Assembly: GCF_900459405.1 (NCBI RefSeq)
Contig: NZ_UHFN01000007.1
Coordinates: 2,108,001 to 2,172,000 of the forward strand
Direction of reading: 5' to 3'
Source of the DNA: Streptococcus hyointestinalis
Lineage (GTDB): Bacteria > Bacillota > Bacilli > Lactobacillales > Streptococcaceae
DNA: 64,000 nt
The position numbers and the translations under genes are program-made. Shown in pieces: positions 1-64,000 of this stretch; position 1 is the stretch's first letter; the number at the start of each line of letters is the position of its first letter. The notes beneath the pieces were generated by a model, which did not search any database, was not told the origin of the DNA, and was given only the letters and a program-made list of their open reading frames with translations.

Positions 1-224
1 GTGTATGATTTGTGTGGGAAGATTTTAATCCAAACTTTACCACCACGTTTCATGTAACGCGTCATAGCGATACGGGCAGCTTCGATTTGGCGGTTTGTAA
101 TCCAGTGGCTAGTTGTTGCTTGAAGACCGTATTCTCCAAATGTTACTTCTTTACCACCTTTAGCTTCACCGCGCATTTTTCCGCGGAATTCGCGACGGTG
201 TTTAACACGTTTAGGTACTAACAT
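1..224 (-). CDS. rplP: 50S ribosomal protein L16, partial (3' end beyond window)
   Basis: Seventy-four N-terminal residues are visible, beginning [20 protein letters not shown], which is the characteristic start of bacterial L16. The protein helps form the tRNA-binding and peptidyl-transferase region of the 50S subunit. The gene follows rpsC by three bases in the S10 operon order, and its C-terminal part lies beyond the window edge. The ATG at 224 follows a purine-rich ribosome binding site inside the rpsC tail. Confidence 0.97.
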
Positions 225-227
225 CTG

Positions 228-881
228 TTATTTGCCTCCTTTAGTGTTTTTACGAGCTGGAAGCACTTCTCCACGGTAGATCCAAACTTTAACACCAAGT
301 TTACCGTAAGTTGTGTCAGCTTCTTCCCAAGCGTAATCAATATCTGCACGAAGTGTGTGAAGCGGAACAGTTCCTTCTGAGTAACCTTCGCTACGGGCAA
401 TATCAGCACCGTTCAAACGACCAGAAACTTGAGTTTTGATTCCTTTTGCTCCAGCACGCATTGTACGTTGAATAGCTTGTTTTTGTGCACGACGGAAAGC
501 AACACGTTGTTCCAATTGACGAGCAATGTTTTCACCAACAAGGTGAGCATCAAGATCAGGTTGTTTGATTTCGATGATGTTGATGTGAACTTGTTTACCA
601 GTCAATTTGTTAAGTTTTGCACGAAGTGCATCAACGTTACTTCCACCTTTACCGATAACCATACCTGGTTTAGCAGTGTGGAGAGAAACGATAACTTTGT
701 TAACAGCACGTTCGATTTCGATAGTAGAAACAGAAGCGTCTGCCAATTCTTTATTGATGAAGTTGCGGATTGCTAAATCTTCATGAAGGTAATCCGCGTA
801 TTCTTTTTCAGCATACCATTTTGCATCCCAATCACGGATGATGCCGACACGCATTCCAATTGGATGTACTTTTTGACCCAC
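228..881 (-). CDS. rpsC: 30S ribosomal protein S3
   Basis: A 217-residue protein beginning [18 protein letters not shown], the invariant S3 N-terminus. A type II KH domain lies around residues 40-110, with the GxxG loop in [14 protein letters not shown], and the C-terminal S3 domain carries [21 protein letters not shown]3 sits at the mRNA entry channel of the 30S subunit. Length is normal for the family. It lies in the standard S10 operon order between rplV and rplP. Confidence 0.98.
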
Positions 882-893
882 GATTTTACCTCC

Positions 894-1238
894 TTATTTT
901 TCTGCGACAACTACTGTCACGTGAGTTGTGCGTTTGTTAATTGGTGAAGCTGAACCTTTCGCACGTGGACGGAAACGTTTCATTGTTGGTCCTTCGTTTG
1001 CAAATGTTTCAGATACTACCAAATTAGCTTTTTCCAAACCAAAGTTGTTTTCTGCGTTAGCGATAGCAGAGTTAAGAGTTTGCTCAACAACGCGTGCAGC
1101 TTTGTTTGGAGTGAATTTCAAGATTGCGATTGCATCCGCAACGTTTTTACCACGGATAAGATCAAGTACAAGACGTGTTTTACGAGGTGAAACACGGACT
1201 GTACGAGCCATTGCTTTAGCTGAAGTAATTTCTGCCAT
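894..1238 (-). CDS. rplV: 50S ribosomal protein L22
   Basis: A 114-residue L22 starting [20 protein letters not shown], with the C-terminal beta-hairpin sequence [20 protein letters not shown] that lines the nascent-peptide exit tunnel. Length matches other Gram-positive L22 proteins. It sits between rpsS and rpsC in the S10 operon. An AGGAGGA ribosome binding site precedes the ATG. Confidence 0.98.
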
Positions 1239-1253
1239 TGTGTCCTCCTCCTA

Positions 1254-1532
1254 TTAACGACGTGTTTTCTTATCGTCTGCAGCGTGACCTTTGTAAGTAC
1301 GTGTTGGTGCAAATTCACCAAGTTTGTGACCTACCATGTCTTCTTGGATGTAAACAGGAACGTGTTTACGTCCATCATAAACTGCGATTGTATATCCGAT
1401 GAAACTTGGGAAAATCGTAGAACGACGTGACCAAGTTTTGATGACTTTTTTCTTTTCGTCATTAGCTTGAGCTTCAACTTTTTTCATCAAATGCTCATCG
1501 ACGAAAGGTCCTTTTTTAAGACTGCGTCCCAT
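1254..1532 (-). CDS. rpsS: 30S ribosomal protein S19
   Basis: A 92-residue S19 starting [21 protein letters not shown] longer in-frame extension exists upstream, but the start at 1532 is preceded by an AGGAG site and matches the universal S19 N-terminus, so I use it. S19 binds 16S rRNA in the 30S head with S13. The [16 protein letters not shown] block near the C-terminus is diagnostic. Confidence 0.98.
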
Positions 1533-1631
1533 TTTAGTGTGTTCTCCTTTAAAATTGTTACCACAACGGCTTGCGCCCATAGGGCGCTACCGAGCTGGCG
1601 GAATGAAATGTTATCTTAAGCGACTTTTAAC

Positions 1632-2465
1632 TTATTTTTCGTTACGACGACGAACGATAAGTTTGTCTGATTTCGCTTTCTTGTTACGTGTTTTAAGACC
1701 AAGTGCTGGTTTGCCCCATGGTGTAGAAGGTGCTTTACGACCAACTGGCGCTTTACCTTCACCACCACCGTGTGGGTGATCGTTAGGGTTCATTACAGAA
1801 CCACGAACTGTTGGGCGGATACCCTTCCAACGGCTACGTCCTGCTTTACCAATGTTAACAAGTGATTGTTGTTCGTTACCAACTGTACCGATAGTAGCAC
1901 GGCAAGTTCCAAGAATCATACGAACTTCACCTGATTGAAGACGAACAAGAACGTATTTACCTTCTTGACCAAGTACTTGTGCAGAAGCACCAGCCGCACG
2001 GATAAGCTCAGCACCTTTACCAGGTTGCAATTCGATATTGTGGATAACAGTACCGACTGGAATGTTTGCAAGTGGAAGTGCGTTACCAACTTTGATGTCG
2101 GCATCTGGACCTGAAACGATACGTTGACCAACTTCAAGACCTTTAGGTGCGATGATGTAAGCTTTCACACCGTCAGTGTAGTGTACAAGAGCGATGTTAG
2201 CTGTACGGTTTGGATCGTACTCGATTGTTTTAACAACTGCTTCCACGCCGTCTTTGTTACGTTTGAAGTCAATCAAACGGTAGTGGCGTTTGTGTCCACC
2301 ACCATGGTGGCGAACAGTGATACGACCGTTGTTGTTACGTCCTGCTGTTTTCTTTAATGAAACAAGCAATGATTTCTCAGGAGTAGATGTTGTGATTTCA
2401 GCAAAGTCCAAAGAAGTCATATTACGACGGCCATTTGTCGTTGGTTTATAAACTTTAATACCCAC
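1632..2465 (-). CDS. rplB: 50S ribosomal protein L2
   Basis: A 277-residue L2 starting [20 protein letters not shown]. The RNA-binding N-terminal domain contains [17 protein letters not shown], and the C-terminal domain has [18 protein letters not shown] with the conserved histidine needed for peptidyl transferase function. L2 is a core 23S-binding protein. It is the fourth gene of the S10 operon as transcribed here, after rpsJ, rplC, rplD and rplW. About 100 bases separate it from rpsS, the largest gap within the block. Confidence 0.98.
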
Positions 2466-2482
2466 GTGATTTCCTCCTTTGA

Positions 2483-2779
2483 TTATTCAGCTTCAGCAGC
2501 AAAGATTTCGATTGCTGGTGAATCAGCTGTCAATGTGATGATAGCTTTTTTCACTTTACTTGTGTAACCTACGTAACGTCCAACACGTTTTTGTTTAGGT
2601 TTCACTGTGATTGTGTTGACATTAGCAACTTTGACACCTTCAAATGCTGCTTCAACAGCTTGTTTGATCAAAAGTTTGTGTGCACGAGTGTCAACTTCAA
2701 ATACGTATTTTCCTGCTTCAAGCTTCGCCATTGAATCTTCAGTGATAACAGGTTTTTTGATTACGTCGTACAAATTCAT
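2483..2779 (-). CDS. rplW: 50S ribosomal protein L23
   Basis: A 98-residue L23 ([20 protein letters not shown]) that forms part of the exit-tunnel rim and docks trigger factor and SRP. The C-terminal part contains [20 protein letters not shown], a family signature. Its start codon overlaps the rplD stop by one base, suggesting translational coupling within the S10 operon. Confidence 0.97.
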
Positions 2780-3402
2780 TATGCAAGAACCTCCTCGATT
2801 GTAGAGATTGCTTCTTTTGTTACAAGAAGTTTGTCTGCGTTTACGATATCAAGAACACTTGCTGTTGCTGCAGTTGCAACTTTAACGTTTGGAAGGTTAC
2901 GTGCTGACAATTCAGCAAATTTGTTTCCTTCTTCAAGAATAACAAGCACTTTTGAATCAATGTTCAATGCTGAAAGAACAGAAGCAAATTCAGCTGTTTT
3001 TGGTGCTGCAAATAAAAGTCCTTCTACAGCAACCAATTTTTCTTCAGCAACTTTTGCTGAGTAAACAGATTTCAATGCTAAGCGACGCACTTTTTGTGGA
3101 AGTTTGTAAGCATATGAACGTGGAGTTGGTCCAAAGACAACACCACCACCACGCCATTGAGGTGCACGGATAGAACCTTGACGAGCACGTCCAGTTCCTT
3201 TTTGGCGCCATGGTTTACGACCACCACCTGATACTGCAGAACGGTTTTTAACCGCATGAGTACCTTGGCGAAGGCTAGCGCGTTGGCTGATAACGACATC
3301 AAATACTACTGATTCGTTTGGTTCGATACCGAAGACAGCGTCGTTAAGTTCAACTGTGCTAACTTCTTTCCCAGTTTGGTCAAATAGTTTTACATTTGCC
3401 AT
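2779..3402 (-). CDS. rplD: 50S ribosomal protein L4
   Basis: A 207-residue L4 ([20 protein letters not shown]). The tunnel-lining loop is seen as [20 protein letters not shown], the site where macrolide resistance mutations occur in streptococci. In enterobacteria L4 also represses its own operon through the S10 leader; whether that holds here is unknown. It overlaps rplW by one base. Confidence 0.98.
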
Positions 3403-3425
3403 TTTAACTATTTTCTCCTTCCTTC

Positions 3426-4052
3426 TTATTTAGCAGCTTTAACTGCAGATTTGATGGTGATAAGAGATTTCTTAGCACCTGGTACGTTACCTTTGATAAG
3501 GATAACGTTCTTTTCTGGAACAACTTGTACGACTTCAAGATTTTGGATAGTCACACGGTTGCCACCCATACGTCCTGCCAAGTGTTTGTTTTTAAACACA
3601 CGGTTTGGCGCAACAGGTCCCATAGAACCTGGACGACGGTGGTAACGAGAACCGTGAGCCATAGGTCCACGTGATTGACCGTGGCGTTTGATAACACCTT
3701 GGAAACCTTTACCTTTAGTTGTTCCTGTGACGTCAACAACATCTCCAGCTTCAAATTGTTCAACAGTAAGTTCGCCACCTACTTCTACGCCTTCGATGTT
3801 TTTGAATTCACGAATGAAGCGCTTAGGAGCAGTGTTGGCTTTAGCAACATGGCCTTTGGCAGGTTTGTTACTCAATACTTCACGTTTGTCATCAAAACCA
3901 ACTTGAACAGCTTCGTAACCGTCTGTTTCAACAGTTTTCACTTGAAGAACAACGTTTGGAGTTGCTTCAATGACAGTAACAGGGATGAATTCACCAGATT
4001 CAGTGAAGATTTGAGTCATTCCCACTTTTTTCCCTAAGATTCCTTTTGTCAT
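3426..4052 (-). CDS. rplC: 50S ribosomal protein L3
   Basis: A 208-residue L3 ([20 protein letters not shown]) with the loop [20 protein letters not shown] that reaches the peptidyl transferase centre. Length is typical for Firmicutes. The gene follows rpsJ by about 75 bases and precedes rplD. Confidence 0.98.
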
Positions 4053-4126
4053 GAGAAAATAATTCCTTTACTTTATTTTTTTGTTTAAAAAGTTTTTAAC
4101 GAGCGTTTTTTGTGCTCTGAAATCAA

Positions 4127-4435
4127 TTAAAGTTTGATTTCAACGTTGACACCACTTGGCAAATCAAGTTTCATCAATGCATCAACTGTTTTTTGAGTTG
4201 GGTTGATGATGTCGATAAGACGTTTGTGTGTACGCATTTCAAATTGTTCGCGAGAATATTTGTATTTGTGAGTCGCACGAATAATTGTGTAGAGGCTACG
4301 TTCAGTTGGAAGTGGAACTGGTCCAGCAACTGTAGCGCCTGTGCGTGTTGCAGTTTCAACGATTTTTTCTGCCGCTGTGTCAAGTGTACGGTGTTCGTAC
4401 GCTTTCAAACGGATACGGATTTTTTTGTTTGCCAT
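4127..4435 (-). CDS. rpsJ: 30S ribosomal protein S10
   Basis: A 102-residue S10 ([20 protein letters not shown]) and the first gene of the S10 operon. S10 works in the 30S head and is NusE, a transcription antitermination factor. The family signature [15 protein letters not shown] is present. The ATG is preceded by GAGAGGAGAAAAG. No minus-strand gene lies upstream, so transcription of the operon begins in the leader region. Confidence 0.98.
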
Positions 4436-4530
4436 CTTTTCTCCTCTCGTCTATTTACGATAATAGGCTAGCTCCTCAAGAAAACCAACACGTGCCGCGT
4501 GGCAATGCAGCCGAGCGTGTCGCAACCTCT
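4436..4530 (-). promoter_or_regulatory. 5' leader of the S10 ribosomal operon
   Basis: The transcribed strand upstream of rpsJ contains short self-complementary blocks (for example GCCACGCGGCACGTG) and a GACACGCTCGGCTGC segment, with higher GC than the surroundings. This is consistent with a structured ribosomal protein leader. I infer possible autogenous control from the location only; no binding site can be proven from the sequence. Confidence 0.5.
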
Positions 4531-4533
4531 TGT

Positions 4534-4561
4534 ATCATAGCTAAAGCTGTTCATTTTTACA
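4534..4561 (-). promoter_or_regulatory. Candidate S10 operon promoter
   Basis: On the minus strand a TATGAT -10 element (4534-4539) is preceded at 16 bases by TGTAAA (4556-4561). The -35 match is moderate. Initiation near 4527 would give a leader of about 90 nt before rpsJ. Confidence 0.4.
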
Positions 4562-4676
4562 GCACCATAAAATAATACCAAATTTCCCTAGGGAATGCAA
4601 GGCTTTTTGCCTTTTTTCTTTAAAAAATCTTGATATTTGGTCATTTGTGCTTTGAAAACTTATATATAGACGATTA

Positions 4677-4705
4677 TTGACGAAGTTAACTAAAATACGT
4701 AAAAT
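4677..4705 (+). promoter_or_regulatory. Promoter of the glycosyltransferase-like gene
   Basis: TTGACG (4677-4682), a 17-base spacer and TAAAAT (4700-4705) form a near-consensus sigma-A promoter about 40 bases before the ATG at 4743. Confidence 0.65.
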
Positions 4706-4742
4706 AGTGATTATAGATACTAGTAAAGTTATAGGAGTGACG

Positions 4743-5564
4743 ATGTACAATATCTGTTCGTTTTATGATGACGTTTTCGATGAGATGCAAGAACTTCTCC
4801 ACTATACGTTGCAAGAGTTAGGTTTCCCTTCTCAGATCAGTCATCATTATATTTACAATAATATGACTAATATTATCTTTGGGGTTCCTGTCTTAGGTGA
4901 AGCTGGTCGCAATGTCTTTCCTAAAGACACAATTATATTTAACTTAGAGCAACTAGATCCAGAGAACTATCGTCCTGCTATCCGTCAATGGACAGATAAC
5001 ATCTTAACTTTAGGTAAATACTTTACCATCTGGGATTACAACCAACAAAATATCGATTTATTAACACAACATGGTGTTTGTGCTAAGCGCTTTGATTTTG
5101 GTTACCAAAAAAATCTTCATCGTATCCAAGCCCAAGCTCAACAAGATATCGATGTTCTGTTTTACGGCTCTATCAATTACCGACGCCAACAAATAATCGA
5201 TACTCTCAAAGCACAAGGTGTTAACGTCATGCCTGTTTTTGGTGTTTACGGCAAAGAACGTGACCAATTGATTGCACGTAGTAAGTTAGTTCTTAATCTC
5301 CATCAATTGGATACAGAGCTTTTTGAAATTGTCCGTTGCTCCTATATGATGAATAACGGTATACCTATCGTCAGTGAAGTCAACCCAACAACCAATATAG
5401 ATAGTCACTTTGTCCAAGGGATTGCTGCTAGTCCTTACGACCAGTTGGTTGAAACCTGTCTCGATTTACTACAGGATGATTTCAAACGCCAAAAGCTAGG
5501 TTACAAAGCACTTGAAATTATCAGTCAACGTCCCCAGTTTCTCCTTCTTAAAGATATTTTATAA
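4743..5564 (+). CDS. Glycosyltransferase-like protein (GT-B C-terminal fold suspected)
   Basis: A 273-residue protein. I choose the ATG at 4743 because AGGAGTGA lies just upstream; an in-frame start 66 bases earlier would lie inside the promoter. The second half contains DVLFYGSINYRRQQIIDTLK followed by a serine/leucine-rich block (RSKLVLNLHQL) and CSYMMNNGIPIVSE. That arrangement resembles the donor-binding half of family 1/CgeB-like glycosyltransferases, where a late acidic residue contacts the nucleotide sugar. No signal peptide or membrane segment is seen. It is a single-gene unit between its own promoter and a shared terminator. Acceptor and sugar are unknown. Confidence 0.55.
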   Translation: MYNICSFYDDVFDEMQELLHYTLQELGFPSQISHHYIYNNMTNIIFGVPVLGEAGRNVFPKDTIIFNLEQLDPENYRPAIRQWTDNILTLGKYFTIWDYNQQNIDLLTQHGVCAKRFDFGYQKNLHRIQAQAQQDIDVLFYGSINYRRQQIIDTLKAQGVNVMPVFGVYGKERDQLIARSKLVLNLHQLDTELFEIVRCSYMMNNGIPIVSEVNPTTNIDSHFVQGIAASPYDQLVETCLDLLQDDFKRQKLGYKALEIISQRPQFLLLKDIL

Positions 5565-5571
5565 AAAGTTA

Positions 5572-5597
5572 AAAACGTCCTCTAAAAAGGACGTTTT
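5572..5597. terminator. Bidirectional terminator between glycosyltransferase and rsmA
   Basis: A 9 bp stem, AAAACGTCC paired with GGACGTTTT, with an 8-base loop. A-runs and T-runs at its two feet allow it to work on both strands, ending the plus-strand gene before it and the minus-strand rsmA operon after it. Confidence 0.85.
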
Positions 5598-5608
5598 CTT
5601 ATCCTAAC

Positions 5609-6484
5609 CTAGGCAAAACCAAGCGCCAGTAGGGCATCGGACAGTCTGGCAAAATCAGCAATAGACAGGGCTTCACCACGCACGCTAGGCTTGATGTCAG
5701 CCTGCTCTAAAGCTCGTGTCAGTCGTTCCTTGACCTCTTCAGATTTGCCAAAGGTGCCTGTCAGGTTGTTCCATAGAGTCTTTCTGCGGTGCACAAAGCT
5801 AAGGCGTGCCACCTTGAAGAAAAAGTCCTCATCCTTGACAGCCACTAGCGGCTCGCTTCTACGCACCATTTTGAGGATGGCAGAGTCCACATTTGGTGCA
5901 GGGACAAAGACCGTACGAGGCACGACAAAGGCAACCTTGGCTGTCATATAGTACTGAACAGCGATGGATAGACTGCCATAAGCCTTGGTGTTTGGCTGAG
6001 CGGAGATACGGTCTGCTACTTCCTTTTGCATCATGACGACAAACTCGCTAAAAGGAATCTTGCTCTCAATCAAGTGCATGAGAATGGGTGTCGTAATGTA
6101 GTAAGGTAGATTAGCCACAACCTTAATCGGCAGCTCTGGATTTTTGAAGTTCTGGATATGCGCCTGCAAATCTGCCTTTAAAATATCCTCATTGATCACG
6201 GTGACATTGTCAAAGTCACGCAGGGTATCGGCTAAGATGGGCACCAAGCGGTCGTCAATCTCAAAAGCCATAACCTCGGCAGCATTTTCTGCTAAAAACT
6301 CCGTCAGAGCGCCTATCCCCGGTCCAATCTCGATGACATTGACCTCTTTGTCAAGCTCTGCCGTGTCTACAATCTTCTGCAAAATATTGGTATCAGTCAG
6401 GAAATTCTGACCGAAAGATTTCTTAAACGTGAAGCCATGACGCTCCAAAATCGCACGGGTCACGCTGTAGTCTGCTATTTTCAT
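5609..6484 (-). CDS. rsmA: 16S rRNA (A1518/A1519) dimethyltransferase
   Basis: A 291-residue KsgA/RsmA that dimethylates two adenosines near the 3' end of 16S rRNA using S-adenosylmethionine. Seen directly: [11 protein letters not shown] at residues 21-31, the SAM-binding motif [15 protein letters not shown] near residue 51, and the catalytic NLPYY motif near residue 125. It ends the minus-strand group tatD-rnmV-DJ-1-rsmA; the link rnmV to rsmA is common in Firmicutes, here with one extra gene between them. Confidence 0.97.
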
Positions 6485-6496
6485 GTGTTGTTCTTT

Positions 6497-7132
6497 CTAT
6501 ATTTGTTGTTTAGCTTCATCTTGTAGGCTAGCTACTAACTCACCATAATAAGCGGGTTCACCTGTTGAAAAATAGTCGAACCATGTACCAATAGTTCTAT
6601 CAGAATATATATCTAACTGCTCTATAATCCGTTTCGCCCACAATAATGAACCTGCCGAACTAGCTGTGATGATACCTTTATCATAGACTGCCAGTTCTTC
6701 TCTGTAATAGTCACTTCCCTTGTAGTTGGCACTCATTTTTAAAAAGAAACTTGCATTGCTTGTGTGCTTACGATCATCCAGCAGCCCCTTGTCAGCTAAC
6801 CCTAAGGTAGCACCACATATTGCTGCTACAAGAATGTCATTTTCTATAAATTGAGCTGCCAATGATAGAATATCTGCTTGTTCTTTTTCCAACCAAGTAT
6901 CAGCACCTATCAAAACCAAAGCAGCTGCTGAATGAATATCAACCTCAGCAAGTGTCTTGTCTGGAACAAGCGTCATTCCTCCAGCAGTTTTTATAGGAGC
7001 TTTTACTCTAGCTATGGTCTGAACGATGAGTTTTTCCTTTTGAGCCATCGACTGTAAACTCAAGGCTTGCAGTAAATATCCATGCTCCCAATCAGCCATC
7101 GTATCCAATAAATACACATATACTATTCTCAT
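6497..7132 (-). CDS. DJ-1/PfpI-family protein (class I glutamine amidotransferase-like)
   Basis: A 211-residue protein with the DJ-1/PfpI layout: an N-terminal beta strand (MRIVYVYLLDTMADWE), a conserved acidic residue in the DTMADWE segment, and the nucleophile elbow VAAICGATLGLA with a candidate catalytic cysteine near residue 116. Members act as glyoxalases, deglycases, proteases or chaperones, and I cannot choose. It lies 4 bases from rnmV and 12 bases from rsmA, so it is co-transcribed with RNA-maturation genes into which it appears inserted. Confidence 0.75.
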   Translation of the reverse strand: MRIVYVYLLDTMADWEHGYLLQALSLQSMAQKEKLIVQTIARVKAPIKTAGGMTLVPDKTLAEVDIHSAAALVLIGADTWLEKEQADILSLAAQFIENDILVAAICGATLGLADKGLLDDRKHTSNASFFLKMSANYKGSDYYREELAVYDKGIITASSAGSLLWAKRIIEQLDIYSDRTIGTWFDYFSTGEPAYYGELVASLQDEAKQQI

Positions 7133-7136
7133 AATT

Positions 7137-7712
7137 TTATTTTCCTTTATATCCAGTCATACACTTCTCTACCTCCGCTAAGGTTACACCAAATAGGCGT
7201 AGGCGTTTGAGGAGTTGCTTGCCGTTGGTGTAGCCGATGCGAAGTTCTTCGCCCAGATACTCACGGCGCTGTCTGCTGTCTATCCCCATGGTCAATCCTA
7301 GACGCATGAGGTCACTTGCCGTAATGTCAAAGGTTTCCTCGTCATCGTAGTAGCCCATAACGCTGGACAAGGCTTTCTCCAAGTCCTCATAGCTAGCGTG
7401 CTCCACACCGAGCGAGCGTCCCTTGGTCTTGGACTTGGGTACTGCCTCGCCACGATTGAGAAAGGCATGCTTTGCGGTGGGCACTGCCTGCATGATGAGC
7501 TTACGAATGCGCTCGCCATTGTAGTCTGGGTCGGTAAAGACGATGACACCTCGAAGGTCATTTAGTCTGTCAATCCTTGCCAAATCCTCTTCTGAGATGG
7601 CAGAGCCTCTGGTCTCGTAAGTGTCTACGTCGTAAAAACGCTTGAGATTGACCGTGTCGTCCTTGCCCTCAACGACCACGACTTCGTAGATTTTCTTCTT
7701 AGTCAAGACCAA
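7137..7712 (-). CDS. rnmV: Ribonuclease M5
   Basis: A 191-residue RNase M5, which matures 5S rRNA by double-strand cleavage of its precursor. The TOPRIM domain is visible as VVVEGKDDTVNLKRFYD (catalytic Glu) and VIVFTDPDYNGERIRK (DxD-like acidic residues). The 3' half has the C-terminal RNA-interacting domain typical of the family. The start overlaps tatD by 14 bases, a common tatD-rnmV arrangement. Confidence 0.95.
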   Translation of the reverse strand: MVLTKKKIYEVVVVEGKDDTVNLKRFYDVDTYETRGSAISEEDLARIDRLNDLRGVIVFTDPDYNGERIRKLIMQAVPTAKHAFLNRGEAVPKSKTKGRSLGVEHASYEDLEKALSSVMGYYDDEETFDITASDLMRLGLTMGIDSRQRREYLGEELRIGYTNGKQLLKRLRLFGVTLAEVEKCMTGYKGK

Positions 7713-8469
7713 ACACCCTCACTGCATTGTCATAGGTTGCTTGGGCGACCTCTTCGACAGAAAGTCCACGGAGCTCTGCGATTTTCTCCACGACATAGCG
7801 GGTGTAGGCAGGTTTATTTTCCCGACCACGCTTGGGCACTGGGGCAAGGTAGGGTGCGTCTGTCTCTACTAATATCTTATCCAAAGGCAGGTGAGTCGCA
7901 GCTTCCTGTACATCCAAGGATTTTTTGAAAGTCACCACGCCTGAAAAGGAAATGGTCATACCAAGCTTGACGAAACGCTCTGCCATTTCCAAAGAGCCTG
8001 AGTAAGAGTGCATAATGCCTCCACGAGGTCCGACGCCTTCTGCCTTGATGAGGTCATAAGTGTCCTCTAAAGCATCTCTGGTGTGGACAACAAAGGGGAG
8101 GTCAAGTTTTTTCGCCAGCTTCATCTGACGACGAAAAACATCTGCCTGCACTTCCTTTGGTGCTGTCATCCAGTGATAGTCTAGCCCAATTTCACCAAGC
8201 GCAATCACCTTGGGGTGTTTGAGCTTTTCAAGCAGCCAAGCCTCGACTGCTTCTGTGTAAGTACCAGCCTCAGTCGGGTGCCAGCCAATGGTCGCATAGA
8301 GGTTGTCGTAAGTCTCTACCAGCTCCAAGGCACGCTCAATGGTCGGCTTATCAAAGCCCACGATATTCATCTTGGTCACGCCAAGCTCACGTGCCAGATC
8401 TATTTCTTCTTTTTCTTTGCCCTCAAAGTTTTCTACGTTGAGGTGGGTATGCGTATCAAAAATCTGCAT
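7699..8469 (-). CDS. TatD-family metal-dependent hydrolase (DNase)
   Basis: A 256-residue TIM-barrel hydrolase. Metal-binding residues are in FDTHTHLN near the start, IGLDYHW, FVVHTRDA, MHSYSGS and VETDAPYLAP. The family shows 3'-5' DNase activity and is linked to DNA repair. It begins the operon tatD-rnmV-DJ-1-rsmA and lies just after the dlt terminator. Confidence 0.93.
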   Translation of the reverse strand: MQIFDTHTHLNVENFEGKEKEEIDLARELGVTKMNIVGFDKPTIERALELVETYDNLYATIGWHPTEAGTYTEAVEAWLLEKLKHPKVIALGEIGLDYHWMTAPKEVQADVFRRQMKLAKKLDLPFVVHTRDALEDTYDLIKAEGVGPRGGIMHSYSGSLEMAERFVKLGMTISFSGVVTFKKSLDVQEAATHLPLDKILVETDAPYLAPVPKRGRENKPAYTRYVVEKIAELRGLSVEEVAQATYDNAVRVFGLD

Positions 8470-8517
8470 TGTTTATCCTCCGATTTGTCTCTTTTATTAT
8501 ACCATAAGACGATATGC

Positions 8518-8547
8518 AAAAACAGAAATCCTCAGATTTCTGTTTTT
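8518..8547 (-). terminator. Terminator of the dlt operon
   Basis: A 13 bp perfect stem (AAAAACAGAAATC with GATTTCTGTTTTT) and a CTCA loop, directly after the dltD stop. It separates the dlt operon from tatD. Confidence 0.9.
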
Positions 8548-8550
8548 AAG

Positions 8551-10063
<1,513 letters not shown>

Positions 10064-10068
10064 TTATG

Positions 10069-11322
10069 TTATTGTGGATGTTTTGGAAACCACAGTTGGT
10101 CTAAAAAGCCTGAAAATAGTAAGAAGGACACCATCACGACGTTAAACGTGATGACAATACTCAAGGCTCTTGTGAAGCGATTTTCAGGAAGATTAGGCTT
10201 GCCTGCGGCTTTTCGTTCTTTATTGATTTTTTTCTTCTTACGTAACCAAGCATCGTTGATAATAAGACCGATACCGTGAAACAGCCCGTAAGCAATGTAA
10301 TACCAAGTCACACCGTGCCAAAAGCCCATGAGAAGCATGTTGACCAGGTAAGCAACACTGGATGTGGTATTACGGTTTTTAAAGACTTTATTTTTGACCA
10401 AGACCTTTACCAAGCGCATGAACACAAAATCACGGAACCAAAAAGACAAACTCATGTGCCAACGGTTCCAAAATTCCTTGAGGTCATGTGAGATAAAGGG
10501 TTTGTTAAAGTTTATCGGGCTCTTGATTCCCATGAGATTGGACACGGCTAGCGCAAAAAGGGTATAGCCGGCAAAGTCAAAAAAGAGGTCAAGCCCAAAA
10601 GCATACATGACACCTATGGTCGGGAGATTGATAATGCCACCGTGCGCTAGAGCAAGCTCTTTGAGCGGTGGTAAAAGCACCTGCCCAAAGAAATAAGCAA
10701 TGATAAACTTGTAGAGAAAGCCTAGCATGAGATACCAGATAGACTTCTCCAGCATATCAAGCAACTCATCACGCTCTGGGATATTCTCATAATCATCGTT
10801 GAAACGCTTAAAGCGATCAATCGGACCACTAGAGAAAGTCGGCAGAAACATCAAAAAGCGTAAAAACTGCCAAAGCGTAAACTCGGTTAGCACACCGTCA
10901 CGCATCTCGATAATCATCCCCACCGCACGGAAAGTCAGATAGGAAATCCCCAAGAAACCAAACAAGCTCTGATTGGCTGCTATGATCGGCGCCACCTTGA
11001 CAAAAGCAAGAGGCAAGACAGACAAGAGGCACCACAGGTAAAAGAGCCATTTATTATTGTGGTTACGTCTGTAAACCTTGTAAGAAAAGACCAGAATCGT
11101 CTCCCAAATGACATAGGCTAGTAACGATTTTAGTTGCAGCTGCCCCTTGCCTGTCAGCATCAAGATGATAAAGGAAAGGCTAAACAGCGCCTCATAGATA
11201 GGAAAACGTTTTTTAAAAAAGAGTCCTATGAAAATCGGCAACACCGCTAGTAGAAGATAAAAGAAATACTGCGGATTACCATAAACCTCCATGTGAGGAA
11301 GAGCATTCCAAAATTGCATCAT
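10069..11322 (-). CDS. dltB: D-alanyl transferase DltB (MBOAT family)
   Basis: A 417-residue polytopic membrane protein with about a dozen hydrophobic segments. MBOAT signatures are [15 protein letters not shown] and [19 protein letters not shown], the latter with the catalytic histidine. DltB passes D-alanine from DltC across the membrane. It overlaps the dltA stop by four bases. Confidence 0.97.
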
Positions 11323-12857
11323 GAACGATTGACCTCACTTATCAGGCGTTTAATGTCAATCTTGCCATTTGGTGTCATCGGCAACTCGTCTTTATAGAGG
11401 AATTTGGATGGCATCATGTAGTCCATCATGATTTCTTTGAGGTCTTCTTTTATCGCCTTGGTAACATCCAAGTCACGCTCAAACTGCTCACGGACACCTG
11501 CTTTTAAGACGATGTAAGCCAGTAGATTTTGCACTTTGTGGTCTTTATTGTAGCGTGGAACAGCAACGGCTGACTCAACATAGCGGGATTTGAGCAAGTT
11601 TTGTGCCACGTCTTCTAGCTCGATACGGTAGCCATTAAACTTAATCTGAAAGTCCTTGCGACCACCATAAAGCAAAAGCCCCTCGTCGGTCATTTGCCCC
11701 AAGTCACCCGTATGGTAAGCAGGCTGACCCTTGAAAGTAAAGAAAGCCTCTGCTGTCTTTTCGGGATTGTTGAGATAGCCCTTTGATACAGCTGGACCTG
11801 TGACGATAATTTCACCTTGCTGTCCATTTGCGACGACTTCACCCTCGTCATCCACGATAAAGGTCGGTGAGTCTGGCTTTGGATAACCAATCGGCAGGCG
11901 CTTGTACTTCTCTAGCATATCATCTGTGATAGCAACCGCCGACAAGGCGACTGTCGCTTCTGTTGGACCATAGGCGTTAACAATGCGGGCATGTGGGAAA
12001 CGCTGACGCAATTTCTTAGCGGTCTTAACCGTCAATTCCTCACCATCAAAGTAAAAGTGCGTGAGTTTTGGTAAGTGCTCTTCAGAGAAAGTATCTGAGA
12101 GCAATGCCATATCAGCAAATGACGGTGTTGATGTCCAGACTTGGATAGGCAAGCTTGCAATGGTTGTAAAGAGCTTTTTAAAATCACCTATGATTTCCTT
12201 TGGTAGAGCGTAGAGTGTACCACCCATGGCAAGCGTCGGCGCCCAGTACATGACAGATAAGTCAAAGGAATAAGGCGGCTGCGCTAGCATTTGAGGACGT
12301 TCTGGAACTGAGAAAGTCTCCTGACCAATCATCCAGTTGGTAAAGCTCAAGAGATTGTCATGCGAGATTTGCACCCCCTTAGGCTGACCAGTCGTCCCAG
12401 AGGTAAAGATGATATAGTAATTATCGTCTCCCTTGACAGGGTGGGTCAAGCTGTAAGAGCTCTTCTTCTCAAAGATAGAGTGCAATTGCGCTAAATCAAT
12501 AACCTCGACATCTGACAGCTCTAGCGGAAAGTCCCCTACACTAATCACAAGACTAGGCTGTGCAATGGCAACAATCGCCTCAATACGGTCAAGCGCCGAA
12601 TGCTGGTCAACGGGAATATAAGCATGACCAGACTTTGTCGCTCCGACAAAGGTCGCAAGCATCTCATACTCCTGACCACCAAAAACAAGAATCGGCGACT
12701 TTGCTGCTAAAGCTAGACTATCGATATAAGAAGCCAAACTGTCAGAATCACTCTTTAGCTGCGCATAACTATAAGTCTTTCCCAAAATGTCATAGACAGG
12801 GAAATCAGGCTGCTTGAGGGCAAACCCATCAATCGTTTCAATCATATCTCGTATCAT
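11319..12857 (-). CDS. dltA: D-alanine--[D-alanyl-carrier protein] ligase DltA
   Basis: A 512-residue adenylating enzyme of the ANL superfamily that activates D-alanine and loads DltC. The P-loop-like motif is [20 protein letters not shown], with [13 protein letters not shown] and YHTGDLG downstream. An upstream in-frame TTG at 12863 touches the AGGAG site, so the ATG at 12857, six bases from AGGAG, is preferred. It is preceded by dltX with only nine bases between. Confidence 0.97.
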
Positions 12858-12866
12858 AGACAACTC

Positions 12867-12989
12867 CTAGAATTCATTGTAGATAAAACTTCCCTGACCA
12901 CGACCAAGGTAGCTAAAAAAGTAGAGTAACATTACAAAGATAACAAAGAAAAACAGCGTTTTTAGTAAAAATTGAAGATGCTTATTCAT
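12867..12989 (-). CDS. dltX: Small membrane protein DltX
   Basis: A 40-residue ORF starting MNKHLQFLLKTLFFFVIFVM, with a single transmembrane helix (about residues 9-27) and a short C-terminal tail ending SFIYNEF. Position immediately before dltA, size, one helix and the conserved aromatic tail identify DltX, needed for D-alanylation in Gram-positive bacteria; its C-terminal motif is proposed as an acceptor in D-Ala transfer. A GAAGGTACAGG ribosome binding site precedes the ATG. Confidence 0.9.
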   Translation of the reverse strand: MNKHLQFLLKTLFFFVIFVMLLYFFSYLGRGQGSFIYNEF

Positions 12990-13177
12990 CCTGTACCTTC
13001 TCTCAAATTGTATTAAGCCCTTACATTTTAAAAACAGAAAACTAAAGGGCTTTCTTTCCTAACGCTAATAAAACAAGAGGGAAACCTCTACATTTTCTCA
13101 TATTATTGTACTATGATTACACCAAGAATACAAGAAAAAACCGACAGCTTCCATAAATAATCACTTGGAATGCAAAA

Positions 13178-13209
13178 AAAGCCAACAGTCTCGAGTTCCT
13201 GTTGGCTTT
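13178..13209 (-). terminator. rpmH terminator
   Basis: An 11 bp stem, AAAGCCAACAG with CTGTTGGCTTT, followed on the minus strand by a run of T. It lies about 20 bases after the rpmH stop. Confidence 0.88.
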
Positions 13210-13228
13210 CCTCTTATAAATCGTCTGA

Positions 13229-13363
13229 TTAAGCTGACAATACTTTACGTCCTTTACGACGACGGCTTGCAAGCACACGACGTCCGTTCTTCGTTGACAT
13301 ACGGTGACGGAAGCCGTGTTTACGTTGACGACGGATCTTACTTGGTTGATAAGTACGTTTCAC
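13229..13363 (-). CDS. rpmH: 50S ribosomal protein L34
   Basis: A 44-residue, highly basic protein beginning [20 protein letters not shown] and ending [11 protein letters not shown], an unmistakable L34. The start codon is GTG, seven bases after an AGGAGG site. It is a single-gene transcript with its own consensus promoter and terminator. Unlike in many bacteria it is not next to rnpA; an IS30 element and the khpB-yidC-rnpA block follow. Confidence 0.97.
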
Positions 13364-13436
13364 TTTTAGTACCTCCTCATAGATTTCGTATTCGTTTAGC
13401 CGGCTATATTTGATCAGTTACTAAACATACCATATT

Positions 13437-13466
13437 ATTTTACATCATCTGTTGTTTACTTGTCAA
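13437..13466 (-). promoter_or_regulatory. rpmH promoter
   Basis: On the minus strand TTGACA (13461-13466), an 18-base spacer and TAAAAT (13437-13442). The IS30 left terminus begins only about 16 bases upstream of the -35 element and has left the promoter intact. Confidence 0.85.
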
Positions 13467-13481
13467 GTGCTTTTTGAGCCA

Positions 13482-15010
13482 AAATTCTCAAAGTAAGTTC
13501 TAGTCTGTCTTAAAAACTGGAAATTAGACTGAGACAAAAAATAAGGTAGAACTTACTATGGGACAAGTTGGTAACTGACAATGAAAAACAAACACTTAAC
13601 TCTCTCTGATCGCAACGATATTCAAATAGGAATCGAACAGCTAAAAACCTTCTCAGCTATCGCTACTAAGCTAGGTAAAGACCCGTCCACAATCTCAAAA
13701 GAAGTTCGCAGAAATCGAGTGGTTAAAGAAAATTCTGTGACATCCAATTGTGAGGCCTGCCCTCTACTCAAAAAGGCTCCTTACGTTTGTAATGCCTGTC
13801 CGAAAAAGAGAAGCAATTGTGGATACCAGAAACAGTTCTACTACGCAAAAAGAGCTCAGCTGGATTATGAAGCTAAGCTCTCAGATTCGAGAACAGGTGT
13901 TGCCCTAAACAAGGAAGAATTCTATGAAATGGACGCTATTGTCTCTTCTGCCATCCAAAAGGGACAACACCTCAACCACATCATCGCCTCCAATGAACTG
14001 TCGGCATCCAGAGCTTCTATCTACCGATACCTCGAAAAAGGCTATCTGTCCACAAAACCTATTGATTTCCCCCGTGTCGTGAAATTCAGAAAACGGAGAA
14101 CCAGAAATCTCCAACCCATTCCTAAAACTGCTAGAGAAGGACGGTCTTACGAGGACTTCCAACGCTTTCTCACAGAGAAAGGCATCAGCTATTGGCTGGA
14201 AATGGACACCGTTACTGGACGGATCGGCGGAAAGGTACTTCTCACCTTTAACCTCTCCTTCTGTAACTTTATCTTCGCTCGATTACTTGATAATAAAACA
14301 GCTAATGAGGTCGCTAAACATCTCTACGCTATCAAGAATGACCTACACCAGAAAGAGAGGAACTTCTGCGAACTATTCCCTGTCATTCTGACCGATAATG
14401 GCGGTGAATTCGCTAGAGTAGACGATATCGAAATGGATGTTCGTGGAGAATCTAAATTCTTCTTCTGTGACCCAAATCGTTCTGACCAGAAGGGGAGAAT
14501 TGAGAAAAATCACACGCTTATCAGAGATATTCTCCCTAAAGGAACTAGCTTCGATAACTTGACACAGGATGACATCAACCTAGTTTGTTCACATGTCAAC
14601 AGCGTCAAACGAGCTTCTTTCAACGGAAAATCAGCCTATGAACTCTTTACCTTTACCTACGGTGAGGAAGTGGCAACACTTCTCGGTATCTCTAAAATTG
14701 ACCCTGAAAACGTCATCCAATCACCTCGATTATTAGATAAATAATCGCTAGTTTTTATCAGAAAATAATTTCAAAATAGAAAGGAACTTGTCCCGTCCTA
14801 AATTCCAGATGACTAGAACTTACTTTGAGACGTCTCAGAGCCAGTAACTTTAGTGTACCCTTTTTTCAATATTTTCAGGCCTAAAACTCACTATTATCAG
14901 CATTTTTAGTCAAAAAAGAACTTAGTCTGAGACTAAATTCTGTTGATTTTATGCAGTTTTCTCAGAGTAACTTCTGGAAGGACGGGAACTAGAACTTACT
15001 TTGAGAATTT
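13482..15010. mobile_element. IS30-family insertion sequence with a duplicated right terminus
   Basis: Perfect 23 bp inverted repeats bound the element (13482-13504 and 14988-15010), enclosing an IS30-type transposase gene. A second partial copy of the right repeat (19 bp) is at 14812-14830, so the original element may end there and the last 180 bases may be remnant or captured sequence. The right end abuts the last codon of khpB. Confidence 0.85.
13581..14744 (+). CDS. IS30-family transposase
   Basis: A 387-residue transposase. The N-terminal helix-turn-helix starts KHLTLSDRNDIQIGIEQLKT, followed by a cysteine cluster (CEACPLLKKAPYVCNACPKK) and a DDE catalytic core: WLEMDTVTGRIGG (first Asp), ILTDNGGEFAR (second Asp) and the Glu in QKGRIEKNH. 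All three catalytic residues are present and the frame is intact, so the copy could be active. The AUG context after GTAACTGACA lacks a strong ribosome binding site. Confidence 0.93.
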   Translation: MKNKHLTLSDRNDIQIGIEQLKTFSAIATKLGKDPSTISKEVRRNRVVKENSVTSNCEACPLLKKAPYVCNACPKKRSNCGYQKQFYYAKRAQLDYEAKLSDSRTGVALNKEEFYEMDAIVSSAIQKGQHLNHIIASNELSASRASIYRYLEKGYLSTKPIDFPRVVKFRKRRTRNLQPIPKTAREGRSYEDFQRFLTEKGISYWLEMDTVTGRIGGKVLLTFNLSFCNFIFARLLDNKTANEVAKHLYAIKNDLHQKERNFCELFPVILTDNGGEFARVDDIEMDVRGESKFFFCDPNRSDQKGRIEKNHTLIRDILPKGTSFDNLTQDDINLVCSHVNSVKRASFNGKSAYELFTFTYGEEVATLLGISKIDPENVIQSPRLLDK

Positions 15011-15932
15011 ACCAGTTTTTCACAGTGACTACAACGTAGCGATTTGGGTCGCTACCTTCAGAGTAGCTATCCACGCCATCAATATGCGAAATGGCTTTGT
15101 GGACAATCTTGCGCTCGCTGTTACTCATCGGATCCATCCTAAAATCTTGACCACTGGCTAGCACACGACTGGCAATCTTTTGACTAAAGTCAATCAATGT
15201 TTCTGTACGATGTTCCACATAATCATGGACATTGACCGACACCGAAAAAGCCTTTGAATAATGGTCATACAGATAATTCTGCGCTAACAACTGAAGCGAC
15301 TTTAAAACCTTGCCGTGATAGCCGATGATACGACCAGGCTCTGGCGTTTCAATCTGCAAGTTGATTTGACGGCGCTTGGTTGTCGTCTCAATGCTGGCTT
15401 CCAAGTCCATCTCGTAGATGATGCGCTCCACATAGTTTTTGACCTGAGTTGCTGCTTCTGTAATGTCTATAGTTTGCGCTTCGTCTTTGTTATTATCAAA
15501 AGCTGTCGCTACAAAAGCCTCAAAACTATCACCTGCTGAAGGAGCTGGCTCTTCCTCCAAAGGTTGTATAGAAGCTGTTACCTCCTCTTTGACTTTAGGT
15601 TCCAGCTCTTCCTTAGTAGCTACCTCGCTTTTAGCAGAGGCAGGTTCGTTACTGGTGCCTACAATTGTCACAGACTCATTTTGTTGCATCATGTCACGGT
15701 TTAGACGCTCTGTAATGCTTGTCACTTTGTGACGTGTCACTGAAGATGTCCTAGCCGTTTTTTCAAGCTCTAAACTTTCGATATCAACTTGAGCAGGTCT
15801 TTTTCCAAAACCTAAAAATCCCTTTTTCTCACGTGAAATCACACGGATATGCGCTTTTAGGCGAGTCAGTCCCAACTCATCAAGACCTTTTGAGATAGCC
15901 TCCTCTACCGTTCGCCCTGTAAATACTACCAT
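15009..15932 (-). CDS. khpB: RNA-binding protein KhpB (Jag/EloR)
   Basis: A 307-residue protein with the Jag N-terminal domain (MVVFTGRTVEEAISKGLDEL), an acidic linker at about residues 80-150, a KH domain (GRIIGYHGKVLKSLQ) and a C-terminal R3H domain (SNSERKIVHKAISHIDGV). In streptococci KhpB partners with KhpA to control cell elongation and sRNA-dependent regulation. It follows yidC by nine bases. The stop codon is formed at the junction with the IS30 right end, so the last residues may have been altered by the insertion. Confidence 0.93.
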   Translation of the reverse strand: MVVFTGRTVEEAISKGLDELGLTRLKAHIRVISREKKGFLGFGKRPAQVDIESLELEKTARTSSVTRHKVTSITERLNRDMMQQNESVTIVGTSNEPASAKSEVATKEELEPKVKEEVTASIQPLEEEPAPSAGDSFEAFVATAFDNNKDEAQTIDITEAATQVKNYVERIIYEMDLEASIETTTKRRQINLQIETPEPGRIIGYHGKVLKSLQLLAQNYLYDHYSKAFSVSVNVHDYVEHRTETLIDFSQKIASRVLASGQDFRMDPMSNSERKIVHKAISHIDGVDSYSEGSDPNRYVVVTVKNW

Positions 15933-15941
15933 AATAACTCC

Positions 15942-16757
15942 TTATTTCCGCTTTTTATGTGCTTTTTTCTGGGCACGACGGATACGTGCCTTACGCTCTT
16001 TTTCCTCTCTAGCTGCTGCTTCACGTGCTTCAATAATTTTAAAAGGATTATTGAGCAACATGATTTGAAAGACTTGAAAGGCATTGGATACTGTCCAGTA
16101 GAGAGCCACACCGCTGGCAAAGTTCACCCCAAAAATAAAAATCATAATTGGAAAGCCATAGGTCATGACGCTCATCATTGGATTTTTCTCTGGCGCTGCT
16201 TTATTGGTTAGCCAAGTAGACAAGAATGTAAACAAAGCCGCTAAAAGAGGTAGGATAAAGTAAGGGTCTGGCTTTGCAAGGTCAAGCCACAAAAAAGTCC
16301 CCTCACGCAAAAAGGCAACACGTGTCAGCGCTTGGTACAATGCCCACAAAATCGGCAATTGAATCAGCAAAGGAATAAAGCTAGCGTAAAGGCTGACACC
16401 ATTTTCCTTGTAAAGTGCCTGCTGCGCTTCTGCCAACTTGAGACGACTCTCGCTGTCACGCCCAGAATACTGACGTTGCAACTCTCTTAGCTTTGGCTGC
16501 AACTCTTGCATCTTTTGGCTGGACTTCATTTGCTTGCTAAAGAGCGGCATCAAAGCAGCCCGCAAGATAATGGTAAATAAAATAATACCAATAGCGACGC
16601 TTCCACCAAAGGACAACCACTCGATTGCCTTAGCAAAAGCGTAGACAATCTGATCCCAAGCTCCTTTTGAGTGACTGCTAACATCACCACGTCCACAAGC
16701 AGAAAGCACTAATAGTGCTAAGCTTCCTAATCCTAATAGTTTAACGTTTTTTTTCAC
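15942..16757 (-). CDS. yidC: Membrane protein insertase YidC (YidC1 type)
   Basis: A 271-residue insertase with a lipoprotein signal (lipobox LVLSAC, Cys at residue 21), five predicted membrane segments and a very basic C-terminal tail ([16 protein letters not shown]) that binds ribosomes. The cytoplasmic hairpin between the first two helices is rich in Q, K and R. Its start overlaps the rnpA stop by 17 bases, and khpB follows, the usual streptococcal rnpA-yidC-khpB order. Confidence 0.95.
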
Positions 16758-17100
16758 CTTCTCTACCTTCCTGATAAATCGCTGCTAACTTTAAGACATG
16801 CAGGAGATTTTTCTTCATCCCATGATAATCCAACTGCTCAACACCAGACCTTGCAATCACCACAAAGTCATCGGTCGTAAGCTGCGGCTTCACCTCCTGC
16901 AAAATATGGCGAATAGAGCGCTTAATGCGATTGCGTACAACCGCATTGCCTAGCTTTTTACTCACCGACAATCCCACACGAAAGTGCTTCTGCTCTACCT
17001 TTAGATGATAAATGACAAATTTTCGATTGGCAATACTCTTGCCTTCGTGAAATATCTTCTGAAAATCTTTATCACTCTTTACACGATAAGTTTTCTTCAC
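16741..17100 (-). CDS. rnpA: Ribonuclease P protein component
   Basis: A 119-residue basic protein with the RNR signature [14 protein letters not shown] and the N-terminus [16 protein letters not shown]. It binds RNase P RNA and helps tRNA 5' processing. The start is a GTG at 17100, six bases after GGAG. It is the promoter-proximal gene of the rnpA-yidC-khpB operon. Confidence 0.96.
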
Positions 17101-17129
17101 AGTTCACTCCAAATATTCTATTTCTTTTC

Positions 17130-17135
17130 ATTATA
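17130..17135 (-). promoter_or_regulatory. rnpA operon promoter, extended -10 type
   Basis: The minus strand reads TATGCTATAAT, an extended -10 (TGC plus TATAAT), about 30 bases before the rnpA GTG. No good -35 element is seen. Confidence 0.55.
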
Positions 17136-17190
17136 GCATATTTTTCCCATTAAAACAGCCCCGCTGGCGCTTTTCTCATGATAAACTCAT

Positions 17191-17215
17191 AAAAACCAGA
17201 CAAGGTCTGGTTTTT
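17191..17215 (-). terminator. Terminator of the endonuclease gene pair
   Basis: An 11 bp perfect stem (AAAAACCAGAC with GTCTGGTTTTT) with a 3-base loop. It overlaps the stop codon of the 17214-18026 gene. Confidence 0.85.
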
Positions 17216-18026
17216 AATCTTCTAAACTAATATCAACCGCAAGCCCATAGTGGTCACTCACAATCGGCGAGTGTCCGCCGTCAAAGGATACGTAGGAAGT
17301 ATTGACCGTGACGTCTCGGCTGACAAAGACATGATCCATCATAAGCTCACGCTCATTGCCATCACTCAGTGTCTCAAGCACTGTAAAGTCTCCTCTACTG
17401 TCAGCTGCGATAGCGTGGCAGTCTTGCAAATGCAGAGGGCTGTTGATGACGAGCTGATAGCCCTCACTATGCGTAGCTGCATTGAAATTTCCTAAAAGAA
17501 TATAGGGCTTTGGTTTTTGAGCTAAGGCTTTTTCTAGGCGGTGCCACTCTTCCTCAAAGCCTGTACCTTCTTGGGACAAGTGAACATTGACAAAGGTGAT
17601 GGTCTTGTTTTCGATGGTCGTTGTAGCAATGAGGACACGTCTGGTGTTGTAGTCGTACTCATCGTCTCGGTTTGAAACGAGCAAATCCTGCGCTTCAAAA
17701 GGTGTCTTTGATAAAATGGCGACCCCTTCATTATACTCATCATAGCTGATATGATTGTAAACCCAAGACCAGTAGTAAGTCCTGCCGTGTTTTTTGAGGT
17801 AATTGACCAAGTACAAAGCGTAATTGTCCTCATGCACCTTTGGAAAGTCTGACAGCGCTGTAAAGTTCTCCAAGTCACTAGCAACAGCCGTTTCAAGACG
17901 TTGGTTAATCTCCTGTAGGCAGATGATGTCGTAGTCCACCTCTAGGATGTGCTCTGCTAAGTCAAACAAACGCTTTAGAGGGAGATTTTCCCTAAACGAG
18001 TGAGCATTCAAGGTCAAACATTTCAT
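17214..18026 (-). CDS. Endonuclease/exonuclease/phosphatase-family protein (paralogue 1, possible lost catalytic Asp)
   Basis: A 270-residue EEP-fold protein. Recognised motifs are CLTLNAHSFRENL, DIICLQEINQ (metal-binding Glu), FVNVHLSQEG, MMDHVFVS and VSDHYGLAVDI (catalytic His). The motif normally read as GDFN is GNFNAATHSEGY here, replacing the usual aspartate by asparagine. Family members cleave nucleic acids, sphingomyelin or phosphoinositides; the substrate is unknown. There is no signal peptide, so it is probably cytoplasmic. It follows a close paralogue by 12 bases, a tandem duplication. Confidence 0.8.
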   Translation of the reverse strand: MKCLTLNAHSFRENLPLKRLFDLAEHILEVDYDIICLQEINQRLETAVASDLENFTALSDFPKVHEDNYALYLVNYLKKHGRTYYWSWVYNHISYDEYNEGVAILSKTPFEAQDLLVSNRDDEYDYNTRRVLIATTTIENKTITFVNVHLSQEGTGFEEEWHRLEKALAQKPKPYILLGNFNAATHSEGYQLVINSPLHLQDCHAIAADSRGDFTVLETLSDGNERELMMDHVFVSRDVTVNTSYVSFDGGHSPIVSDHYGLAVDISLED

Positions 18027-18038
18027 ATTGAGCTCCTT

Positions 18039-18848
18039 CTACCAGCTGGCGCTAACACCAAAATGGTCACTAAGAACTGGAGAGTTTTCCCCATCAAAGA
18101 CGACTTGCGAGCTTTTGATGGAGACATCTAAGTTGGTAAAGATATAATCTACTTTCAAGTCGTGTTCATTCCCCTCCCAGCCGTCGATATTGGCTTCAAT
18201 AGTATGACCGCCTGAGGTTTCTTTGGCTATGGCATGGCTGTCTTTCAAACCAAGCTTACTATCAAGTATCATTTGATAGCCCTCGTGTCCATAAGGGTTG
18301 TTAAAGTCTCCCATGATGATAAGAGGCAAGCCTTTAGCTAGTAAAGCGTCCTCTAATTTTGCCCACTCGCCTTGGAAGCCCTTGTCCCACCATGATAGGT
18401 GAACACTGACAGCTAAAACAGACTTTTGGTCAAGCTCTGTCTTGACCGCTAAGGCTCTACGGGTATGGTAGTCCGTCTCCTTGTCCACATCCGATACCAA
18501 AATGTCAAAAGCTTCAATCGGCTCTTTAGACAAAATCGCAACCCCTTCGTGGTACTTGTCATAGCCGATGTGATTATAAGCCCAAGACCAATAGTAGGTT
18601 TTTCCCTTGTCTAACAGCGCTAAAACAAGCAGTAAAGCGTAGTTGTCCACATGAATAGCAGGTGAGCTATCAAGTCCTTGATAGTTAGGCACTTTCGTTG
18701 CGACTTGACTAGTCATTTCTTGATTGATTTCTTGTAAGCAAATGATGTCATAGTCATTTGCTAGGATATCGTCTGTCAGCTTTGCTAGTTTATCTAGAGG
18801 ATTGTCTTCCATCCAAGAATGCGTATTGAGAGTTAGAACTTTTGTCAT
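18039..18848 (-). CDS. Endonuclease/exonuclease/phosphatase-family protein (paralogue 2)
   Basis: A 269-residue paralogue of the next gene, with all EEP motifs intact: LTLNTHSWMEDNP, DIICLQEINQEM, VSVHLSWWDKG, IIMGDFNNPYGHEGYQ, KVDYIFTN and LSDHFGVSASW. The two share many long blocks, such as TYYWSWAYNHIGYD against TYYWSWVYNHISYD. The pair lies downstream of the glucose PTS gene in the same direction, separated by a terminator. Confidence 0.85.
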   Translation of the reverse strand: MTKVLTLNTHSWMEDNPLDKLAKLTDDILANDYDIICLQEINQEMTSQVATKVPNYQGLDSSPAIHVDNYALLLVLALLDKGKTYYWSWAYNHIGYDKYHEGVAILSKEPIEAFDILVSDVDKETDYHTRRALAVKTELDQKSVLAVSVHLSWWDKGFQGEWAKLEDALLAKGLPLIIMGDFNNPYGHEGYQMILDSKLGLKDSHAIAKETSGGHTIEANIDGWEGNEHDLKVDYIFTNLDVSIKSSQVVFDGENSPVLSDHFGVSASW

Positions 18849-18923
18849 GTCATGTCCTCGCTAATTTATTTACCTTTTATTCTACACCATTAGAGGTCTA
18901 TCGTCACTTAAAAATAGAAAGAA

Positions 18924-18950
18924 GAGTCCAGAACAAACTGCTCCAGACTC
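18924..18950 (-). terminator. Terminator downstream of ptsG
   Basis: A 9 bp stem with two G-U pairs (minus strand GAGTCTGGA with TCTGGACTC) followed by TTCTTTC, 24 bases past the ptsG stop. Confidence 0.6.
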
Positions 18951-18973
18951 GACATTCATTATACACTTGATGA

Positions 18974-21157
18974 TTAGAGTTCAACGGTTGCGACTGGTGT
19001 CTTCGCTGCTTGTTTACCTTCTTTATCGAGTGTCACGCTCTTAATTTCAGCAGTGTTTGTAAAGGCAACGATGATTGTTGTTTCACGTCCTGCTGCTTTG
19101 ATAGCGTCAAGGTCAGCTACAAGGAGCAAGTCACCTGCTTCAACACGTTGTCCGTCTGATACTTTAGCAGAGAATGGCGCACCATTTAGCGCAACGGTAT
19201 CAAGACCAACGTGTACAAGCACTTCAAGACCATTGTCTGTGAGTAAGCCAAGAGCATGTTTTGTTGGAAAGACGCTAGTGACAAGACCAGAAACTGGTGC
19301 GTAGACATTACCGTTTTCAGGCTCAACTGCAAAACCATCACCCATCATTTTTTGTGAGAAGACTGGGTCTTTGACAGCTGTGATAGGGATAACCTCACCA
19401 TCTGCTACAGAGACAACGGTATCTTTTACACCTTTGAATTGGTTAGCTTCAGGAGATTTATCCTCAACCTTTTCAAGGTCAATAGTTGGGATATCAACAC
19501 CTGAGTCAAGAAGGTCTTGGATATCAGATTTCAAAACGTCAGCTTTTGGTCCATAAACCGCTTGGACACCTGAACCTTTAATGATAAGTCCCATAGCACC
19601 TGCACGTTTCCATGCGTCCTCGCTACCGACTTTTTCAACATCATTAACCGTTACACGAAGACGTGTCATACATGCGTCAACGTCAGCGATGTTTCCTTTA
19701 CCACCAAGAAGGTTGATAATAGTGACAACTTGTGAGTTGACAGGAACGTCAACACCAGCAGTTGCAGTGTCAGTTGTAACATCAGAATCGTCGTAGTTAC
19801 CGTTACGTCCTGATGTTGCAAGGTTGAATTTCTTAATCATGAAGTTAGAGATGAAGTACATGATAACACCAAAGAGGACTGTTACCCAAATGAAGTTCAA
19901 CACATCTCCTAACAAACCAGCTTTAATTGCCATTGGCACACGAGTCAAGAACTCGATATTACCAAATGAGTGAACACGCAAGTGAACGAGATCCGCCATA
20001 GCAAAGACACAACCTTGAACAACGGCGTAAACAAGATACAGTGGAAGTGCTGCAAACATGAACATGTACTCGATAGGTTCAGTTACCCCTGTCAAGAATG
20101 TTGCTACCGCAGCAGAGAGGAACATAGATTTGTATTTACGTTTTTTGTCGTCATCAACATTGCGGTACATAGCAAGGGTAAGCCCCATAAGGATACCAGA
20201 AGCACCGATCATTTGACCGACTTTGAAACGAGCTGGAGTGACTGTATTTAAAAGATCGTTGTAAGCTGCAGTGTTTCCTGAACCTTTAAGGTTGATAAGG
20301 TCAGTTACCCAAGCAAGCCACAATGGGTCTTGACCGAGCACTTGTGTCCCTTTAGCAGCTCCTGTTAGGACGGTGTAAGTACCACCCAACTGCGTATAGT
20401 TCATTGGGATTGTCAACATGTGGTGCAATCCAAATGGAAGAAGCAAACGCTCTAGCGTACCATATAGGAATGGTGCCAAGAATGGTGCTGTATCTTGTGA
20501 GCTTGCAATCCACATACCAAAGCCGTTGATACCAGCTTGGATAAGTGGCCAAACGATAGCAAGAACAAGTGCTACGATTGTAGAACGTAGGATAACAACG
20601 AATGGAACGAAACGTTTCCCATTGAAGAATGAGAGAGCGTCTGGAAGTTTACGGAAGTTGTAGTATTTGTTGTAGGCTGTTGCACCAACAAAACCAGAGA
20701 TGATACCAACAAAGACACCCATGTTAAGCGCTGGTTGACCAAGCACGTTGATGAAGTAGTCTGAGATGTGCATTGCTCCACCAAAGACATTGTGGACAGT
20801 ACCTTTACCTGAGGCGATTTGGTCAACGCTAACACCGTAGAAGTGACCTGTAATCAAGTTAATCAAGATAAAGGCAATACCTGCGGCAAAAGCACCACCT
20901 GAGCGCTCTTTTGCCCAGCTACCACCGATAGCTAGTGCAAATAAGATGTGCAAGTTGTTGATAATCCCCCAACCGATTTGGGCAATGATGTTACCAACTG
21001 TTGCAAGAATTTGTGAGTTAGCATTGATAAGTGGTAGTGAATTACCGATACTAACCATCAAACCAGCCGCTGGCATAACGGCGATAACAACCATTAAGGC
21101 TTTACCAAATTTTTGCCAGAATTCAAAGCTGGTCAAATTTTTGAACAACTGTTTCAT
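18974..21157 (-). CDS. ptsG: PTS glucose/maltose-type transporter subunit EIICBA
   Basis: A 727-residue fusion that takes up and phosphorylates a glucose-type sugar. Order of domains: membrane EIIC (about 1-435, with the sugar-site motif FLTGVTEPIEYMF), EIIB (about 470-555, phosphocysteine in DACMTRLRV) and EIIA (about 575-727, phosphohistidine in VHVGLDTVALNG). Length and order fit the streptococcal glucose PTS (PtsG/MalT class); the exact sugar, glucose or maltose, is not resolved. A cre-like operator overlaps the start of transcription. Confidence 0.9.
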   Translation of the reverse strand: MKQLFKNLTSFEFWQKFGKALMVVIAVMPAAGLMVSIGNSLPLINANSQILATVGNIIAQIGWGIINNLHILFALAIGGSWAKERSGGAFAAGIAFILINLITGHFYGVSVDQIASGKGTVHNVFGGAMHISDYFINVLGQPALNMGVFVGIISGFVGATAYNKYYNFRKLPDALSFFNGKRFVPFVVILRSTIVALVLAIVWPLIQAGINGFGMWIASSQDTAPFLAPFLYGTLERLLLPFGLHHMLTIPMNYTQLGGTYTVLTGAAKGTQVLGQDPLWLAWVTDLINLKGSGNTAAYNDLLNTVTPARFKVGQMIGASGILMGLTLAMYRNVDDDKKRKYKSMFLSAAVATFLTGVTEPIEYMFMFAALPLYLVYAVVQGCVFAMADLVHLRVHSFGNIEFLTRVPMAIKAGLLGDVLNFIWVTVLFGVIMYFISNFMIKKFNLATSGRNGNYDDSDVTTDTATAGVDVPVNSQVVTIINLLGGKGNIADVDACMTRLRVTVNDVEKVGSEDAWKRAGAMGLIIKGSGVQAVYGPKADVLKSDIQDLLDSGVDIPTIDLEKVEDKSPEANQFKGVKDTVVSVADGEVIPITAVKDPVFSQKMMGDGFAVEPENGNVYAPVSGLVTSVFPTKHALGLLTDNGLEVLVHVGLDTVALNGAPFSAKVSDGQRVEAGDLLLVADLDAIKAAGRETTIIVAFTNTAEIKSVTLDKEGKQAAKTPVATVEL

Positions 21158-21195
21158 AATAGAACTCCTTTTCGGGTTGCGTCTAGTTTATTGTT

Positions 21196-21250
21196 GTGCA
21201 ACCGTTTGCATTTCTTGATACTATTTTACCACATTTTTGTAATTTGTAAA
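21196..21250 (-). promoter_or_regulatory. ptsG promoter with overlapping cre/MalR-like operator
   Basis: On the minus strand TTTACA (21245-21250), a 16-base spacer and TAAAAT (21223-21228). Just downstream, at 21196-21211, the sequence ATGCAAACGGTTGCAC is a near-palindrome that fits the LacI-family cre consensus at most positions. Being close to the predicted +1, it would repress transcription when bound by CcpA or a MalR-like regulator. Confidence 0.75.
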
Positions 21251-21392
21251 CCTTTTCGAAGTAAAAAATTGTTATTTTTTAAATTTTTTGACTTGTAATG
21301 GATTTCATAACATCAAAAACATACTAAGATTAGTAGTGAAGAAATCTCCGACGGGAGAGAGCACTCATTACTTTTTCTTTATGTTAAAGTAG

Positions 21393-21458
21393 AGGTGTCT
21401 TGTTAAGTCGTGGGGCTTTTTGACGCTAGACGTCGCAAGAAAAACTGGCAAGACACCT
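21393..21458 (+). ncRNA. Candidate bridge RNA segment of IS110 copy C
   Basis: A 10 bp stem (AGGTGTCTTG, 21393-21402, with CAAGACACCT, 21449-21458) encloses GACGCTAGACGTC (21422-21434), which recurs with one change at 21490-21502. In IS110-group elements this upstream region encodes the bridge RNA that guides target and donor choice. The assignment is by position and structure only. Confidence 0.5.
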
Positions 21459-21558
21459 GTTTTAGGAAGAATGTTATCAAAGTATGTGGGACGCCAGACG
21501 TCAAGTATTGAAAATGACATCACTAAAACAAGGAATTTCAAGACAAAGAGGTAATATC

Positions 21559-22761
21559 ATGCGTTCAGTTTTCGGGATTGATGTGAGTAAGGCAAGTTCA
21601 GAAGTGGCTATTCTAGTCAATGGCGAGAAGGTTCATAGCTACACCATGTCCAATGATGCCATTGGCTTTTCTCGGCTACTTGGTGATTTGAAAACCGTCC
21701 ACAAGCCAGAAATCATCTTTGAAGCAACAGGCGTCTATTCTCGTCGTCTTCAAGCTTTTCTGGATGAACATAGCTACGCTTATACACGACTCAATCCCTT
21801 AGAAGCCAAGAAGCAACTGGATAGCTTGCGTGTGCGAAAAACAGATCAAATTGACGCTGAAAAACTGGCTCAGTCTCAGTCTGTACTGAATCGTAAACCG
21901 ACGTATGTCCAAGAAGAAGTATATCAAAACTTGCGGGATCTCAGCCGTTTCTATCAGAACTTAACAGAGGACATCGTTCGAGCTAAAAACCGCCTGCACA
22001 AGGTCTTACAGGTCACTTTCCCTGAATTGGAAAATATCTTGTCAACACCAACTGGGGAACAATACTGGAACTTAGTTATAGCTTTTCCTTGTAAGGACTT
22101 CGTGCTTGAGTTAAGCAAGGATGAACTCTCAAAGAGCATCCGTCTGTCCACTTCAAAACGGATTTCTGACAAGCGTGTGGCTTACTTAGCAGAGAAGCTG
22201 ACAGCACTAGCTAATCAATCTTATTGTACTGTTAAGAAAACCTCTCCAATGCTGGAAGAGGTGCGTTACTATGCAAAAGAATTGCTTAGACTTTCTGAAC
22301 AGAGACAAGCAGTCTTAGGCGAAATGGTGGAACTAGCTCAGCCATTACCTGAATATGACATTCTGCTTTCTATTCCTGGTATCGCTGAGACTACTGCAAC
22401 AAGTATTATTGGTGAACTGGGAAATATTCGCCGTTTTCAGTCTGCCAATCAAATCAATGCCTTTATCGGTATTGACCTAAGACACTATGAATCTGGAAAC
22501 TTCATCGCTAAGGAACACATTACCAAGCGTGGCAATCCCTACGCTAGAAAGATTCTGTTCAAATGCATTCACAATATCGCTTCAGCCAGTCATACCAACC
22601 CTTGCCATATCGCAGACTTTTATGAGAAACGAAAAAGGCAATCGCAAACGACTTCAACCAAGCCACACACGATTGCCTCCATACACCGTCTCATTCGGAC
22701 AATATATTACCTCATTACGCATAACAAACTTTATGATTACACTTTAACCCAAAATCAGTAA
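21559..22761 (+). CDS. IS110-family transposase (copy C)
   Basis: A 400-residue DEDD recombinase. The RuvC-like N-terminal domain shows SVFGIDVSKASSEVAIL (Asp), IIFEATGVYSRR (Glu) and RKTDQIDAEKLAQ (Asp-Asp). The C-terminal Tnp domain contains LSIPGIAETTATSIIGELG and RHYESGNFIAKEHITKRGN, with a serine in the ESG motif. The start at 21559 follows AAAGAGGTAATATC; an upstream in-frame ATG falls inside the structured leader. The frame is intact. It is only distantly similar to the other two IS110 copies in this window. Confidence 0.93.
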   Translation: MRSVFGIDVSKASSEVAILVNGEKVHSYTMSNDAIGFSRLLGDLKTVHKPEIIFEATGVYSRRLQAFLDEHSYAYTRLNPLEAKKQLDSLRVRKTDQIDAEKLAQSQSVLNRKPTYVQEEVYQNLRDLSRFYQNLTEDIVRAKNRLHKVLQVTFPELENILSTPTGEQYWNLVIAFPCKDFVLELSKDELSKSIRLSTSKRISDKRVAYLAEKLTALANQSYCTVKKTSPMLEEVRYYAKELLRLSEQRQAVLGEMVELAQPLPEYDILLSIPGIAETTATSIIGELGNIRRFQSANQINAFIGIDLRHYESGNFIAKEHITKRGNPYARKILFKCIHNIASASHTNPCHIADFYEKRKRQSQTTSTKPHTIASIHRLIRTIYYLITHNKLYDYTLTQNQ

Positions 22762-22784
22762 AATTGTTTATGCACTATCATTGT

Positions 22785-22818
22785 AACACCTTATCAAAAA
22801 ATTTCAACATAAGGTGTT
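22785..22818 (+). repeat. Hairpin after IS110 copy C transposase
   Basis: A 10 bp inverted repeat (AACACCTTAT with ATAAGGTGTT) and a 14-base loop, 24 bases past the transposase stop. There is only a weak T-rich tail, so it may be an end structure rather than a terminator. Confidence 0.55.
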
Positions 22819-22936
22819 GCTTTTGTATACACTTTTTTACACTAAACTTTAGTCCAAAATAAAATAATTTCCTTATTTTGACTACTGAACTCAAAATAGT
22901 ATTCATCAAATGCCTTGAAAGGCTTGACAAATAGTA

Positions 22937-22960
22937 GAAAAAAGCCCTTTTTAAGGGCTA
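22937..22960 (-). terminator. rsmE operon terminator
   Basis: On the minus strand AGCCCTT, a short A-rich loop, AAGGGCT and a T-run. It lies immediately after the rsmE stop. Confidence 0.8.
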
Positions 22961-22968
22961 AATAGACA

Positions 22969-23712
22969 TTAACGATTGAGTTCTAAAGCGTAGCTGATAG
23001 CAGATAGAGCGTACAGCGGAGCCGTTTCCGTACGCAGGATACGAGGTCCTAAGCCAACCAGCAAACCACCTGCTTTTTGATAAGCTTCTATCTCATCAGG
23101 AGAAATACCGCCTTCTGGACCAAAAATCAAAAGAACCTTACTATTTGCTTCTAATTGTTGGAGAGCGTTCGCAAATACCGAGTGCTCTCCTGTCTTTGCA
23201 GACTCCTCATAAGCCACCAAAATAAGGTCAAATTGTGCAAATTCTTGCATGAAATTGTCCTTAGTTGCAAAGAATTGCACACTAGGAAGGTGGTTGCGTT
23301 TACTCTGCTCAGCGGCTCCTTGGACGATTTTCTCAAGCTTCTCTTGACGTTTGGTGAGTTTTTTCTTGTCCCATTTGACCACTGACCAGTCTGCTGGATA
23401 TGCCCAGAGGTTTGCCATGCCGAGCTCTGTCCCTTTTTGAGCGACCAAATCCAGCTTATCGCCCTTTGGAAAGCCCATAGCAATAGTGACCTCGACAGGC
23501 AGCTCAGCGTTTTCATCCAAGTCCTTGACCAGCTCAAACTCATGTCGCTCGCTATCCATCACCCTAGCCAAGCGCTTGATACCATCCTCAAAGACCAAAA
23601 CAACCTCATCATCTGTGCTAAGACGCATGACAGCAAACATGTGCTTGAGCGTTTCCTTATCTGTGATGGTGATGGGATTTTCTAGCTTCTGCTTGATAAA
23701 ATACTGCTGCAT
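22969..23712 (-). CDS. rsmE: 16S rRNA (uracil-1498-N3)-methyltransferase
   Basis: A 247-residue SPOUT methyltransferase starting MQQYFIKQKL. The C-terminal knot motifs are LLIFGPEGGISPDEIEAY and GLGPRILRTETAPLYALS, the SAM-binding trefoil region. A longer in-frame ORF reaches 23796 but overlaps the prmA end, so I use the start at 23712. It lies one base from the prmA stop; prmA-rsmE is a conserved pair. Confidence 0.95.
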   Translation of the reverse strand: MQQYFIKQKLENPITITDKETLKHMFAVMRLSTDDEVVLVFEDGIKRLARVMDSERHEFELVKDLDENAELPVEVTIAMGFPKGDKLDLVAQKGTELGMANLWAYPADWSVVKWDKKKLTKRQEKLEKIVQGAAEQSKRNHLPSVQFFATKDNFMQEFAQFDLILVAYEESAKTGEHSVFANALQQLEANSKVLLIFGPEGGISPDEIEAYQKAGGLLVGLGPRILRTETAPLYALSAISYALELNR

Positions 23713-23713
23713 G

Positions 23714-24667
23714 CTACCCTCCGATAACGCCAGAGATGTCGTCTGTCTTCTTAAAGACAAGCGCATTCCACTCGCCTTGGATGAGGTGGGTTTCAAGGAA
23801 AAAGCCAGCTTCTTGCGTTGCGGCTACAACCATGTCCAGCTTATCAGCGATAATCCCTGACATAATCAAATAGCCCTTATCCTTGACCAAGCGATAAGCG
23901 TCCTCCACAAGATTGACCAAAATATCGGCTAGGATATTAGCAACAATGACATCAGCCTCTTGTGTAATGCCATTTAAAAGGTCATTTGCTGAGACATGGA
24001 TATTGTCTGTGTTGCTGTTGAGGTCGATATTTTCTTGCGCAACACGCACAGCAACTTCATCAAGGTCATAGGCGTAAATCTCCTTAGCGCCTAGAAGAGA
24101 ACTAGCGATAGAGAGTACGCCAGAGCCTGTCCCCACATCCAGCACCGTCTCACCACCACGAAGAACCTGCGACAGTGCAAAAAGACTCATCTTTGTCGTC
24201 GGGTGCGTCCCTGTCCCAAAGGCCATACCAGGGTCAAGGCGAATGACCTTCTCACCTGTAGTTGGCTCATAGTCTGTCCAGCTCGGCACGATGGTCAGGT
24301 CGTGTGTGATACGAGTCGGCTCATAATATTTCTTCCAATTCTCCGCCCAGTCCTCCTCGTCTAAGGTCTGACTGCTGAGCTTAGCAGGACTTGCTAAAAG
24401 CCCCATACCCTCAAGCTCAGCTAAGCGCTCTTTGAGTGCAGAAGTGACTTCTGCTAAGTCAAGGGTGTCTGGGTAGTAAGCTGTGATAGCAACGGTATCA
24501 TTTTGCTCCACTTCTGGGAAAATCTCGCCATAGCGGTCTTCTTGCCCCACATAATCAGCGCTATCAGCGATAGCGACCCCTTGACTCCCTAGCTCAATCA
24601 AGAGATTTGAGACTACTTCTTCTGCCTCACGGTTTACTCTAATCGTCACTTCTTGCCATGTTTCCAT
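23714..24667 (-). CDS. prmA: Ribosomal protein L11 methyltransferase
   Basis: A 317-residue PrmA ([20 protein letters not shown]). The SAM site is [20 protein letters not shown], preceded by [25 protein letters not shown] is the substrate-side motif. It trimethylates L11. An ATG three codons earlier directly abuts GGAGG, so the ATG at 24667, nine bases from GGAGG, is preferred. Confidence 0.95.
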
Positions 24668-24685
24668 CTCTGTCATCCTCCATTT

Positions 24686-25156
24686 CTAATATCTCGGGTA
24701 AGGATAAAAGTCAGTCTCATCGAGAGCTTTCTTGCCCTCCTCAAAAGCCGCTTCATCCCATGTCATGGTAAACTCTTCCTGACTCTCATCCTCTAAAAAA
24801 TCTAAAATACCATCCAACCCTTGGTCAGCTGTTTCTTGTAAAAATGCCGCAAAGTAAGCCAAAAATTCCCTAGAATAGCCCTTTTTAGGCAAAAAAGGAA
24901 GAGCCACCAGATAATCCGACGCCTCAAAGCGAGATTTGCTCGGGTCATAAAAGATAACAAACTCCTCTAGGGCAATATCGCCATCCAAAACCTCGCCATC
25001 AGCAGTCATGGTCGCAATCTTTTCAGTATTTGCCGCATCAAGGATAAAACTCAACTCCACTGCGTGGTTGCGCTTATCCCAGTTCAGCTCATAATCGTAA
25101 GAAAATCCCTTGTCCAACTCTTCTTCTAACACTGATAAAAAGCCATATTTAGCCAT
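24686..25156 (-). CDS. DUF3013 family protein
   Basis: A 156-residue acidic protein starting MAKYGFLSVLEEELDKGFSY. This family of unknown function is found in streptococci and relatives next to prmA, as here. No catalytic motif, signal peptide or membrane segment is seen. The start at 25156 matches the family N-terminus; an upstream in-frame GTG/ATG region is less likely. It heads the DUF3013-prmA-rsmE operon. Confidence 0.75.
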   Translation of the reverse strand: MAKYGFLSVLEEELDKGFSYDYELNWDKRNHAVELSFILDAANTEKIATMTADGEVLDGDIALEEFVIFYDPSKSRFEASDYLVALPFLPKKGYSREFLAYFAAFLQETADQGLDGILDFLEDESQEEFTMTWDEAAFEEGKKALDETDFYPYPRY

Positions 25157-25207
25157 TGTTGTCCTCAATTCCTTCGTTCTTAACTCTAATTCTACCACAG
25201 TTTTTGT

Positions 25208-25213
25208 TATAAT
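25208..25213 (+). promoter_or_regulatory. Extended -10 promoter of the Mrr-like gene
   Basis: TTGTTATAAT contains TG-T-TATAAT, an extended -10 element 30 bases before the ATG at 25244. AAGGAGGAT is the ribosome binding site. Confidence 0.6.
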
Positions 25214-25243
25214 AGAATATAGAAAGTCTAAGGAGGATGAGCT

Positions 25244-26125
25244 ATGGGAGCGAGTGTTAATCGCAAAAATTGGGATCGTATTGTGACATTAGAAATTTTA
25301 AGGGGTTTACGTCATCTAGGAGGACAAGCCAGTAAAAGTGACTTGCTAACTTATTTTCGCACGCAAAGTGCTCCTATTACAGACGAGATGCTTGATACTA
25401 CTTTGACTTCTAAAAAAAGCGGAAAACCCTACAAACCTTTTGATTTTACTTTTAATTATAATTTAAAATACTTAGAATTAGCAGATTATATCACACGACC
25501 TAGACGGGCTTACTTCCAATTAACAACTATTGGAGAAAATTGCGAATTGAGCGAAAATCTCAGTCAAGACGTTCTCACAAAAGCCAATCAAACACTAGAC
25601 AAGCAAAAAAAGGAAGACGTCGTGTCTCACGAAGAGTTACCAGAAGATGAGCCTGCTGTTGACTGGAGCGAGGAGTTACTTGATTACTTAAAAGCTTTTT
25701 CTCCAAGTAAATTTGAGCAATTTTGTAGACAACTCGTCCATCAAATGGGTGTCAGTCTGGATGAAACCGTTGGGATACAAATTTCAAACGACGGTGGGTT
25801 AGATGGTTTTGGCTACATTACTAGCCAAGATGACTTCAGAACCAACCGTGTCGCTATTCAAGCCAAACGTTGGCAAGGCACCATTCAATCGCCAGAAATT
25901 GATAAATTCCGTGGCGCTATGGATAAATTTAATGCTGAATACGGTATTTTCATCACAACATCCACCTTTACTCGTGGGGCTATCAAAGCTTCACGACAAG
26001 GAAGTCGTGTCATCACCTTGATTGATGGTGCTAAAATCGCTGAGCTTGTCGCTAAGTACCAACTTCATGTTAAACCTGTCACCACGTATCTTATCGGTGA
26101 CTTTTACAAACGCAAAGGACAATAA
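25244..26125 (+). CDS. Mrr-like restriction endonuclease
   Basis: A 293-residue protein with an Mrr N-terminal winged-helix domain (residues about 1-90, RKNWDRIVTLEILRGLRHLG) and a C-terminal PD-(D/E)xK Mrr catalytic domain. The core is seen as NDGGLDGFGYI (catalytic Asp) and VAIQAKRW (QxK). Mrr enzymes cut modified DNA, so this may be a type IV restriction enzyme. It is followed by rarA after three bases, so the two are probably co-transcribed. Confidence 0.85.
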   Translation: MGASVNRKNWDRIVTLEILRGLRHLGGQASKSDLLTYFRTQSAPITDEMLDTTLTSKKSGKPYKPFDFTFNYNLKYLELADYITRPRRAYFQLTTIGENCELSENLSQDVLTKANQTLDKQKKEDVVSHEELPEDEPAVDWSEELLDYLKAFSPSKFEQFCRQLVHQMGVSLDETVGIQISNDGGLDGFGYITSQDDFRTNRVAIQAKRWQGTIQSPEIDKFRGAMDKFNAEYGIFITTSTFTRGAIKASRQGSRVITLIDGAKIAELVAKYQLHVKPVTTYLIGDFYKRKGQ

Positions 26126-26128
26126 CGT

Positions 26129-27421
26129 ATGCCAAATAATCTTGCACTGCGGATGAGACCTCGCACGATTGATCAGGTGATTGGGCAACAGCACTTGGTT
26201 GGGGAGGGGAAGATTATCCGCCGAATGATTGAAGCTAATCGCCTGAGTTCCATGATTCTCTATGGTCCGCCAGGGATTGGCAAAACCTCTATCGCCTCTG
26301 CTATCGCAGGAACCAGCGATTATGCCTTTAGAACCTTTAACGCTACGACGGACAATAAAAAACGCCTGCAGGAAATCGCTGAGGAAGCTAAGTTTTCTGG
26401 GGGTTTGGTGCTGCTGCTTGATGAGATTCACAGGCTTGACAAAACCAAGCAGGACTTTTTGTTGCCACTCCTTGAGAATGGCAATATCATCATGATTGGA
26501 GCGACCACTGAAAATCCTTTTTTCTCCGTCACATCCGCTATTCGTAGCCGTGTGCAGATTTTTGAGCTGGAGCCATTGACCGTTGAAGAAGTCAAAACAG
26601 CGCTCAAAATGGCCCTGTCTGACAAGGAGCGTGGCTTTGACTTTGACGTTAGACTAGATGATGAGGCGCTCGACTTCATCGCAACAGCGACCAACGGAGA
26701 CCTGCGCTCAGCGCTCAATTCTCTTGACCTTGCGGTCATGTCGACTAAGGAAGATAAGGACGGCACTCGCCACATCACTCTTGACACCGTTGAAAACAGC
26801 TTGCAGCGCAGCTATATTACCATGGACAAGGACGGGGATGGGCACTACGATGTGCTGTCTGCTCTACAAAAGTCCATCCGTGGTAGCGACGTCAATGCTA
26901 GTCTCCACTACGCTGCACGTCTCATTGAGGCAGGAGATTTGCCCAGTCTGGCTAGGCGCTTGATTGTCATCGCTTATGAGGATATCGGACTTGCCAACCC
27001 AGACGCTCAAGTCCACACTGTGACCGCACTTGAAGCTGCAAAGTCTATTGGTTTTCCCGAAGCTCGTATCTTGATTAGTAATGTCGTTATCGACCTTGCC
27101 TTATCACCAAAGTCAAATTCGGCTTATCTAGCCATGGACAAGGCTATCGCTGATTTGCACCAAAGTGGTGCTCTGCCTATTCCAAGGCACTTACGAGATG
27201 GACACTATGCTGGCAGCAAAGACCTTGGCAATGCTCAAAACTACAAGTATCCGCATAATTACCCTGAAAAATGGGTGGCTCAGCAATATCTGCCAGACAA
27301 GTTGCAAGGCAAAAACTACTTTGACCCCAACCACACGGGAAAATACGAGCGAGCTCTCGCTGCCAACAAAGAGCGTATCGACCATTTATCGCATGATGAA
27401 AAGGGCAATACCACTTTTTAG
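26129..27421 (+). CDS. rarA: Replication-associated recombination protein A
   Basis: A 430-residue AAA+ ATPase (MgsA/RarA), related to clamp loaders and RuvB, acting at stalled forks. Walker A is YGPPGIGKTSIASAI and Walker B LLLDEIHRLDK; sensor 1 is GATTENPFF, and the arginine finger region is SAIRSRVQIFEL. The C-terminal domain holds the tetramerisation part. It lies upstream of the 6S RNA gene. Confidence 0.94.
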   Translation: MPNNLALRMRPRTIDQVIGQQHLVGEGKIIRRMIEANRLSSMILYGPPGIGKTSIASAIAGTSDYAFRTFNATTDNKKRLQEIAEEAKFSGGLVLLLDEIHRLDKTKQDFLLPLLENGNIIMIGATTENPFFSVTSAIRSRVQIFELEPLTVEEVKTALKMALSDKERGFDFDVRLDDEALDFIATATNGDLRSALNSLDLAVMSTKEDKDGTRHITLDTVENSLQRSYITMDKDGDGHYDVLSALQKSIRGSDVNASLHYAARLIEAGDLPSLARRLIVIAYEDIGLANPDAQVHTVTALEAAKSIGFPEARILISNVVIDLALSPKSNSAYLAMDKAIADLHQSGALPIPRHLRDGHYAGSKDLGNAQNYKYPHNYPEKWVAQQYLPDKLQGKNYFDPNHTGKYERALAANKERIDHLSHDEKGNTTF

Positions 27422-27452
27422 CAATCGTTTTCCAAAAAATAGGATTTAGTAC

Positions 27453-27480
27453 TTGAAATTTTCTGAGAAAGTGGTATTAT
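27453..27480 (+). promoter_or_regulatory. 6S RNA promoter
   Basis: TTGAAA (27453-27458), a 16-base spacer and TATTAT (27475-27480), about seven bases before the predicted RNA start. Confidence 0.6.
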
Positions 27481-27487
27481 AGAAACA

Positions 27488-27680
27488 TAGAAATCTGCTG
27501 TGGCATACGAATTCACATCGAGTGTTGACCGACTATTTTTTGTATTTTCGGGAAACATAAGTCTTCTAACAGTATGCAAGCCGTCTCACACGGAAGCAAC
27601 TGAAGTTAGAGCGAGTTGCCCACCTGCTTATTCTGTGCGGGTTCAATACAAAACGTGAATCACGGTGCCAATACAGCACC
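27488..27680 (+). ncRNA. ssrS: 6S RNA
   Basis: About 190 nt whose ends pair into a long rod (CTGTGGCAT and GAATTCAC at the 5' side with GTGAATC and TGCCAATACAG at the 3' side) interrupted by a central bubble and capped by a structured arm. This is the 6S RNA architecture that mimics an open promoter and binds RNA polymerase. Location between rarA and a tRNA gene and a dedicated promoter agree. The ends are estimated. Confidence 0.75.
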
Positions 27681-27682
27681 CA

Positions 27683-27755
27683 GCCTCCTTAGCTCAGTTG
27701 GTAGAGCAGTGGACTCTTAATCCATGGGTCACAGGTTCGAGCCCTGTAGGGGGCA
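27683..27755 (+). tRNA. tRNA-Lys (anticodon CTT)
   Basis: A full cloverleaf: acceptor GCCTCCT with AGGGGGC, D-arm AGCTCAGTTGGTAGAGC, anticodon loop CTCTTAA (anticodon CTT) and T-arm with GGTTCGAGCC. The discriminator is A and CCA is not encoded. It follows the 6S RNA by two bases, so it is probably processed from the same transcript. Its 3' end is the integration site of the element that follows. Confidence 0.95.
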
Positions 27756-27756
27756 T
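27744..27756 (+). repeat. Left attachment site (attL core)
   Basis: CTGTAGGGGGCAT, the end of tRNA-Lys plus one base, is repeated exactly at 50633-50645 in the same orientation. The sequences after both copies stay similar for about 40 bases, each with a CTTGTTTTAAAGGCTTTTTTT tail. Confidence 0.88.
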
Positions 27757-27767
27757 GAATAATTCTT

Positions 27768-27797
27768 CAAAAGCCTTGTTTTAAAGGCTTTTTTTCT
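27768..27797 (+). terminator. Terminator after tRNA-Lys
   Basis: AAAGCCTT, loop GTTTT, AAGGCTTT and a T-run follow the tRNA at attL. A similar structure follows attR. Confidence 0.75.
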
Positions 27798-27800
27798 TTT

Positions 27801-27824
27801 TTGGCACAAATTTGGCACAAAAAA
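27801..27824 (+). repeat. Integrase arm-type repeat, left copy
   Basis: Contains TTGGCACAAATTTGGCACAA, itself two copies of TTGGCACAA, and recurs at 50520-50543 inside the other end of the element in the same orientation. Tyrosine integrases use such paired arm sites near each end. Confidence 0.65.
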
Positions 27825-27831
27825 GTTCTTT

Positions 27832-28950
27832 TTATGATAGCTTATGACGAATTAACTCATATTCCCTATCCTTTTTCTCTTCTAATAAGTGACCGTATGT
27901 TTTAGTCACTTGCTCAATATCCTTGTGTCCCATAACATTTGAAACAACCCAAATATCAATCTCGTTCGCCAATAGATAACTAGCATAGCTATGACGTAAA
28001 CCAGTCAACGTTAATTGCCTTGGCTGTATATCCTCTTTTTCTAGTAAATAGCGCAACATCTTATTTACATTTGCTGATGTTGGAACACCGTAAGTAGAGC
28101 TATAATAAACAAAATTTTCAGGATTAGAGACTTCTGCTCCTTTTAATGTTCGCTCTTGCAAATGCTGGAGTTGCTTCAAAACAAAGCAAGTCTCATCATC
28201 TATCGGTATCTCCCTAACAGATGTTTCAGTTTTTGGCGGTGTAAAGCACTTTTTAGATGTATCATAACGTCTATATGTCTTAATCACCTTACGCTCAAAA
28301 TCAATACAATCCCAAGTTAAGCCTAGGTTTTCACCAGTTCGCAAACCCGTTTTCAATGCTACAAAAATGACATAATCCGATACTACATAACGCTCAGACA
28401 GTCTTGCTTTAACAGCTTGTTGTAACCTCAAATAATCAGATAAATTATTGATGAACTTATCAGATACTTTCTTAGTCACTTTACTACTTGCAATAACAAC
28501 ACCATCCGTGAAATCATCAATGGCTATCTTATCACGTCTTGCAAACTGTATAACTTTTCTAACTTCAGAATTGAACCTCTGAACATTATTTTTAGATTGG
28601 GTATCTCCTAATTTAGTTAGCACCCGTTGATACTGGCTAAATCGAATGGTACTAGCCACCTGATCACCAAAATACTGTTTCATATATTTACCACGCAGTC
28701 TATGCTTATATAAGGTAGACTCGCTTTTTTTCTGTGGAAGCACTATTGTCTCATACCATACCTTCCATAAGTCATACAATGATGAATCATTGGCTAGATC
28801 AACTCCTTTAAACAAAAGTTTATCTCTAGCATTTCCCTCAATTTGAGCTTCTCTTTTCGTTTTGAAACCACGTGCTTCAATAGTTTTCCCTGCTTTATCT
28901 CGAATGCTGTAATACCATTTTTTCCCTTTTTTCCTAAATGATACTGACAT
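27832..28950 (-). CDS. Tyrosine-type site-specific integrase
   Basis: A 372-residue integrase. The N-terminal arm-binding domain starts MSVSFRKKGKKWYYSIRDK; the core-binding SAM-like domain follows, then the catalytic domain with Arg in GLRTGENLGL, Arg in TGLRHSYASYLLAN, His in NVMGHKDIEQV and nucleophile Tyr in TKTYGHLLEE. Box II reads TGLR where most relatives have HxLR, so one usual His is Thr. I start at 28950; an upstream in-frame start adds 13 residues without a good ribosome binding site. The gene lies beside attL and points to it. Confidence 0.92.
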   Translation of the reverse strand: MSVSFRKKGKKWYYSIRDKAGKTIEARGFKTKREAQIEGNARDKLLFKGVDLANDSSLYDLWKVWYETIVLPQKKSESTLYKHRLRGKYMKQYFGDQVASTIRFSQYQRVLTKLGDTQSKNNVQRFNSEVRKVIQFARRDKIAIDDFTDGVVIASSKVTKKVSDKFINNLSDYLRLQQAVKARLSERYVVSDYVIFVALKTGLRTGENLGLTWDCIDFERKVIKTYRRYDTSKKCFTPPKTETSVREIPIDDETCFVLKQLQHLQERTLKGAEVSNPENFVYYSSTYGVPTSANVNKMLRYLLEKEDIQPRQLTLTGLRHSYASYLLANEIDIWVVSNVMGHKDIEQVTKTYGHLLEEKKDREYELIRHKLS

Positions 28951-29019
28951 AATGTGATTATCCTTTCCAAATAAAAAAGCGACAATCAAGGTTTGCTACT
29001 CTATTATAACATACCTCAA

Positions 29020-29370
29020 TTATCGCCCTCTATCTAATAAAATATCTGCAAAATTCTTTTCAAAGAAAGGTTTTGCTCGACTCGCTAAAAACAGATATTT
29101 ACCACCTTGGCTTTCAGGATAGCTAACAAAACCTGTTTTCGGATTTTTTGCAATATCAATCTTATCCTTATAGCGAGGATTTAGTAAAACCAAGTCATAC
29201 AGATACCCTCGACTAATAGACAACATCTCTAGTATTTCCTTAATATCCATCCAGCGCCCCTCAGACGCATCACGCTTTAATTTTTCAAACTCTACTTTAT
29301 CCACTAGCAACATATCCTCTGGTATAGGAATAGCCACGTTAGGCAAAGTCAGATTGATAACCTGCGACAT
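29020..29370 (-). CDS. Excisionase-like DNA-binding protein (DUF771-like)
   Basis: A 116-residue protein starting MSQVINLTLPNVAIPIPEDM, with a predicted helix-turn-helix in MDIKEILEMLSISRGYLYDL and a wing-like GFVSYPESQGGKYLF segment. It precedes the integrase gene by 69 bases in the same direction, the usual place of an excisionase (Xis). Function is inferred from position and fold. The start at 29370 follows AGAGAGGTGAGTGT. Confidence 0.65.
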   Translation of the reverse strand: MSQVINLTLPNVAIPIPEDMLLVDKVEFEKLKRDASEGRWMDIKEILEMLSISRGYLYDLVLLNPRYKDKIDIAKNPKTGFVSYPESQGGKYLFLASRAKPFFEKNFADILLDRGR

Positions 29371-29391
29371 ACACTCACCTCTCTCCAAAAC

Positions 29392-29418
29392 AAAAAAAGC
29401 CATGCTCTAAACATGACC
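29392..29418 (-). terminator. Terminator after the membrane protein gene
   Basis: On the minus strand a stem around GTCATG with CATGGC and a TTTAGAG loop, followed by seven T. A nearly identical copy is at 30317-30343. Confidence 0.7.
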
Positions 29419-29424
29419 TAAAGC

Positions 29425-30285
29425 TTATAAACATTTTTTCTTTTCAGATTCATAAACATCAACTAATTCTTTAGCTATATCTATTCTGTAATATTCACTA
29501 GGTTTTCCATTGAAATCAACTTTAAAAGCAGATCTAAATATCCCTTTTTCAATAAATTGTTTAACGCACGAATCAATATCAAGATATGATAAAACAACTT
29601 CTCTATTTTCTATATACAAATCAAATATTGCCATTACAGATAAGTAATCTTCTGGATATTGAAAAACCATACGAATAGATTGTTCTTTCATATACTCAAT
29701 CATCTCATAAGTCATAATAAAAAACTCAATAACAGCTAGCACTGCTAAAACAATTACTATATTTTGTAATACGTTTCCAAATTGATTACTAAAAAGATAC
29801 CAATTGTAAAGAGATAAAGTTATTATCAGCATATAGATTACAGAAAATAAAACTGACGTATTTAATAAAGATAGAGGCAAAGTTGTCTCTACTCCTCCTT
29901 TTCCTTCTACAACTATTTCTCTTCTCTCATCATCATAGGATATACCCTCTACTTTTGCTATTTTGTTTATAGACTTACCTGTTAAAAATCTAAGCGCAAT
30001 AAACACCGCTAAAATTATAATGACATTTTGAATAACATCAAACATAGGACTTAATCGAACATTAAAACCTATTTCATTAAAAAAAGAAACCAAAAACTCA
30101 CTTGTAATAGAGTAACCGGAATCTGAAAGAAGATATTCCGATAATATCAACCCTACCAATATAATAGGTTGAAATAAAAGTATCGCTAATAATGTTCTTC
30201 CATAAAGATTATCATATACTTTTAAACCTAATTTATACAGAATTGAATACATCAACACACCTACCAATACAATAAATATGTACAT
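29425..30285 (-). CDS. Hypothetical membrane protein of the integrative element
   Basis: A 286-residue protein I do not recognise. It has hydrophobic segments near residues 2-17, 30-50, 85-105, 145-165 and 172-195, with a basic/acidic loop (KIAKVEGISYDDERREIVVE) between them and a soluble C-terminal part of about 90 residues ending in KKK. It lies alone between two copies of the same terminator. Such a layout suits an accessory or immunity-type function, but nothing proves it. Confidence 0.5.
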   Translation of the reverse strand: MYIFIVLVGVLMYSILYKLGLKVYDNLYGRTLLAILLFQPIILVGLILSEYLLSDSGYSITSEFLVSFFNEIGFNVRLSPMFDVIQNVIIILAVFIALRFLTGKSINKIAKVEGISYDDERREIVVEGKGGVETTLPLSLLNTSVLFSVIYMLIITLSLYNWYLFSNQFGNVLQNIVIVLAVLAVIEFFIMTYEMIEYMKEQSIRMVFQYPEDYLSVMAIFDLYIENREVVLSYLDIDSCVKQFIEKGIFRSAFKVDFNGKPSEYYRIDIAKELVDVYESEKKKCL

Positions 30286-30316
30286 TTACATCTCCTCATA
30301 TTCTATCATAATCAGC

Positions 30317-30343
30317 AAAAAAAGCCATGCTCTAAACATGACT
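30317..30343 (-). terminator. Terminator after the DUF2442/DUF4160 pair
   Basis: A 7 bp stem on the minus strand (AGTCATG with CATGGCT) and T-run, just after the stop of the 30345-30617 gene. Confidence 0.75.
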
Positions 30344-30344
30344 C

Positions 30345-30617
30345 CTAACTCACCCATAAGACCTGCTCGCCTTCATCATAAGGTACTTCACAATCTATAG
30401 TTGGATCTGAAAACTCATCACCATCTCCCCATGCAACGGAGTAACCGTTATATTGTAAGTAAACCTTTTGAAATTGCTCTTTATCCTCTAAAGCTTTAAA
30501 GGCTTTGATATGGTCAATATCTTGCTTTACATTGTAAATCACACAACGCCCATCTTCATACCATACTTGAATATGGTAGTTGGCTAATGGAATCACTTTG
30601 ATAGCTCTTGTTCTCAT
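30345..30617 (-). CDS. DUF2442 domain protein
   Basis: A 90-residue protein (MRTRAIKVIPLANYHIQVWY) with the DUF2442 pattern: a small beta domain with VWYEDGRCVIYNVKQ and the C-terminal half ending WGDGDEFSDPTIDCEVPYDE. DUF2442 proteins are often next to DUF4160 proteins on mobile DNA and have been suggested to form toxin-antitoxin-like modules. It lies 12 bases after the DUF4160 gene. Confidence 0.75.
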   Translation of the reverse strand: MRTRAIKVIPLANYHIQVWYEDGRCVIYNVKQDIDHIKAFKALEDKEQFQKVYLQYNGYSVAWGDGDEFSDPTIDCEVPYDEGEQVLWVS

Positions 30618-30629
30618 GATAAACTCCTT

Positions 30630-30860
30630 TTAAAAATCTGATTGCCAGAGTTCGTTTAGATAATCTTGGTGATTTTCTAAATAAAGTCTGACTTCTTTTA
30701 ATTGTTTACGTGGTAACTTTCCACCTGCTAATTGTTCGCCGTCAAAAGCGAAAGAATAATCTTCATCTCGATAAAGCACATGGACATGAGGTTTATTATG
30801 TCCTTTTTCTCGATTGTTAATATAGATACGCAATCCGTGGTTTAAATATAGTGTTGGCAT
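30630..30860 (-). CDS. DUF4160 domain protein
   Basis: A 76-residue protein starting MPTLYLNHGLRIYINNREKG. The motif NKPHVHVLYRDEDYSFAFDG is the DUF4160 signature, with two conserved histidines. The longer ORF to 30902 has no ribosome binding site, while AGAGGAGACGTGC lies upstream of the 30860 start. It forms a two-gene unit with the DUF2442 gene. Confidence 0.78.
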   Translation of the reverse strand: MPTLYLNHGLRIYINNREKGHNKPHVHVLYRDEDYSFAFDGEQLAGGKLPRKQLKEVRLYLENHQDYLNELWQSDF

Positions 30861-30892
30861 AATTATAGCACGTCTCCTCTCTAAAAGAAAAC

Positions 30893-30920
30893 AAAAGCCC
30901 ATCCTTTTTTAGGATGAGCC
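30893..30920 (-). terminator. Terminator of the transfer-module operon
   Basis: A 10 bp stem (minus strand GGCTCATCCT with AGGATGGGCT) and a T-rich tail, six bases past the stop of the LPxTG gene. Confidence 0.8.
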
Positions 30921-30925
30921 GTTTC

Positions 30926-31816
30926 TTATTTTGACTTTTTCTCTTTGTTAAAGAGCTGTTTTAATTTATCTTTATAGTAACCTGCAAGTCCTGCAATGAT
31001 AACAATAAAACCTAAGACGAACAGTTTCAGTGTATTTTCATCACCTGTTTTAGGAAGTGTCTTGGTCTCACCACCTGCTGTAGTTAAAGAAATTGTTTTA
31101 TCTTCATTGACTTTAGCACCGATAGTCTCAGGAGCAATAGTGCTTGTACTGCCATCTGTATTTTCCACCACAAGTTGACTATCTACAGTTGAGACCACTT
31201 TGTAGCCCGTGCTGGTCACAATAGGTGCTTGTGGAGTCACATTTTGTACCACTTGTCCTGTTACCTGTGAGGTTGTGCCCACTTGACTAGCACCTGCTTT
31301 ATCAGCAACTTCTGCACTAATATTTGGATTATTCGTCGGAACCGTCACATCGGGTGTTAGCGTTGTAGTGCCACCATCTGTAGTTGGTACCTCTACTTCA
31401 GTTTTACCTCCTGTTTCTGGTTTTTCTTCCTCTTTTGGCGGTGTCGTTTCCGTTTTAGAATCTGCTGGCTGAGTTGTTTCTTCTGTAGAAGGAGGTGTTG
31501 ACTCACTTGGATTTGTTTCACTGCTACTTCCTGTATCTACGACAATACCGCTGCCATCACTCGGTTTTGTTGTGCTACTGGAATCAGAACCAATCACTGT
31601 TCCTGTATTAGAAGAAGAGCTGCTGCTCGTTCCTTGGGAGCTTTCTGTTGAGCTGGTATTTTCTCCAATAACAACACCGCTACCATCACTGACAACACCA
31701 CTAGACGGTTGATTTTGATTACCAACCACCACTTCATCTGCTAACGCAGCTACACCGATATTACTCAAAGCTATCGTAGAGATAGCCACCATTTTAATCA
31801 CATTCTTTTTAGTCAT
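30926..31816 (-). CDS. LPxTG cell-wall-anchored protein
   Basis: A 296-residue surface protein: signal peptide (about 1-27, ending ALA), a long Ser/Thr/Pro/Glu-rich low-complexity region (about 35-150), a small domain with VVSTVDSQLVVENTDGSTST, and a sortase signal LPKTGDENT near residue 255, followed by a membrane segment and a KKEKKSK tail. Sortase A would anchor it to peptidoglycan. It is the last gene of the transfer operon, suggesting a role in mating-cell contact or adhesion. Confidence 0.85.
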   Translation of the reverse strand: MTKKNVIKMVAISTIALSNIGVAALADEVVVGNQNQPSSGVVSDGSGVVIGENTSSTESSQGTSSSSSSNTGTVIGSDSSSTTKPSDGSGIVVDTGSSSETNPSESTPPSTEETTQPADSKTETTPPKEEEKPETGGKTEVEVPTTDGGTTTLTPDVTVPTNNPNISAEVADKAGASQVGTTSQVTGQVVQNVTPQAPIVTSTGYKVVSTVDSQLVVENTDGSTSTIAPETIGAKVNEDKTISLTTAGGETKTLPKTGDENTLKLFVLGFIVIIAGLAGYYKDKLKQLFNKEKKSK

Positions 31817-31830
31817 TGATTTATCCTTTC

Positions 31831-32376
31831 TTAATTTGCAATACCTGTTGGTTCCCCCTGCAAACCTGCTAACTCGACCTGCTGAGTACCAACAACATAA
31901 TTTCCTGTAAAACTTAAGACTTCCTCATCCTTTTTGAGAAGCGCTAAAAACTGATAGACGTTAGACGAGTCACTCTTATAGACCTCGACACTAGTCTCAT
32001 CATACTGATAACCTGCTCTAATCATCATGGCTATTGTTTCCGCATCCGCAGAATTTGTAATAGATAAATGATTAGAATAAGTCATCTCTAAAGAACTAGC
32101 TGTCTTTAGATAATCCATCACTTGATTGAGCACTTCTTTGACCTCTTTTGCACCGGTATCAGTCGCTGAATTTTGGGACTGCTCTAGTGCTTCTCGGGCT
32201 TGACGAACAACACTTGAGGAAGATTGTTCACTGTCATCCGTTTGATAAGAGCTTATTTGTTCCGTTGTCTCTTGGTCATGACTTGTTTTAGACGTCTCTT
32301 TAGGATGAGAACACATTCTAAAGATAAAGAGACCTAAGAGAAGAACAGCTCCCAGTAAAAACCATCTTTTTTTCAT
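31831..32376 (-). CDS. Membrane-anchored protein of the transfer module (TcpC-like position)
   Basis: A 181-residue protein with an N-terminal membrane anchor (about 5-21, WFLLGAVLLLGLFIF), a Ser/Gln/Glu-rich linker and a C-terminal globular part with VEVYKSDSSNVYQFLALLKK. Gene order places it where Tn916 encodes ORF13/TcpC, an NTF2-like transfer-complex subunit, but it is only half that length, so the match is by position alone. It starts one base before the CHAP gene stop. Confidence 0.5.
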   Translation of the reverse strand: MKKRWFLLGAVLLLGLFIFRMCSHPKETSKTSHDQETTEQISSYQTDDSEQSSSSVVRQAREALEQSQNSATDTGAKEVKEVLNQVMDYLKTASSLEMTYSNHLSITNSADAETIAMMIRAGYQYDETSVEVYKSDSSNVYQFLALLKKDEEVLSFTGNYVVGTQQVELAGLQGEPTGIAN

Positions 32377-32377
32377 C

Positions 32378-33784
32378 TTAATCGACTGTTTTCGCCTCCT
32401 TTACAATGCTGTAGCCTTTTTGAGCCGGTGAGTAGAAAGTATATCCTGCGGCATCCGCCGTTACATAGCGATAGTTCCATGTAAATTGACCAAAGCCTTT
32501 GTTTTCACCTGAATAAGTGTCAAAGTTTTGCTCAACAACAAGATAATCACCATTTTCAAAGACATGTGAGACAACGCCTGTATGTCCATAGCCTCCAGAA
32601 CCACCTGTTCCAGCAGCTGATGAGAAAACTGCACCAGCCGATGGTTTATCAGATTGACTACCTCCAAAAGCAGCAACCCAGTTAGAGACAACAGCATTCC
32701 CGTTACCAGAACTTTGACTAGGGTGTTGACCGTCCTTTTCCCAAAGAGCGTACATAAGACTAGCGGAAAGGTCTGTACATTGACCGCCACTTGAGGCTAA
32801 AACCTTCCATCCTTCACGACTTCTAAAGGCTAGTCCAACTGACTTTGGATCAATAGCGTATTTCTTCAAATCATCTGGTAAATCTTCTGCCTTCCAAGCG
32901 TTTAGATTCTTATAATTAACAAGACCAGTCCCATCATCTCCCCAAGAGCCACCGCTACTTGAGTGCTTACATTTAGACTTAGAAGAGCTTGAGTTGCTTG
33001 AGTCATCACCAGTACTTGCTTTATCAGAGCTTGTGCCAAAGTTAGCCTTAAACTTAGCAGCGTCAAAGCTGTATTTTCCTCCATCAAAGAGGTCATAGAA
33101 CTTTTGAGCATCTGCTTGTTTTTGGTCTTTATTGATATAAGCAGGATTTCCTCTTTCATAAGCCTGCCAAACAAGCGCAGCTTGTTTCACATCTGTCATT
33201 TTAGCAAATTGCTCAAAGCTATGATTGCCACCAGTCATATCCATACTAGCATTCCAGTCACCATTTTTAATAGCTGTCATGACATAGTGATTCATACTAT
33301 CAATATCTTCCCATTTTGCGTCACCTAAAGGGGCATACTTGGTAAAGGGTGTAATTTGATAAGTACCACCACCGCCTTCTGTAGTGTAATAAGAAAGACC
33401 TTTAGGACGATTCCCATAGGCAATAGAATTAGACTCTAGGTCATTTCCAGAGTGCCCTTCTGCTCGTCCAAACATGGCAAAGCCACCTTCAGAGTTAATC
33501 CAGCCCGCTAAACCTGTTGCACTTGCTCCAGAGAGTCCTACATTTATCCAAGACTGCACCAGCTTTTCTGCATTCTGATTAGCTTTTGTGCCTTTTGTAA
33601 ATGGGTCTGTATCACTAGCACCAGCACTAACGGTATCGCTTGTCGTTGAGTAACTTGAGCTGGTTGAGCAAGACCCACTAATACTAGCATGAAACAGAAG
33701 TACGAAAAGTGTTAAAAGCAAGAGAAAGGGTGCCATTAGAAAACCTAAAGCTAGAAAAACTTTTCGCTTAAATGCTTTTTTCAT
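32378..33784 (-). CDS. Conjugation lytic enzyme: lysozyme-like domain plus CHAP domain
   Basis: A 468-residue protein with an N-terminal membrane segment (about 9-30), a phage-tail-lysozyme-like domain (about 70-230; GWINSEGGFAMFGRAEGHSG, GGGGTYQITPF) and a C-terminal CHAP amidase/peptidase domain (about 310-455; catalytic Cys in GGQCTDLSASL, His in GGYGHTGVVSHV). It matches Tn916 ORF14-type enzymes that open peptidoglycan for the transfer apparatus. It is the gene after the VirB6-like gene, in the usual order. Confidence 0.88.
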   Translation of the reverse strand: MKKAFKRKVFLALGFLMAPFLLLLTLFVLLFHASISGSCSTSSSYSTTSDTVSAGASDTDPFTKGTKANQNAEKLVQSWINVGLSGASATGLAGWINSEGGFAMFGRAEGHSGNDLESNSIAYGNRPKGLSYYTTEGGGGTYQITPFTKYAPLGDAKWEDIDSMNHYVMTAIKNGDWNASMDMTGGNHSFEQFAKMTDVKQAALVWQAYERGNPAYINKDQKQADAQKFYDLFDGGKYSFDAAKFKANFGTSSDKASTGDDSSNSSSSKSKCKHSSSGGSWGDDGTGLVNYKNLNAWKAEDLPDDLKKYAIDPKSVGLAFRSREGWKVLASSGGQCTDLSASLMYALWEKDGQHPSQSSGNGNAVVSNWVAAFGGSQSDKPSAGAVFSSAAGTGGSGGYGHTGVVSHVFENGDYLVVEQNFDTYSGENKGFGQFTWNYRYVTADAAGYTFYSPAQKGYSIVKEAKTVD

Positions 33785-33792
33785 GCTTCACC

Positions 33793-36189
33793 TCATCTCT
33801 TGAGCGAAGAACGTCTTAGTTTTGATTTTAACTGCTCGTGTGAGTAAGTAGAGGTCACCTTTGGTTTTTTACCGACATTAGGAGTTACCTTTTGTTTAGG
33901 AGCAGAACGCTTGATATGACTTTCTTTTGTCATTTTAGGCTTCACAGTTTTCTGTTCTTTTGCCTGACTATAGTCAGACGTACGACGTTCCAAACGTTTA
34001 TCATGGCTGTACTTCTTATAGGCTTCCTTGGCAGACAGACCTGTCTTTTGACGAATATCTTCAACGGATTTGACAACCATTTGTTTTTCTCTTTGTTGGT
34101 TCTGTTTGAGTTGATGCGCTTCTTTTAAGCGACTGACTCTTTGCTTAGAAACATTAGCTTTTCTTCTAGCTCTTTCTTTATCAGACGCTAGCTGCATACC
34201 AGACAACCTAACATCACCAGCACGACCTTGCAAATGACTCTTAAGCGCTTTATCTCTTGTACCGTCTTGCGCCAATTTCAACGTGTTGTATTTCAAATGA
34301 TTAAGCCCACGTCCAAAGTTCGTTTTCAACTGATTAAAACGGTCTTTTCGTGCTTGTGATTGTGCATGAACTAACCGACTAGCAGCTTCTCTACTATAAC
34401 CAGCACCTGCCATAGCAAAGCCCATTTGACCTGCTCTTGATAAACCAGAAATTCCCTTTACAGTACCTCTGCCTAATCCAGCTAACGAACGATTACGGAT
34501 ACCTTTAACTGCTTGTTTTGCTACTGCCATTTTAGTCATATCATTTGTTAAGCTACGACCACCATAACGACGACTACGCACAGTCCCTTTAAAGCGTCTC
34601 TTAAGACGATTAGGGAAGCGACCAAAGGAACTTGACACCCGCAAGCGATCTGCAGTCAAAATGGAAACGAGCCAATCACGCTTCTTCCAAAGCATAACTA
34701 AAACGATAATCTCGACAAAAACAACTAGCAAATAGTTATTAAAGAATGTGGAAACAACATCATCAATCATCTTGTAGATAAACAAAGCCATAATGGCAAA
34801 GAAATCCATGAAACCAGATAAGCCCACGGTGATACCTATACGTTTAGCAAAATTAAGTAAAACAATTTGCATGGTAGGTATAAAACTGATAAGCGCCACA
34901 AAAGGTGATAGTACAAACAGTATCAACAATGTGATTCTTAACACAAATCGGAAAATAGCAAAGGCATCTATGATAATTCCCAAAACAGTTGTTTTAAAGA
35001 TAGAGCCGATAGCGTAGGAAAACTTATCACCCCAATTATTAGATAAGTTTTTAATTTTAACCTCATCACCATTGTAAACAATCTCTTCCATCGTCTTATC
35101 GTTCAATTTAAATTTCTTATCATCACTATCATAAGCTAACAGAGCCTTTAAGTCCTTCTCACTCAAATTGAGTCCTAAGCCGGCATATTTAACATCATTT
35201 CCACTGACTTTATCAGCATTCATGTAAGCGTAAGGCTCCCAAATAGCTTGTTCAAAATAACTATCCAAAGGACTACCCTCACCATACCCTTTGCTACTAT
35301 AAGCGTTTTCAAGTTTAGAAACGCTAGAAGCTACCCCTGTCAAAGCACTATCTACGTTTGTATAGGCTCTTGTCAGGTAATAATCTCCAGTCGCTGACTT
35401 TGTAAAGAAAATTGTCACAACACCGAAGGTCACAAAAAGTTTAAGCAGCGATGTAAAGAAACCACCACCTCTTTTGACATATTCATAGTAAGCATAAGAG
35501 ACAAACAAGCCCCCGACAAAGAGTAAGACTTGACTCGTCATCAGGCTATTATAAGTATCTCCAGCGATATTTAAGATATCGACAATCTGAGTATTAAGGC
35601 TACTATTCTTATCTAGTGAATCATAGATAGTCGCCATCATAGAGAAAATCGTCTTATTAACCCAAAAGATAGCTTGCACAAAGGAGTTAATCAAATAGTT
35701 TGTTTCAGAGCTAAAGCCCCAAAAGTCCCCTTTAAAATAAGCCTTGGACGTAAAGCGATCGAGGTCATCCTTGAATTGATCGTAAGTTAAAGGTCTATCA
35801 AAGGTGTCATAAGTCGCCGCATCTATCAACTTTTTTTGAGTTTCTTTTTTAGAATCAATATCTGTTCCGAGTTTTTTGGCATCCTTGACATACTTATCAT
35901 AATCATCACCGAGTATCTTTTTGATTCCCTGCTCTTGAATTTCTAGCAAGTTTTTAGGGTCAACCGTATTGGTTTTTGCTCCATCTGAACCTTTTCCTTT
36001 ATCTTTTTTCTTATTATTTGTATTATTCTTGTTTTTCCCCTTAGACTTATCAATTTTCCCTGTTTTTAGAGGCGGATTAGTGAAACTGTTCGTTAGACCT
36101 TTATTTAATTTAGAGTCTGCTAAGCTCCCTATCGGAAAAGTCACTAGAAGCAATAACACCCCTAGTAACATTAAACGTTTTCGTTTCAT
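33793..36189 (-). CDS. VirB6/TrbL-like polytopic channel protein (Tn916 ORF15/TcpH type)
   Basis: A 798-residue protein: signal-like N-terminus, a Lys/Asn-rich linker (about 35-75), at least six membrane segments between about residues 165 and 520, and a long, very basic C-terminal region (about 530-798) rich in R, K and Q with RLKRRFKGTVRSRRYGG. This is the profile of the large membrane subunit of Gram-positive conjugation systems. It lies between virB4 and the lytic-enzyme gene. Confidence 0.82.
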   Translation of the reverse strand: MKRKRLMLLGVLLLLVTFPIGSLADSKLNKGLTNSFTNPPLKTGKIDKSKGKNKNNTNNKKKDKGKGSDGAKTNTVDPKNLLEIQEQGIKKILGDDYDKYVKDAKKLGTDIDSKKETQKKLIDAATYDTFDRPLTYDQFKDDLDRFTSKAYFKGDFWGFSSETNYLINSFVQAIFWVNKTIFSMMATIYDSLDKNSSLNTQIVDILNIAGDTYNSLMTSQVLLFVGGLFVSYAYYEYVKRGGGFFTSLLKLFVTFGVVTIFFTKSATGDYYLTRAYTNVDSALTGVASSVSKLENAYSSKGYGEGSPLDSYFEQAIWEPYAYMNADKVSGNDVKYAGLGLNLSEKDLKALLAYDSDDKKFKLNDKTMEEIVYNGDEVKIKNLSNNWGDKFSYAIGSIFKTTVLGIIIDAFAIFRFVLRITLLILFVLSPFVALISFIPTMQIVLLNFAKRIGITVGLSGFMDFFAIMALFIYKMIDDVVSTFFNNYLLVVFVEIIVLVMLWKKRDWLVSILTADRLRVSSSFGRFPNRLKRRFKGTVRSRRYGGRSLTNDMTKMAVAKQAVKGIRNRSLAGLGRGTVKGISGLSRAGQMGFAMAGAGYSREAASRLVHAQSQARKDRFNQLKTNFGRGLNHLKYNTLKLAQDGTRDKALKSHLQGRAGDVRLSGMQLASDKERARRKANVSKQRVSRLKEAHQLKQNQQREKQMVVKSVEDIRQKTGLSAKEAYKKYSHDKRLERRTSDYSQAKEQKTVKPKMTKESHIKRSAPKQKVTPNVGKKPKVTSTYSHEQLKSKLRRSSLKR

Positions 36190-36200
36190 AAGCCCCTCCT

Positions 36201-38731
36201 TTAAGCAGTTGCTTTCAACTGACTCTCAACCGTATCAAAGAGAACCGTGACTTCTGGAAACATACCATCAACGGTGATGCGCTCACGCCGTCCAAAGGTG
36301 TCATACATGATACATTGACCCATGGTCATATTACCAATCCACCTCTTGGTCTCTTCATTAACAGGAAGTTTGAGGTAAGCAAGGATATCATCAATCTCAG
36401 TTTCTTCCAAAAAGGCAAAGACCGTTCCAAAACCAGTCGAATCATCCTCTGTCTTTAAGTCATGAACCGACTGCGTACCTAGAATCATAAAGTTATTATA
36501 GGAGCGTCCGATACGTTTCATCTCCTTGATAACCTCACGACCTGCAGGCGTTGAGTTAAACATCCAACACTCATCAAATACAGACATGGTTTCTACCGTT
36601 CGGTCACGTTCCCCAAATCGTTTACAGAAATATCCTAAGCCATAAAGGACAACCAAGGACTTCTTCTGCGACTTAGTTAAGTCCATCTGTGATTCTGATT
36701 TTGGTAAATCAAGTCCCGAAATTTCAAGGATAGTAGTCTTATTAGTTAAGTTAATAGCGCTATTGCGTCCATCTGAGAAGCAAAGAGACAGAATAGACTT
36801 TTGCGATTTTCGCCACAAGTTACGTCCTGCATTAACGACAGTCTCAGAAGAAGATTGCTGCATATCCTCAAAGACATGTAACATACCAACTTTTTCACCT
36901 TGTTTCTTTCGAGCTAGCACTCGGTCAATACTTGTGAGATAAGCATCTTCAATCTCATCTGTGTTTTCTTTGAGCACCGAGTCAATCATGGAATCAGCAA
37001 GGTCAATGGCTTCTTGTCCGTCAAGAAAGACAATTGGGTCAAGCGCACCATGATTATCTGGATTTTTGGCATCTAAGGTCACATAATGAATACTCTTGAT
37101 GTATTCTTGGAGTTCTGGGAACTCTTGCTTACGTTCTAACTCATAGAGTATCTTTTGATATTGTGCTCTGACTTCTCGTTTAGGATCAACATACAGACAT
37201 TGCATCTTGAGCAAACTGTGATATAAAAAAGCAGTTTAATCAAATAGGATTTTCCTGACCCTGTTTCACCCGTCACTCCAACATGTGGGTTGTTAGTCAC
37301 TTTTCCTTCAATCCCTTGTTTATTAGCTTGTAAGAGATTAACATAAACTGGCGTCGAACTAGCAGCAATCGCCGCCTTATAATCCCCTTGCCACGAATCC
37401 GACTGATAATCAATCCGTCCAATAGGAAAGCCAACGTCTGTACCGACTTTCTTAGTCATAAAGAAGAGGTTTTCACAGAAGCCCTCTAAACTCATAGGCT
37501 GAATAAAGTTCCTGTCTGACTTGGTAAGCACTTCTGTAAAACGGTTCTTATAGAAAAGGTAGAGCTGGTCTGCATTAGCCCTCACTAGGCTGATACCTAG
37601 TTGGCTAAAGACTGAGAATAGAATATCAATACGAGATTTTAAAACGTCAATGGTGCTACCTGTCACAAACAAGGTATTGAGATAAGACACCAAAGGCACA
37701 TCCTCATCTACCTTTTCTTTTAGGTCTTCCAAAAGGAAACGGCTACGCACTACACTAACATTTTGTGTGTCATCTGCCTCATCCGCTTCATCCATGGTAT
37801 TTTTCAAGCGTCTACGGCTACGTTTAGCCTTGTTAGGCAGAGAGAAAATACCGTTGGGTGTTGAAAATTGTACCTTGAACCTTGTTTCAACTGGAAAGCT
37901 GAGTTTTTCAATCTCTTCTTGCAGATGGAGATAAGACACATTTTCTGGAAGTGTATCAATAGGAAGCGCTGCGACATAAGAAACCTCATCCATATTAGAG
38001 AATTTCATGATATTGACATGCTCAAACTCGATATTAACTTCATCGACATTTTCCATATTATCCCCAACAAAGGTAATCTCAGTCTCTTTATCAACGACCA
38101 TACCACGTAAAAATTGGAGGCGTTGGATAAAGATATTTTCACCTGTTGATACTCGCTTGGCATCCAACATGTCAAGTGTACTTTTGAGGAGTTTTTCTTG
38201 ATGTTGGTACTTCTCATACCAGTTGCTTGGCACCTGTTCTCTAAAACCTAGAAGAGATAAGGTTGAATTTCTGAGACTGCGATAGCCTTGTCCCACAACG
38301 GACTTGAGGTCAATAGAGACATGGATAGATTTTAGAGGCACCACAAGGTAGTAGACATACTCGTAAATCGTTCCTAAGGAGTCATAGAGCTTTTCTACCA
38401 TACCGTTTAAGAGGTACTCTGCTAAAGGAGCAGCACCATCCTCCCAATCAATATCCAAGGCAATCTTTTCGAAGCGTGGGAAAATATCTTGATCCATAGG
38501 AATCATAGCAATCTCAAAATCATGGTAGTCTCGTAAGCTAGAGAGCGTTGTATAGACACTTTCTTTAAACTGTTCCTTACCTTTGAAGTCTGGAGAGTTA
38601 ATAACTTTAGGTGGAATACGATAGACTGCCGAGACGCTACCGTCTTTTCGTAAAATGAGGTTCTCATGAATATCCCATAATGAATTGAGCATGTATTTAT
38701 CTCGACTATTTAAAACATCACTAAATGACAC
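36201..38731 (-). pseudogene. VirB4-family conjugation ATPase, frameshifted
   Basis: Two overlapping frames together encode a Tn916 ORF16-like VirB4 of about 840 residues. The first (start GTG at 38731, AAAGGAG five bases before) reaches the Walker A motif GVTGETGSGKSYLIKLLFY, then leaves frame. The second supplies YVDPKREVRAQYQKI onward, with Walker B-like TMSVFDECWMF and the C-terminal GQCIMYDTFGRRERI. An extra AT pair at 37221-37224 (minus strand TATAT where TAT restores the frame) explains the break, just after the P-loop. The motor ATPase is therefore probably non-functional. Confidence 0.85.
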
Positions 38732-39122
38732 GTGTTCTCCTTTCTCTTGGTTTGTGATAAATCTGTCCTTTATTGATATAGATAGACTCTTCTCGCATAC
38801 CATACTTGATATAAAAGAGAAGATAATCTTTTAGATAAAAGACAAAAGCCTTACCATCAACAACCAAATCAGATAGGCGCCTGCCTAGGTAAATCCCTGC
38901 GACCACGCACAACATTCCTCTTAATCCCCAAGGAAGAAAAAAGAGTAGAAAGTCCATCAGATACCATAAGCTAGCACCTACGACAAAACCATAAACAAAA
39001 AAGGATAACTTAAGCGCTGAGTTAAGCGAAAAGTTATCCGTAAGTCTTTGAATCCAATAAGGTTGCGATAAGGCTTGTTTGTAACAATAGAGTTCCTTAT
39101 CTGGTTTTTCCATAGGCTTCAC
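38721..39122 (-). CDS. TcpE/PrgI-like conjugation membrane protein
   Basis: A 133-residue protein with two hydrophobic segments (about residues 36-60 and 63-82) and a basic C-terminus (KPRERRTRVI). It matches the TcpE/PrgI group (Tn916 ORF17) that precedes virB4. Its GTG start overlaps the stop of the preceding gene (GTGA); an ATG three codons later is possible. It overlaps the VirB4 start by eleven bases. Confidence 0.75.
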   Translation of the reverse strand: MKPMEKPDKELYCYKQALSQPYWIQRLTDNFSLNSALKLSFFVYGFVVGASLWYLMDFLLFFLPWGLRGMLCVVAGIYLGRRLSDLVVDGKAFVFYLKDYLLFYIKYGMREESIYINKGQIYHKPRERRTRVI

Positions 39123-39337
39123 CCAAAGATTTTAGCGACAACACCTTTTAGGCTATCCATAACTTGTTGTGGATTAGAACCATAGTAGTAAGCAGCAACT
39201 CCAATAGCTAGTTTAGTTACCGCTTTACCAAAGGAGCCGTCTTTCACTGCTTCGATAATACCAAAGGCTGAGTAGGCAATTACCAGCCACATCCCGATAT
39301 TTTGAAAAAACCATTCCCATAATCCTGATAATGTCAT
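39119..39337 (-). CDS. Small membrane subunit of the transfer apparatus (TcpD/pilin-like)
   Basis: A 72-residue hydrophobic protein (MTLSGLWEWFFQNIGMWLVI) with two membrane segments and a short amphipathic tail (DSLKGVVAKIFG). Position directly before the TcpE-like gene and its size suggest a TcpD or VirB2-like component. It is the first transfer gene after the IS110 insertion. Upstream lie AAGGATAAATAAAG and a 45 bp tandem duplication. Confidence 0.6.
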   Translation of the reverse strand: MTLSGLWEWFFQNIGMWLVIAYSAFGIIEAVKDGSFGKAVTKLAIGVAAYYYGSNPQQVMDSLKGVVAKIFG

Positions 39338-39350
39338 CTTTATTTATCCT

Positions 39351-39440
39351 TATATTTATATTAGTGGGTAGCTCCCACTAGTATAAATCCTTTCTTATAT
39401 TTATATTAGTGGGTAGCTCCCACTAGTATAAATCCTTTCT
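39351..39440 (+). repeat. 45 bp perfect tandem duplication with internal hairpin
   Basis: Two exact units, 39351-39395 and 39396-39440, each containing the inverted repeat AGTGGGTAGCTCCCACT. They lie between the IS110 insertion and the first transfer gene, in the 5' leader of the latter. Confidence 0.92.
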
Positions 39441-39478
39441 TTAATATTTTTTAGATTTGTTTTATACTTTGTTCAGCG

Positions 39479-39610
39479 CTGTGGATTAGTAATTTTATCC
39501 AATCGCTTTGACGATTTCAAGGAGGCTCTAACCACAGCTCTTTGTTTAATTGGTAATTAGAATGATAACGCTTGACGTTTTATCTCGTGTAAGGCTACAA
39601 GACAAAGAGT
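39479..39610 (+). ncRNA. Bridge RNA of IS110 copy A
   Basis: Two stem-loops precede the transposase. Stem 1: CTGTGGaTTAG (39479) with CTAACCACAG (ending 39537), containing an inner AATCG/CGATT hairpin and an internal loop. Stem 2: CTCTTTGT (39538-39545) with ACAAAGAG (39602-39609), containing GATAACG/CGTTTTATC. The same folds occur before copy B at 55246-55380 with compensatory changes (CTCTTTGT/ACAAAGAG becomes CTTTTTGT/ACAAAAAG). Internal-loop sequences differ, as expected for target- and donor-binding loops. Confidence 0.75.
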
Positions 39611-39660
39611 GCGTGGAACGAACAACAGCTGCTAATCACTTTGAAAGGAATTAAAAACTT

Positions 39661-40818
39661 ATGTTCTATGTCGGTATTGATATTGCTAAAAATAAACACG
39701 ATATGGCTTGCATTGACAAAAATGGACGGGTTATCCTCCGAAAGTTTACGTTCCCTAACTCTCATCAAGGATTCATTGACCTAAAAACACAGCTTAGACA
39801 ACTGTCTCCTGTAATAGACAATGTTCATATTGCTCTTGAAAGCACCGGACATTACAACTATAATCTCGGCAGATTTCTGAGACAATTAGGTTATACGGTA
39901 TTTGCTTACAATCCCTTAATTATTAAGGAGTTCGCCAAATCACAATCCCTCAGAAAGACAAAAACTGATGTCAAAGACGCTCTTCTGATTGCACATCGCT
40001 TACGCTCTGATGTTGTCTCTGAACGCTACCATGTGGATGACAAAATCGAAGCATTAAAAGAACTCACTCGCTATCAAAATAGGTTAATTCAAGCTCGCTC
40101 TAGGAACAAAAATCTCTATGTTCGCTTGCTTGATCTTGTTTTTCCAGAGCTACACGGAATTGTTGGTAATTTACATAACAACTTCGTTTACGAACTACTA
40201 AGTAAGTACCCTAGTCCTGATAAGATTAGTCGTGCTCACTTCAAGTCTTTGCTCAAAATTAAACGACTTACAGCAGACAAAGCCCTTCTTATCAAGGAAG
40301 TAGCTAAGCAAACCATAGGAAAGGCTTCATCTGTACACTCCTTAGAGTTAATACAACTCATTGGTACGATTCGCCATTACGATAAGCAGATAGAAGATGT
40401 GCAGAAAGATATTGATAAACTTATGGTAGAGCTTGATTCACCTATTACCTCAATCACTGGTATTAGTAATCGCTTAGGAGCCATTATCCTTGCCGAGATT
40501 AAGACCATCCATAACTTTAAAACACCTGCCCAATTGCAAGCCTTCGCTGGTTTAGAACCTGCTATTTATCAATCTGGACAAATGGATAGTAAAGGTAAAA
40601 TGGTGAAGCGTGGCTCAACTTATCTCCGCTATGCTCTCATACAGGCTGCTAGGATATTAAGTATCTATTCGCCTCATTTTAAAGCCTATCTTCGTCTTAA
40701 AATAAGCCAAGGAAAACATTATAATGTCGCCCTATCGCATGTTGCTAAAAAGCTCATACGTGTTATTTTTCATCTCCTGAAAACCAATCAATCTTTCGAC
40801 GAAACTAAACTCAGATAA
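39661..40818 (+). CDS. IS110-family transposase (copy A)
   Basis: A 385-residue DEDD recombinase. RuvC-like domain: FYVGIDIAKNKHDMACI (Asp), IALESTGHYNYNL (Glu), TKTDVKDALLIA (Asp-Asp). Tnp domain: SITGISNRLGAIILAEIKTI and AIYQSGQMDSKGKMVKRGST with the serine thought to form the covalent DNA link. It is intact and clearly homologous to copy B at 54052-55197. A GAAAGGAATT site precedes the ATG. Confidence 0.94.
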   Translation: MFYVGIDIAKNKHDMACIDKNGRVILRKFTFPNSHQGFIDLKTQLRQLSPVIDNVHIALESTGHYNYNLGRFLRQLGYTVFAYNPLIIKEFAKSQSLRKTKTDVKDALLIAHRLRSDVVSERYHVDDKIEALKELTRYQNRLIQARSRNKNLYVRLLDLVFPELHGIVGNLHNNFVYELLSKYPSPDKISRAHFKSLLKIKRLTADKALLIKEVAKQTIGKASSVHSLELIQLIGTIRHYDKQIEDVQKDIDKLMVELDSPITSITGISNRLGAIILAEIKTIHNFKTPAQLQAFAGLEPAIYQSGQMDSKGKMVKRGSTYLRYALIQAARILSIYSPHFKAYLRLKISQGKHYNVALSHVAKKLIRVIFHLLKTNQSFDETKLR

Positions 40819-40954
40819 AACAGATAAAAACTCAAGATTTTTAAAACTTGCCCAAAAAGCAAGTCTTTTAACATGCTTTCTTTTTGGAGTTTATGTTGAG
40901 AAATAAACTCAAAAAACTAAACTTTACTCTTGATTTTTAATATAGAATGCCTCC

Positions 40955-41083
40955 TTAACAATTATCCTTTTGCATCTCTTCCAGCGCTTTATCAGCCATA
41001 GCAGAAACTCGACAAGCCATCCAACAGAATGCACCAAAGACTACCACTATAAAAAACAAAAGACCTAGTAATAACCAAATCAC
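40955..41083 (-). CDS. Small single-span membrane protein of the element
   Basis: A 42-residue ORF starting MIWLLLGLLFFIVVVFGAFC, a single membrane helix followed by a short charged tail ending EEMQKDNC. The GTG start overlaps the previous stop (GTGA), with GGGAGG nine bases upstream, so it is translationally coupled. A GGAGG follows its stop, but the next gene is missing because IS110 copy A is inserted there. Confidence 0.6.
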   Translation of the reverse strand: MIWLLLGLLFFIVVVFGAFCWMACRVSAMADKALEEMQKDNC

Positions 41084-41391
41084 TGTGCTACCTCCCATTT
41101 TTGGATATGCTTAGCTACTTTAATGCACTCTAGAAGGTAATCATACATGGGATGAACAATCTCACCAGCATAGATGATAAAATCACCCTCTGATACCATA
41201 TCTTCCAAAGTTGCATTAGCTATCATATTTAACTCAAATGAAAAAGCCACGTCCTTACGACGTGTACTCTTAACTAATATAACTTCCTTTGCTTCAGGAC
41301 TGTGATAAATCGTAACAAAAGTTCGTGGATTACTCTTTTTCAAAACCTTCAGCAATAATCTTTTATTGTAAAATGAAACCATATCAATCAT
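41080..41391 (-). CDS. Hypothetical protein of the transfer module
   Basis: A 103-residue soluble protein (MIDMVSFYNKRLLLKVLKKS) that I do not recognise. It contains a basic patch VKSTRRKDVAF and ends in a helical segment LLECIKVAKHIQKWE. It overlaps the thioredoxin-like gene by eight bases and the 42-residue gene by four, forming a tight operon. The function is unknown. Confidence 0.5.
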   Translation of the reverse strand: MIDMVSFYNKRLLLKVLKKSNPRTFVTIYHSPEAKEVILVKSTRRKDVAFSFELNMIANATLEDMVSEGDFIIYAGEIVHPMYDYLLECIKVAKHIQKWEVAQ

Positions 41392-41824
41392 TAAATTTCT
41401 CTAAAACCTCCTTGTTTGCTTGATAGCTACCATCTTTTTCAGTGACATACAAATACTTCTCAACCATGTCTCCACGGACAAAAACAACGCTTGGCGCTTC
41501 CTTAATACTGTATTTTTCAACCAACTTTTGTCCCTCTTCGCTCTCAACATCAACGTAAAAAGTCGTCAACAAACTCTTTTCACCTGCTTTTATGACATCT
41601 TGTTTGCCAAAGCGGCACATAGGACAAGAACGCTTGTAAAAGACAAGATTATAATACTTTTTTGAAACATCTAGCGCCTGTTTAGCTGCCAAATGAATGT
41701 CATAATCATGTGACTTTTGATAAGTGTCAACAAGAGTATTTGTTGTAACGGCTAAACAAAAAATAGTTCCTGCACCAGCAAGAACTATTCCTGTTTTCTT
41801 TAGAAATGCTTTACTTTCTATCAT
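41384..41824 (-). CDS. Membrane-anchored thioredoxin-like protein
   Basis: A 146-residue protein with an N-terminal membrane anchor (about 11-28) and a thioredoxin-like domain: the redox motif CPMC in FYKRSCPMCRFGKQDV near residue 65 and the cis-proline in KEAPSVVFV. It is predicted to act outside the membrane in thiol exchange. Similar thioredoxin-like genes are found in streptococcal conjugative elements. It starts the small operon that leads to the 42-residue protein. Confidence 0.75.
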   Translation of the reverse strand: MIESKAFLKKTGIVLAGAGTIFCLAVTTNTLVDTYQKSHDYDIHLAAKQALDVSKKYYNLVFYKRSCPMCRFGKQDVIKAGEKSLLTTFYVDVESEEGQKLVEKYSIKEAPSVVFVRGDMVEKYLYVTEKDGSYQANKEVLEKFND

Positions 41825-41982
41825 AATAACCTCCTTTTCTAAGATAGTTGACTTGAAAGAGCAGAAAATAACAAAAAATAATAAAGGAAAAATGTTTTAC
41901 TAAAAATCAAAAATTAGAAAGAAATATGTATAATTTTATTCAGGAGAAATATATTCTACTATTATCTGCTCATGCAAATCTA

Positions 41983-42049
41983 CTATCTCTTTTAGAGAGA
42001 GTACAAGCCTGTCTTATCGTTTTCTTTGTACTCTCACTAAAAGGGATAG
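41983..42049 (-). repeat. Long imperfect inverted repeat (24 bp arms)
   Basis: Arms 41983-42006 and 42026-42049 are complementary at 23 of 24 positions counting one G-U pair, around a 19-base loop. It lies directly after the stop of the 42057-42380 gene. There is no T-run, so it is not an ordinary terminator; it could be an RNA stabiliser or an origin-of-transfer element. Confidence 0.75.
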
Positions 42050-42056
42050 ATAATCC

Positions 42057-42380
42057 CTAAAAAATAATAACCCCTTTTTTAAACCAACGTTCTCTAAACT
42101 TATCTTTAGAGTCGCCTGTGATACCGCAGACATGTCTACTAAAATCATAATTGTAACCCGTTTTATAGAAATCTTGTAATTCTTCCTGATAAGCTTCTAC
42201 AAACTCTCTTAGAGCTGGTAGAGCTTTATCATCACAGCTAAAAGGATAAACTGGACGATACCATTCTTTATTTTCCTTGTAAACAGCGATACCATAAAAA
42301 TAGACAGGAACAGCTAAGCTTTCACTGTCATACCTCACTTTTTTGATAACTTTACATGTTACATCTCCTTTCTGCTTCAT
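42057..42380 (-). CDS. Hypothetical protein of the integrative element
   Basis: A 107-residue soluble protein (MKQKGDVTCKVIKKVRYDSE) I do not recognise. It has several aromatic residues (YKENKEWYRPVYPF) and a C-terminal KFRERWFKKG. It lies downstream of the XRE regulator gene by 24 bases and is probably co-transcribed with it. Confidence 0.5.
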   Translation of the reverse strand: MKQKGDVTCKVIKKVRYDSESLAVPVYFYGIAVYKENKEWYRPVYPFSCDDKALPALREFVEAYQEELQDFYKTGYNYDFSRHVCGITGDSKDKFRERWFKKGVIIF

Positions 42381-42404
42381 CTTCTTACTTGCCTTTCTAA
42401 ATTG

Positions 42405-42827
42405 TTATTTTTCCTCTAGTTGCTCTTTGAGCTTATTACACAGAGCAACAACATCCTTTTTATAAACAAACTTCACTTTCTTATCAAGACTCGCTTTTGG
42501 AATAGCTTCTGCTTGATAACTGTCATAAACTTCTTTGATTAAGCCATGAGCCAAGCGCTCATTGAACCCCATATCACATAAATCACGATAAGAAACAACT
42601 AGCTGACGATCAACCAGTGTACTTTCTTCTTCACTAGCCACAAGCTCATCCAAGCTACAGTTAAAATAAGTCTTGAGCTTGACCAGAACTTCCAAGGAAG
42701 GTGTTCTAGCACCTGCTTCAAACTTGTTATAATAACTTGGCGTTATTCCTAAATAAGTCGCTATATCTTCTTTTTTAGCTCCTCTGTCCTTACGAAGCTG
42801 TCTCAAATGACTTGCAAAAGCACTCAT
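42405..42827 (-). CDS. XRE-family transcriptional regulator
   Basis: A 140-residue protein. A Cro/C1 helix-turn-helix occupies residues about 5-60 (LRQLRKDRGAKKEDIATYLG and YYNKFEAGARTPSLEVLVKL). The C-terminal 70 residues form a helical domain with FNERLAHGLIKEVYDSY. It lies upstream of a hypothetical gene and is a likely local repressor of element functions. Its operator is not visible to me. Confidence 0.8.
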   Translation of the reverse strand: MSAFASHLRQLRKDRGAKKEDIATYLGITPSYYNKFEAGARTPSLEVLVKLKTYFNCSLDELVASEEESTLVDRQLVVSYRDLCDMGFNERLAHGLIKEVYDSYQAEAIPKASLDKKVKFVYKKDVVALCNKLKEQLEEK

Positions 42828-42849
42828 ATCTTTCTCCTTTTTCCAAAAT

Positions 42850-42875
42850 AAAAAGGCATGACTTTCATCATGACA
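42850..42875 (-). terminator. Terminator of the HEPN/MNT pair
   Basis: On the minus strand GTCATGA, loop TGAAAG, TCATGCC then TTTTT, 30 bases after the HEPN stop. It resembles the two terminators near 29.4 and 30.3 kb. Confidence 0.6.
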
Positions 42876-42904
42876 AAAAGTTGTTCTATGGTTCTTGAAT
42901 TGAG

Positions 42905-43288
42905 CTAATAATCATCCAACTCCTTTTCAACATCCCTAATGATAATCTGTAGATTTTCAATTAAAACTGGAATATCTTTTATAGCAATTTGAACAATTTC
43001 ATAGGAATCGGTTCCGCCATAATGGTGATAAGCCTTATCTCTAAATCTTTTAATTTGAGACCAAGGTAATAAATCAGCATACTTTCTCTGAATATCACTT
43101 GATAACTTTCTAGAATCTAATTGCTCACCAATTTGCCCAATGTGCATGGCTAATGAAGCAACAACCATCTCATCGTAAATATCAATACCATAATGCTTGA
43201 CTTTACCAAGAGTATTTTCAATTTCTTCCGCAAAGCTCAACATCTGCCTAAGATACGAATAATCTAGTTCCAGCTGCTCTTTTCTCAT
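42905..43288 (-). CDS. HEPN domain toxin (HepT-like)
   Basis: A 127-residue all-alpha protein starting MRKEQLELDYSYLRQMLSFA. The HEPN RNase motif Rx4-6H is visible in RFRDKAYHHYGG. HepT-type toxins are RNases blocked by their MntA partner, which AMPylates them near this motif. The start at 43288 overlaps the MNT gene by 41 bases; an in-frame upstream codon at 43336 is possible. Confidence 0.8.
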   Translation of the reverse strand: MRKEQLELDYSYLRQMLSFAEEIENTLGKVKHYGIDIYDEMVVASLAMHIGQIGEQLDSRKLSSDIQRKYADLLPWSQIKRFRDKAYHHYGGTDSYEIVQIAIKDIPVLIENLQIIIRDVEKELDDY

Positions 43289-43595
43289 ATAGTAATACCT
43301 TATCCTTCTTAAAACTCTTATAAACTTCTTTGCCAATGTAGGTAGTATTTGTTGACAGTCCTTCCAAAGTCATTAAGTCAACACCTACATCAAAAACGGC
43401 TTCTAACTCATCATAAAGTTTATAAAACGCAAAACCTAAAGCATTAGAGTCTTTAGAAACGATGACTAAATCAATATCACTATCGTCATCAGCTTCACCT
43501 CTTGCATAGGAACCAAAAAGATAGATAGCAGGCAGGTTATACTTATCTGCCAGTGGAATAATCTTTTCTTGTATCTGTTCTATCGTATAAACCAT
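43248..43595 (-). CDS. MNT-type nucleotidyltransferase antitoxin (MntA-like)
   Basis: A 115-residue minimal nucleotidyltransferase. The signature GSYARGEADDDSDIDLVI (GSx10DxD) holds the metal-binding aspartates. With the overlapping HEPN gene it forms a HEPN/MNT toxin-antitoxin pair, in which the enzyme adds AMP to the toxin. The ATG at 43595 is nine bases from GAGAGG; an ATG two codons earlier is too close to that site. Confidence 0.82.
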   Translation of the reverse strand: MVYTIEQIQEKIIPLADKYNLPAIYLFGSYARGEADDDSDIDLVIVSKDSNALGFAFYKLYDELEAVFDVGVDLMTLEGLSTNTTYIGKEVYKSFKKDKVLLYEKRAAGTRLFVS

Positions 43596-43601
43596 AACCA
43601 C

Positions 43602-44170
43602 ATACCTCTCTTTCTATAGTTATTATAACATATACTGACTCTATATGCTTTAAGAAGCCTGCTACAATGAGTAGACTTCTTAAAACAAAAAAGCTAGTAA
43701 GACACAACAAAAACAAGGACGAAACCTCAGCTATCTTACTGCTATCAAACTAACTTTTAAACCAAAAAGATGCAGTCAGCTAACTACATCAATCAATGAA
43801 AAACTTAAGTAATTTTTTAAGTAGCAAAAAACTACTGCCATTTTTTGCATGCTCCTATCTTCGCATGCTTTCACAAGTCAAAAAAACTTGCTACTACCTC
43901 GGACAAGTCACAAGCTCATACTTAATTCAATAAGCACTCCCTCTCACCTTGACCTTTAGCCGAAAAAGGCACTTTTCGACACACCGCCCACACCTAGCCA
44001 GATTCGCCATCTCTCCATAGCCTCACTGGTGGTGTCTCCAGCCCTTGCAGGCTAGCAGTTCTAGTTTTTCGCTCAACACAGGATAACTAGCATAAACCTT
44101 AACGCATTCTGTTATGAGTTCCTCACAACAGTCAGCTAACTTCTTCTAGGATGTAAACCACTTGTTGTCG
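43602..44170. other. Non-coding stretch of the element, no gene seen
   Basis: About 570 bases without a credible ORF. It contains a GC-richer part (about 43930-44120) with the blocks ACACCGCCC and GGTGGTGTC in partial inverse relation, and several short hairpins near 43790-43880. A transfer origin or the remains of a lost gene are possible, but I see no recognisable nic site. Confidence 0.4.
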
Positions 44171-44270
44171 TTTACTTTTCCCTGTCTTTGTGCTACAATA
44201 AAAGTGTTCGAAGTTTTTATTATAGCGTTGGATAGGCTGCCTAAAAGCAGGTTGTCTGACGCATTTTTTA
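44171..44270 (+). ncRNA. Candidate short RNA with its own promoter and terminator
   Basis: TTTACT (44171-44176), a 17-base spacer and TACAAT (44194-44199) form a promoter. From 44225 to 44262 a long hairpin (outer GCGTTGGATAG, inner CTGC with GCAG, returning TTGTCTGACGC) is followed by ATTTTTT. Transcription would start near 44206 and end near 44270, giving an RNA of about 65 nt, upstream of the regulator gene at 44629. Confidence 0.55.
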
Positions 44271-44504
44271 TGATATTTATTAAATATATTTGTCAAAGAA
44301 CGGCTACCTAAGTTCTTATCACCAACGTTTCTACAATCTTTTTATCAAAAACTCTTTTAACGTTTTAAGATAGAACTGATAATAGATTATCAATAGGTAT
44401 GGAGAAAAGATTGAGATTCAATCTCTTCTCTATAACTACTGAAAGGGCTAAACCGTATTAAATTATGATGAAGATACCAACTAAACTGTTTTCCTTCTAC
44501 CTAT
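44271..44504. other. Non-coding stretch before the ImmR-like gene
   Basis: AT-rich sequence without a gene. It includes an inverted repeat at about 44402-44433 (GAGAAAAGATTGA with TCAATCTCTTCTC), which may be a weak terminator or an operator. Confidence 0.35.
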
Positions 44505-44531
44505 TTTACATCTCGCAATCTTTGATATAAT
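44505..44531 (+). promoter_or_regulatory. Candidate promoter of the ImmR/ImmA-like operon
   Basis: TTTACA (44505-44510) and TATAAT (44526-44531) with a short 15-base spacer. An alternative is TTTACA (44535-44540) with TATTTT (44558-44563). Either start lies at or next to the operator repeats. Confidence 0.5.
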
Positions 44532-44536
44532 TATTT

Positions 44537-44579
44537 TACAACTTTATTTTGTAACAATATTTTACAACTTTATTTTGTA
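44537..44579 (+). promoter_or_regulatory. Twin operator repeats, probably bound by the ImmR-like repressor
   Basis: TACAACTTTATTTTGTA occurs exactly at 44537-44553 and 44563-44579, 26 bases apart. Each copy is a palindrome, TACAA with TTGTA around a 7-base centre, typical of XRE repressor sites. Their place between promoter and regulator gene suggests autoregulation. Confidence 0.75.
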
Positions 44580-44628
44580 TCTGTCAACCATTTTTTGAAA
44601 ATTTTTTATTCTAGAAAGGAGTGTTTCT

Positions 44629-44976
44629 ATGTTTTCAGAACGTCTAAAAGCGTTGAGAAATGAATTAGGTTTCACTCAAACCCAAATTGCTAATCAACTG
44701 AACGTAAAACAACAAACATATGCAAAATGGGAAAGTGGCAAGGGGAAACCTAGAGCTACCACACTTGAAAAATTAGCTAGTTTACTTAAAGTATCAACTG
44801 ATTATCTACTCGGAAATACTGACATAAAAAATCCAGAAGAGACAATATCTGATGTTGATATGCTCTTTAGACGAACCTCTAAAGACCTAACACCAGGACA
44901 ACAAGAAGTCTTTAAAAAGGAACTAATGGACTTCATGGAGATGAGACGTAAAGCATTTGAGGAAGATAATAAGTGA
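44629..44976 (+). CDS. XRE-family repressor (ImmR-like)
   Basis: A 115-residue repressor. The helix-turn-helix is in residues about 5-60 (LRNELGFTQTQIANQLNVKQ, followed by TYAKWESGKGKP). The C-terminal part (about 75-115) is helical and charged. Its overlap with an ImmA-like protease gene by four bases matches the ICEBs1 pair in which ImmR represses transfer genes and ImmA cleaves it after DNA damage. An AGAAAGGAGTG site precedes the ATG. Confidence 0.85.
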   Translation: MFSERLKALRNELGFTQTQIANQLNVKQQTYAKWESGKGKPRATTLEKLASLLKVSTDYLLGNTDIKNPEETISDVDMLFRRTSKDLTPGQQEVFKKELMDFMEMRRKAFEEDNK

Positions 44977-45842
44977 GAGATACCTACCTAAAGATCAATG
45001 ATATTGCCAATCAAGAAATTTATCGCTTTATTAAACTCTTTAACATTTCTAGATTAGACTACACCTTTGAACCATTTTTCAATCATATAGTTAAAAGTAA
45101 AAATATCAAAGTTATGGAGCATCATTTTTCCGATGACATTCTTTTAGGTATAACAATGACTGATTTTTTAGGAACCTCTATATCTTACGAAACAGATTGT
45201 CCTATCCCTCGTCAGAACTTTACAAAGTGTCACGAAATAGGTCATCTCATACTGAAACACGAAGGTAAGTTTTTCGCAAATAGTAAACGTGAAGATAACC
45301 CAACAGAAGTTGAAGCTGATTACTTTGCTTCTTTTGTACTTGCACCTGATATCATTTTGCTCTCAAAAATTGTTTATCAGAACAAACATTTTTATGAACT
45401 CGCTACTGAACTAAAAATGTCTAACCAAGCTCTCGAAGTACGTTTACACTACTTTCTAACATATTACTGTCAATATACACAGCAAATCGCTAATAATCTT
45501 CTAGACAGCTATAAAAGGCATAATACTAAAGATATAGTCGCTGCTATTAAAAGAATTGAAAACCGTATCATTAAAGGTTATAACGCAGTCGCTGTATCAG
45601 ATAAACAAAAGCTTGAAGCCTTGATGACAACAAAGGATTTCATCACTAATTATGATATTGACTCTTTAGCAGACAAAGAGTTTCAAAAAGAAATCAAAGA
45701 AGAGTTTCACCATACTGCCACTTTTGCTTATTACGATAAAGGACTAACAATTTGGTATCTCTGGAATACAGAAAAATTAAGCCAAGAAGAAGCTAAACGA
45801 AAAGCAAAGTTATTGCACTACAATATACAAAACATGCTATAA
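44973..45842 (+). CDS. ImmA/IrrE-type metallopeptidase
   Basis: A 289-residue protein with a zinc protease motif HEIGH in FTKCHEIGHLILKHEGKF and downstream glutamates in PTEVEADYFASFVLA. This is the ImmA/IrrE/COG2856 core. It starts with GTG overlapping the repressor stop (GTGA). By analogy with ICEBs1 it would cleave the repressor and release excision. The C-terminal 130 residues are a less conserved, charged helical extension. Confidence 0.88.
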   Translation: MRDTYLKINDIANQEIYRFIKLFNISRLDYTFEPFFNHIVKSKNIKVMEHHFSDDILLGITMTDFLGTSISYETDCPIPRQNFTKCHEIGHLILKHEGKFFANSKREDNPTEVEADYFASFVLAPDIILLSKIVYQNKHFYELATELKMSNQALEVRLHYFLTYYCQYTQQIANNLLDSYKRHNTKDIVAAIKRIENRIIKGYNAVAVSDKQKLEALMTTKDFITNYDIDSLADKEFQKEIKEEFHHTATFAYYDKGLTIWYLWNTEKLSQEEAKRKAKLLHYNIQNML

Positions 45843-45970
45843 ATTTTAGTACATATTTAGTATACCCCCAACGTCAATTAATAGCAAGCTAGCTGGCAGA
45901 TGTAGACAATTTTTTTCAAAAAAATTTTTAAAAGCTAGATGATCTCTAATTTTTTCCTAAATATTAAAAA

Positions 45971-46012
45971 AGCTAAATGGATATACATGGTTCTGCATCT
46001 ATCCATTTAGCT
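45971..46012. terminator. Bidirectional terminator after the ImmA-like gene
   Basis: A 13 bp perfect stem (AGCTAAATGGATA with TATCCATTTAGCT) with A-run and T-run on opposite sides. It ends both the plus-strand ImmR/A operon and the minus-strand J-domain gene. Confidence 0.88.
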
Positions 46013-46051
46013 TTTTAACATTCATAAGTTAGAGAATGTAGCTGCCACATC

Positions 46052-46501
46052 TCACATACTTTTTAACTCATCAAAAGCCCAATTAATTTTTTTCATAATC
46101 TTATCTGCCCCTCTTTCCTCAGAAACATCAGGGTGATATTGTTTTGATAACACTTTATATTGTTTCTTTATCTCTGAAAATGAAGCTGTCTCACTAACTC
46201 CTAAAATCTCATAGGGATTATCACTATACCAACGACTATAACTTTTCTTGGCAGTAGGTTCTTCATAATATTCAGTCGTATCTTCAAAAACTTGCTCTTT
46301 CTCAACAGAATAATCAATAGTTAAAGCAAGATATATTACAGCTATTACTATAGCAAACAGACCAATTAAAATAATATTTTTAATAAACAACCATAATAAA
46401 AATACTATAGCAATATATTTAAACAGTCCTCGAAGCGAAACTAAAAATCGAATAATAAGTAAAGCAAAAGTAACCACTATAAAAAACGTAAAAAATGACA
46501 T
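46052..46501 (-). CDS. Membrane-anchored J-domain protein
   Basis: A 149-residue protein with two hydrophobic stretches in the first 65 residues and a C-terminal J domain (about 95-149): NPYEILGVSETASFSEIKKQ followed by the HPD motif in QYHPDVSEE. J domains recruit DnaK. With no zinc or substrate domain it is likely a membrane-targeted DnaK helper. It stands alone between a promoter and terminator on the element, next to the lanthipeptide-type cluster. Confidence 0.8.
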   Translation of the reverse strand: MSFFTFFIVVTFALLIIRFLVSLRGLFKYIAIVFLLWLFIKNIILIGLFAIVIAVIYLALTIDYSVEKEQVFEDTTEYYEEPTAKKSYSRWYSDNPYEILGVSETASFSEIKKQYKVLSKQYHPDVSEERGADKIMKKINWAFDELKSM

Positions 46502-46554
46502 TATTCTCTCCTATCATTCCTTTAACATAAACTAAAAAACTATTATGTACTGTT

Positions 46555-46583
46555 ATTATAATACTATATACTGTTTAAAACAA
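46555..46583 (-). promoter_or_regulatory. Promoter of the J-domain gene
   Basis: On the minus strand TTGTTT (46578-46583), a 17-base spacer and TATAAT (46555-46560), about 55 bases before the ATG at 46501. Confidence 0.6.
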
Positions 46584-46690
46584 GGTGTCCTATTCAATAA
46601 AATCAAAAAGCTCTACAATCTCTGCAATGCGGTTACCCCTACAGATATTATAGAACCAAATTTCTTTATAATTGCCACTATGTACTCACA

Positions 46691-47971
46691 TCATCTTCCA
46701 TTTGCTCTTTTATTGTTAGTTAATACTTCTTTTAACAAACGATTAACTAAATAAACCAAACAAATTAGAACTATGAGAAGTAGCAAAAAAAATGCTATAG
46801 TTGAACCAAACACAGAATTTATCGCAACAATCAGACTTGCCGCCATAGGGACTGTTAGCGTAATGAGTGTGCTGTAAATACTAAAAATAGAATTTTGTCT
46901 TTCCTCTGGAACAGTCTGTAAAATTAAGCTTGTAATCTTGGGATTAGACACACCACCTAAATAACCTATAAAAAGACTTGACAAGAGCACCAAACCTATA
47001 TTTGAAAGATAACCTAAGCTCACAATCAGTAAAACTGTAAATAATAGCTCTGCCAATATATTATACTCTAACTTCAAATCCCTATACCATTTTAACGGAA
47101 AGAGTGAACCTATAATACTAGAAGAAACCTCTACAACTTCTATAATAGTTAAAGTTAAAGCTAGATTTCCTATCAATAAGGATGAATTTCCCACCAATGT
47201 CATCGTCATCAAAGAATATAAACCAGATGACACAAAATTCATCGCTAAAAACAAAGAAACAAATTTAAAAATTGCTTTAATATTTACTAAAGATTTTAAA
47301 TTGTGAATGGTGTCCTTGAAGAATTGGGTTATTTGAGCCTGAACATTAGCACCTGCTGACTTCATCTTGCTCTCTTTATAGGGAAAAGACGACCTTAAAG
47401 ATAGGGCAAATACAAAAGATAAGGCAAAAAATGCAGCATTAGCTAAACCAAATTGAAAGTAATTATAAGCCAGCAAACTCAACAAAAGCGTTCCTAAAGC
47501 CCGCCCCGCTAAAGAAAGAGAATCGTAAAATCCGTTCTGAATACCTAAAGCATAGGACAAATCATCTGCCTTAATTGCCTTTTGATTTAAAGATAAGGTC
47601 AAATAACCATTATAGGTGGAGATGATATCACTGATAATATTGATAATAATAATCAAAGTAAAGAGCACCATATTTTTATCGAACAAAGTAAGAACTGCAA
47701 AAATAAGGTACAAAAGAACCTGACATAATTTTGTTCTCAATAAATAGCGATATTTATTATCCGTTTTATCCGAAAGATAACCAACAATAAAAGAAAAAAC
47801 ATAAGGTAGCGAAGCTACAATACTAGCTATTCCCACTGCTAACTCAGGATTTGGAAACGTTGCAGCATAGATGATAAAAACAAGATCAAAAAGCGTCTTC
47901 CCTAACACAGAAAAACTATTAGACAACAAAAGCTGTCTAAAGGTCGGATTTTTCACAAAAAACTTTATCAC
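46691..47971 (-). CDS. MFS transporter of the lanthipeptide-type cluster
   Basis: A 426-residue protein with about 12 membrane helices and the MFS loop GYLSDKTDNKYR between helices 2 and 3. It begins one base after the LanKC stop, so it is in the same operon and probably exports the modified peptide or gives immunity. It is homologous to the MFS gene at 55455-56684: both begin with a FRQLLLSNSFSVLG / YRHLLLSRILDNLG block followed by VFxxYAAT. Class III clusters usually use ABC exporters, so an MFS is unusual. Confidence 0.85.
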   Translation of the reverse strand: MIKFFVKNPTFRQLLLSNSFSVLGKTLFDLVFIIYAATFPNPELAVGIASIVASLPYVFSFIVGYLSDKTDNKYRYLLRTKLCQVLLYLIFAVLTLFDKNMVLFTLIIIINIISDIISTYNGYLTLSLNQKAIKADDLSYALGIQNGFYDSLSLAGRALGTLLLSLLAYNYFQFGLANAAFFALSFVFALSLRSSFPYKESKMKSAGANVQAQITQFFKDTIHNLKSLVNIKAIFKFVSLFLAMNFVSSGLYSLMTMTLVGNSSLLIGNLALTLTIIEVVEVSSSIIGSLFPLKWYRDLKLEYNILAELLFTVLLIVSLGYLSNIGLVLLSSLFIGYLGGVSNPKITSLILQTVPEERQNSIFSIYSTLITLTVPMAASLIVAINSVFGSTIAFFLLLLIVLICLVYLVNRLLKEVLTNNKRANGR

Positions 47972-47972
47972 A

Positions 47973-50186
47973 TCAAACTCCTATAATATTCAAAACAAAA
48001 AGGTTTCCTAGAGCACCATCACTAAATCTAAGAGAAGAGGTCGTCTTATCATTAGAAAGAGGAACATATAAACCATTTTCATAAACATCAAATTGTACCA
48101 TATTATATATTAATTCTATAGCATCTTGGTACATCATTTTATCATCAAAAACTTTGCTTACTTCAGAAAGTACCATTCCAATTCCTAAACCTCCAAAAAA
48201 TAAACCACTATTTTTGCACCATTTGATCTTTCGTAATGTTTCACAATACGGCTTAATAATCTCATTCTCTAATCTATACCTGTAGTTATGATCATTTATC
48301 AATTTATATAACTCTAAGGCTATAAATACTAAACCAGATAATCCATCACATAAATAAGGACTAGATATATTTTCTGAGTAATCCATTATAAAACAATATT
48401 CTCCATCATCGTACTTAATATTTTTGTTAACCTCTTCTAACAAACTAGAACATTTTTTCAAATAAAAATCATCATTAGTATTCACATATCTTATTAAATA
48501 AAACAGACAATGTCCTAACTTCCCTTCAAAAAGACTGTCTTCTTTAACATCAGACTCTGACATCCGTTTCTCTACAAGGTTAACCAATTCATCACTCATT
48601 AATGAACCATCAGTAAAAATACAAAGTAAACCTAAGCCTAACACACCAGATTTTATAGATAAATCTGGATATCCACATATCCAATGTTTGATATCTTCAT
48701 TTGACATTCTAATAACTGATTTAAAATAGGTCTGTATTTCATCTACTAAAAGTTTAGAAAAAGTATAGACTAATCTATTACCCAGTGTAACATCTGGTAA
48801 GGTTTGCTTTTCATAATTCTTTTTTCTATATTCAAGTTCTTTAAAATATCTAGGTTTTACAAAAGATGTATTCCTACTAAATCCTCTATCAATTAATTTA
48901 GATAATTTAGTTTTCCAATCCAAAGGCTGTCGTATCAACAATATAATTATTTCATAAAAATACCCTAGTTCATTATACTCTGCAAATATTTTAAATTGTG
49001 CTAATAAAGTATTGCCTGTTGGATCGTAATTGTTTACAGAATTAATTGGTAACAAATAATTTAGTAAAACATATCCCAATTTATGAAAATCACTATTAAA
49101 AGGAACCAAATCTTTTACACTCTCATCATAGAATGTAGGAGTAGCTCCCTTAATATTATCTTTTAACCCATCTTTTACAAAATAGGAGGAACCAAAATCA
49201 ACAATAACAGGCTCAAGATCACTTTTTATAATAAAATTAGCAGGACTAATATCATTTATAACAACTCCTACCTGATGGATCTTATCTAATAACTCTATGA
49301 GGTTCGCAAAGATTTTCTTGGTATCCTCTATTTTTTGATTTATAGCACGGAAAAAATCTAAACTTTGACCTTGTATTTCTTCAAACACTCCAAAAAAATT
49401 ACCTTCTTCATAGAAAGTCAAAAGCAACCTAGGAACAACTATCCCGTGATTATTAAGAAAAGAAATAATATTGATTTCATTTTGTAATTCACCTATTGAG
49501 TCACCATAAACTCCTAAAATATACCTCCTTGCCTCTTTTAAAATAACTACCTCATCTTCATAAATAGAATGGTAAACATTACCGGATGAGGAGGTATGAA
49601 TAATATCTAATGGAAAAACTGTTACACCCAATGTACTATAAGCAATATCTGCTTCACTAAAATTATCAAAAGGATCATTTTCAAACTTCGGAACACAGAA
49701 ATAATCTCTCTCATCTTTCACAAAATACCCTTCATTGTCAATCAAATAAGGTATACCATCATTCTCAAATAAACCAAAACGATAATAAATAACTGAATCT
49801 TTGAATTGCTTATCAGAGATAATATAAACACCCTGATATCCATCTAATTTAGGATATAAATCCTCTATAATATTTCTGAATTGTTTATCCGACTTGGGAT
49901 AGATTGTAATAAATTTTCCTGCCTGTCCATAGGGAGCATCTCCTGATAATAAATAATATAATGAATTTAGTTTATCAATATATTTAAAACTAATTTTATT
50001 CATTAAAAGATAATCCCCAACAATATTAATAATCATCAAATGATTTTCAATTGTACATGAAATATGGATTTTCCATCCCTGTCTTCTTTCCCTATCAAAT
50101 ATAATATACCTAAAAAATTCATCTCTCACATCTTCACATTTTGGTGACTCTGCAGAAAGAAGATAATCATTCTCATAATAAAACAT
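47973..50186 (-). CDS. Class III lanthionine synthetase (LanKC-like)
   Basis: A 737-residue three-domain enzyme. Residues 1-190 are the LanKC N-terminal lyase-type domain (GWKIHISCTIENHL; AGKFITIYPKSDKQF; YIISDKQFKDSVIYYRFG). Residues about 195-400 are a kinase domain: Lys217 in VVILKEARR, catalytic Asp312 in VINDISPANF, DFG at 330-332. The C-terminal part is a LanC-like toroid with five GxxG repeats (GVLGLG, GKLGHC, DGLSGL, GGLGIG, DGALGN) and no obvious Cys-Cys-His zinc site, as in class III. It would phosphorylate and eliminate Ser/Thr and form thioether or labionin rings. It is shorter than the usual 800-900 residues. Confidence 0.85.
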   Translation of the reverse strand: MFYYENDYLLSAESPKCEDVRDEFFRYIIFDRERRQGWKIHISCTIENHLMIINIVGDYLLMNKISFKYIDKLNSLYYLLSGDAPYGQAGKFITIYPKSDKQFRNIIEDLYPKLDGYQGVYIISDKQFKDSVIYYRFGLFENDGIPYLIDNEGYFVKDERDYFCVPKFENDPFDNFSEADIAYSTLGVTVFPLDIIHTSSSGNVYHSIYEDEVVILKEARRYILGVYGDSIGELQNEINIISFLNNHGIVVPRLLLTFYEEGNFFGVFEEIQGQSLDFFRAINQKIEDTKKIFANLIELLDKIHQVGVVINDISPANFIIKSDLEPVIVDFGSSYFVKDGLKDNIKGATPTFYDESVKDLVPFNSDFHKLGYVLLNYLLPINSVNNYDPTGNTLLAQFKIFAEYNELGYFYEIIILLIRQPLDWKTKLSKLIDRGFSRNTSFVKPRYFKELEYRKKNYEKQTLPDVTLGNRLVYTFSKLLVDEIQTYFKSVIRMSNEDIKHWICGYPDLSIKSGVLGLGLLCIFTDGSLMSDELVNLVEKRMSESDVKEDSLFEGKLGHCLFYLIRYVNTNDDFYLKKCSSLLEEVNKNIKYDDGEYCFIMDYSENISSPYLCDGLSGLVFIALELYKLINDHNYRYRLENEIIKPYCETLRKIKWCKNSGLFFGGLGIGMVLSEVSKVFDDKMMYQDAIELIYNMVQFDVYENGLYVPLSNDKTTSSLRFSDGALGNLFVLNIIGV

Positions 50187-50204
50187 CTACTCTCCTCCTA
50201 ACAT

Positions 50205-50234
50205 AAAAGTGAGTCTACAAAATAGACCCACTTT
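50205..50234 (-). terminator. Hairpin between precursor and synthetase genes
   Basis: On the minus strand AAAGTGGGTCTA, loop TTTTG, TAGACTCACTTTT (one mismatch). This would act as a partial terminator giving more precursor than enzyme transcript, as is common in lanthipeptide operons. Confidence 0.7.
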
Positions 50235-50249
50235 CATTCATGTTTTTAA

Positions 50250-50345
50250 TTAAATTAAACCTTTCATAGGTGCAGGACACTTAGTAGATCGAGCCAGTGA
50301 TAAGTATTGATCTTTCTTTTTAGGTAGTCGTAGTAAAATGTTCAT
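50250..50345 (-). CDS. Putative lanthipeptide precursor
   Basis: A 31-residue peptide with a basic N-terminal part (MNILLRLPKKKDQYL) and a C-terminal part SLARSTKCPAPMKGLI. Ser16, Ser20 and Thr21 lie ahead of a single Cys23, so one lanthionine, methyllanthionine or labionin-type ring can form. The ILLRLP segment may stand for the hydrophobic leader motif (ILxLQ) of class III precursors. GGAGG lies eight bases before the ATG. It is directly upstream of the LanKC gene, behind a consensus promoter. The peptide is not one I recognise; ring pattern and cleavage site are unknown. Confidence 0.72.
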   Translation of the reverse strand: MNILLRLPKKKDQYLSLARSTKCPAPMKGLI

Positions 50346-50391
50346 GATGAAATCCTCCATATTTAATATAATTATATTCGAATACAACTAT

Positions 50392-50420
50392 AGTATATCA
50401 CCTTTAAACAAATTTGTCAA
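50392..50420 (-). promoter_or_regulatory. Strong promoter of the lanthipeptide-type operon
   Basis: On the minus strand TTGACA (50415-50420), exactly 17 bases, then TATACT (50392-50397) preceded by TGA, giving an extended -10. It is one of the best sigma-A promoters in the window. Confidence 0.88.
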
Positions 50421-50519
50421 TATATTCTTTAAATTCTGATAATTTCGAAAATTTATCTTTGATAACAAAATAAAAAATACAAACTCAGACATCAACATTC
50501 TTTATTTCATCATCACGAC

Positions 50520-50543
50520 TTGGCACAAATTTGGCACAAAAAA
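50520..50543 (+). repeat. Integrase arm-type repeat, right copy
   Basis: Same 24 bases as 27801-27824, in the same orientation, about 90 bases inside the right end of the element. Confidence 0.65.
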
Positions 50544-50632
50544 TTCTCTGAACTATACCTTTACAAAAAATACAAACCTTGATTTAATCGCATTCTGCTA
50601 TTTTAACTTAACTTATATTTACTTAATAATGA

Positions 50633-50645
50633 CTGTAGGGGGCAT
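50633..50645 (+). repeat. Right attachment site (attR core)
   Basis: Exact copy of CTGTAGGGGGCAT from the tRNA-Lys 3' end, followed by a T-rich terminator-like tail similar to that after attL. Confidence 0.88.
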
Positions 50646-50773
50646 ATAAAATGCTTTGAAAGTCTTGTTTTAAAGGCTTTTTTTCTTTTTTTTGAGCTAA
50701 CGACATGAATGGTAAAAAACTAGCCTCCTTATGAACAGCTCCCTGTCAAGTAGACAGTGAAATAATAAAATGA

Positions 50774-51658
50774 TTAAATAGCCTGATTCCTGAATTCAAA
50801 AGGAGTCAGGTTGTTTAATTTTGCTTGATACCGTTGTGTATTGTAGAAATCGATGTAGGCTTCTACATCTGTGACTAACTCATCATAGGTCTTATAGTTT
50901 TTGAGATGGTAAGACTCTGTCTTGAAATGACCAAAGAAACTTTCAATCGGTGCATTGTCAATACATTTTCCCACACGTGACATAGACAAGGTCAGCCCAG
51001 CTTGGTGTGTGATATAACGATATTCCTTCGAGGTGTACTGACTCCCTCGGTCACTATGAATAATTGGTGTAGCACCTGGATTGAGCTCTAAAGCTTTCTT
51101 AATCGTCTTCATAACCAATGGATTGTCATTGTTATGACTAATCTCGAAAGCGATGATAGAGCCGTCATACAAGTCTTTGATAGCGCTAAGGTAAGCTTTA
51201 GAATTTAGTCCATACTGAAGATAAGTCACATCCGTGCACCATTTCTGATTAGGAGCTGTTGCGGTGAAATCACGATTAAGGATATTTTCTTCGTGAAATC
51301 TTTCTCCAACTTTGGTGCAGGACTGTCTAACACGGCGAATAACAGAACGGATACCTAGTATTTTCATCAATCGACGAATACGTTTCTTGTTATAATTTGT
51401 GCCAAGCTGGCGATTGACAAAGTTTGTCATACGGCGATAGCCTAGAATGCCATTGTAGTTCCTATGGAATTCCTTGATTTTCTTCATGAGCTTCTTATTC
51501 TCTGTCTCAGAAACTGTTTCTATATGATTATGCCATTTATAGTAACCAGACCGTGACACCTTTAAGAGCTGACATAAGGTTTGAATGGGAATATCTGGTT
51601 CTTTATCGTGATAATCTTTGATGACTTGGAAGTCATCTAAATGCTTACCTAACCTCAC
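50774..51658 (-). CDS. IS3-family transposase OrfB (DDE integrase core)
   Basis: A 294-residue protein with an N-terminal helix-turn-helix_21-like part and an rve integrase core: CTDVTYLQYG (Asp), IIHSDRGSQYTS (Asp) and APIESFFGHFKTE (Glu). All three DDE residues are present. Its GTG start overlaps the OrfA stop, but it is in the -1 frame, and expression as OrfAB by frameshifting at 51688-51694 is more likely. Confidence 0.93.
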   Translation of the reverse strand: MRLGKHLDDFQVIKDYHDKEPDIPIQTLCQLLKVSRSGYYKWHNHIETVSETENKKLMKKIKEFHRNYNGILGYRRMTNFVNRQLGTNYNKKRIRRLMKILGIRSVIRRVRQSCTKVGERFHEENILNRDFTATAPNQKWCTDVTYLQYGLNSKAYLSAIKDLYDGSIIAFEISHNNDNPLVMKTIKKALELNPGATPIIHSDRGSQYTSKEYRYITHQAGLTLSMSRVGKCIDNAPIESFFGHFKTESYHLKNYKTYDELVTDVEAYIDFYNTQRYQAKLNNLTPFEFRNQAI

Positions 51659-52341
51659 CGACGGTTGCGCCGCTTGACCTCTTCTAACTTTTTTAGCAGG
51701 TCAAGCTCAATTTCTAGGAGACGATTACGTTCTTCCAATTGTTTCACTTTGAGTTGAAGTTGTTCAGCTTCGGTAAGATTGGGTTTACTCTCTAATCCTT
51801 TTCCACGTCTATCAAGGAGACCTTGAGAGCCATCTTTTTCAAACTTACGCACCCAATAATAAACCTGCTGGTAAGAGACACCAAACTTCTCAACAGCAGC
51901 TTGGTAGTCTTTAGCGTGAGCAATGGTGTAGTTGACAATCTCAATACGTTCTTCGAATGTTGTTGGTCTTCCTTGTTTCATACGGCTGTATCCTTTACTA
52001 GTAGCTTTTAAGTCTTTACCACTAGTATATCGTTTTATCCAGCTTCTGAGAACATAAGTATCAGAAATATCATAGCGTTGACAAACATCTATCAACGCCC
52101 CTTTTCCATCTAGATAATCTAGGACTGCCTGTTCTTTCAACTCTTGACTATATTTCTTCCAAGTTCGCCTTTCCTTTAGACCATCCACGCCATCTTTCTC
52201 ATACTTGAGTTTCCAAGATAATATCGTTGACTTACTTACCTTGAATTGCTTACTGAGTTGTGAAATGGACTTCTTATGACTAAAGAGTAATTGAACTATC
52301 TCTAGTTTCTCTTCTTCTGATTTTTGACTTCTTTTGGACAT
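51655..52341 (-). CDS. IS3-family transposase OrfA
   Basis: A 228-residue DNA-binding protein with repeated helix-turn-helix units (SISQLSKQFKVSKSTILSWK; TIAHAKDYQAAVEKFGVSYQ) and a C-terminal leucine zipper-like coil (KQLEERNRLLEIELDLLKKL). The start at 52341 follows GGGGAGTTTTCAT. It ends in the same place as the OrfB start. The zipper carries the slippery AAAAAAG. Confidence 0.92.
   Translation of the reverse strand: MSKRSQKSEEEKLEIVQLLFSHKKSISQLSKQFKVSKSTILSWKLKYEKDGVDGLKERRTWKKYSQELKEQAVLDYLDGKGALIDVCQRYDISDTYVLRSWIKRYTSGKDLKATSKGYSRMKQGRPTTFEERIEIVNYTIAHAKDYQAAVEKFGVSYQQVYYWVRKFEKDGSQGLLDRRGKGLESKPNLTEAEQLQLKVKQLEERNRLLEIELDLLKKLEEVKRRNRR
51688..51694 (-). promoter_or_regulatory. Programmed -1 frameshift site of the IS3 element
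   Basis: The minus strand reads CTA AAA AAG in the OrfA frame, giving the slippery heptamer A-AAA-AAG. A -1 slip leads into the OrfB frame, and no stop codon lies between this point and the OrfB ORF, so a continuous OrfAB protein results. Confidence 0.8.
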
Positions 52342-52419
52342 ATGAAAACTCCCCTTATAGTTTCTAGTGAATTTTTGTTTTTTCACTGTCTACTATAGGG
52401 GGAGTATATCATTAGGAGA

Positions 52420-52857
52420 CTAGTTTTTTCTTCTATTTTTATATTTTCTGTGGCGCCTACGCCAACGGTAGTAGTCTAGGGTGAGGAGGACCTTGTTTTT
52501 GATAGGGTAGTCGTGTTGGATAAACTTAGCACTTTCCCAGAAATGCTTGATACCTGGGGTTTGCCAGTTGGATTGGATTAGAAATTGCCCACGACTGCGC
52601 TCGTTCTGCTCCTCTCTACTGTAGAAAAATTTGCAAATCTTGGTCAAACGAATCGTTGGCTGATAGTCATTTTCTGCGGTGTAGGGCTCTGTCGCAATAT
52701 TGATAAGACCGCCTCGCAAAAGCTCTTGCCAAGCTCCACGGTTGGCGTGAAAATATTGGCGCATTGGCAGTTGTAAATCTCTTGGCAACTGCAAAATACG
52801 ATGAGTGCCACTGAGCTCTTCAACCTCGACATAAAAGTAGATTTTTCGCTTTGCCAT
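52420..52857 (-). CDS. Hypothetical basic protein
   Basis: A 145-residue protein (MAKRKIYFYVEVEELSGTHR) I do not recognise. It has a mostly beta N-terminal half and a very basic C-terminus (YYRWRRRHRKYKNRRK), suggesting contact with nucleic acid or membrane. The start at 52857 has an AAGTTTAAA context without a clear ribosome binding site; an ATG-proximal alternative is at 52872. Its terminator is interrupted by the IS3 element. Confidence 0.5.
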   Translation of the reverse strand: MAKRKIYFYVEVEELSGTHRILQLPRDLQLPMRQYFHANRGAWQELLRGGLINIATEPYTAENDYQPTIRLTKICKFFYSREEQNERSRGQFLIQSNWQTPGIKHFWESAKFIQHDYPIKNKVLLTLDYYRWRRRHRKYKNRRKN

Positions 52858-52978
52858 TTTAAGTTTTCTCAACTCTTCCGATATAATTTAGCCAAACCTT
52901 TTTCTTTTCGTTTTTTATTATACCATATCTAGCGAGAAATATATTATAATAAAGAAAACGACCTCGTAAGGAGTCTTT

Positions 52979-53830
52979 ATGGATTTAGGAGCTACTTTCA
53001 AACAACTACGGACATCACGTCATATCACCCTCAAGGAAGCCTGCAAAGACGCATTTTCACCCTCCATGTTATCTAGGTTCGAATCTGGGCAAAATGACCT
53101 TTCAGCAGATAAGTTTCTCACTGCACTGGAGCATATCCACACAGATGTCAATGAATTTTTGTACTTAGCTCATGGCTTTACACCATCTGCTTTTGCTGCA
53201 TTGTTAGAAGCCATTTTCAATCTTGAAACACAGATGGATGTCGCTGGCTTAAGAGCCCTTTATGAGAGGGAAGCTGCTTTGTCTTCTCGTGAACACGCTG
53301 TCAACGCTCTCGTCATCAAGGCACATCTCAAAGCACTAGATGATAGCGTCACTATGACCGAGAAAGAAAGTCGTTTTTTGCATGACTATCTGTTTGAGAC
53401 AGAGATTTGGGGAAGATACGAGCTAGAGCTATTTGCCATCAGCACGCCCCTGCTTAGTGTTGAGCTCTTTAGCAGATATACACGGGAAATCTTGCGTAAA
53501 ACAGATACTCTTGGCGAACTTCCAGAAAATCGTGCCATCATCCACACTATGCTCCTTAATGGCTTTCTACTCTCTATTGACGAGGAGGATTTTGACAATG
53601 CCACTTACTTTGACCAGCAGATAAAGAAGCGCTTTTATCATGAAAAAGAAGCCTACTTTCGAATTGTCTACCTTTTTGCCCAAGGCTTGTTGACTTATAA
53701 AAAAGGGGATAAAGTGAATGGTACAAGGCAAATGCAAAAAGCTATTTCGATACTTGAAACTCTTGATTGCCAAAAAGCTGCGAGCTACTATCAAAGGTCA
53801 CTAGGCCTCTTACTACAAGCAGATAACTGA
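52979..53830 (+). CDS. Rgg/GadR/MutR-family transcriptional regulator
   Basis: A 283-residue regulator with an N-terminal helix-turn-helix (about 5-60: FKQLRTSRHITLKEACKDAF, SPSMLSRFESGQNDLSADKF) and a C-terminal TPR-like helical domain (about 75-283) ending in YQRSLGLLLQADN, the Rgg peptide-sensing fold. Rgg proteins respond to short pheromones and often control an adjacent gene. The next gene in the same direction is an MFS gene at 55455, now separated by an IS110 element. A TAAGGAGTC site precedes the ATG. Confidence 0.88.
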   Translation: MDLGATFKQLRTSRHITLKEACKDAFSPSMLSRFESGQNDLSADKFLTALEHIHTDVNEFLYLAHGFTPSAFAALLEAIFNLETQMDVAGLRALYEREAALSSREHAVNALVIKAHLKALDDSVTMTEKESRFLHDYLFETEIWGRYELELFAISTPLLSVELFSRYTREILRKTDTLGELPENRAIIHTMLLNGFLLSIDEEDFDNATYFDQQIKKRFYHEKEAYFRIVYLFAQGLLTYKKGDKVNGTRQMQKAISILETLDCQKAASYYQRSLGLLLQADN

Positions 53831-53859
53831 CACCATTTCAAAAAGAAGTGGTGTTTTTT
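53830..53859 (+). terminator. Terminator of the Rgg-like gene
   Basis: ACACCATTTC, loop AAAAA, GAAGTGGTGT (10 bp with one G-U) and seven T, directly after the stop. Confidence 0.88.
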
Positions 53860-53881
53860 TGAACATATGCAACTTTTTTAG

Positions 53882-53910
53882 CAAGCGTCCTCTCCTCGTC
53901 TATAATAAAG
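53882..53910 (+). promoter_or_regulatory. Orphan promoter between the Rgg-like gene and IS110 copy B
   Basis: TATAAT near 53903 lies about 17 bases after TTAGCA, reading rightward. It has no gene before the IS110 element and may once have driven the MFS gene now at 55455, possibly under Rgg control. Confidence 0.45.
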
Positions 53911-54051
53911 GCAAATAGAAGACAAACTATAAGAAAAGTCAATAGTTTACTTTAAATTTATTTTTGTTTCGATTTTCTTATTTGAGAGTACGACGAAAAC
54001 ACCTTGAAATAACTGAAATTTTTTCAAGGATAAGTATTGTATTTTAAGTAT

Positions 54052-55197
54052 TTATCTCACCTTGCTTTCATCAAAGGGAGTATTGTTCTTGAGAAGATGG
54101 AACAATACTCGTACCAGCTTTTTAGCGACATGGGCAACAGCGACGTTATAATGTTTTCCTTGGTCTAACTTGATTCTTAGGTAAGCTTTAAAAGCAGGGG
54201 AAAAGCGAGCCACTGATTTGGCAGCTTGTATTAAAGCCCATCGAAGATGTGGAGACCCACGCTTGACCATTTTACCTTGAGTATCTAGTTGTCCAGATTG
54301 GTAGATAGATGGTTCTAACCCTGCAAAAGCTTGAAGTTGGGCTGGTTTGTCAAAGGTATGGATATTCCTAATTTCCGCTAAAATGATAGATCCAAGACGA
54401 TTTCCAATTCCAGCCACAGTTGTGATGACCGAGGTGAACTCAGCCATCAGCTCATCGACTTTGTTTTCAGCTTTAGAGATGAGTCTTTTGTAATGCTTGA
54501 TATTTTCAATGATTTCGATGAGTTCGAACTCCCGAGCTTCTGAAGTTGTTCCGATAAAGTTTGGAGCGACCTTGAGAATATCTTGTATTTTTGGCATTGT
54601 TAATCGTTTGATTTCTAGAAGCTTCTCAAATCCAGCCTCACTCATTTTCTGAGGGCTGGGATAGTGTGATAGGAGTTCATAGGCGTAGTCAGAATGCTTT
54701 CCAATGATTTTATCTATCTCAGGGAAGATGATGTCCAAACACCGAGTGTATTGTACTTTCCAATCAGACTGCTTCTTCTTGAGACGGTGAATGTGTCTCG
54801 TTAGAATTTTCAGTTCTTCTTTTCTATTATCATGACGAAACTGTTCCCGATTAGGGTCGGATAGTAGCTTAAGGGCAATGGTACGGGCGTCCTTCTTGTC
54901 TGTCTTGGTTTTACGAAGTGATAATGACTTGGCGAATTCCTTGATGAGTAGAGGGTTGTAGGTATAGACAGTTGCTCCATGTTCATGAAGAAAATCTAAA
55001 AGATTAAAGGCATAATGTCCTGTATCTTCAAGTGCGATGAGATAGTCTTGTTTTAACTGACTGAGGGTATTTATGAACAAGTTAAAACCAGCTCTAGTAT
55101 TTGAGAAAGTGAGTGGTTTAAGAATAAGTTTTCCTTTGTCGTTTAAGACAGCTACATCGTGTTTGTTTTTAGCGACATCAATGCCAACGAAAATCAT
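54052..55197 (-). CDS. IS110-family transposase (copy B)
   Basis: A 381-residue DEDD recombinase. RuvC-like residues are in MIFVGIDVAKNKHDVAVL, IALEDTGHYAFNL and KTDKKDARTIALKL; the Tnp domain has VAGIGNRLGSIILAEIRNIH and SIYQSGQLDTQGKMVKRGSP with the serine. The start at 55197 follows ATGGAGGTACACAT. The frame is intact and much of the C-terminal half matches copy A closely (HYNVAVAHVAKKLVRVLFHL). Confidence 0.94.
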   Translation of the reverse strand: MIFVGIDVAKNKHDVAVLNDKGKLILKPLTFSNTRAGFNLFINTLSQLKQDYLIALEDTGHYAFNLLDFLHEHGATVYTYNPLLIKEFAKSLSLRKTKTDKKDARTIALKLLSDPNREQFRHDNRKEELKILTRHIHRLKKKQSDWKVQYTRCLDIIFPEIDKIIGKHSDYAYELLSHYPSPQKMSEAGFEKLLEIKRLTMPKIQDILKVAPNFIGTTSEAREFELIEIIENIKHYKRLISKAENKVDELMAEFTSVITTVAGIGNRLGSIILAEIRNIHTFDKPAQLQAFAGLEPSIYQSGQLDTQGKMVKRGSPHLRWALIQAAKSVARFSPAFKAYLRIKLDQGKHYNVAVAHVAKKLVRVLFHLLKNNTPFDESKVR

Positions 55198-55245
55198 ATG
55201 TGTACCTCCATATAGGTTATTCAAGCGCACTTGGTTATCCACGAA

Positions 55246-55380
55246 CTTTTTGTCTTGTTACCTTACACGAGATAAAACGTCGCTGCGTTATCAAACTCAT
55301 TACCAATTGAAACAAAAAGCTATGGTTAGAGCCTTTCCGAAATCGTCAAAGCGATTGGAGGGTAGAAACTAATCCACAGT
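55246..55380 (-). ncRNA. Bridge RNA of IS110 copy B
   Basis: Stem 1: CTGTGGATTAG at 55380 downward, closing with CTAACCATAG (a G-U replaces a G-C of copy A). Inner hairpin AATCG/CGATT is retained. Stem 2: CTTTTTGT with ACAAAAAG (55246-55253). The shared blocks CCAATCGCTTTGACGATTTC and GACGTTTTATCTCGTGTAAG are identical in both copies, while internal-loop bases differ (TTCTACCCT here against AATTTTAT in A). Confidence 0.75.
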
Positions 55381-55454
55381 GGCTTTTTCCAAGTATAACA
55401 CTTGGGCTTTGGCAGTAGCTAACTGCACTAAATATAATATAAGGAGAGCTTGCC

Positions 55455-56684
55455 ATGCATCTCATCATCAAAAATAAGGTCTACCGTCATTTGCTATTGT
55501 CACGTATCTTAGATAACCTCGGAGCTTCTCTCTACAATATCGTTTTTGTCGTTTATGCTGCTACTTGCTTTAAGTCGCAAATCATCGTCAGTATCGCCAA
55601 TATCACCATGATGATACCCACTTTATTTAGCCTTTTGGTTGGGATAAGAGCTGACAAAACCAAGCAAAAAGGGCGCTGGCTGATAACATGTGGCTTTGTC
55701 CAAGCTAGTCTTTTCACACTTGTTGGTTTTATCATTAACAAACCAAGTCTTTTGGTCTTTGCCATTGTTTGCTTGGTCAATATCATCAGCGATTGCTTGA
55801 GTGACTATGCCAATGGCTTACGCTTGCCGATTTTGCAGAAACAAGTCGCTAAAGAGGACTTGGTTAGTGCCTATGCTAGCAGTCAGTTTGCCATCTATGT
55901 CTGTAACCTTTTAGGTCAGACACTAGGCATTTGGTTACTAACGATTGCCAATCAACAGTTTGCTTTTATCGCCTTTATCAACGCTCTGTCCTTTATCCTA
56001 GCGTCACTAGTGCTATTGCCTATAAGACAGGACTTAACCTACCAGCACACTGCGCTAAAAGAAGAGATAAGCTCTTCATCAAAGCGGGGAAAAGACTTGT
56101 TTTTACAAGTCAAAACGATTTTTCAAGAGCAGGAAAGCGTCCATTTTATCCCGCTACTGCTTAGCATTATGCTAATCAATATGCTCGCTAGCGCTATGAC
56201 GTCTATTTACAATATCATCTTACTCAAGAAACCCTTGTTAGGGCTTAGCTACAGTCAAGGCGTTTTGATGGTTGAGGTCGCTATGATTGGTGGGCTTTTA
56301 GTAGGAAGTCTGTCAACACGAGATTATTTTGCTAAACGCTCACTTAAAACTTTAGTCAGCCTTGCGGGAGTTATGCTGCTTCTGACAGGGCTTAGTCAAC
56401 TCTTTTCTCTGCCAGCTATTTTTAGTTTATTGTTTCTCTTTATAACTTGCTTTTTATCTGGAAAGGTCAACCCCAAGCTCAATGCACTGCTGTTAAGCCA
56501 ATTGCCCAGCCAAGTCCTCGCTCGTGTGAGCAGTTTTTTGACCTTACTCTTTACCTTATCAGCTCCACTAGGTGTTGTCATCTTTAGCTTCATCACACCT
56601 TTTTCAGAAAAGTTGACTTGGCTCTTGTTTACAGGATTGGCTTTCCTCTCTGTTTTCTTCACCACACAAAAAAAGTTGAGCTAA
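55455..56684 (+). CDS. MFS transporter
   Basis: A 409-residue, roughly 12-helix protein (MHLIIKNKVYRHLLLSRILD) with the loop VGIRADKTKQKGR. It is homologous to the MFS of the lanthipeptide-type cluster. Position after an Rgg-like gene suggests peptide-controlled export of a peptide or drug, but IS110 copy B now lies between them. AAGGAGAGC precedes the ATG. The terminator is shared with the ABC genes on the other strand. Confidence 0.8.
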   Translation: MHLIIKNKVYRHLLLSRILDNLGASLYNIVFVVYAATCFKSQIIVSIANITMMIPTLFSLLVGIRADKTKQKGRWLITCGFVQASLFTLVGFIINKPSLLVFAIVCLVNIISDCLSDYANGLRLPILQKQVAKEDLVSAYASSQFAIYVCNLLGQTLGIWLLTIANQQFAFIAFINALSFILASLVLLPIRQDLTYQHTALKEEISSSSKRGKDLFLQVKTIFQEQESVHFIPLLLSIMLINMLASAMTSIYNIILLKKPLLGLSYSQGVLMVEVAMIGGLLVGSLSTRDYFAKRSLKTLVSLAGVMLLLTGLSQLFSLPAIFSLLFLFITCFLSGKVNPKLNALLLSQLPSQVLARVSSFLTLLFTLSAPLGVVIFSFITPFSEKLTWLLFTGLAFLSVFFTTQKKLS

Positions 56685-56694
56685 GCTCAACTTT
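56668..56694. terminator. Bidirectional terminator between MFS and ABC ATPase
   Basis: AAAGTTGAGC with GCTCAACTTT and a 3-base loop, flanked by A-run and T-run. It overlaps the stops of both converging genes. Confidence 0.82.
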
Positions 56695-57496
56695 AACCGA
56701 GCACAAGAGCGTCGTCTGTTAGCTCTTGTCCGCTATTTTTGTGGAAGAGTTCCATCAACTGCGCAACGGTTAGGTTCTTTTTCTCCTCACCAGAGATGTC
56801 CACAACGATTTTACCGTGATAGAGCATGACCAGGCGGTTACCATAGGTGATAGCATGTTCCATATTGTGGGTAATCATGAGACTGGTGAGTTTTTGCTCT
56901 TTGACGATTTTATTGGTCAACTGCATAACCATCTCACTGGTCTTAGGGTCTAGGGCAGCGGTGTGCTCGTCTAAGAGGAGCACTTTTGGTCGAACAAGAG
57001 TCGCCATAGACAGCGTCAAGGCTTGACGTTGCCCCCCTGAGAGAAAGGCAGCGTCGGTTTTGAGGCGGTTTTCTAAGCCCAAGCCAAGCTCACTCAGCAC
57101 GCTCTTAAAGAGCTCACGCTCCTTATCTGTGACAGCATTTTTAAAGAAGCTGCGCTTTTTCCCACGACGATAGGCAATCGCCATGTTTTCTTCGATGGTG
57201 AGATTGGTCGCTGTTCCCATACGAGGGTCTTGGAAAACACGGCTAATCGCTTTGGCACGCTTTTCAACAGAGTCTTTTCGGATAGACTTGCCCTCGAGTC
57301 TAATATCGCCCTCATCAATGGTGACAAGTCCTGCGATACTGTTTAAAAGCGTTGATTTTCCAGCGCCATTTCCTCCGATAACGGAGATAAAGTCGCCTTC
57401 ATTGATGGTCAAATCAAGTCCACGAAGGACATGATTTTCATTGACAGTGCCTTTTTCAAAGGTCTTGTGAATACCAGCAAGTTCCAGTAAAGCCAT
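56693..57496 (-). CDS. ABC transporter ATP-binding protein (TrpZ-like position)
   Basis: A 267-residue ATPase: Walker A VIGGNGAGKSTLLNSIAG, Q-loop RVFQDPRMG, signature LSGGQRQALTLSM, Walker B KVLLLDEHTAALDP and H-loop ITHNMEHAI. It energises the adjacent permease. The binding protein-permease-ATPase order matches the streptococcal system described for aromatic amino acids (TrpXYZ). It is separated from the permease by two bases. Confidence 0.88.
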   Translation of the reverse strand: MALLELAGIHKTFEKGTVNENHVLRGLDLTINEGDFISVIGGNGAGKSTLLNSIAGLVTIDEGDIRLEGKSIRKDSVEKRAKAISRVFQDPRMGTATNLTIEENMAIAYRRGKKRSFFKNAVTDKERELFKSVLSELGLGLENRLKTDAAFLSGGQRQALTLSMATLVRPKVLLLDEHTAALDPKTSEMVMQLTNKIVKEQKLTSLMITHNMEHAITYGNRLVMLYHGKIVVDISGEEKKNLTVAQLMELFHKNSGQELTDDALVLG

Positions 57497-57498
57497 AA

Positions 57499-58404
57499 CT
57501 AGTCACCTTCTTTCGTTAATGTTTTTGAGGGGCGCACGCCCAATTTGTTGCGCAGCTCTGGGATGTAGAGAATAACCGCTAGAAGTATCGCTGATACCAG
57601 CTTAATCATCTGTGCTTCGATGTCAGTCGTTAGGATAAAGACGATAATCAAGCGGTAGATGACAGAGCCAAGCACCAATGACCACAAGCGTTTACCAAGC
57701 GGCAAGTGCTTGATAATGACCTCAGCGAGGATGATTGAGGCTAAGCCGATAACGATAGTACCAACCCCCATGTTGAGGTCAGCATAGCCGTTGTTTTGCG
57801 CTAAGAGCGCTCCAGAGAGTGCGATGAGCCCATTTCCAATCATGTAGCCTAAAATCTTCATACGATCGACTTTGATACCGTTAGCCTGTCCCATAGCGAC
57901 ATTGTCTCCAGTCGCACGAAGGGCAAGTCCCAACTGGGTATTTAAGAAAAGGTATAAAATCAAAATCACCAAAACGACAAAGACACTACCAATCAGCAAG
58001 ACCGAGCTGGTTCTATCCAAGCCAAGCTTTGCAACCATGGTCACAATCGTCTCATGTGTCGACAGATAGACATTTGAGCTGCCTAAGATGAGGAGATTGA
58101 CCGAGTAAAGACCTGTCAGTGTGATAATCCCTGTCAGAAGGGCTGGAATTTTCATCTTGGTGTGCATGATACCTGAGACAAAACCAGCCAACATCCCACC
58201 AAGCATGCCACAGAAAGTCGCTAAGATAGGATTGATGTCGTGCATGATACACAGTGCACAAACCGCAGCTCCCATCGGAAAAGTCCCTTCAGCAGACAAG
58301 TCTGCAATATCTAAAATACGAAAGGTGATGAACACCCCGATTGCCATAATGGACCACAACAGCCCTTGCGAAATCCCTGATAATACAATATCTAACATAA
58401 ACAT
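57499..58404 (-). CDS. ABC transporter permease (TrpY-like position)
   Basis: A 301-residue polytopic membrane protein (about 8-9 helices) of the BPD_transp_2 type; SAEGTFPMGAAVCA and LAEVIIKHLPLGKRL are typical. It forms the membrane channel for the substrate delivered by the lipoprotein upstream. Nine bases separate it from the binding-protein gene. Confidence 0.86.
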   Translation of the reverse strand: MFMLDIVLSGISQGLLWSIMAIGVFITFRILDIADLSAEGTFPMGAAVCALCIMHDINPILATFCGMLGGMLAGFVSGIMHTKMKIPALLTGIITLTGLYSVNLLILGSSNVYLSTHETIVTMVAKLGLDRTSSVLLIGSVFVVLVILILYLFLNTQLGLALRATGDNVAMGQANGIKVDRMKILGYMIGNGLIALSGALLAQNNGYADLNMGVGTIVIGLASIILAEVIIKHLPLGKRLWSLVLGSVIYRLIIVFILTTDIEAQMIKLVSAILLAVILYIPELRNKLGVRPSKTLTKEGD

Positions 58405-58413
58405 CCTCTACCT

Positions 58414-59382
58414 TTATTCTGTAATTTGACTCACATCAATGCCCAAGAGTTTTGCTATTTTCTTGTTGACCACAGCCTTGACGGATTTAGGGTACTCAGC
58501 CGGTATCTCTGATGGCTTTTTCCCTTTTAAAATCTGAATCCCCATCTTGGCGGTCTGACGTCCAAGACTCTCATAGTCCGCCCCGTAGGTGAACAAAACA
58601 CCTTGCGCCACCACGTCCGCAGAGCCTCCGATGACAGGCACCTTCATCTCCTTAGACAACTCTGTCACGAGATTGATGGAGCTGACAATGGTATTATCCG
58701 TCGGAATAAAAAGCGCATCGCTCTTAGACATGAGGCTCTTTGCCGTGTCTTGCACGTCATTGGTGGATGAGATACCCTTGACCACTGTTTCGATACCTGC
58801 TTTTTTAAAAAGCTTTTTGGCTTGATTGACCTGCACCTCGGAGTTGCGCTCGCTCGTGGTGTACATGATACCGACCTTTTTGACATTTGGCAGCACCTCT
58901 TTGAGCAATTCCACTTGCTTGGCAATCGGCGCCATATCGCTGGTTCCTGTAGCGATACCACCTGGGTGCTTCATGCTTTTGACAAGACTCGCTGACACAG
59001 GATCCGTCACATCGGTAAAGAGAATCGGCACATCCGTTGACAGACTAGCCAGCGACTGCGCAGCCGTTGTAGCAATCCCTAGCACAAGATCATTTTTTCG
59101 AATCAGCTTTTCAGAGATAGACTGAAGATTAGACTGATCACCTTGTGCGTTTTTATAGTCAATCACGATATTTTTACCATTCACATAGCCCTCTTTTTTC
59201 AGCTCATCAATAAAACCCTTTCTAGAAGCCGTCAAAGACGGGTGCTCCACATACTGCAAGATACCTATGTGCTTGGCGTCCTTGTCAGCTGTTTTTTCAC
59301 TCTCTGACGTGCTCGAACAGGCACTAAGCACTAACACAGCAGCACTAAGCGCTAACAATCCCTTTAGGAAACGTTTCATCAT
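58414..59382 (-). CDS. ABC transporter substrate-binding lipoprotein (TrpX-like)
   Basis: A 322-residue lipoprotein with the lipobox LVLSACSSTSESE (Cys about 22) and an ABC_sub_bind domain: HIGILQYVEHPSLTASRKGF, PILFTDVTDPVSASLVK, KKVGIMYTTSERNSEVQV. This family includes the tryptophan-type binding proteins of streptococci. It is the first gene of the three-gene operon and lies behind an attenuator whose leader peptide has Tyr and Phe codons. Confidence 0.86.
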   Translation of the reverse strand: MMKRFLKGLLALSAAVLVLSACSSTSESEKTADKDAKHIGILQYVEHPSLTASRKGFIDELKKEGYVNGKNIVIDYKNAQGDQSNLQSISEKLIRKNDLVLGIATTAAQSLASLSTDVPILFTDVTDPVSASLVKSMKHPGGIATGTSDMAPIAKQVELLKEVLPNVKKVGIMYTTSERNSEVQVNQAKKLFKKAGIETVVKGISSTNDVQDTAKSLMSKSDALFIPTDNTIVSSINLVTELSKEMKVPVIGGSADVVAQGVLFTYGADYESLGRQTAKMGIQILKGKKPSEIPAEYPKSVKAVVNKKIAKLLGIDVSQITE

Positions 59383-59404
59383 TTCTCCCTTTCTAAAATG
59401 CTAT

Positions 59405-59472
59405 CAAAAAACCAGCTAGGTAGATAAACTAGCTGGTTAATGCCTATGTTTACATAGAAGTGACAGCCAGTT
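59405..59472 (-). promoter_or_regulatory. Transcription attenuator: terminator with alternative antiterminator
   Basis: On the minus strand AACCAGCTAG pairs with CTAGCTGGTT (59410-59438, 10 bp) and is followed by TTTTTT, an intrinsic terminator before the first structural gene. Upstream, AACTGGCTG (59464-59472) can pair in full (one G-U) with CAGCTAGTT, which spans the 5' arm and loop of the terminator. The two structures exclude each other. Confidence 0.8.
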
Positions 59473-59568
59473 AGAAAATTATTATCTAATCGGCTAATCA
59501 TCACAAAAGGCTTTAGCTTCATAGATACAAACTCACAACGTCTGTACCTCATAGCTACAAACGTCTAT

Positions 59569-59622
59569 CTAGAAACTAAAGTAATATCCCTTGCTCTTTA
59601 CAATCACTGCTACTCTTGGCAT
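59569..59622 (-). CDS. Leader peptide of the ABC transporter operon
   Basis: A 17-codon ORF encoding MPRVAVIVKSKGYYFSF, with an excellent AGGTGAGGAGG ribosome binding site eight bases before the ATG. Tyr-Tyr-Phe-Ser-Phe are its last codons. It lies about 50 nt after the promoter and about 100 nt before the antiterminator. A ribosome stalled at these codons would affect the downstream fold. No Trp codon is present. Confidence 0.75.
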   Translation of the reverse strand: MPRVAVIVKSKGYYFSF

Positions 59623-59668
59623 GTCGTCCTCCTCACCTCACGGTGTAAAATGTCTAATAGTTAATATT

Positions 59669-59697
59669 ACTATACCTTTATTTAAGAAACTTGTCAA
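59669..59697 (-). promoter_or_regulatory. Promoter of the ABC transporter operon
   Basis: On the minus strand TTGACA (59692-59697), 17 bases and TATAGT (59669-59674). Confidence 0.85.
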
Positions 59698-59714
59698 TAG
59701 ATTTTTAAAGGATA

Positions 59715-59742
59715 AAACACTAGAAGTCACCTCCTAGTGTTT
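59715..59742 (-). terminator. Terminator of the lev-like PTS operon
   Basis: AAACACTAG with CTAGTGTTT on both arms, loop of 10 and a TTTTATCC tail on the minus strand. It overlaps the end of the last gene. Confidence 0.75.
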
Positions 59743-60030
59743 GTGATGTAGGGCAGCTAGCTTTAGTTGTAAATCGTCAATGACACGATTGACATTTTGT
59801 TGCCCTTTATAGATACCATAGCCAAAAAGCAGCATCCCTAGACACCCCACAGCAACTAGACCTATGCCGCTAAAGCGTAAGACTAGAGAGGCTTTTGAGA
59901 AATACAGAGCTACCACGCCTAGACTAGCTACAACGAAAAGTAAGCTAAACCAACGCTTGAGATTGTCAATCATGTGTTTTTGATAAGTGATTTCATTTTG
60001 ATAACCTGATAGTAACTCTTTTTCAGTCAT
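59734..60030 (-). CDS. Small membrane protein at the end of the PTS operon (LevX-like position)
   Basis: A 98-residue protein with two membrane helices (about 27-45 and 53-73) and charged ends. It is the gene after EIID, the position of levX in the S. mutans levDEFGX operon; similarity to LevX beyond position is not verified. Ten bases separate it from EIID. Its role is unknown. Confidence 0.55.
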   Translation of the reverse strand: MTEKELLSGYQNEITYQKHMIDNLKRWFSLLFVVASLGVVALYFSKASLVLRFSGIGLVAVGCLGMLLFGYGIYKGQQNVNRVIDDLQLKLAALHHKH

Positions 60031-60040
60031 GATAACTCCT

Positions 60041-60877
60041 TTAGTATTTAAGTCCTGGATTGAAGAATCCTAGCAATACCCCAACAAAGGCAATAACCAC
60101 TAACAGTAACATAACTTTGTTTGGTGAGATATTTTTCTTAGCCATCAACCACCAGCAAAATACGATAAACAAAGCGGTTAAAAGCCCTGGGTAAACAGCA
60201 TCTAGCTGGTCTTGGAGAACTAGGAAGGCTTTTCCAGAAGAATTTTTTAATTGAAATGAGGTCTTTACAGATACCCATGTGGCAGCAACACCACCAATAA
60301 CCATTCCCCCAACAATTCCGATAGCTCTTCTGATAGCTTGACCTTTTGGACCTACTAGAAATTCAACTGCCTTATCCCCTAGCTCATAACCTTTGAAATA
60401 AGCAAACCGCATTCCAAAGTAAGCAAGTAAGTTCCAGACGATGATGTAGAAAATCGCACCTACGGGTGAGCCACCTGTTGACAGACCTAGGGCAATCCCA
60501 AGTAAAACAGGAATGAGTGTCCCTACAACAAGGGAGTCACCGATACCTGCAATAGGACCCATAAGCCCTGCACGCATCCCATTGATGGTTTCATCATCAA
60601 CACCATCACCATTTGCTCTAGCTTCCTCAAGACCTGCTGTAATCCCTACAACAAGTGTTCCTAATTGAGGCTCTGTATTAAAGAAAGCAGTATAGGTCTG
60701 CATGGCTTTTTTCTGCTCTTCCTTATCCGTGTACAATTCCTCAACGATAGGTAGCATAGAAGTCAGATAGCCAAAAGTTTGCATGTGTTCTTGTGAGAAA
60801 CAGGTCAAATGACCATAGTACCAGTGATGAAATGACTTTGTGAGTGTTTTTTTCGTGAGTCTTTTTCTTTCTGCCAT
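60041..60877 (-). CDS. levG: PTS mannose-family EIID
   Basis: A 278-residue EIID subunit. Motifs include SFHHWYYGHLTCFSQEHMQT at the start, LGTLVVGITAGLEEARANG, GPIAGIGDSLVVGTLIP and a hydrophobic C-terminus. The start at 60877 lies nine bases after GAGGAGG. With EIIC it forms the membrane channel. The symbol follows the lev-like order; a galactosamine or mannose specificity cannot be excluded. Confidence 0.85.
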   Translation of the reverse strand: MAERKRLTKKTLTKSFHHWYYGHLTCFSQEHMQTFGYLTSMLPIVEELYTDKEEQKKAMQTYTAFFNTEPQLGTLVVGITAGLEEARANGDGVDDETINGMRAGLMGPIAGIGDSLVVGTLIPVLLGIALGLSTGGSPVGAIFYIIVWNLLAYFGMRFAYFKGYELGDKAVEFLVGPKGQAIRRAIGIVGGMVIGGVAATWVSVKTSFQLKNSSGKAFLVLQDQLDAVYPGLLTALFIVFCWWLMAKKNISPNKVMLLLVVIAFVGVLLGFFNPGLKY

Positions 60878-60878
60878 C

Positions 60879-61727
60879 TTAGATATCCTCCTCATCATCT
60901 TCAAATGCAAAGCTGTCATCACTGACATTTTCTTTTTTTATCTTGACCATATCAATCTCAAAGAAGATAAGCGCAAAAATCAAGGAAATGACAGCACAAG
61001 ATACCAAGTTAAGCCCCAAAGAAGCAGCCAAGGTAAAGCCGACAAAGAAAGGAACGAAGTCTGTCCACTTTTCAACCAACTGTTTTAGGAGAATCGCAAT
61101 CCCTACACATGGCAAGAGTGCCCCTACAGTAAACAATGTTTTCATAGGAATGCCATCCATTGGAAGGGCGTGTTGCAAACTCGTAACCGCTGATGCTCCC
61201 CATTTACACATAATCAATGTTGGTAGGAAAGAGAAGAGAAAATGTGAAATCCAAGGATAACCCCAGTCAACAGCATATAATTTTTTGAACTTTCCTTCCT
61301 CAACTGCCTTCCAACCGATGTGTTGCCAGACAAGGTTCATAGTAGCCGTTCCGTAGAAGAGAACAGTCCCTATCGTTCCAACCAATGTCCCCATTGATTT
61401 TGCAAGGTCTGAGGCTTCTGATGAGTTTACGGAAATCCCTTGTGATTGAATGGCTACCATAGCAAGTGGAATACCGATATAAGAGACCGCACGCACATCA
61501 GCAGATACGGTACCGCCTGGTGTGACAAGGGCGATATAGACCAGCTGCATAGCCACCCCGCAGATGATACCTAGCTTAATATCTCCTAAGATAAGCCCAC
61601 ACACCAATCCACCAACCAAAGGACGCCCTAAGGTATAATTTCCGATACTAGAGCCACCCATACCAGGCATGGAAGCTAAACTTGCAAATAATCCTAATAA
61701 AGCAGCTTGTAACCAAGATATTGTCAT
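60879..61727 (-). CDS. levF: PTS mannose-family EIIC
   Basis: A 282-residue membrane protein with about seven helices and the family block GRPLVGGLVCGLILGDIKLG. A C-terminal acidic tail (SDDSFAFEDDEEDI) is unusual and contacts nothing that I can predict. The stop is one base before the EIID start. It forms the sugar channel with EIID. Confidence 0.86.
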   Translation of the reverse strand: MTISWLQAALLGLFASLASMPGMGGSSIGNYTLGRPLVGGLVCGLILGDIKLGIICGVAMQLVYIALVTPGGTVSADVRAVSYIGIPLAMVAIQSQGISVNSSEASDLAKSMGTLVGTIGTVLFYGTATMNLVWQHIGWKAVEEGKFKKLYAVDWGYPWISHFLFSFLPTLIMCKWGASAVTSLQHALPMDGIPMKTLFTVGALLPCVGIAILLKQLVEKWTDFVPFFVGFTLAASLGLNLVSCAVISLIFALIFFEIDMVKIKKENVSDDSFAFEDDEEDI

Positions 61728-61765
61728 TTTAAGCTCCTCTCTAAACGCTTTGTCCTTTTACCTAT

Positions 61766-62260
61766 TTAATAACCAAATTTACTCTTGAAGTCTGACCAAT
61801 AGCCGATGGAAACATCTGGTAATAACTGGAATTTCACCTTATAGCCTGCTTCTTCAATCGCTTGAAGGGCAGCTGCTTCTTCTTGAGTAATAGACTGGTT
61901 ATTGCCTAGTTTAATAGCACCTGGTCTGTCGTTTGCAGGTCCTACGATAATTTCCTTAACATCGTCTGGAACAAAGCCCTGATCTACCAAAATCTCTTTC
62001 ATGTCAATAGGATTTTTAGTGATGAGGAAGTAGCGGCTATCAGAGTCTAAAACTTTTTGTGACTTTTGAGCAAAGGCTTCTTTTGTCCAAACAAAGGTCT
62101 TTTTATCAGAAGCTCCTTTATAAGCTTGGATTAACACCTTGTTTTTAGCAGCAGCATCATTAACGGCAATTAAGCCATCACAAGGATACTCTTTTGCCCA
62201 ACGGGTAACGGTTTGTCCGTGAATCATACGGTCATCAATTCTTACAAATGAAACACTCAT
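61766..62260 (-). CDS. levE: PTS mannose-family EIIB
   Basis: A 164-residue cytoplasmic EIIB starting MSVSFVRIDDRMIHGQTVTR. The histidine in DDRMIHGQ is the phosphorylation site of mannose-family EIIB. A longer in-frame ORF overlaps the EIIA gene, but the start at 62260 follows AAGGAGAACAAAG. It passes phosphate from EIIA to the sugar. Confidence 0.88.
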   Translation of the reverse strand: MSVSFVRIDDRMIHGQTVTRWAKEYPCDGLIAVNDAAAKNKVLIQAYKGASDKKTFVWTKEAFAQKSQKVLDSDSRYFLITKNPIDMKEILVDQGFVPDDVKEIIVGPANDRPGAIKLGNNQSITQEEAAALQAIEEAGYKVKFQLLPDVSIGYWSDFKSKFGY

Positions 62261-62289
62261 CTTTGTTCTCCTTTTTCTTTTGACACTTA

Positions 62290-62724
62290 TCAAATATCGT
62301 CATCAAGCTCGTCTTCACTAGAGACGACATCAAGCTCTCTCAATGCGGCACCTGCTTCGCCTAGGACGGTCTTGACAAATTCTTGCCCATCAAGCATATC
62401 CTTCATAACGACTGCGTTTATTGCCATCGGAAGATTCATTCCCCCTAAAACAATCGCATCCTCCAAGTAGCCCAATTCATCTAGCACCTTGCAGGCTGCG
62501 GTCAAAGGGCTGCCTCCGATGATGTCTGCAAGGACAATCACACGATCCTCTTCTTTTAGATGAGATAGAGACTGTCTAAAGTGATGTTCAAACTCGTCGG
62601 TACTCATCCCATCTCTTAGCCCATTTGCAATCACGTCACCTATCTTATCCTGCGCAAACATGGCGATGGAGGTCTTGAGACCTGCTGCAAACTCACCATG
62701 ACTCACTAATAATAGATACCTCAT
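62290..62724 (-). CDS. levD: PTS mannose-family EIIA
   Basis: A 144-residue EIIA with the phosphohistidine in LLLVSHGEFAAGLKTS and the conserved IGGSPLTAACKVLDELG. EIIA and EIIB are separate here, as in lev-type systems, not fused as in ManL. It is the first gene of the operon. GGAGGAAGGCT precedes the ATG. Confidence 0.88.
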   Translation of the reverse strand: MRYLLLVSHGEFAAGLKTSIAMFAQDKIGDVIANGLRDGMSTDEFEHHFRQSLSHLKEEDRVIVLADIIGGSPLTAACKVLDELGYLEDAIVLGGMNLPMAINAVVMKDMLDGQEFVKTVLGEAGAALRELDVVSSEDELDDDI

Positions 62725-62747
62725 AGCCTTCCTCCTTTAGTAACTTT

Positions 62748-62813
62748 ATTGTACAAAAGAGAAACCGTTTTCGCTATGGAGGATTGTCATTTTCACCAGA
62801 TGACAAATGTCAT
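62748..62813 (-). promoter_or_regulatory. lev-like operon promoter region with cre-like site and palindrome
   Basis: On the minus strand a TACAAT -10 (62748-62753) is preceded by a cre-like GCGAAAACGGTTTC (62761-62774) and, further upstream, a perfect 14 bp palindrome ATGACAAATGTCAT (62800-62813), plus another TGACA half (near 62785). No clear -35 element is seen, which suits activator-dependent transcription with CcpA repression. Confidence 0.6.
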
Positions 62814-62819
62814 AACTTA

Positions 62820-62848
62820 AAAAATCCTAAAAGCAAATGCTTCTAGGA
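62820..62848 (-). terminator. Terminator of the sugar-binding protein gene
   Basis: ATCCTAGAAGC with GCTTTTAGGAT (one G-U) around a short loop, then TTTTTT on the minus strand. It separates the regulatory gene from the PTS operon. Confidence 0.82.
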
Positions 62849-64000
62849 TGGATTATCAGTTATTTCTTTTTCAATGGTGATTAAGTCATTATCAACGGTT
62901 TGTTGCTTGAGCGCCTTGGTGATGAGATAGTCAGACTTGGCAAGGATATTTTGATAATCCTTGACCGTTGGCTGCGCCTGTGAATGCTTGAGGATATAAT
63001 CAAGCGTGCTTGAGGTGACCACATTGGCTCCTAGATGGTCACTTTGAAATAATTGCTGCGTCTCTTTACTGACCATGACTTTCTTGATAACAGAGGCGCC
63101 TTGAGAATACTTGACAAGGGACTGCTGGGTCTCATCTGAGGTAAACTCGCTTAGTAACTGACTAGCCAGTCTAGCATGCCTTGTCTTGGCACCGATAGCT
63201 AGTAAAGAGACCGATAACTGGCTCGCCTTGACATCTGAAGACGCCGCAGGAAGAGGCAAACACGTCCAAGAAAAAGTGGTGTACTTGGCACTACGATAGG
63301 GATAAGGCTTGTAGGTGCGGTATTGCGCAAGCGTCATCGGCTTAAAGGCAACCTCACCTTGGTCAAAGTCATTATCAGTTGCTTCTCTTGTCTCAATGTC
63401 TGAAAGCTGGTGAATATAGTTAAGCGCTTTTTTCATCTGGGGAGTATTGATGGTGACGTCTCCATCCGCAGTCACAATCTGACCACCATAAGCTGCCAAA
63501 GCCGTCTGCCAATCATATCCTGTCAAGGAATAGAGTTGTAAAGAGCTATCTGTTGGGGTTAATTGCTTACAAATAGAGAGAAAAGTCGTCAAATCCCAGC
63601 CTTTTTGAGAAATAGCAATTCCTTTTTGGGCAAGAATGTCTGTATTGACACAAAGCATGGTAGGATTGCTTTCAAAAGGAAGCGCATATTGCTCCTTAGC
63701 ATAGCGTCCTGCTGCTAAGGCAGAAGGGTAAAAACGGCTGAGAGCTTTCTTATCTCCGATGGAAAGACTGGAGAGTTTTTTCAGAGCACCTATCGAAGCT
63801 AAGCGGCTAAAGTCATCATCAGGCACGACAAACACATCTGGCTCCTTGCCACTTACGATTTTCTGTGCTAACCAGTCGGCATAATCCTTCTTTCGGATAC
63901 CCGTTTCATAGATGACCTTGACTTTAGGATGTTTCTTCTCAAAGCGAGCAATCGCCTCATCAATCACTTTGCTACTAGAAGAAGGCACACCCCAGCTACT
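62843..64000 (-). CDS. Extracellular solute-binding protein, partial (LevT-like position)
   Basis: 385 residues are visible and the open frame continues past the window edge, so the start (with signal peptide) is missing. It is a type 1 sugar-binding protein: WGVPSSSSKVIDEAIARFEK at the visible start, SGKEPDVFVVPDDDFSRLAS, and YALPFESNPTMLCVNTDIL. Its place just upstream of a mannose-family PTS operon matches LevT of S. mutans, a sensing partner of the LevRS two-component system. An ordinary ABC sugar-binding role is also possible. Confidence 0.72.
   Translation of the reverse strand, partial: SSWGVPSSSSKVIDEAIARFEKKHPKVKVIYETGIRKKDYADWLAQKIVSGKEPDVFVVPDDDFSRLASIGALKKLSSLSIGDKKALSRFYPSALAAGRYAKEQYALPFESNPTMLCVNTDILAQKGIAISQKGWDLTTFLSICKQLTPTDSSLQLYSLTGYDWQTALAAYGGQIVTADGDVTINTPQMKKALNYIHQLSDIETREATDNDFDQGEVAFKPMTLAQYRTYKPYPYRSAKYTTFSWTCLPLPAASSDVKASQLSVSLLAIGAKTRHARLASQLLSEFTSDETQQSLVKYSQGASVIKKVMVSKETQQLFQSDHLGANVVTSSTLDYILKHSQAQPTVKDYQNILAKSDYLITKALKQQTVDNDLITIEKEITDNPS

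Follow-up and report, generated by a model that had tools for sequence, protein, structure and literature searches.

What product a short peptide gene, a LanKC-like gene and a transporter gene specify together at the end of a mobile element is the question raised by this locus. In the window (the whole stretch of 64,000 nt of Streptococcus hyointestinalis DNA that was analysed), the three genes lie on the minus strand in the order 31-aa peptide, hairpin, LanKC-type synthetase and MFS transporter (Table 1). This three-gene cluster very probably makes a tiny class III lanthipeptide with one ring. The likely overall explanation is a class III-type cluster that an integrative element carries as cargo and that produces an exported one-ring peptide.

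Table 1. Positions of the cluster, its signals and the ends of the carrier element (numbered within the window)
Feature	Position	Strand	Details
tRNA-Lys (ctt), attachment gene of the carrier element	27683..27755	+	
Left attachment-type repeat (tRNA 3' end and terminator-like stretch)	27744..27802	+	59-nt direct repeat, 88% to 50633-50691
24-nt repeat inside the left end	27801..27824	+	identical to 50520-50543
Tyrosine integrase of the carrier element	27832..28989	-	PF00589, 74.6 bits
MFS transporter, 426 aa, predicted exporter	46691..47971	-	PF07690, TIGR00900
LanKC-type synthetase, 737 aa	47973..50186	-	lyase, DFG kinase, shortened LanC domain
Hairpin between peptide and synthetase genes	50203..50237	-	z -5.3; 0/200 shuffles equally stable
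Precursor peptide, 31 aa	50250..50345	-	MNILLRLPKKKDQYLSLARSTKCPAPMKGLI; predicted ring Ser20-Cys23
Imperfect palindrome directly 3' of the -10 element, possible operator	50373..50386		TGTATTCGAATATA
Near-consensus extended -10 promoter	50392..50420	-	TTGACA-17-TATACT with TG, 11/12 matches
24-nt repeat inside the right end	50520..50543	+	identical to 27801-27824
Right attachment-type repeat	50633..50691	+	pairs with the left 59-nt repeat

The carrier is an integrative element of about 22.9 kb in tRNA-Lys, with the cluster at its end. A tyrosine integrase adjoins the tRNA gene, the tRNA 3'-end repeat lies opposite and direct repeats are present at both ends, in agreement with the integrative element named in the preliminary description. 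The left 24-nt repeat is possibly an arm site of the integrase. No relaxase family was detected in the Pfam scan of 20 of the 21 ORFs of at least 100 aa from 27832 to 46501, and the VirB4-like gene is broken across two frames; the relaxase and intact conjugation genes of a self-transmissible ICE were thus not found. A phage origin of the cluster was rejected: LanKC had zero matches at E 1e-5 among 50,697 phage records, and a single distant one (L032, 31%) in viral contigs. The plasmid search for LanKC returned 78 records, all below 60% identity.

The synthetase has a LanKC-type architecture, and its structure model aligns with ThurKC through residue 736-737. The N-terminal domain, which the preliminary description had singled out for a homology search, matched PF25816 (RamC_N, 122 bits), i.e. 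a LanKC-type lyase of the RamC/OspF phospho-Ser/Thr kind. Mapped on ThurKC, the lyase residues K39, H41, K68, K91, D125, R136 and R160 are present, and the Lys108 position is occupied by Gly82. In ThurKC, dehydration was abolished when Lys108 was lost (PMC10604976). Absence of this lysine was discarded as a marker of the window clade, since it is also missing in 16/16 and 7/7 members of two other streptococcal groups, both of which keep the Glu of the kinase motif. In the central Ser/Thr kinase domain (Pkinase, 38.5 bits), a 43-row alignment shows K217, D312 and D330 without exception, E237 is likewise invariant, and DFG stands at 330-332; K217, D312 and the DFG agree with the preliminary description. 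The motif ends in Gly in all nine members of the window clade (eight DFG, one DLG) and in Glu in 135 of the 142 others.

The C-terminal domain is LanC-like but shortened (LANC_like, PF05147, 40.5 bits, with the best stretch limited to 47 residues, 601-647). Five GxxG repeats were found downstream of residue 400, and Cys, Phe and Phe occupy the zinc-ligand positions (one of three, in an alignment that is uncertain at such identity), which bears out the proposed repeats and missing triad. The first part of the domain seems to be missing, and without the zinc triad as well it is probably mainly a scaffold. The class IV (LanL) ligands Cys, Cys, His were not found, and NF038150 scored 200.7 bits (cut-off 650). 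The NCBIfam LanKC equivalog NF038151 has a cut-off of 575 bits and gave 242.8 (235 for the G277 relative). This score counts against the class III explanation, as do the short LanC domain and Gly82 in place of ThurKC Lys108.

With so reduced a domain, the enzyme might only dehydrate and leave a Dha/Dhb peptide, or the ring might close unaided. ThurKC Arg519 falls in a gap, five GxxG repeats remain and Asp771 is replaced by Phe, all of which suit that reading; in a related group of streptococcal proteins (637-658 aa), Pfam LANC_like was absent in the two members scanned out of 16. On the other side, the window enzyme retains the Phe of ThurKC position 770, Cys23 does not vary among the four peptides compared below, and [ST]xxC spacing occurs in 26/33 Cys-bearing short ORFs, which are interrelated, so that a shuffle test on them overstates independence. 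The Cys and its spacing favour a thioether, however it is closed, and we regard the dehydration-only and unaided-closure alternatives as unlikely.

The peptide gene starts with ATG at 50345, preceded by GGAGG at 50358-50354, and its stop ends at 50250. The start is kept in S. sciuri, where an upstream ATG (giving 36 aa) reads TTG. Against the S. sciuri peptide, dN is 0.18 and dS 0.79 over 24 codons, so most changes are silent. The core ARS[TI]KCP is common to four LanKC loci (window, S. sciuri, G277 and G1014), with precursors of 28-33 residues and unlike leaders; the stretch compared with the ILxLQ/LELQL motif reads ILLRL in the window, ILLKL in S. sciuri, ALLKV in G277 and ILELAKLP in G1014. 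The mostly silent change, together with the recurrence of the core beside LanKC in three further genomes, is more than chance would give, and the near-constant seven residues suggest a fixed job for the peptide. A second ARSIKCP in the same genome (G000:C7:822489) is out of frame in another gene, which we take from its sequence to be HMG-CoA-reductase-like, and was dismissed as a chance occurrence.

All four residues listed in the preliminary description (Ser16, Ser20, Thr21 and Cys23) are present, and Ser20 and Cys23 are the only ring-formers invariant across the four peptides. A single Ser20-Cys23 lanthionine is therefore the likely ring, not labionin, and the proposal of one ring and a short leader gained support. 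A labionin or two rings would draw on Ser16 as well, which window and S. sciuri share together with Ser20 and Cys23. In G277 and G1014, however, that position holds no Ser/Thr, and the spacing S16-x3-S20-x2-C23 differs from the labionin-type Sx2Sx3C given in the available part of PMC7268733. The clade also lacks the DFE motif that characterised labionin makers share (PMC10604976). On spacing and conservation labionin was rejected, and any use of Ser16 for such a product is very improbable.

Among the relatives, the S. sciuri SQ9-PEA locus (L010, on a 521-kb contig; ORFs surveyed at 4500-12000 of the locus) has the same gene order, with 64% identity in the peptide, 78-79% in the MFS protein and 81% in the lyase part. 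Its synthetase is broken by a large internal deletion, and the retention of peptide and MFS with most of the synthetase lost counts against the one-ring explanation. The deletion, and the split VirB4-like gene of the element, would fit a decaying cluster that makes no modified peptide. In the window, however, none of the three genes is interrupted, every lyase and kinase residue mapped is present save Lys108, and changes in the peptide gene are mostly silent, which makes decay quite improbable.

A second streptococcus, G277, carries the ARS[TI]KCP peptide beside LanKC, with an adjacent Rgg gene. The G1014 locus (L181) shares the core ARSTKCP, the hairpin, a DFG LanKC and an MFS gene (overlapping in G1014), and differs in a 33- or 34-aa precursor, a canonical-looking leader and a LanKC only 32% identical to that of the window. 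Its synthetase is 86% identical to S. pseudintermedius P0005, so G1014 is probably a Staphylococcus. The search with P0005 gave one close relative among 84 genomes; G1014 represents P0005, and the gene contexts exclude the metagenome relatives P0002, P0003, P0004, P0006, P0007 and P0010, as well as P0005 and P0008. The earlier term "streptococcal version" thus holds in that streptococci carry the cluster, but is too narrow, as core, gene order and MFS gene recur in the probable staphylococcus.

The MFS gene starts with GTG one base past the LanKC stop, as had been noted, and MFS proteins adjoin all four ARS[TI]KCP loci with 32-79% identity among them. Among 36 streptococcal LanKC-type loci read, an MFS gene was found at 27 and a short upstream ORF at 29, while at seven a search of 600 nt revealed no short ORF with a ribosome site. 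Both traits are a local rule among these loci; the minimal layout with an MFS gene stands as described but is not peculiar to the window.

A recognised Rgg gene was present at 20 of the 36 loci, and none adjoins the window cluster. The nearest one found (52979-53830) shares 41-56% identity with several Rgg proteins linked to LanKC. Since this gene is located outside the element, on the far side of an IS, and points away, it was not counted as a regulator of the cluster. A link between Rgg and a lanthionine gene is already in print, as the available part of a 2026 review (PMC13361665) places a lanthionine biosynthesis protein in the pneumococcal Rgg939 operon.

Two enzymes with structure entries, PneKC and SalKC, are presumably of streptococcal origin, judging by their names. 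Compared through the structure entries only (PDB 8w7a, 8w7j, 8w7l, 8wgo, 9ugq), PneKC/PneA and SalKC/SalA have synthetases of 865-871 aa, versus 737 here, at 18-20% identity. ThurKC/ThurA of Bacillus thuringiensis (PDB 8sam, 8sao, 8sap) is class III and 22-24% identical in structural alignments, differing in DFE for DFG, Lys108 for Gly82, Arg275 for Glu233 and a longer LanC domain; the ThurA product carries a labionin and 11 dehydrations (PMC10604976), whereas the window peptide has one likely ring. As far as the available text of Walker 2020 (PMC7268733) goes, the S. pneumoniae precursor family III 3 also belongs to a class III cluster in Streptococcus, with an Sx2Sx3C core, a prolyl oligopeptidase and a CAAX protease; the window has an SxKC core, an MFS gene and no protease gene from peptide to MFS. 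The view that class III LanKC is known mostly from actinobacteria no longer holds, given the ThurKC, PneKC and SalKC structures and this 2020 pneumococcal family. What is new is the subfamily with the conserved core, Gly-type kinase and MFS linkage, which was absent from the titles and abstracts found in open PMC papers; the search for SalKC and PneKC literature gave nothing relevant.

The consensus promoter described before is the best among 27 promoter-like sites in 4.3 kb; this total does not exceed that in shuffles (25.7), which leaves this one site as exceptional. In S. sciuri, TTGACA and TATAAT occur at the aligned position. The palindrome, a possible operator by its sequence, has the counterpart TGTATTCGGATACA there, and was rejected as a significant operator since the pattern is no rarer than chance within the window. 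The hairpin, also part of the earlier description, is probably an attenuator or partial terminator; its stability recurs in S. sciuri (z -3.1) and G1014 (z -7.4) and is weak in G277 (z -0.8, 39/200 shuffles equally stable).

For chemistry, leader removal, export and function we infer the following course. The strong promoter would drive transcription of the peptide, and the hairpin would pass only part of the transcripts to the synthetase gene, giving an excess of precursor. The hydrophobic LL[RK]L of the leader may dock to the kinase N-lobe, where Ser20, and perhaps Thr21 and Ser16, would be phosphorylated. The RamC-type lyase would strip the phosphate to give dehydroalanine, and addition of Cys23 at position 20 would close a four-residue lanthionine ring, A-R-[S-T-K-C]-P, probably with weak cyclase help from the LanC domain. 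A host peptidase would cut off the leader and the MFS protein is predicted to export the product, which most likely acts extracellularly as a narrow-spectrum antagonist or signal.

More tentatively, and with considerable doubt, ARS[TI]KCP may be a fixed lanthionine peptide of streptococci and staphylococci that acts after export as a dedicated effector on one conserved target; its makers would form a new LanKC subtype. A core that persists as leader, synthetase and flanking DNA change is what one expects of a fixed-target product. If so, synthetases sharing just 32-34% identity, with unlike leaders, keep delivering one seven-residue ring, and the subtype would combine a canonical Gly at the DFG place with a partly dismantled cyclase. 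The constrained Thr-Lys or Ile-Lys of the ring may be comparable to the P2-P1 loop in small serine-protease inhibitors, so a protease- or receptor-directed role is possible. One large survey apparently used a 30-residue precursor floor, according to the available part of PMC7268733; with precursors of 28-31 aa at or below it and synthetases far below the LanKC cut-off, filtered surveys may miss such clusters. A system of three genes and one predicted ring lends itself to quick testing, namely of the DFG kinase, of whether a full cyclase is needed and of export by the MFS protein. In ThurKC, the Glu at the third place of this kinase motif sits near the lyase Lys108.

The promoter, 31-aa peptide, hairpin, 737-aa synthetase and MFS gene one base further on that were named in the preliminary description were all borne out, and the cluster was likewise confirmed to lie on an integrative element by a tRNA-Lys, an integrase and end repeats.

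Features of the lanthipeptide cluster and its carrier element in the window
Feature	Position	Strand	Remarks
Extended -10 promoter	50420, upstream end of cluster	-	11/12 matches
31-aa precursor open frame	between promoter and hairpin	-	GGAGG site eight bases 5' of ATG
Hairpin	between peptide and synthetase genes	-	z -5.3
Synthetase, 737 aa	after hairpin	-	placed by gene order
MFS gene, 426 aa	ends at 46691	-	starts one base past synthetase gene
tRNA-Lys	27683-27755		left end of element
Tyrosine integrase	27832-28989		beside tRNA-Lys
59-nt repeat of tRNA 3' end and following stretch	50633-50691		right end

Sequence comparison across four loci indicates that the 31-aa peptide is genuine and its core fixed. 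S. sciuri, whose genome falls in the window's own genus, Streptococcus, has the same gene order with a 28-aa peptide; its synthetase gene (L010:6947-7651) has lost ~460 central codons and the C-terminus, retaining only about residues 1–150 and 610–680, and the peptide and MFS genes are open. Between the window and S. sciuri, dS and dN were 0.79 and 0.18 for the peptide genes (24 codons) and 0.98 and 0.13 for the MFS genes. The locus of a second streptococcus, G277, contains Rgg, a 29-aa peptide with an ARSIKCP end, a LanKC 34% identical to the window's, and MFS. The fourth precursor, MKAILELAKLPKEELVSNVRMARSTKCPVKTQR, comes from G1014; the 86% identity between its synthetase and one of S. pseudintermedius leads us to infer that G1014 is a Staphylococcus. 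A strong hairpin was also present, as were a DFG-bearing LanKC sharing 32% identity with that of the window and an overlapping MFS gene, and the peptide was found in metagenomes as a 40-aa ORF (P0121). All four peptides share M1, L4, K9, A18-R19-S20 and K22-C23-P24 (window numbering). The core pattern matched 5/284 streptococcal genomes (6 matches) and 5/84 genomes of G1014's genus (5 matches): four of the 11 matches were these precursors, six were without Ser at the third codon, and one was out of frame. The latter, ARSIKCP, sits inside another gene and was rejected as a precursor. The MFS proteins of the four loci shared 32–79% identity with one another, against 22–30% with their counterparts at four further LanKC loci of streptococci.

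Of 151 aligned synthetases of at least 600 aa, nine made up the window's group, which comprised those of the window and G277 together with seven from metagenomes or staphylococci. The third DFG position was Gly in all nine (8 DFG, 1 DLG) and Glu in 135 of the 142 others. The equivalent of Lys108 in ThurKC, the Bacillus thuringiensis class III enzyme, was absent in 9/9, also in all 23 proteins of the two remaining streptococcal groups, where Glu is kept, and in 9/119 remaining synthetases (one being a gap); its loss was therefore rejected as a mark of the clade. In ThurKC, Glu384 of the DFE motif sits near Lys108 and Arg275 (PMC10604976). The window has Gly332, Gly82 and Glu233 at Glu384, Lys108 and Arg275, and a remodeling of this region is therefore probable. 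In a quick tree of 53 N-terminal regions, the window group (nine rows, counting fragment P0002 and leaving out P0007) came together with a support of 99, given as SH-aLRT without bootstrap, apart from a streptococcal 637–658-aa group (16 rows) and from an eight-row group holding seven proteins of 828–842 aa.

After the ThurKC class III pathway (PMC10604976), the hydrophobic stretch of the leader would dock on the kinase N-lobe, Ser20 would be converted to dehydroalanine by phosphorylation and elimination, and Cys23 would add to it. Further dehydrations appear optional, since G277 has Ile in place of Thr21 and conservation does not extend to Ser16. A lanthionine is predicted; labionin is unlikely, given the S-x3-S-x2-C spacing and the lack of a DFE motif. 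As the LanC domain is reduced, closure of the small ring may involve little catalysis. The leader is probably cleaved by an unlinked peptidase, as a protease gene is absent between the peptide and MFS genes, and the MFS protein is a predicted exporter by gene order and MFS similarity pattern. Based on the Rgg of G277 and on the narrow-spectrum activity reported for streptococcal SHP/Rgg-controlled RiPPs (PMC12445099), our best guess at the function, with about an even chance of being right, is that the product is secreted and serves as an antagonist or signal.

Enzymes of class III are well known, probably from streptococci as well: PneKC and SalKC, which we take to be of streptococcal origin, are class III by their PDB titles, and a pneumococcal class III precursor family, III 3, has been described (PMC7268733). 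A pneumococcal Rgg operon that includes a lanthionine biosynthesis protein is also in the literature (PMC13361665); among open PMC papers, none on the present conserved-core subfamily was found by title or abstract. RamC_N proteins exceeded the family cut-off in 43/284 streptococcal species genomes (49 places), and 36 of these loci were read, the window's and 35 of the 48 others. By BLAST with window and G277 proteins, which may miss distant ones, an MFS gene lay 3' of LanKC in 27/36 loci (one a 156-aa piece, one 749 nt distant), an ABC gene in 4/36, and a recognizable Rgg 5' in 20/36. Short upstream ORFs with a ribosome site were present in 29/36 (38 ORFs). The short leader and MFS gene noted earlier are thus common at streptococcal LanKC-type loci; what is new is the core that is kept across loci, together with the subtype of the enzyme. 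[ST]xxC occurred in 26/33 Cys-containing short ORFs vs 8.0 in shuffles (maximum 17, 2000 shuffles) and no other Ser/Thr-Cys spacing tested exceeded 10, in a set where one frame was entered twice via two starts, L112 equals L114, and all are related, so that the tests are not independent.

The 637–658-aa group comprised 16 proteins of that length (L106, L108, L109, L113, L115, L117–L119, L121, L122, L126–L130, L133) and truncated members in L104 and L120. Most are accompanied by Rgg and MFS, and the peptides, of 27–32 aa, have an MTxF start and [ST]xxC near the end. Pfam gave no LANC_like domain in the two members scanned, so searches requiring it would miss this group. The 828–842-aa proteins (L110, L112, L114, L123, L124, L125, L131) had the complete NisC-type Asp, His, Cys, Cys, His set in 7/7, and the class IV model outscored class III in the two scanned, below the cut-offs of both models; these are probably class IV LanL-like enzymes, with 31–34-aa precursors and MFS genes. 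At L107 and L116, secreted-looking peptides with a GLDVGKAD end were observed 5' of LanKC, resembling the pneumococcal pheromone PhrA; by analogy, TprA/PhrA-type control of both clusters is suggested.

The integrative element is ~22.9 kb, defined by the tRNA-Lys, the integrase, the 59-nt repeat and identical 24-nt repeats just within each end. The lanthipeptide genes are the final cargo ahead of its right end; a CHAP/lysozyme protein and genes of TcpE and VirB4 type are also present on it. The element is probably not self-transmissible, as no relaxase family was found in the 20 of 21 ORFs that were scanned and the VirB4-like AAA_10 gene is split over two overlapping frames (36201–38803). The tRNA-Lys is an integration hotspot: an integrase-like frame, judged by eye rather than profile, followed it in 6 of the 12 relatives listed (L144, L152, L155, L156, L157, L160). 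The element also carries a perfect 45-nt tandem duplication (39349–39438) just 5' of an IS110-family transposase gene, a HepT/MntA-type toxin-antitoxin pair (HepT-like protein and nucleotidyltransferase, overlapping genes, 42905–43601), and an RstR/HTH repressor followed by an IrrE-type metalloprotease (ImmR/ImmA-like, 44629–45842). Directly downstream of the cluster, 46052–46501 encodes a small protein that has predicted membrane stretches and carries a J-domain at its C-terminus. IS3-type genes, DUF7679 and an Rgg gene lie past 50691, outside the element; this Rgg (52979–53830), beside the DUF7679 gene, is 41–56% identical to several LanKC-linked Rgg proteins.
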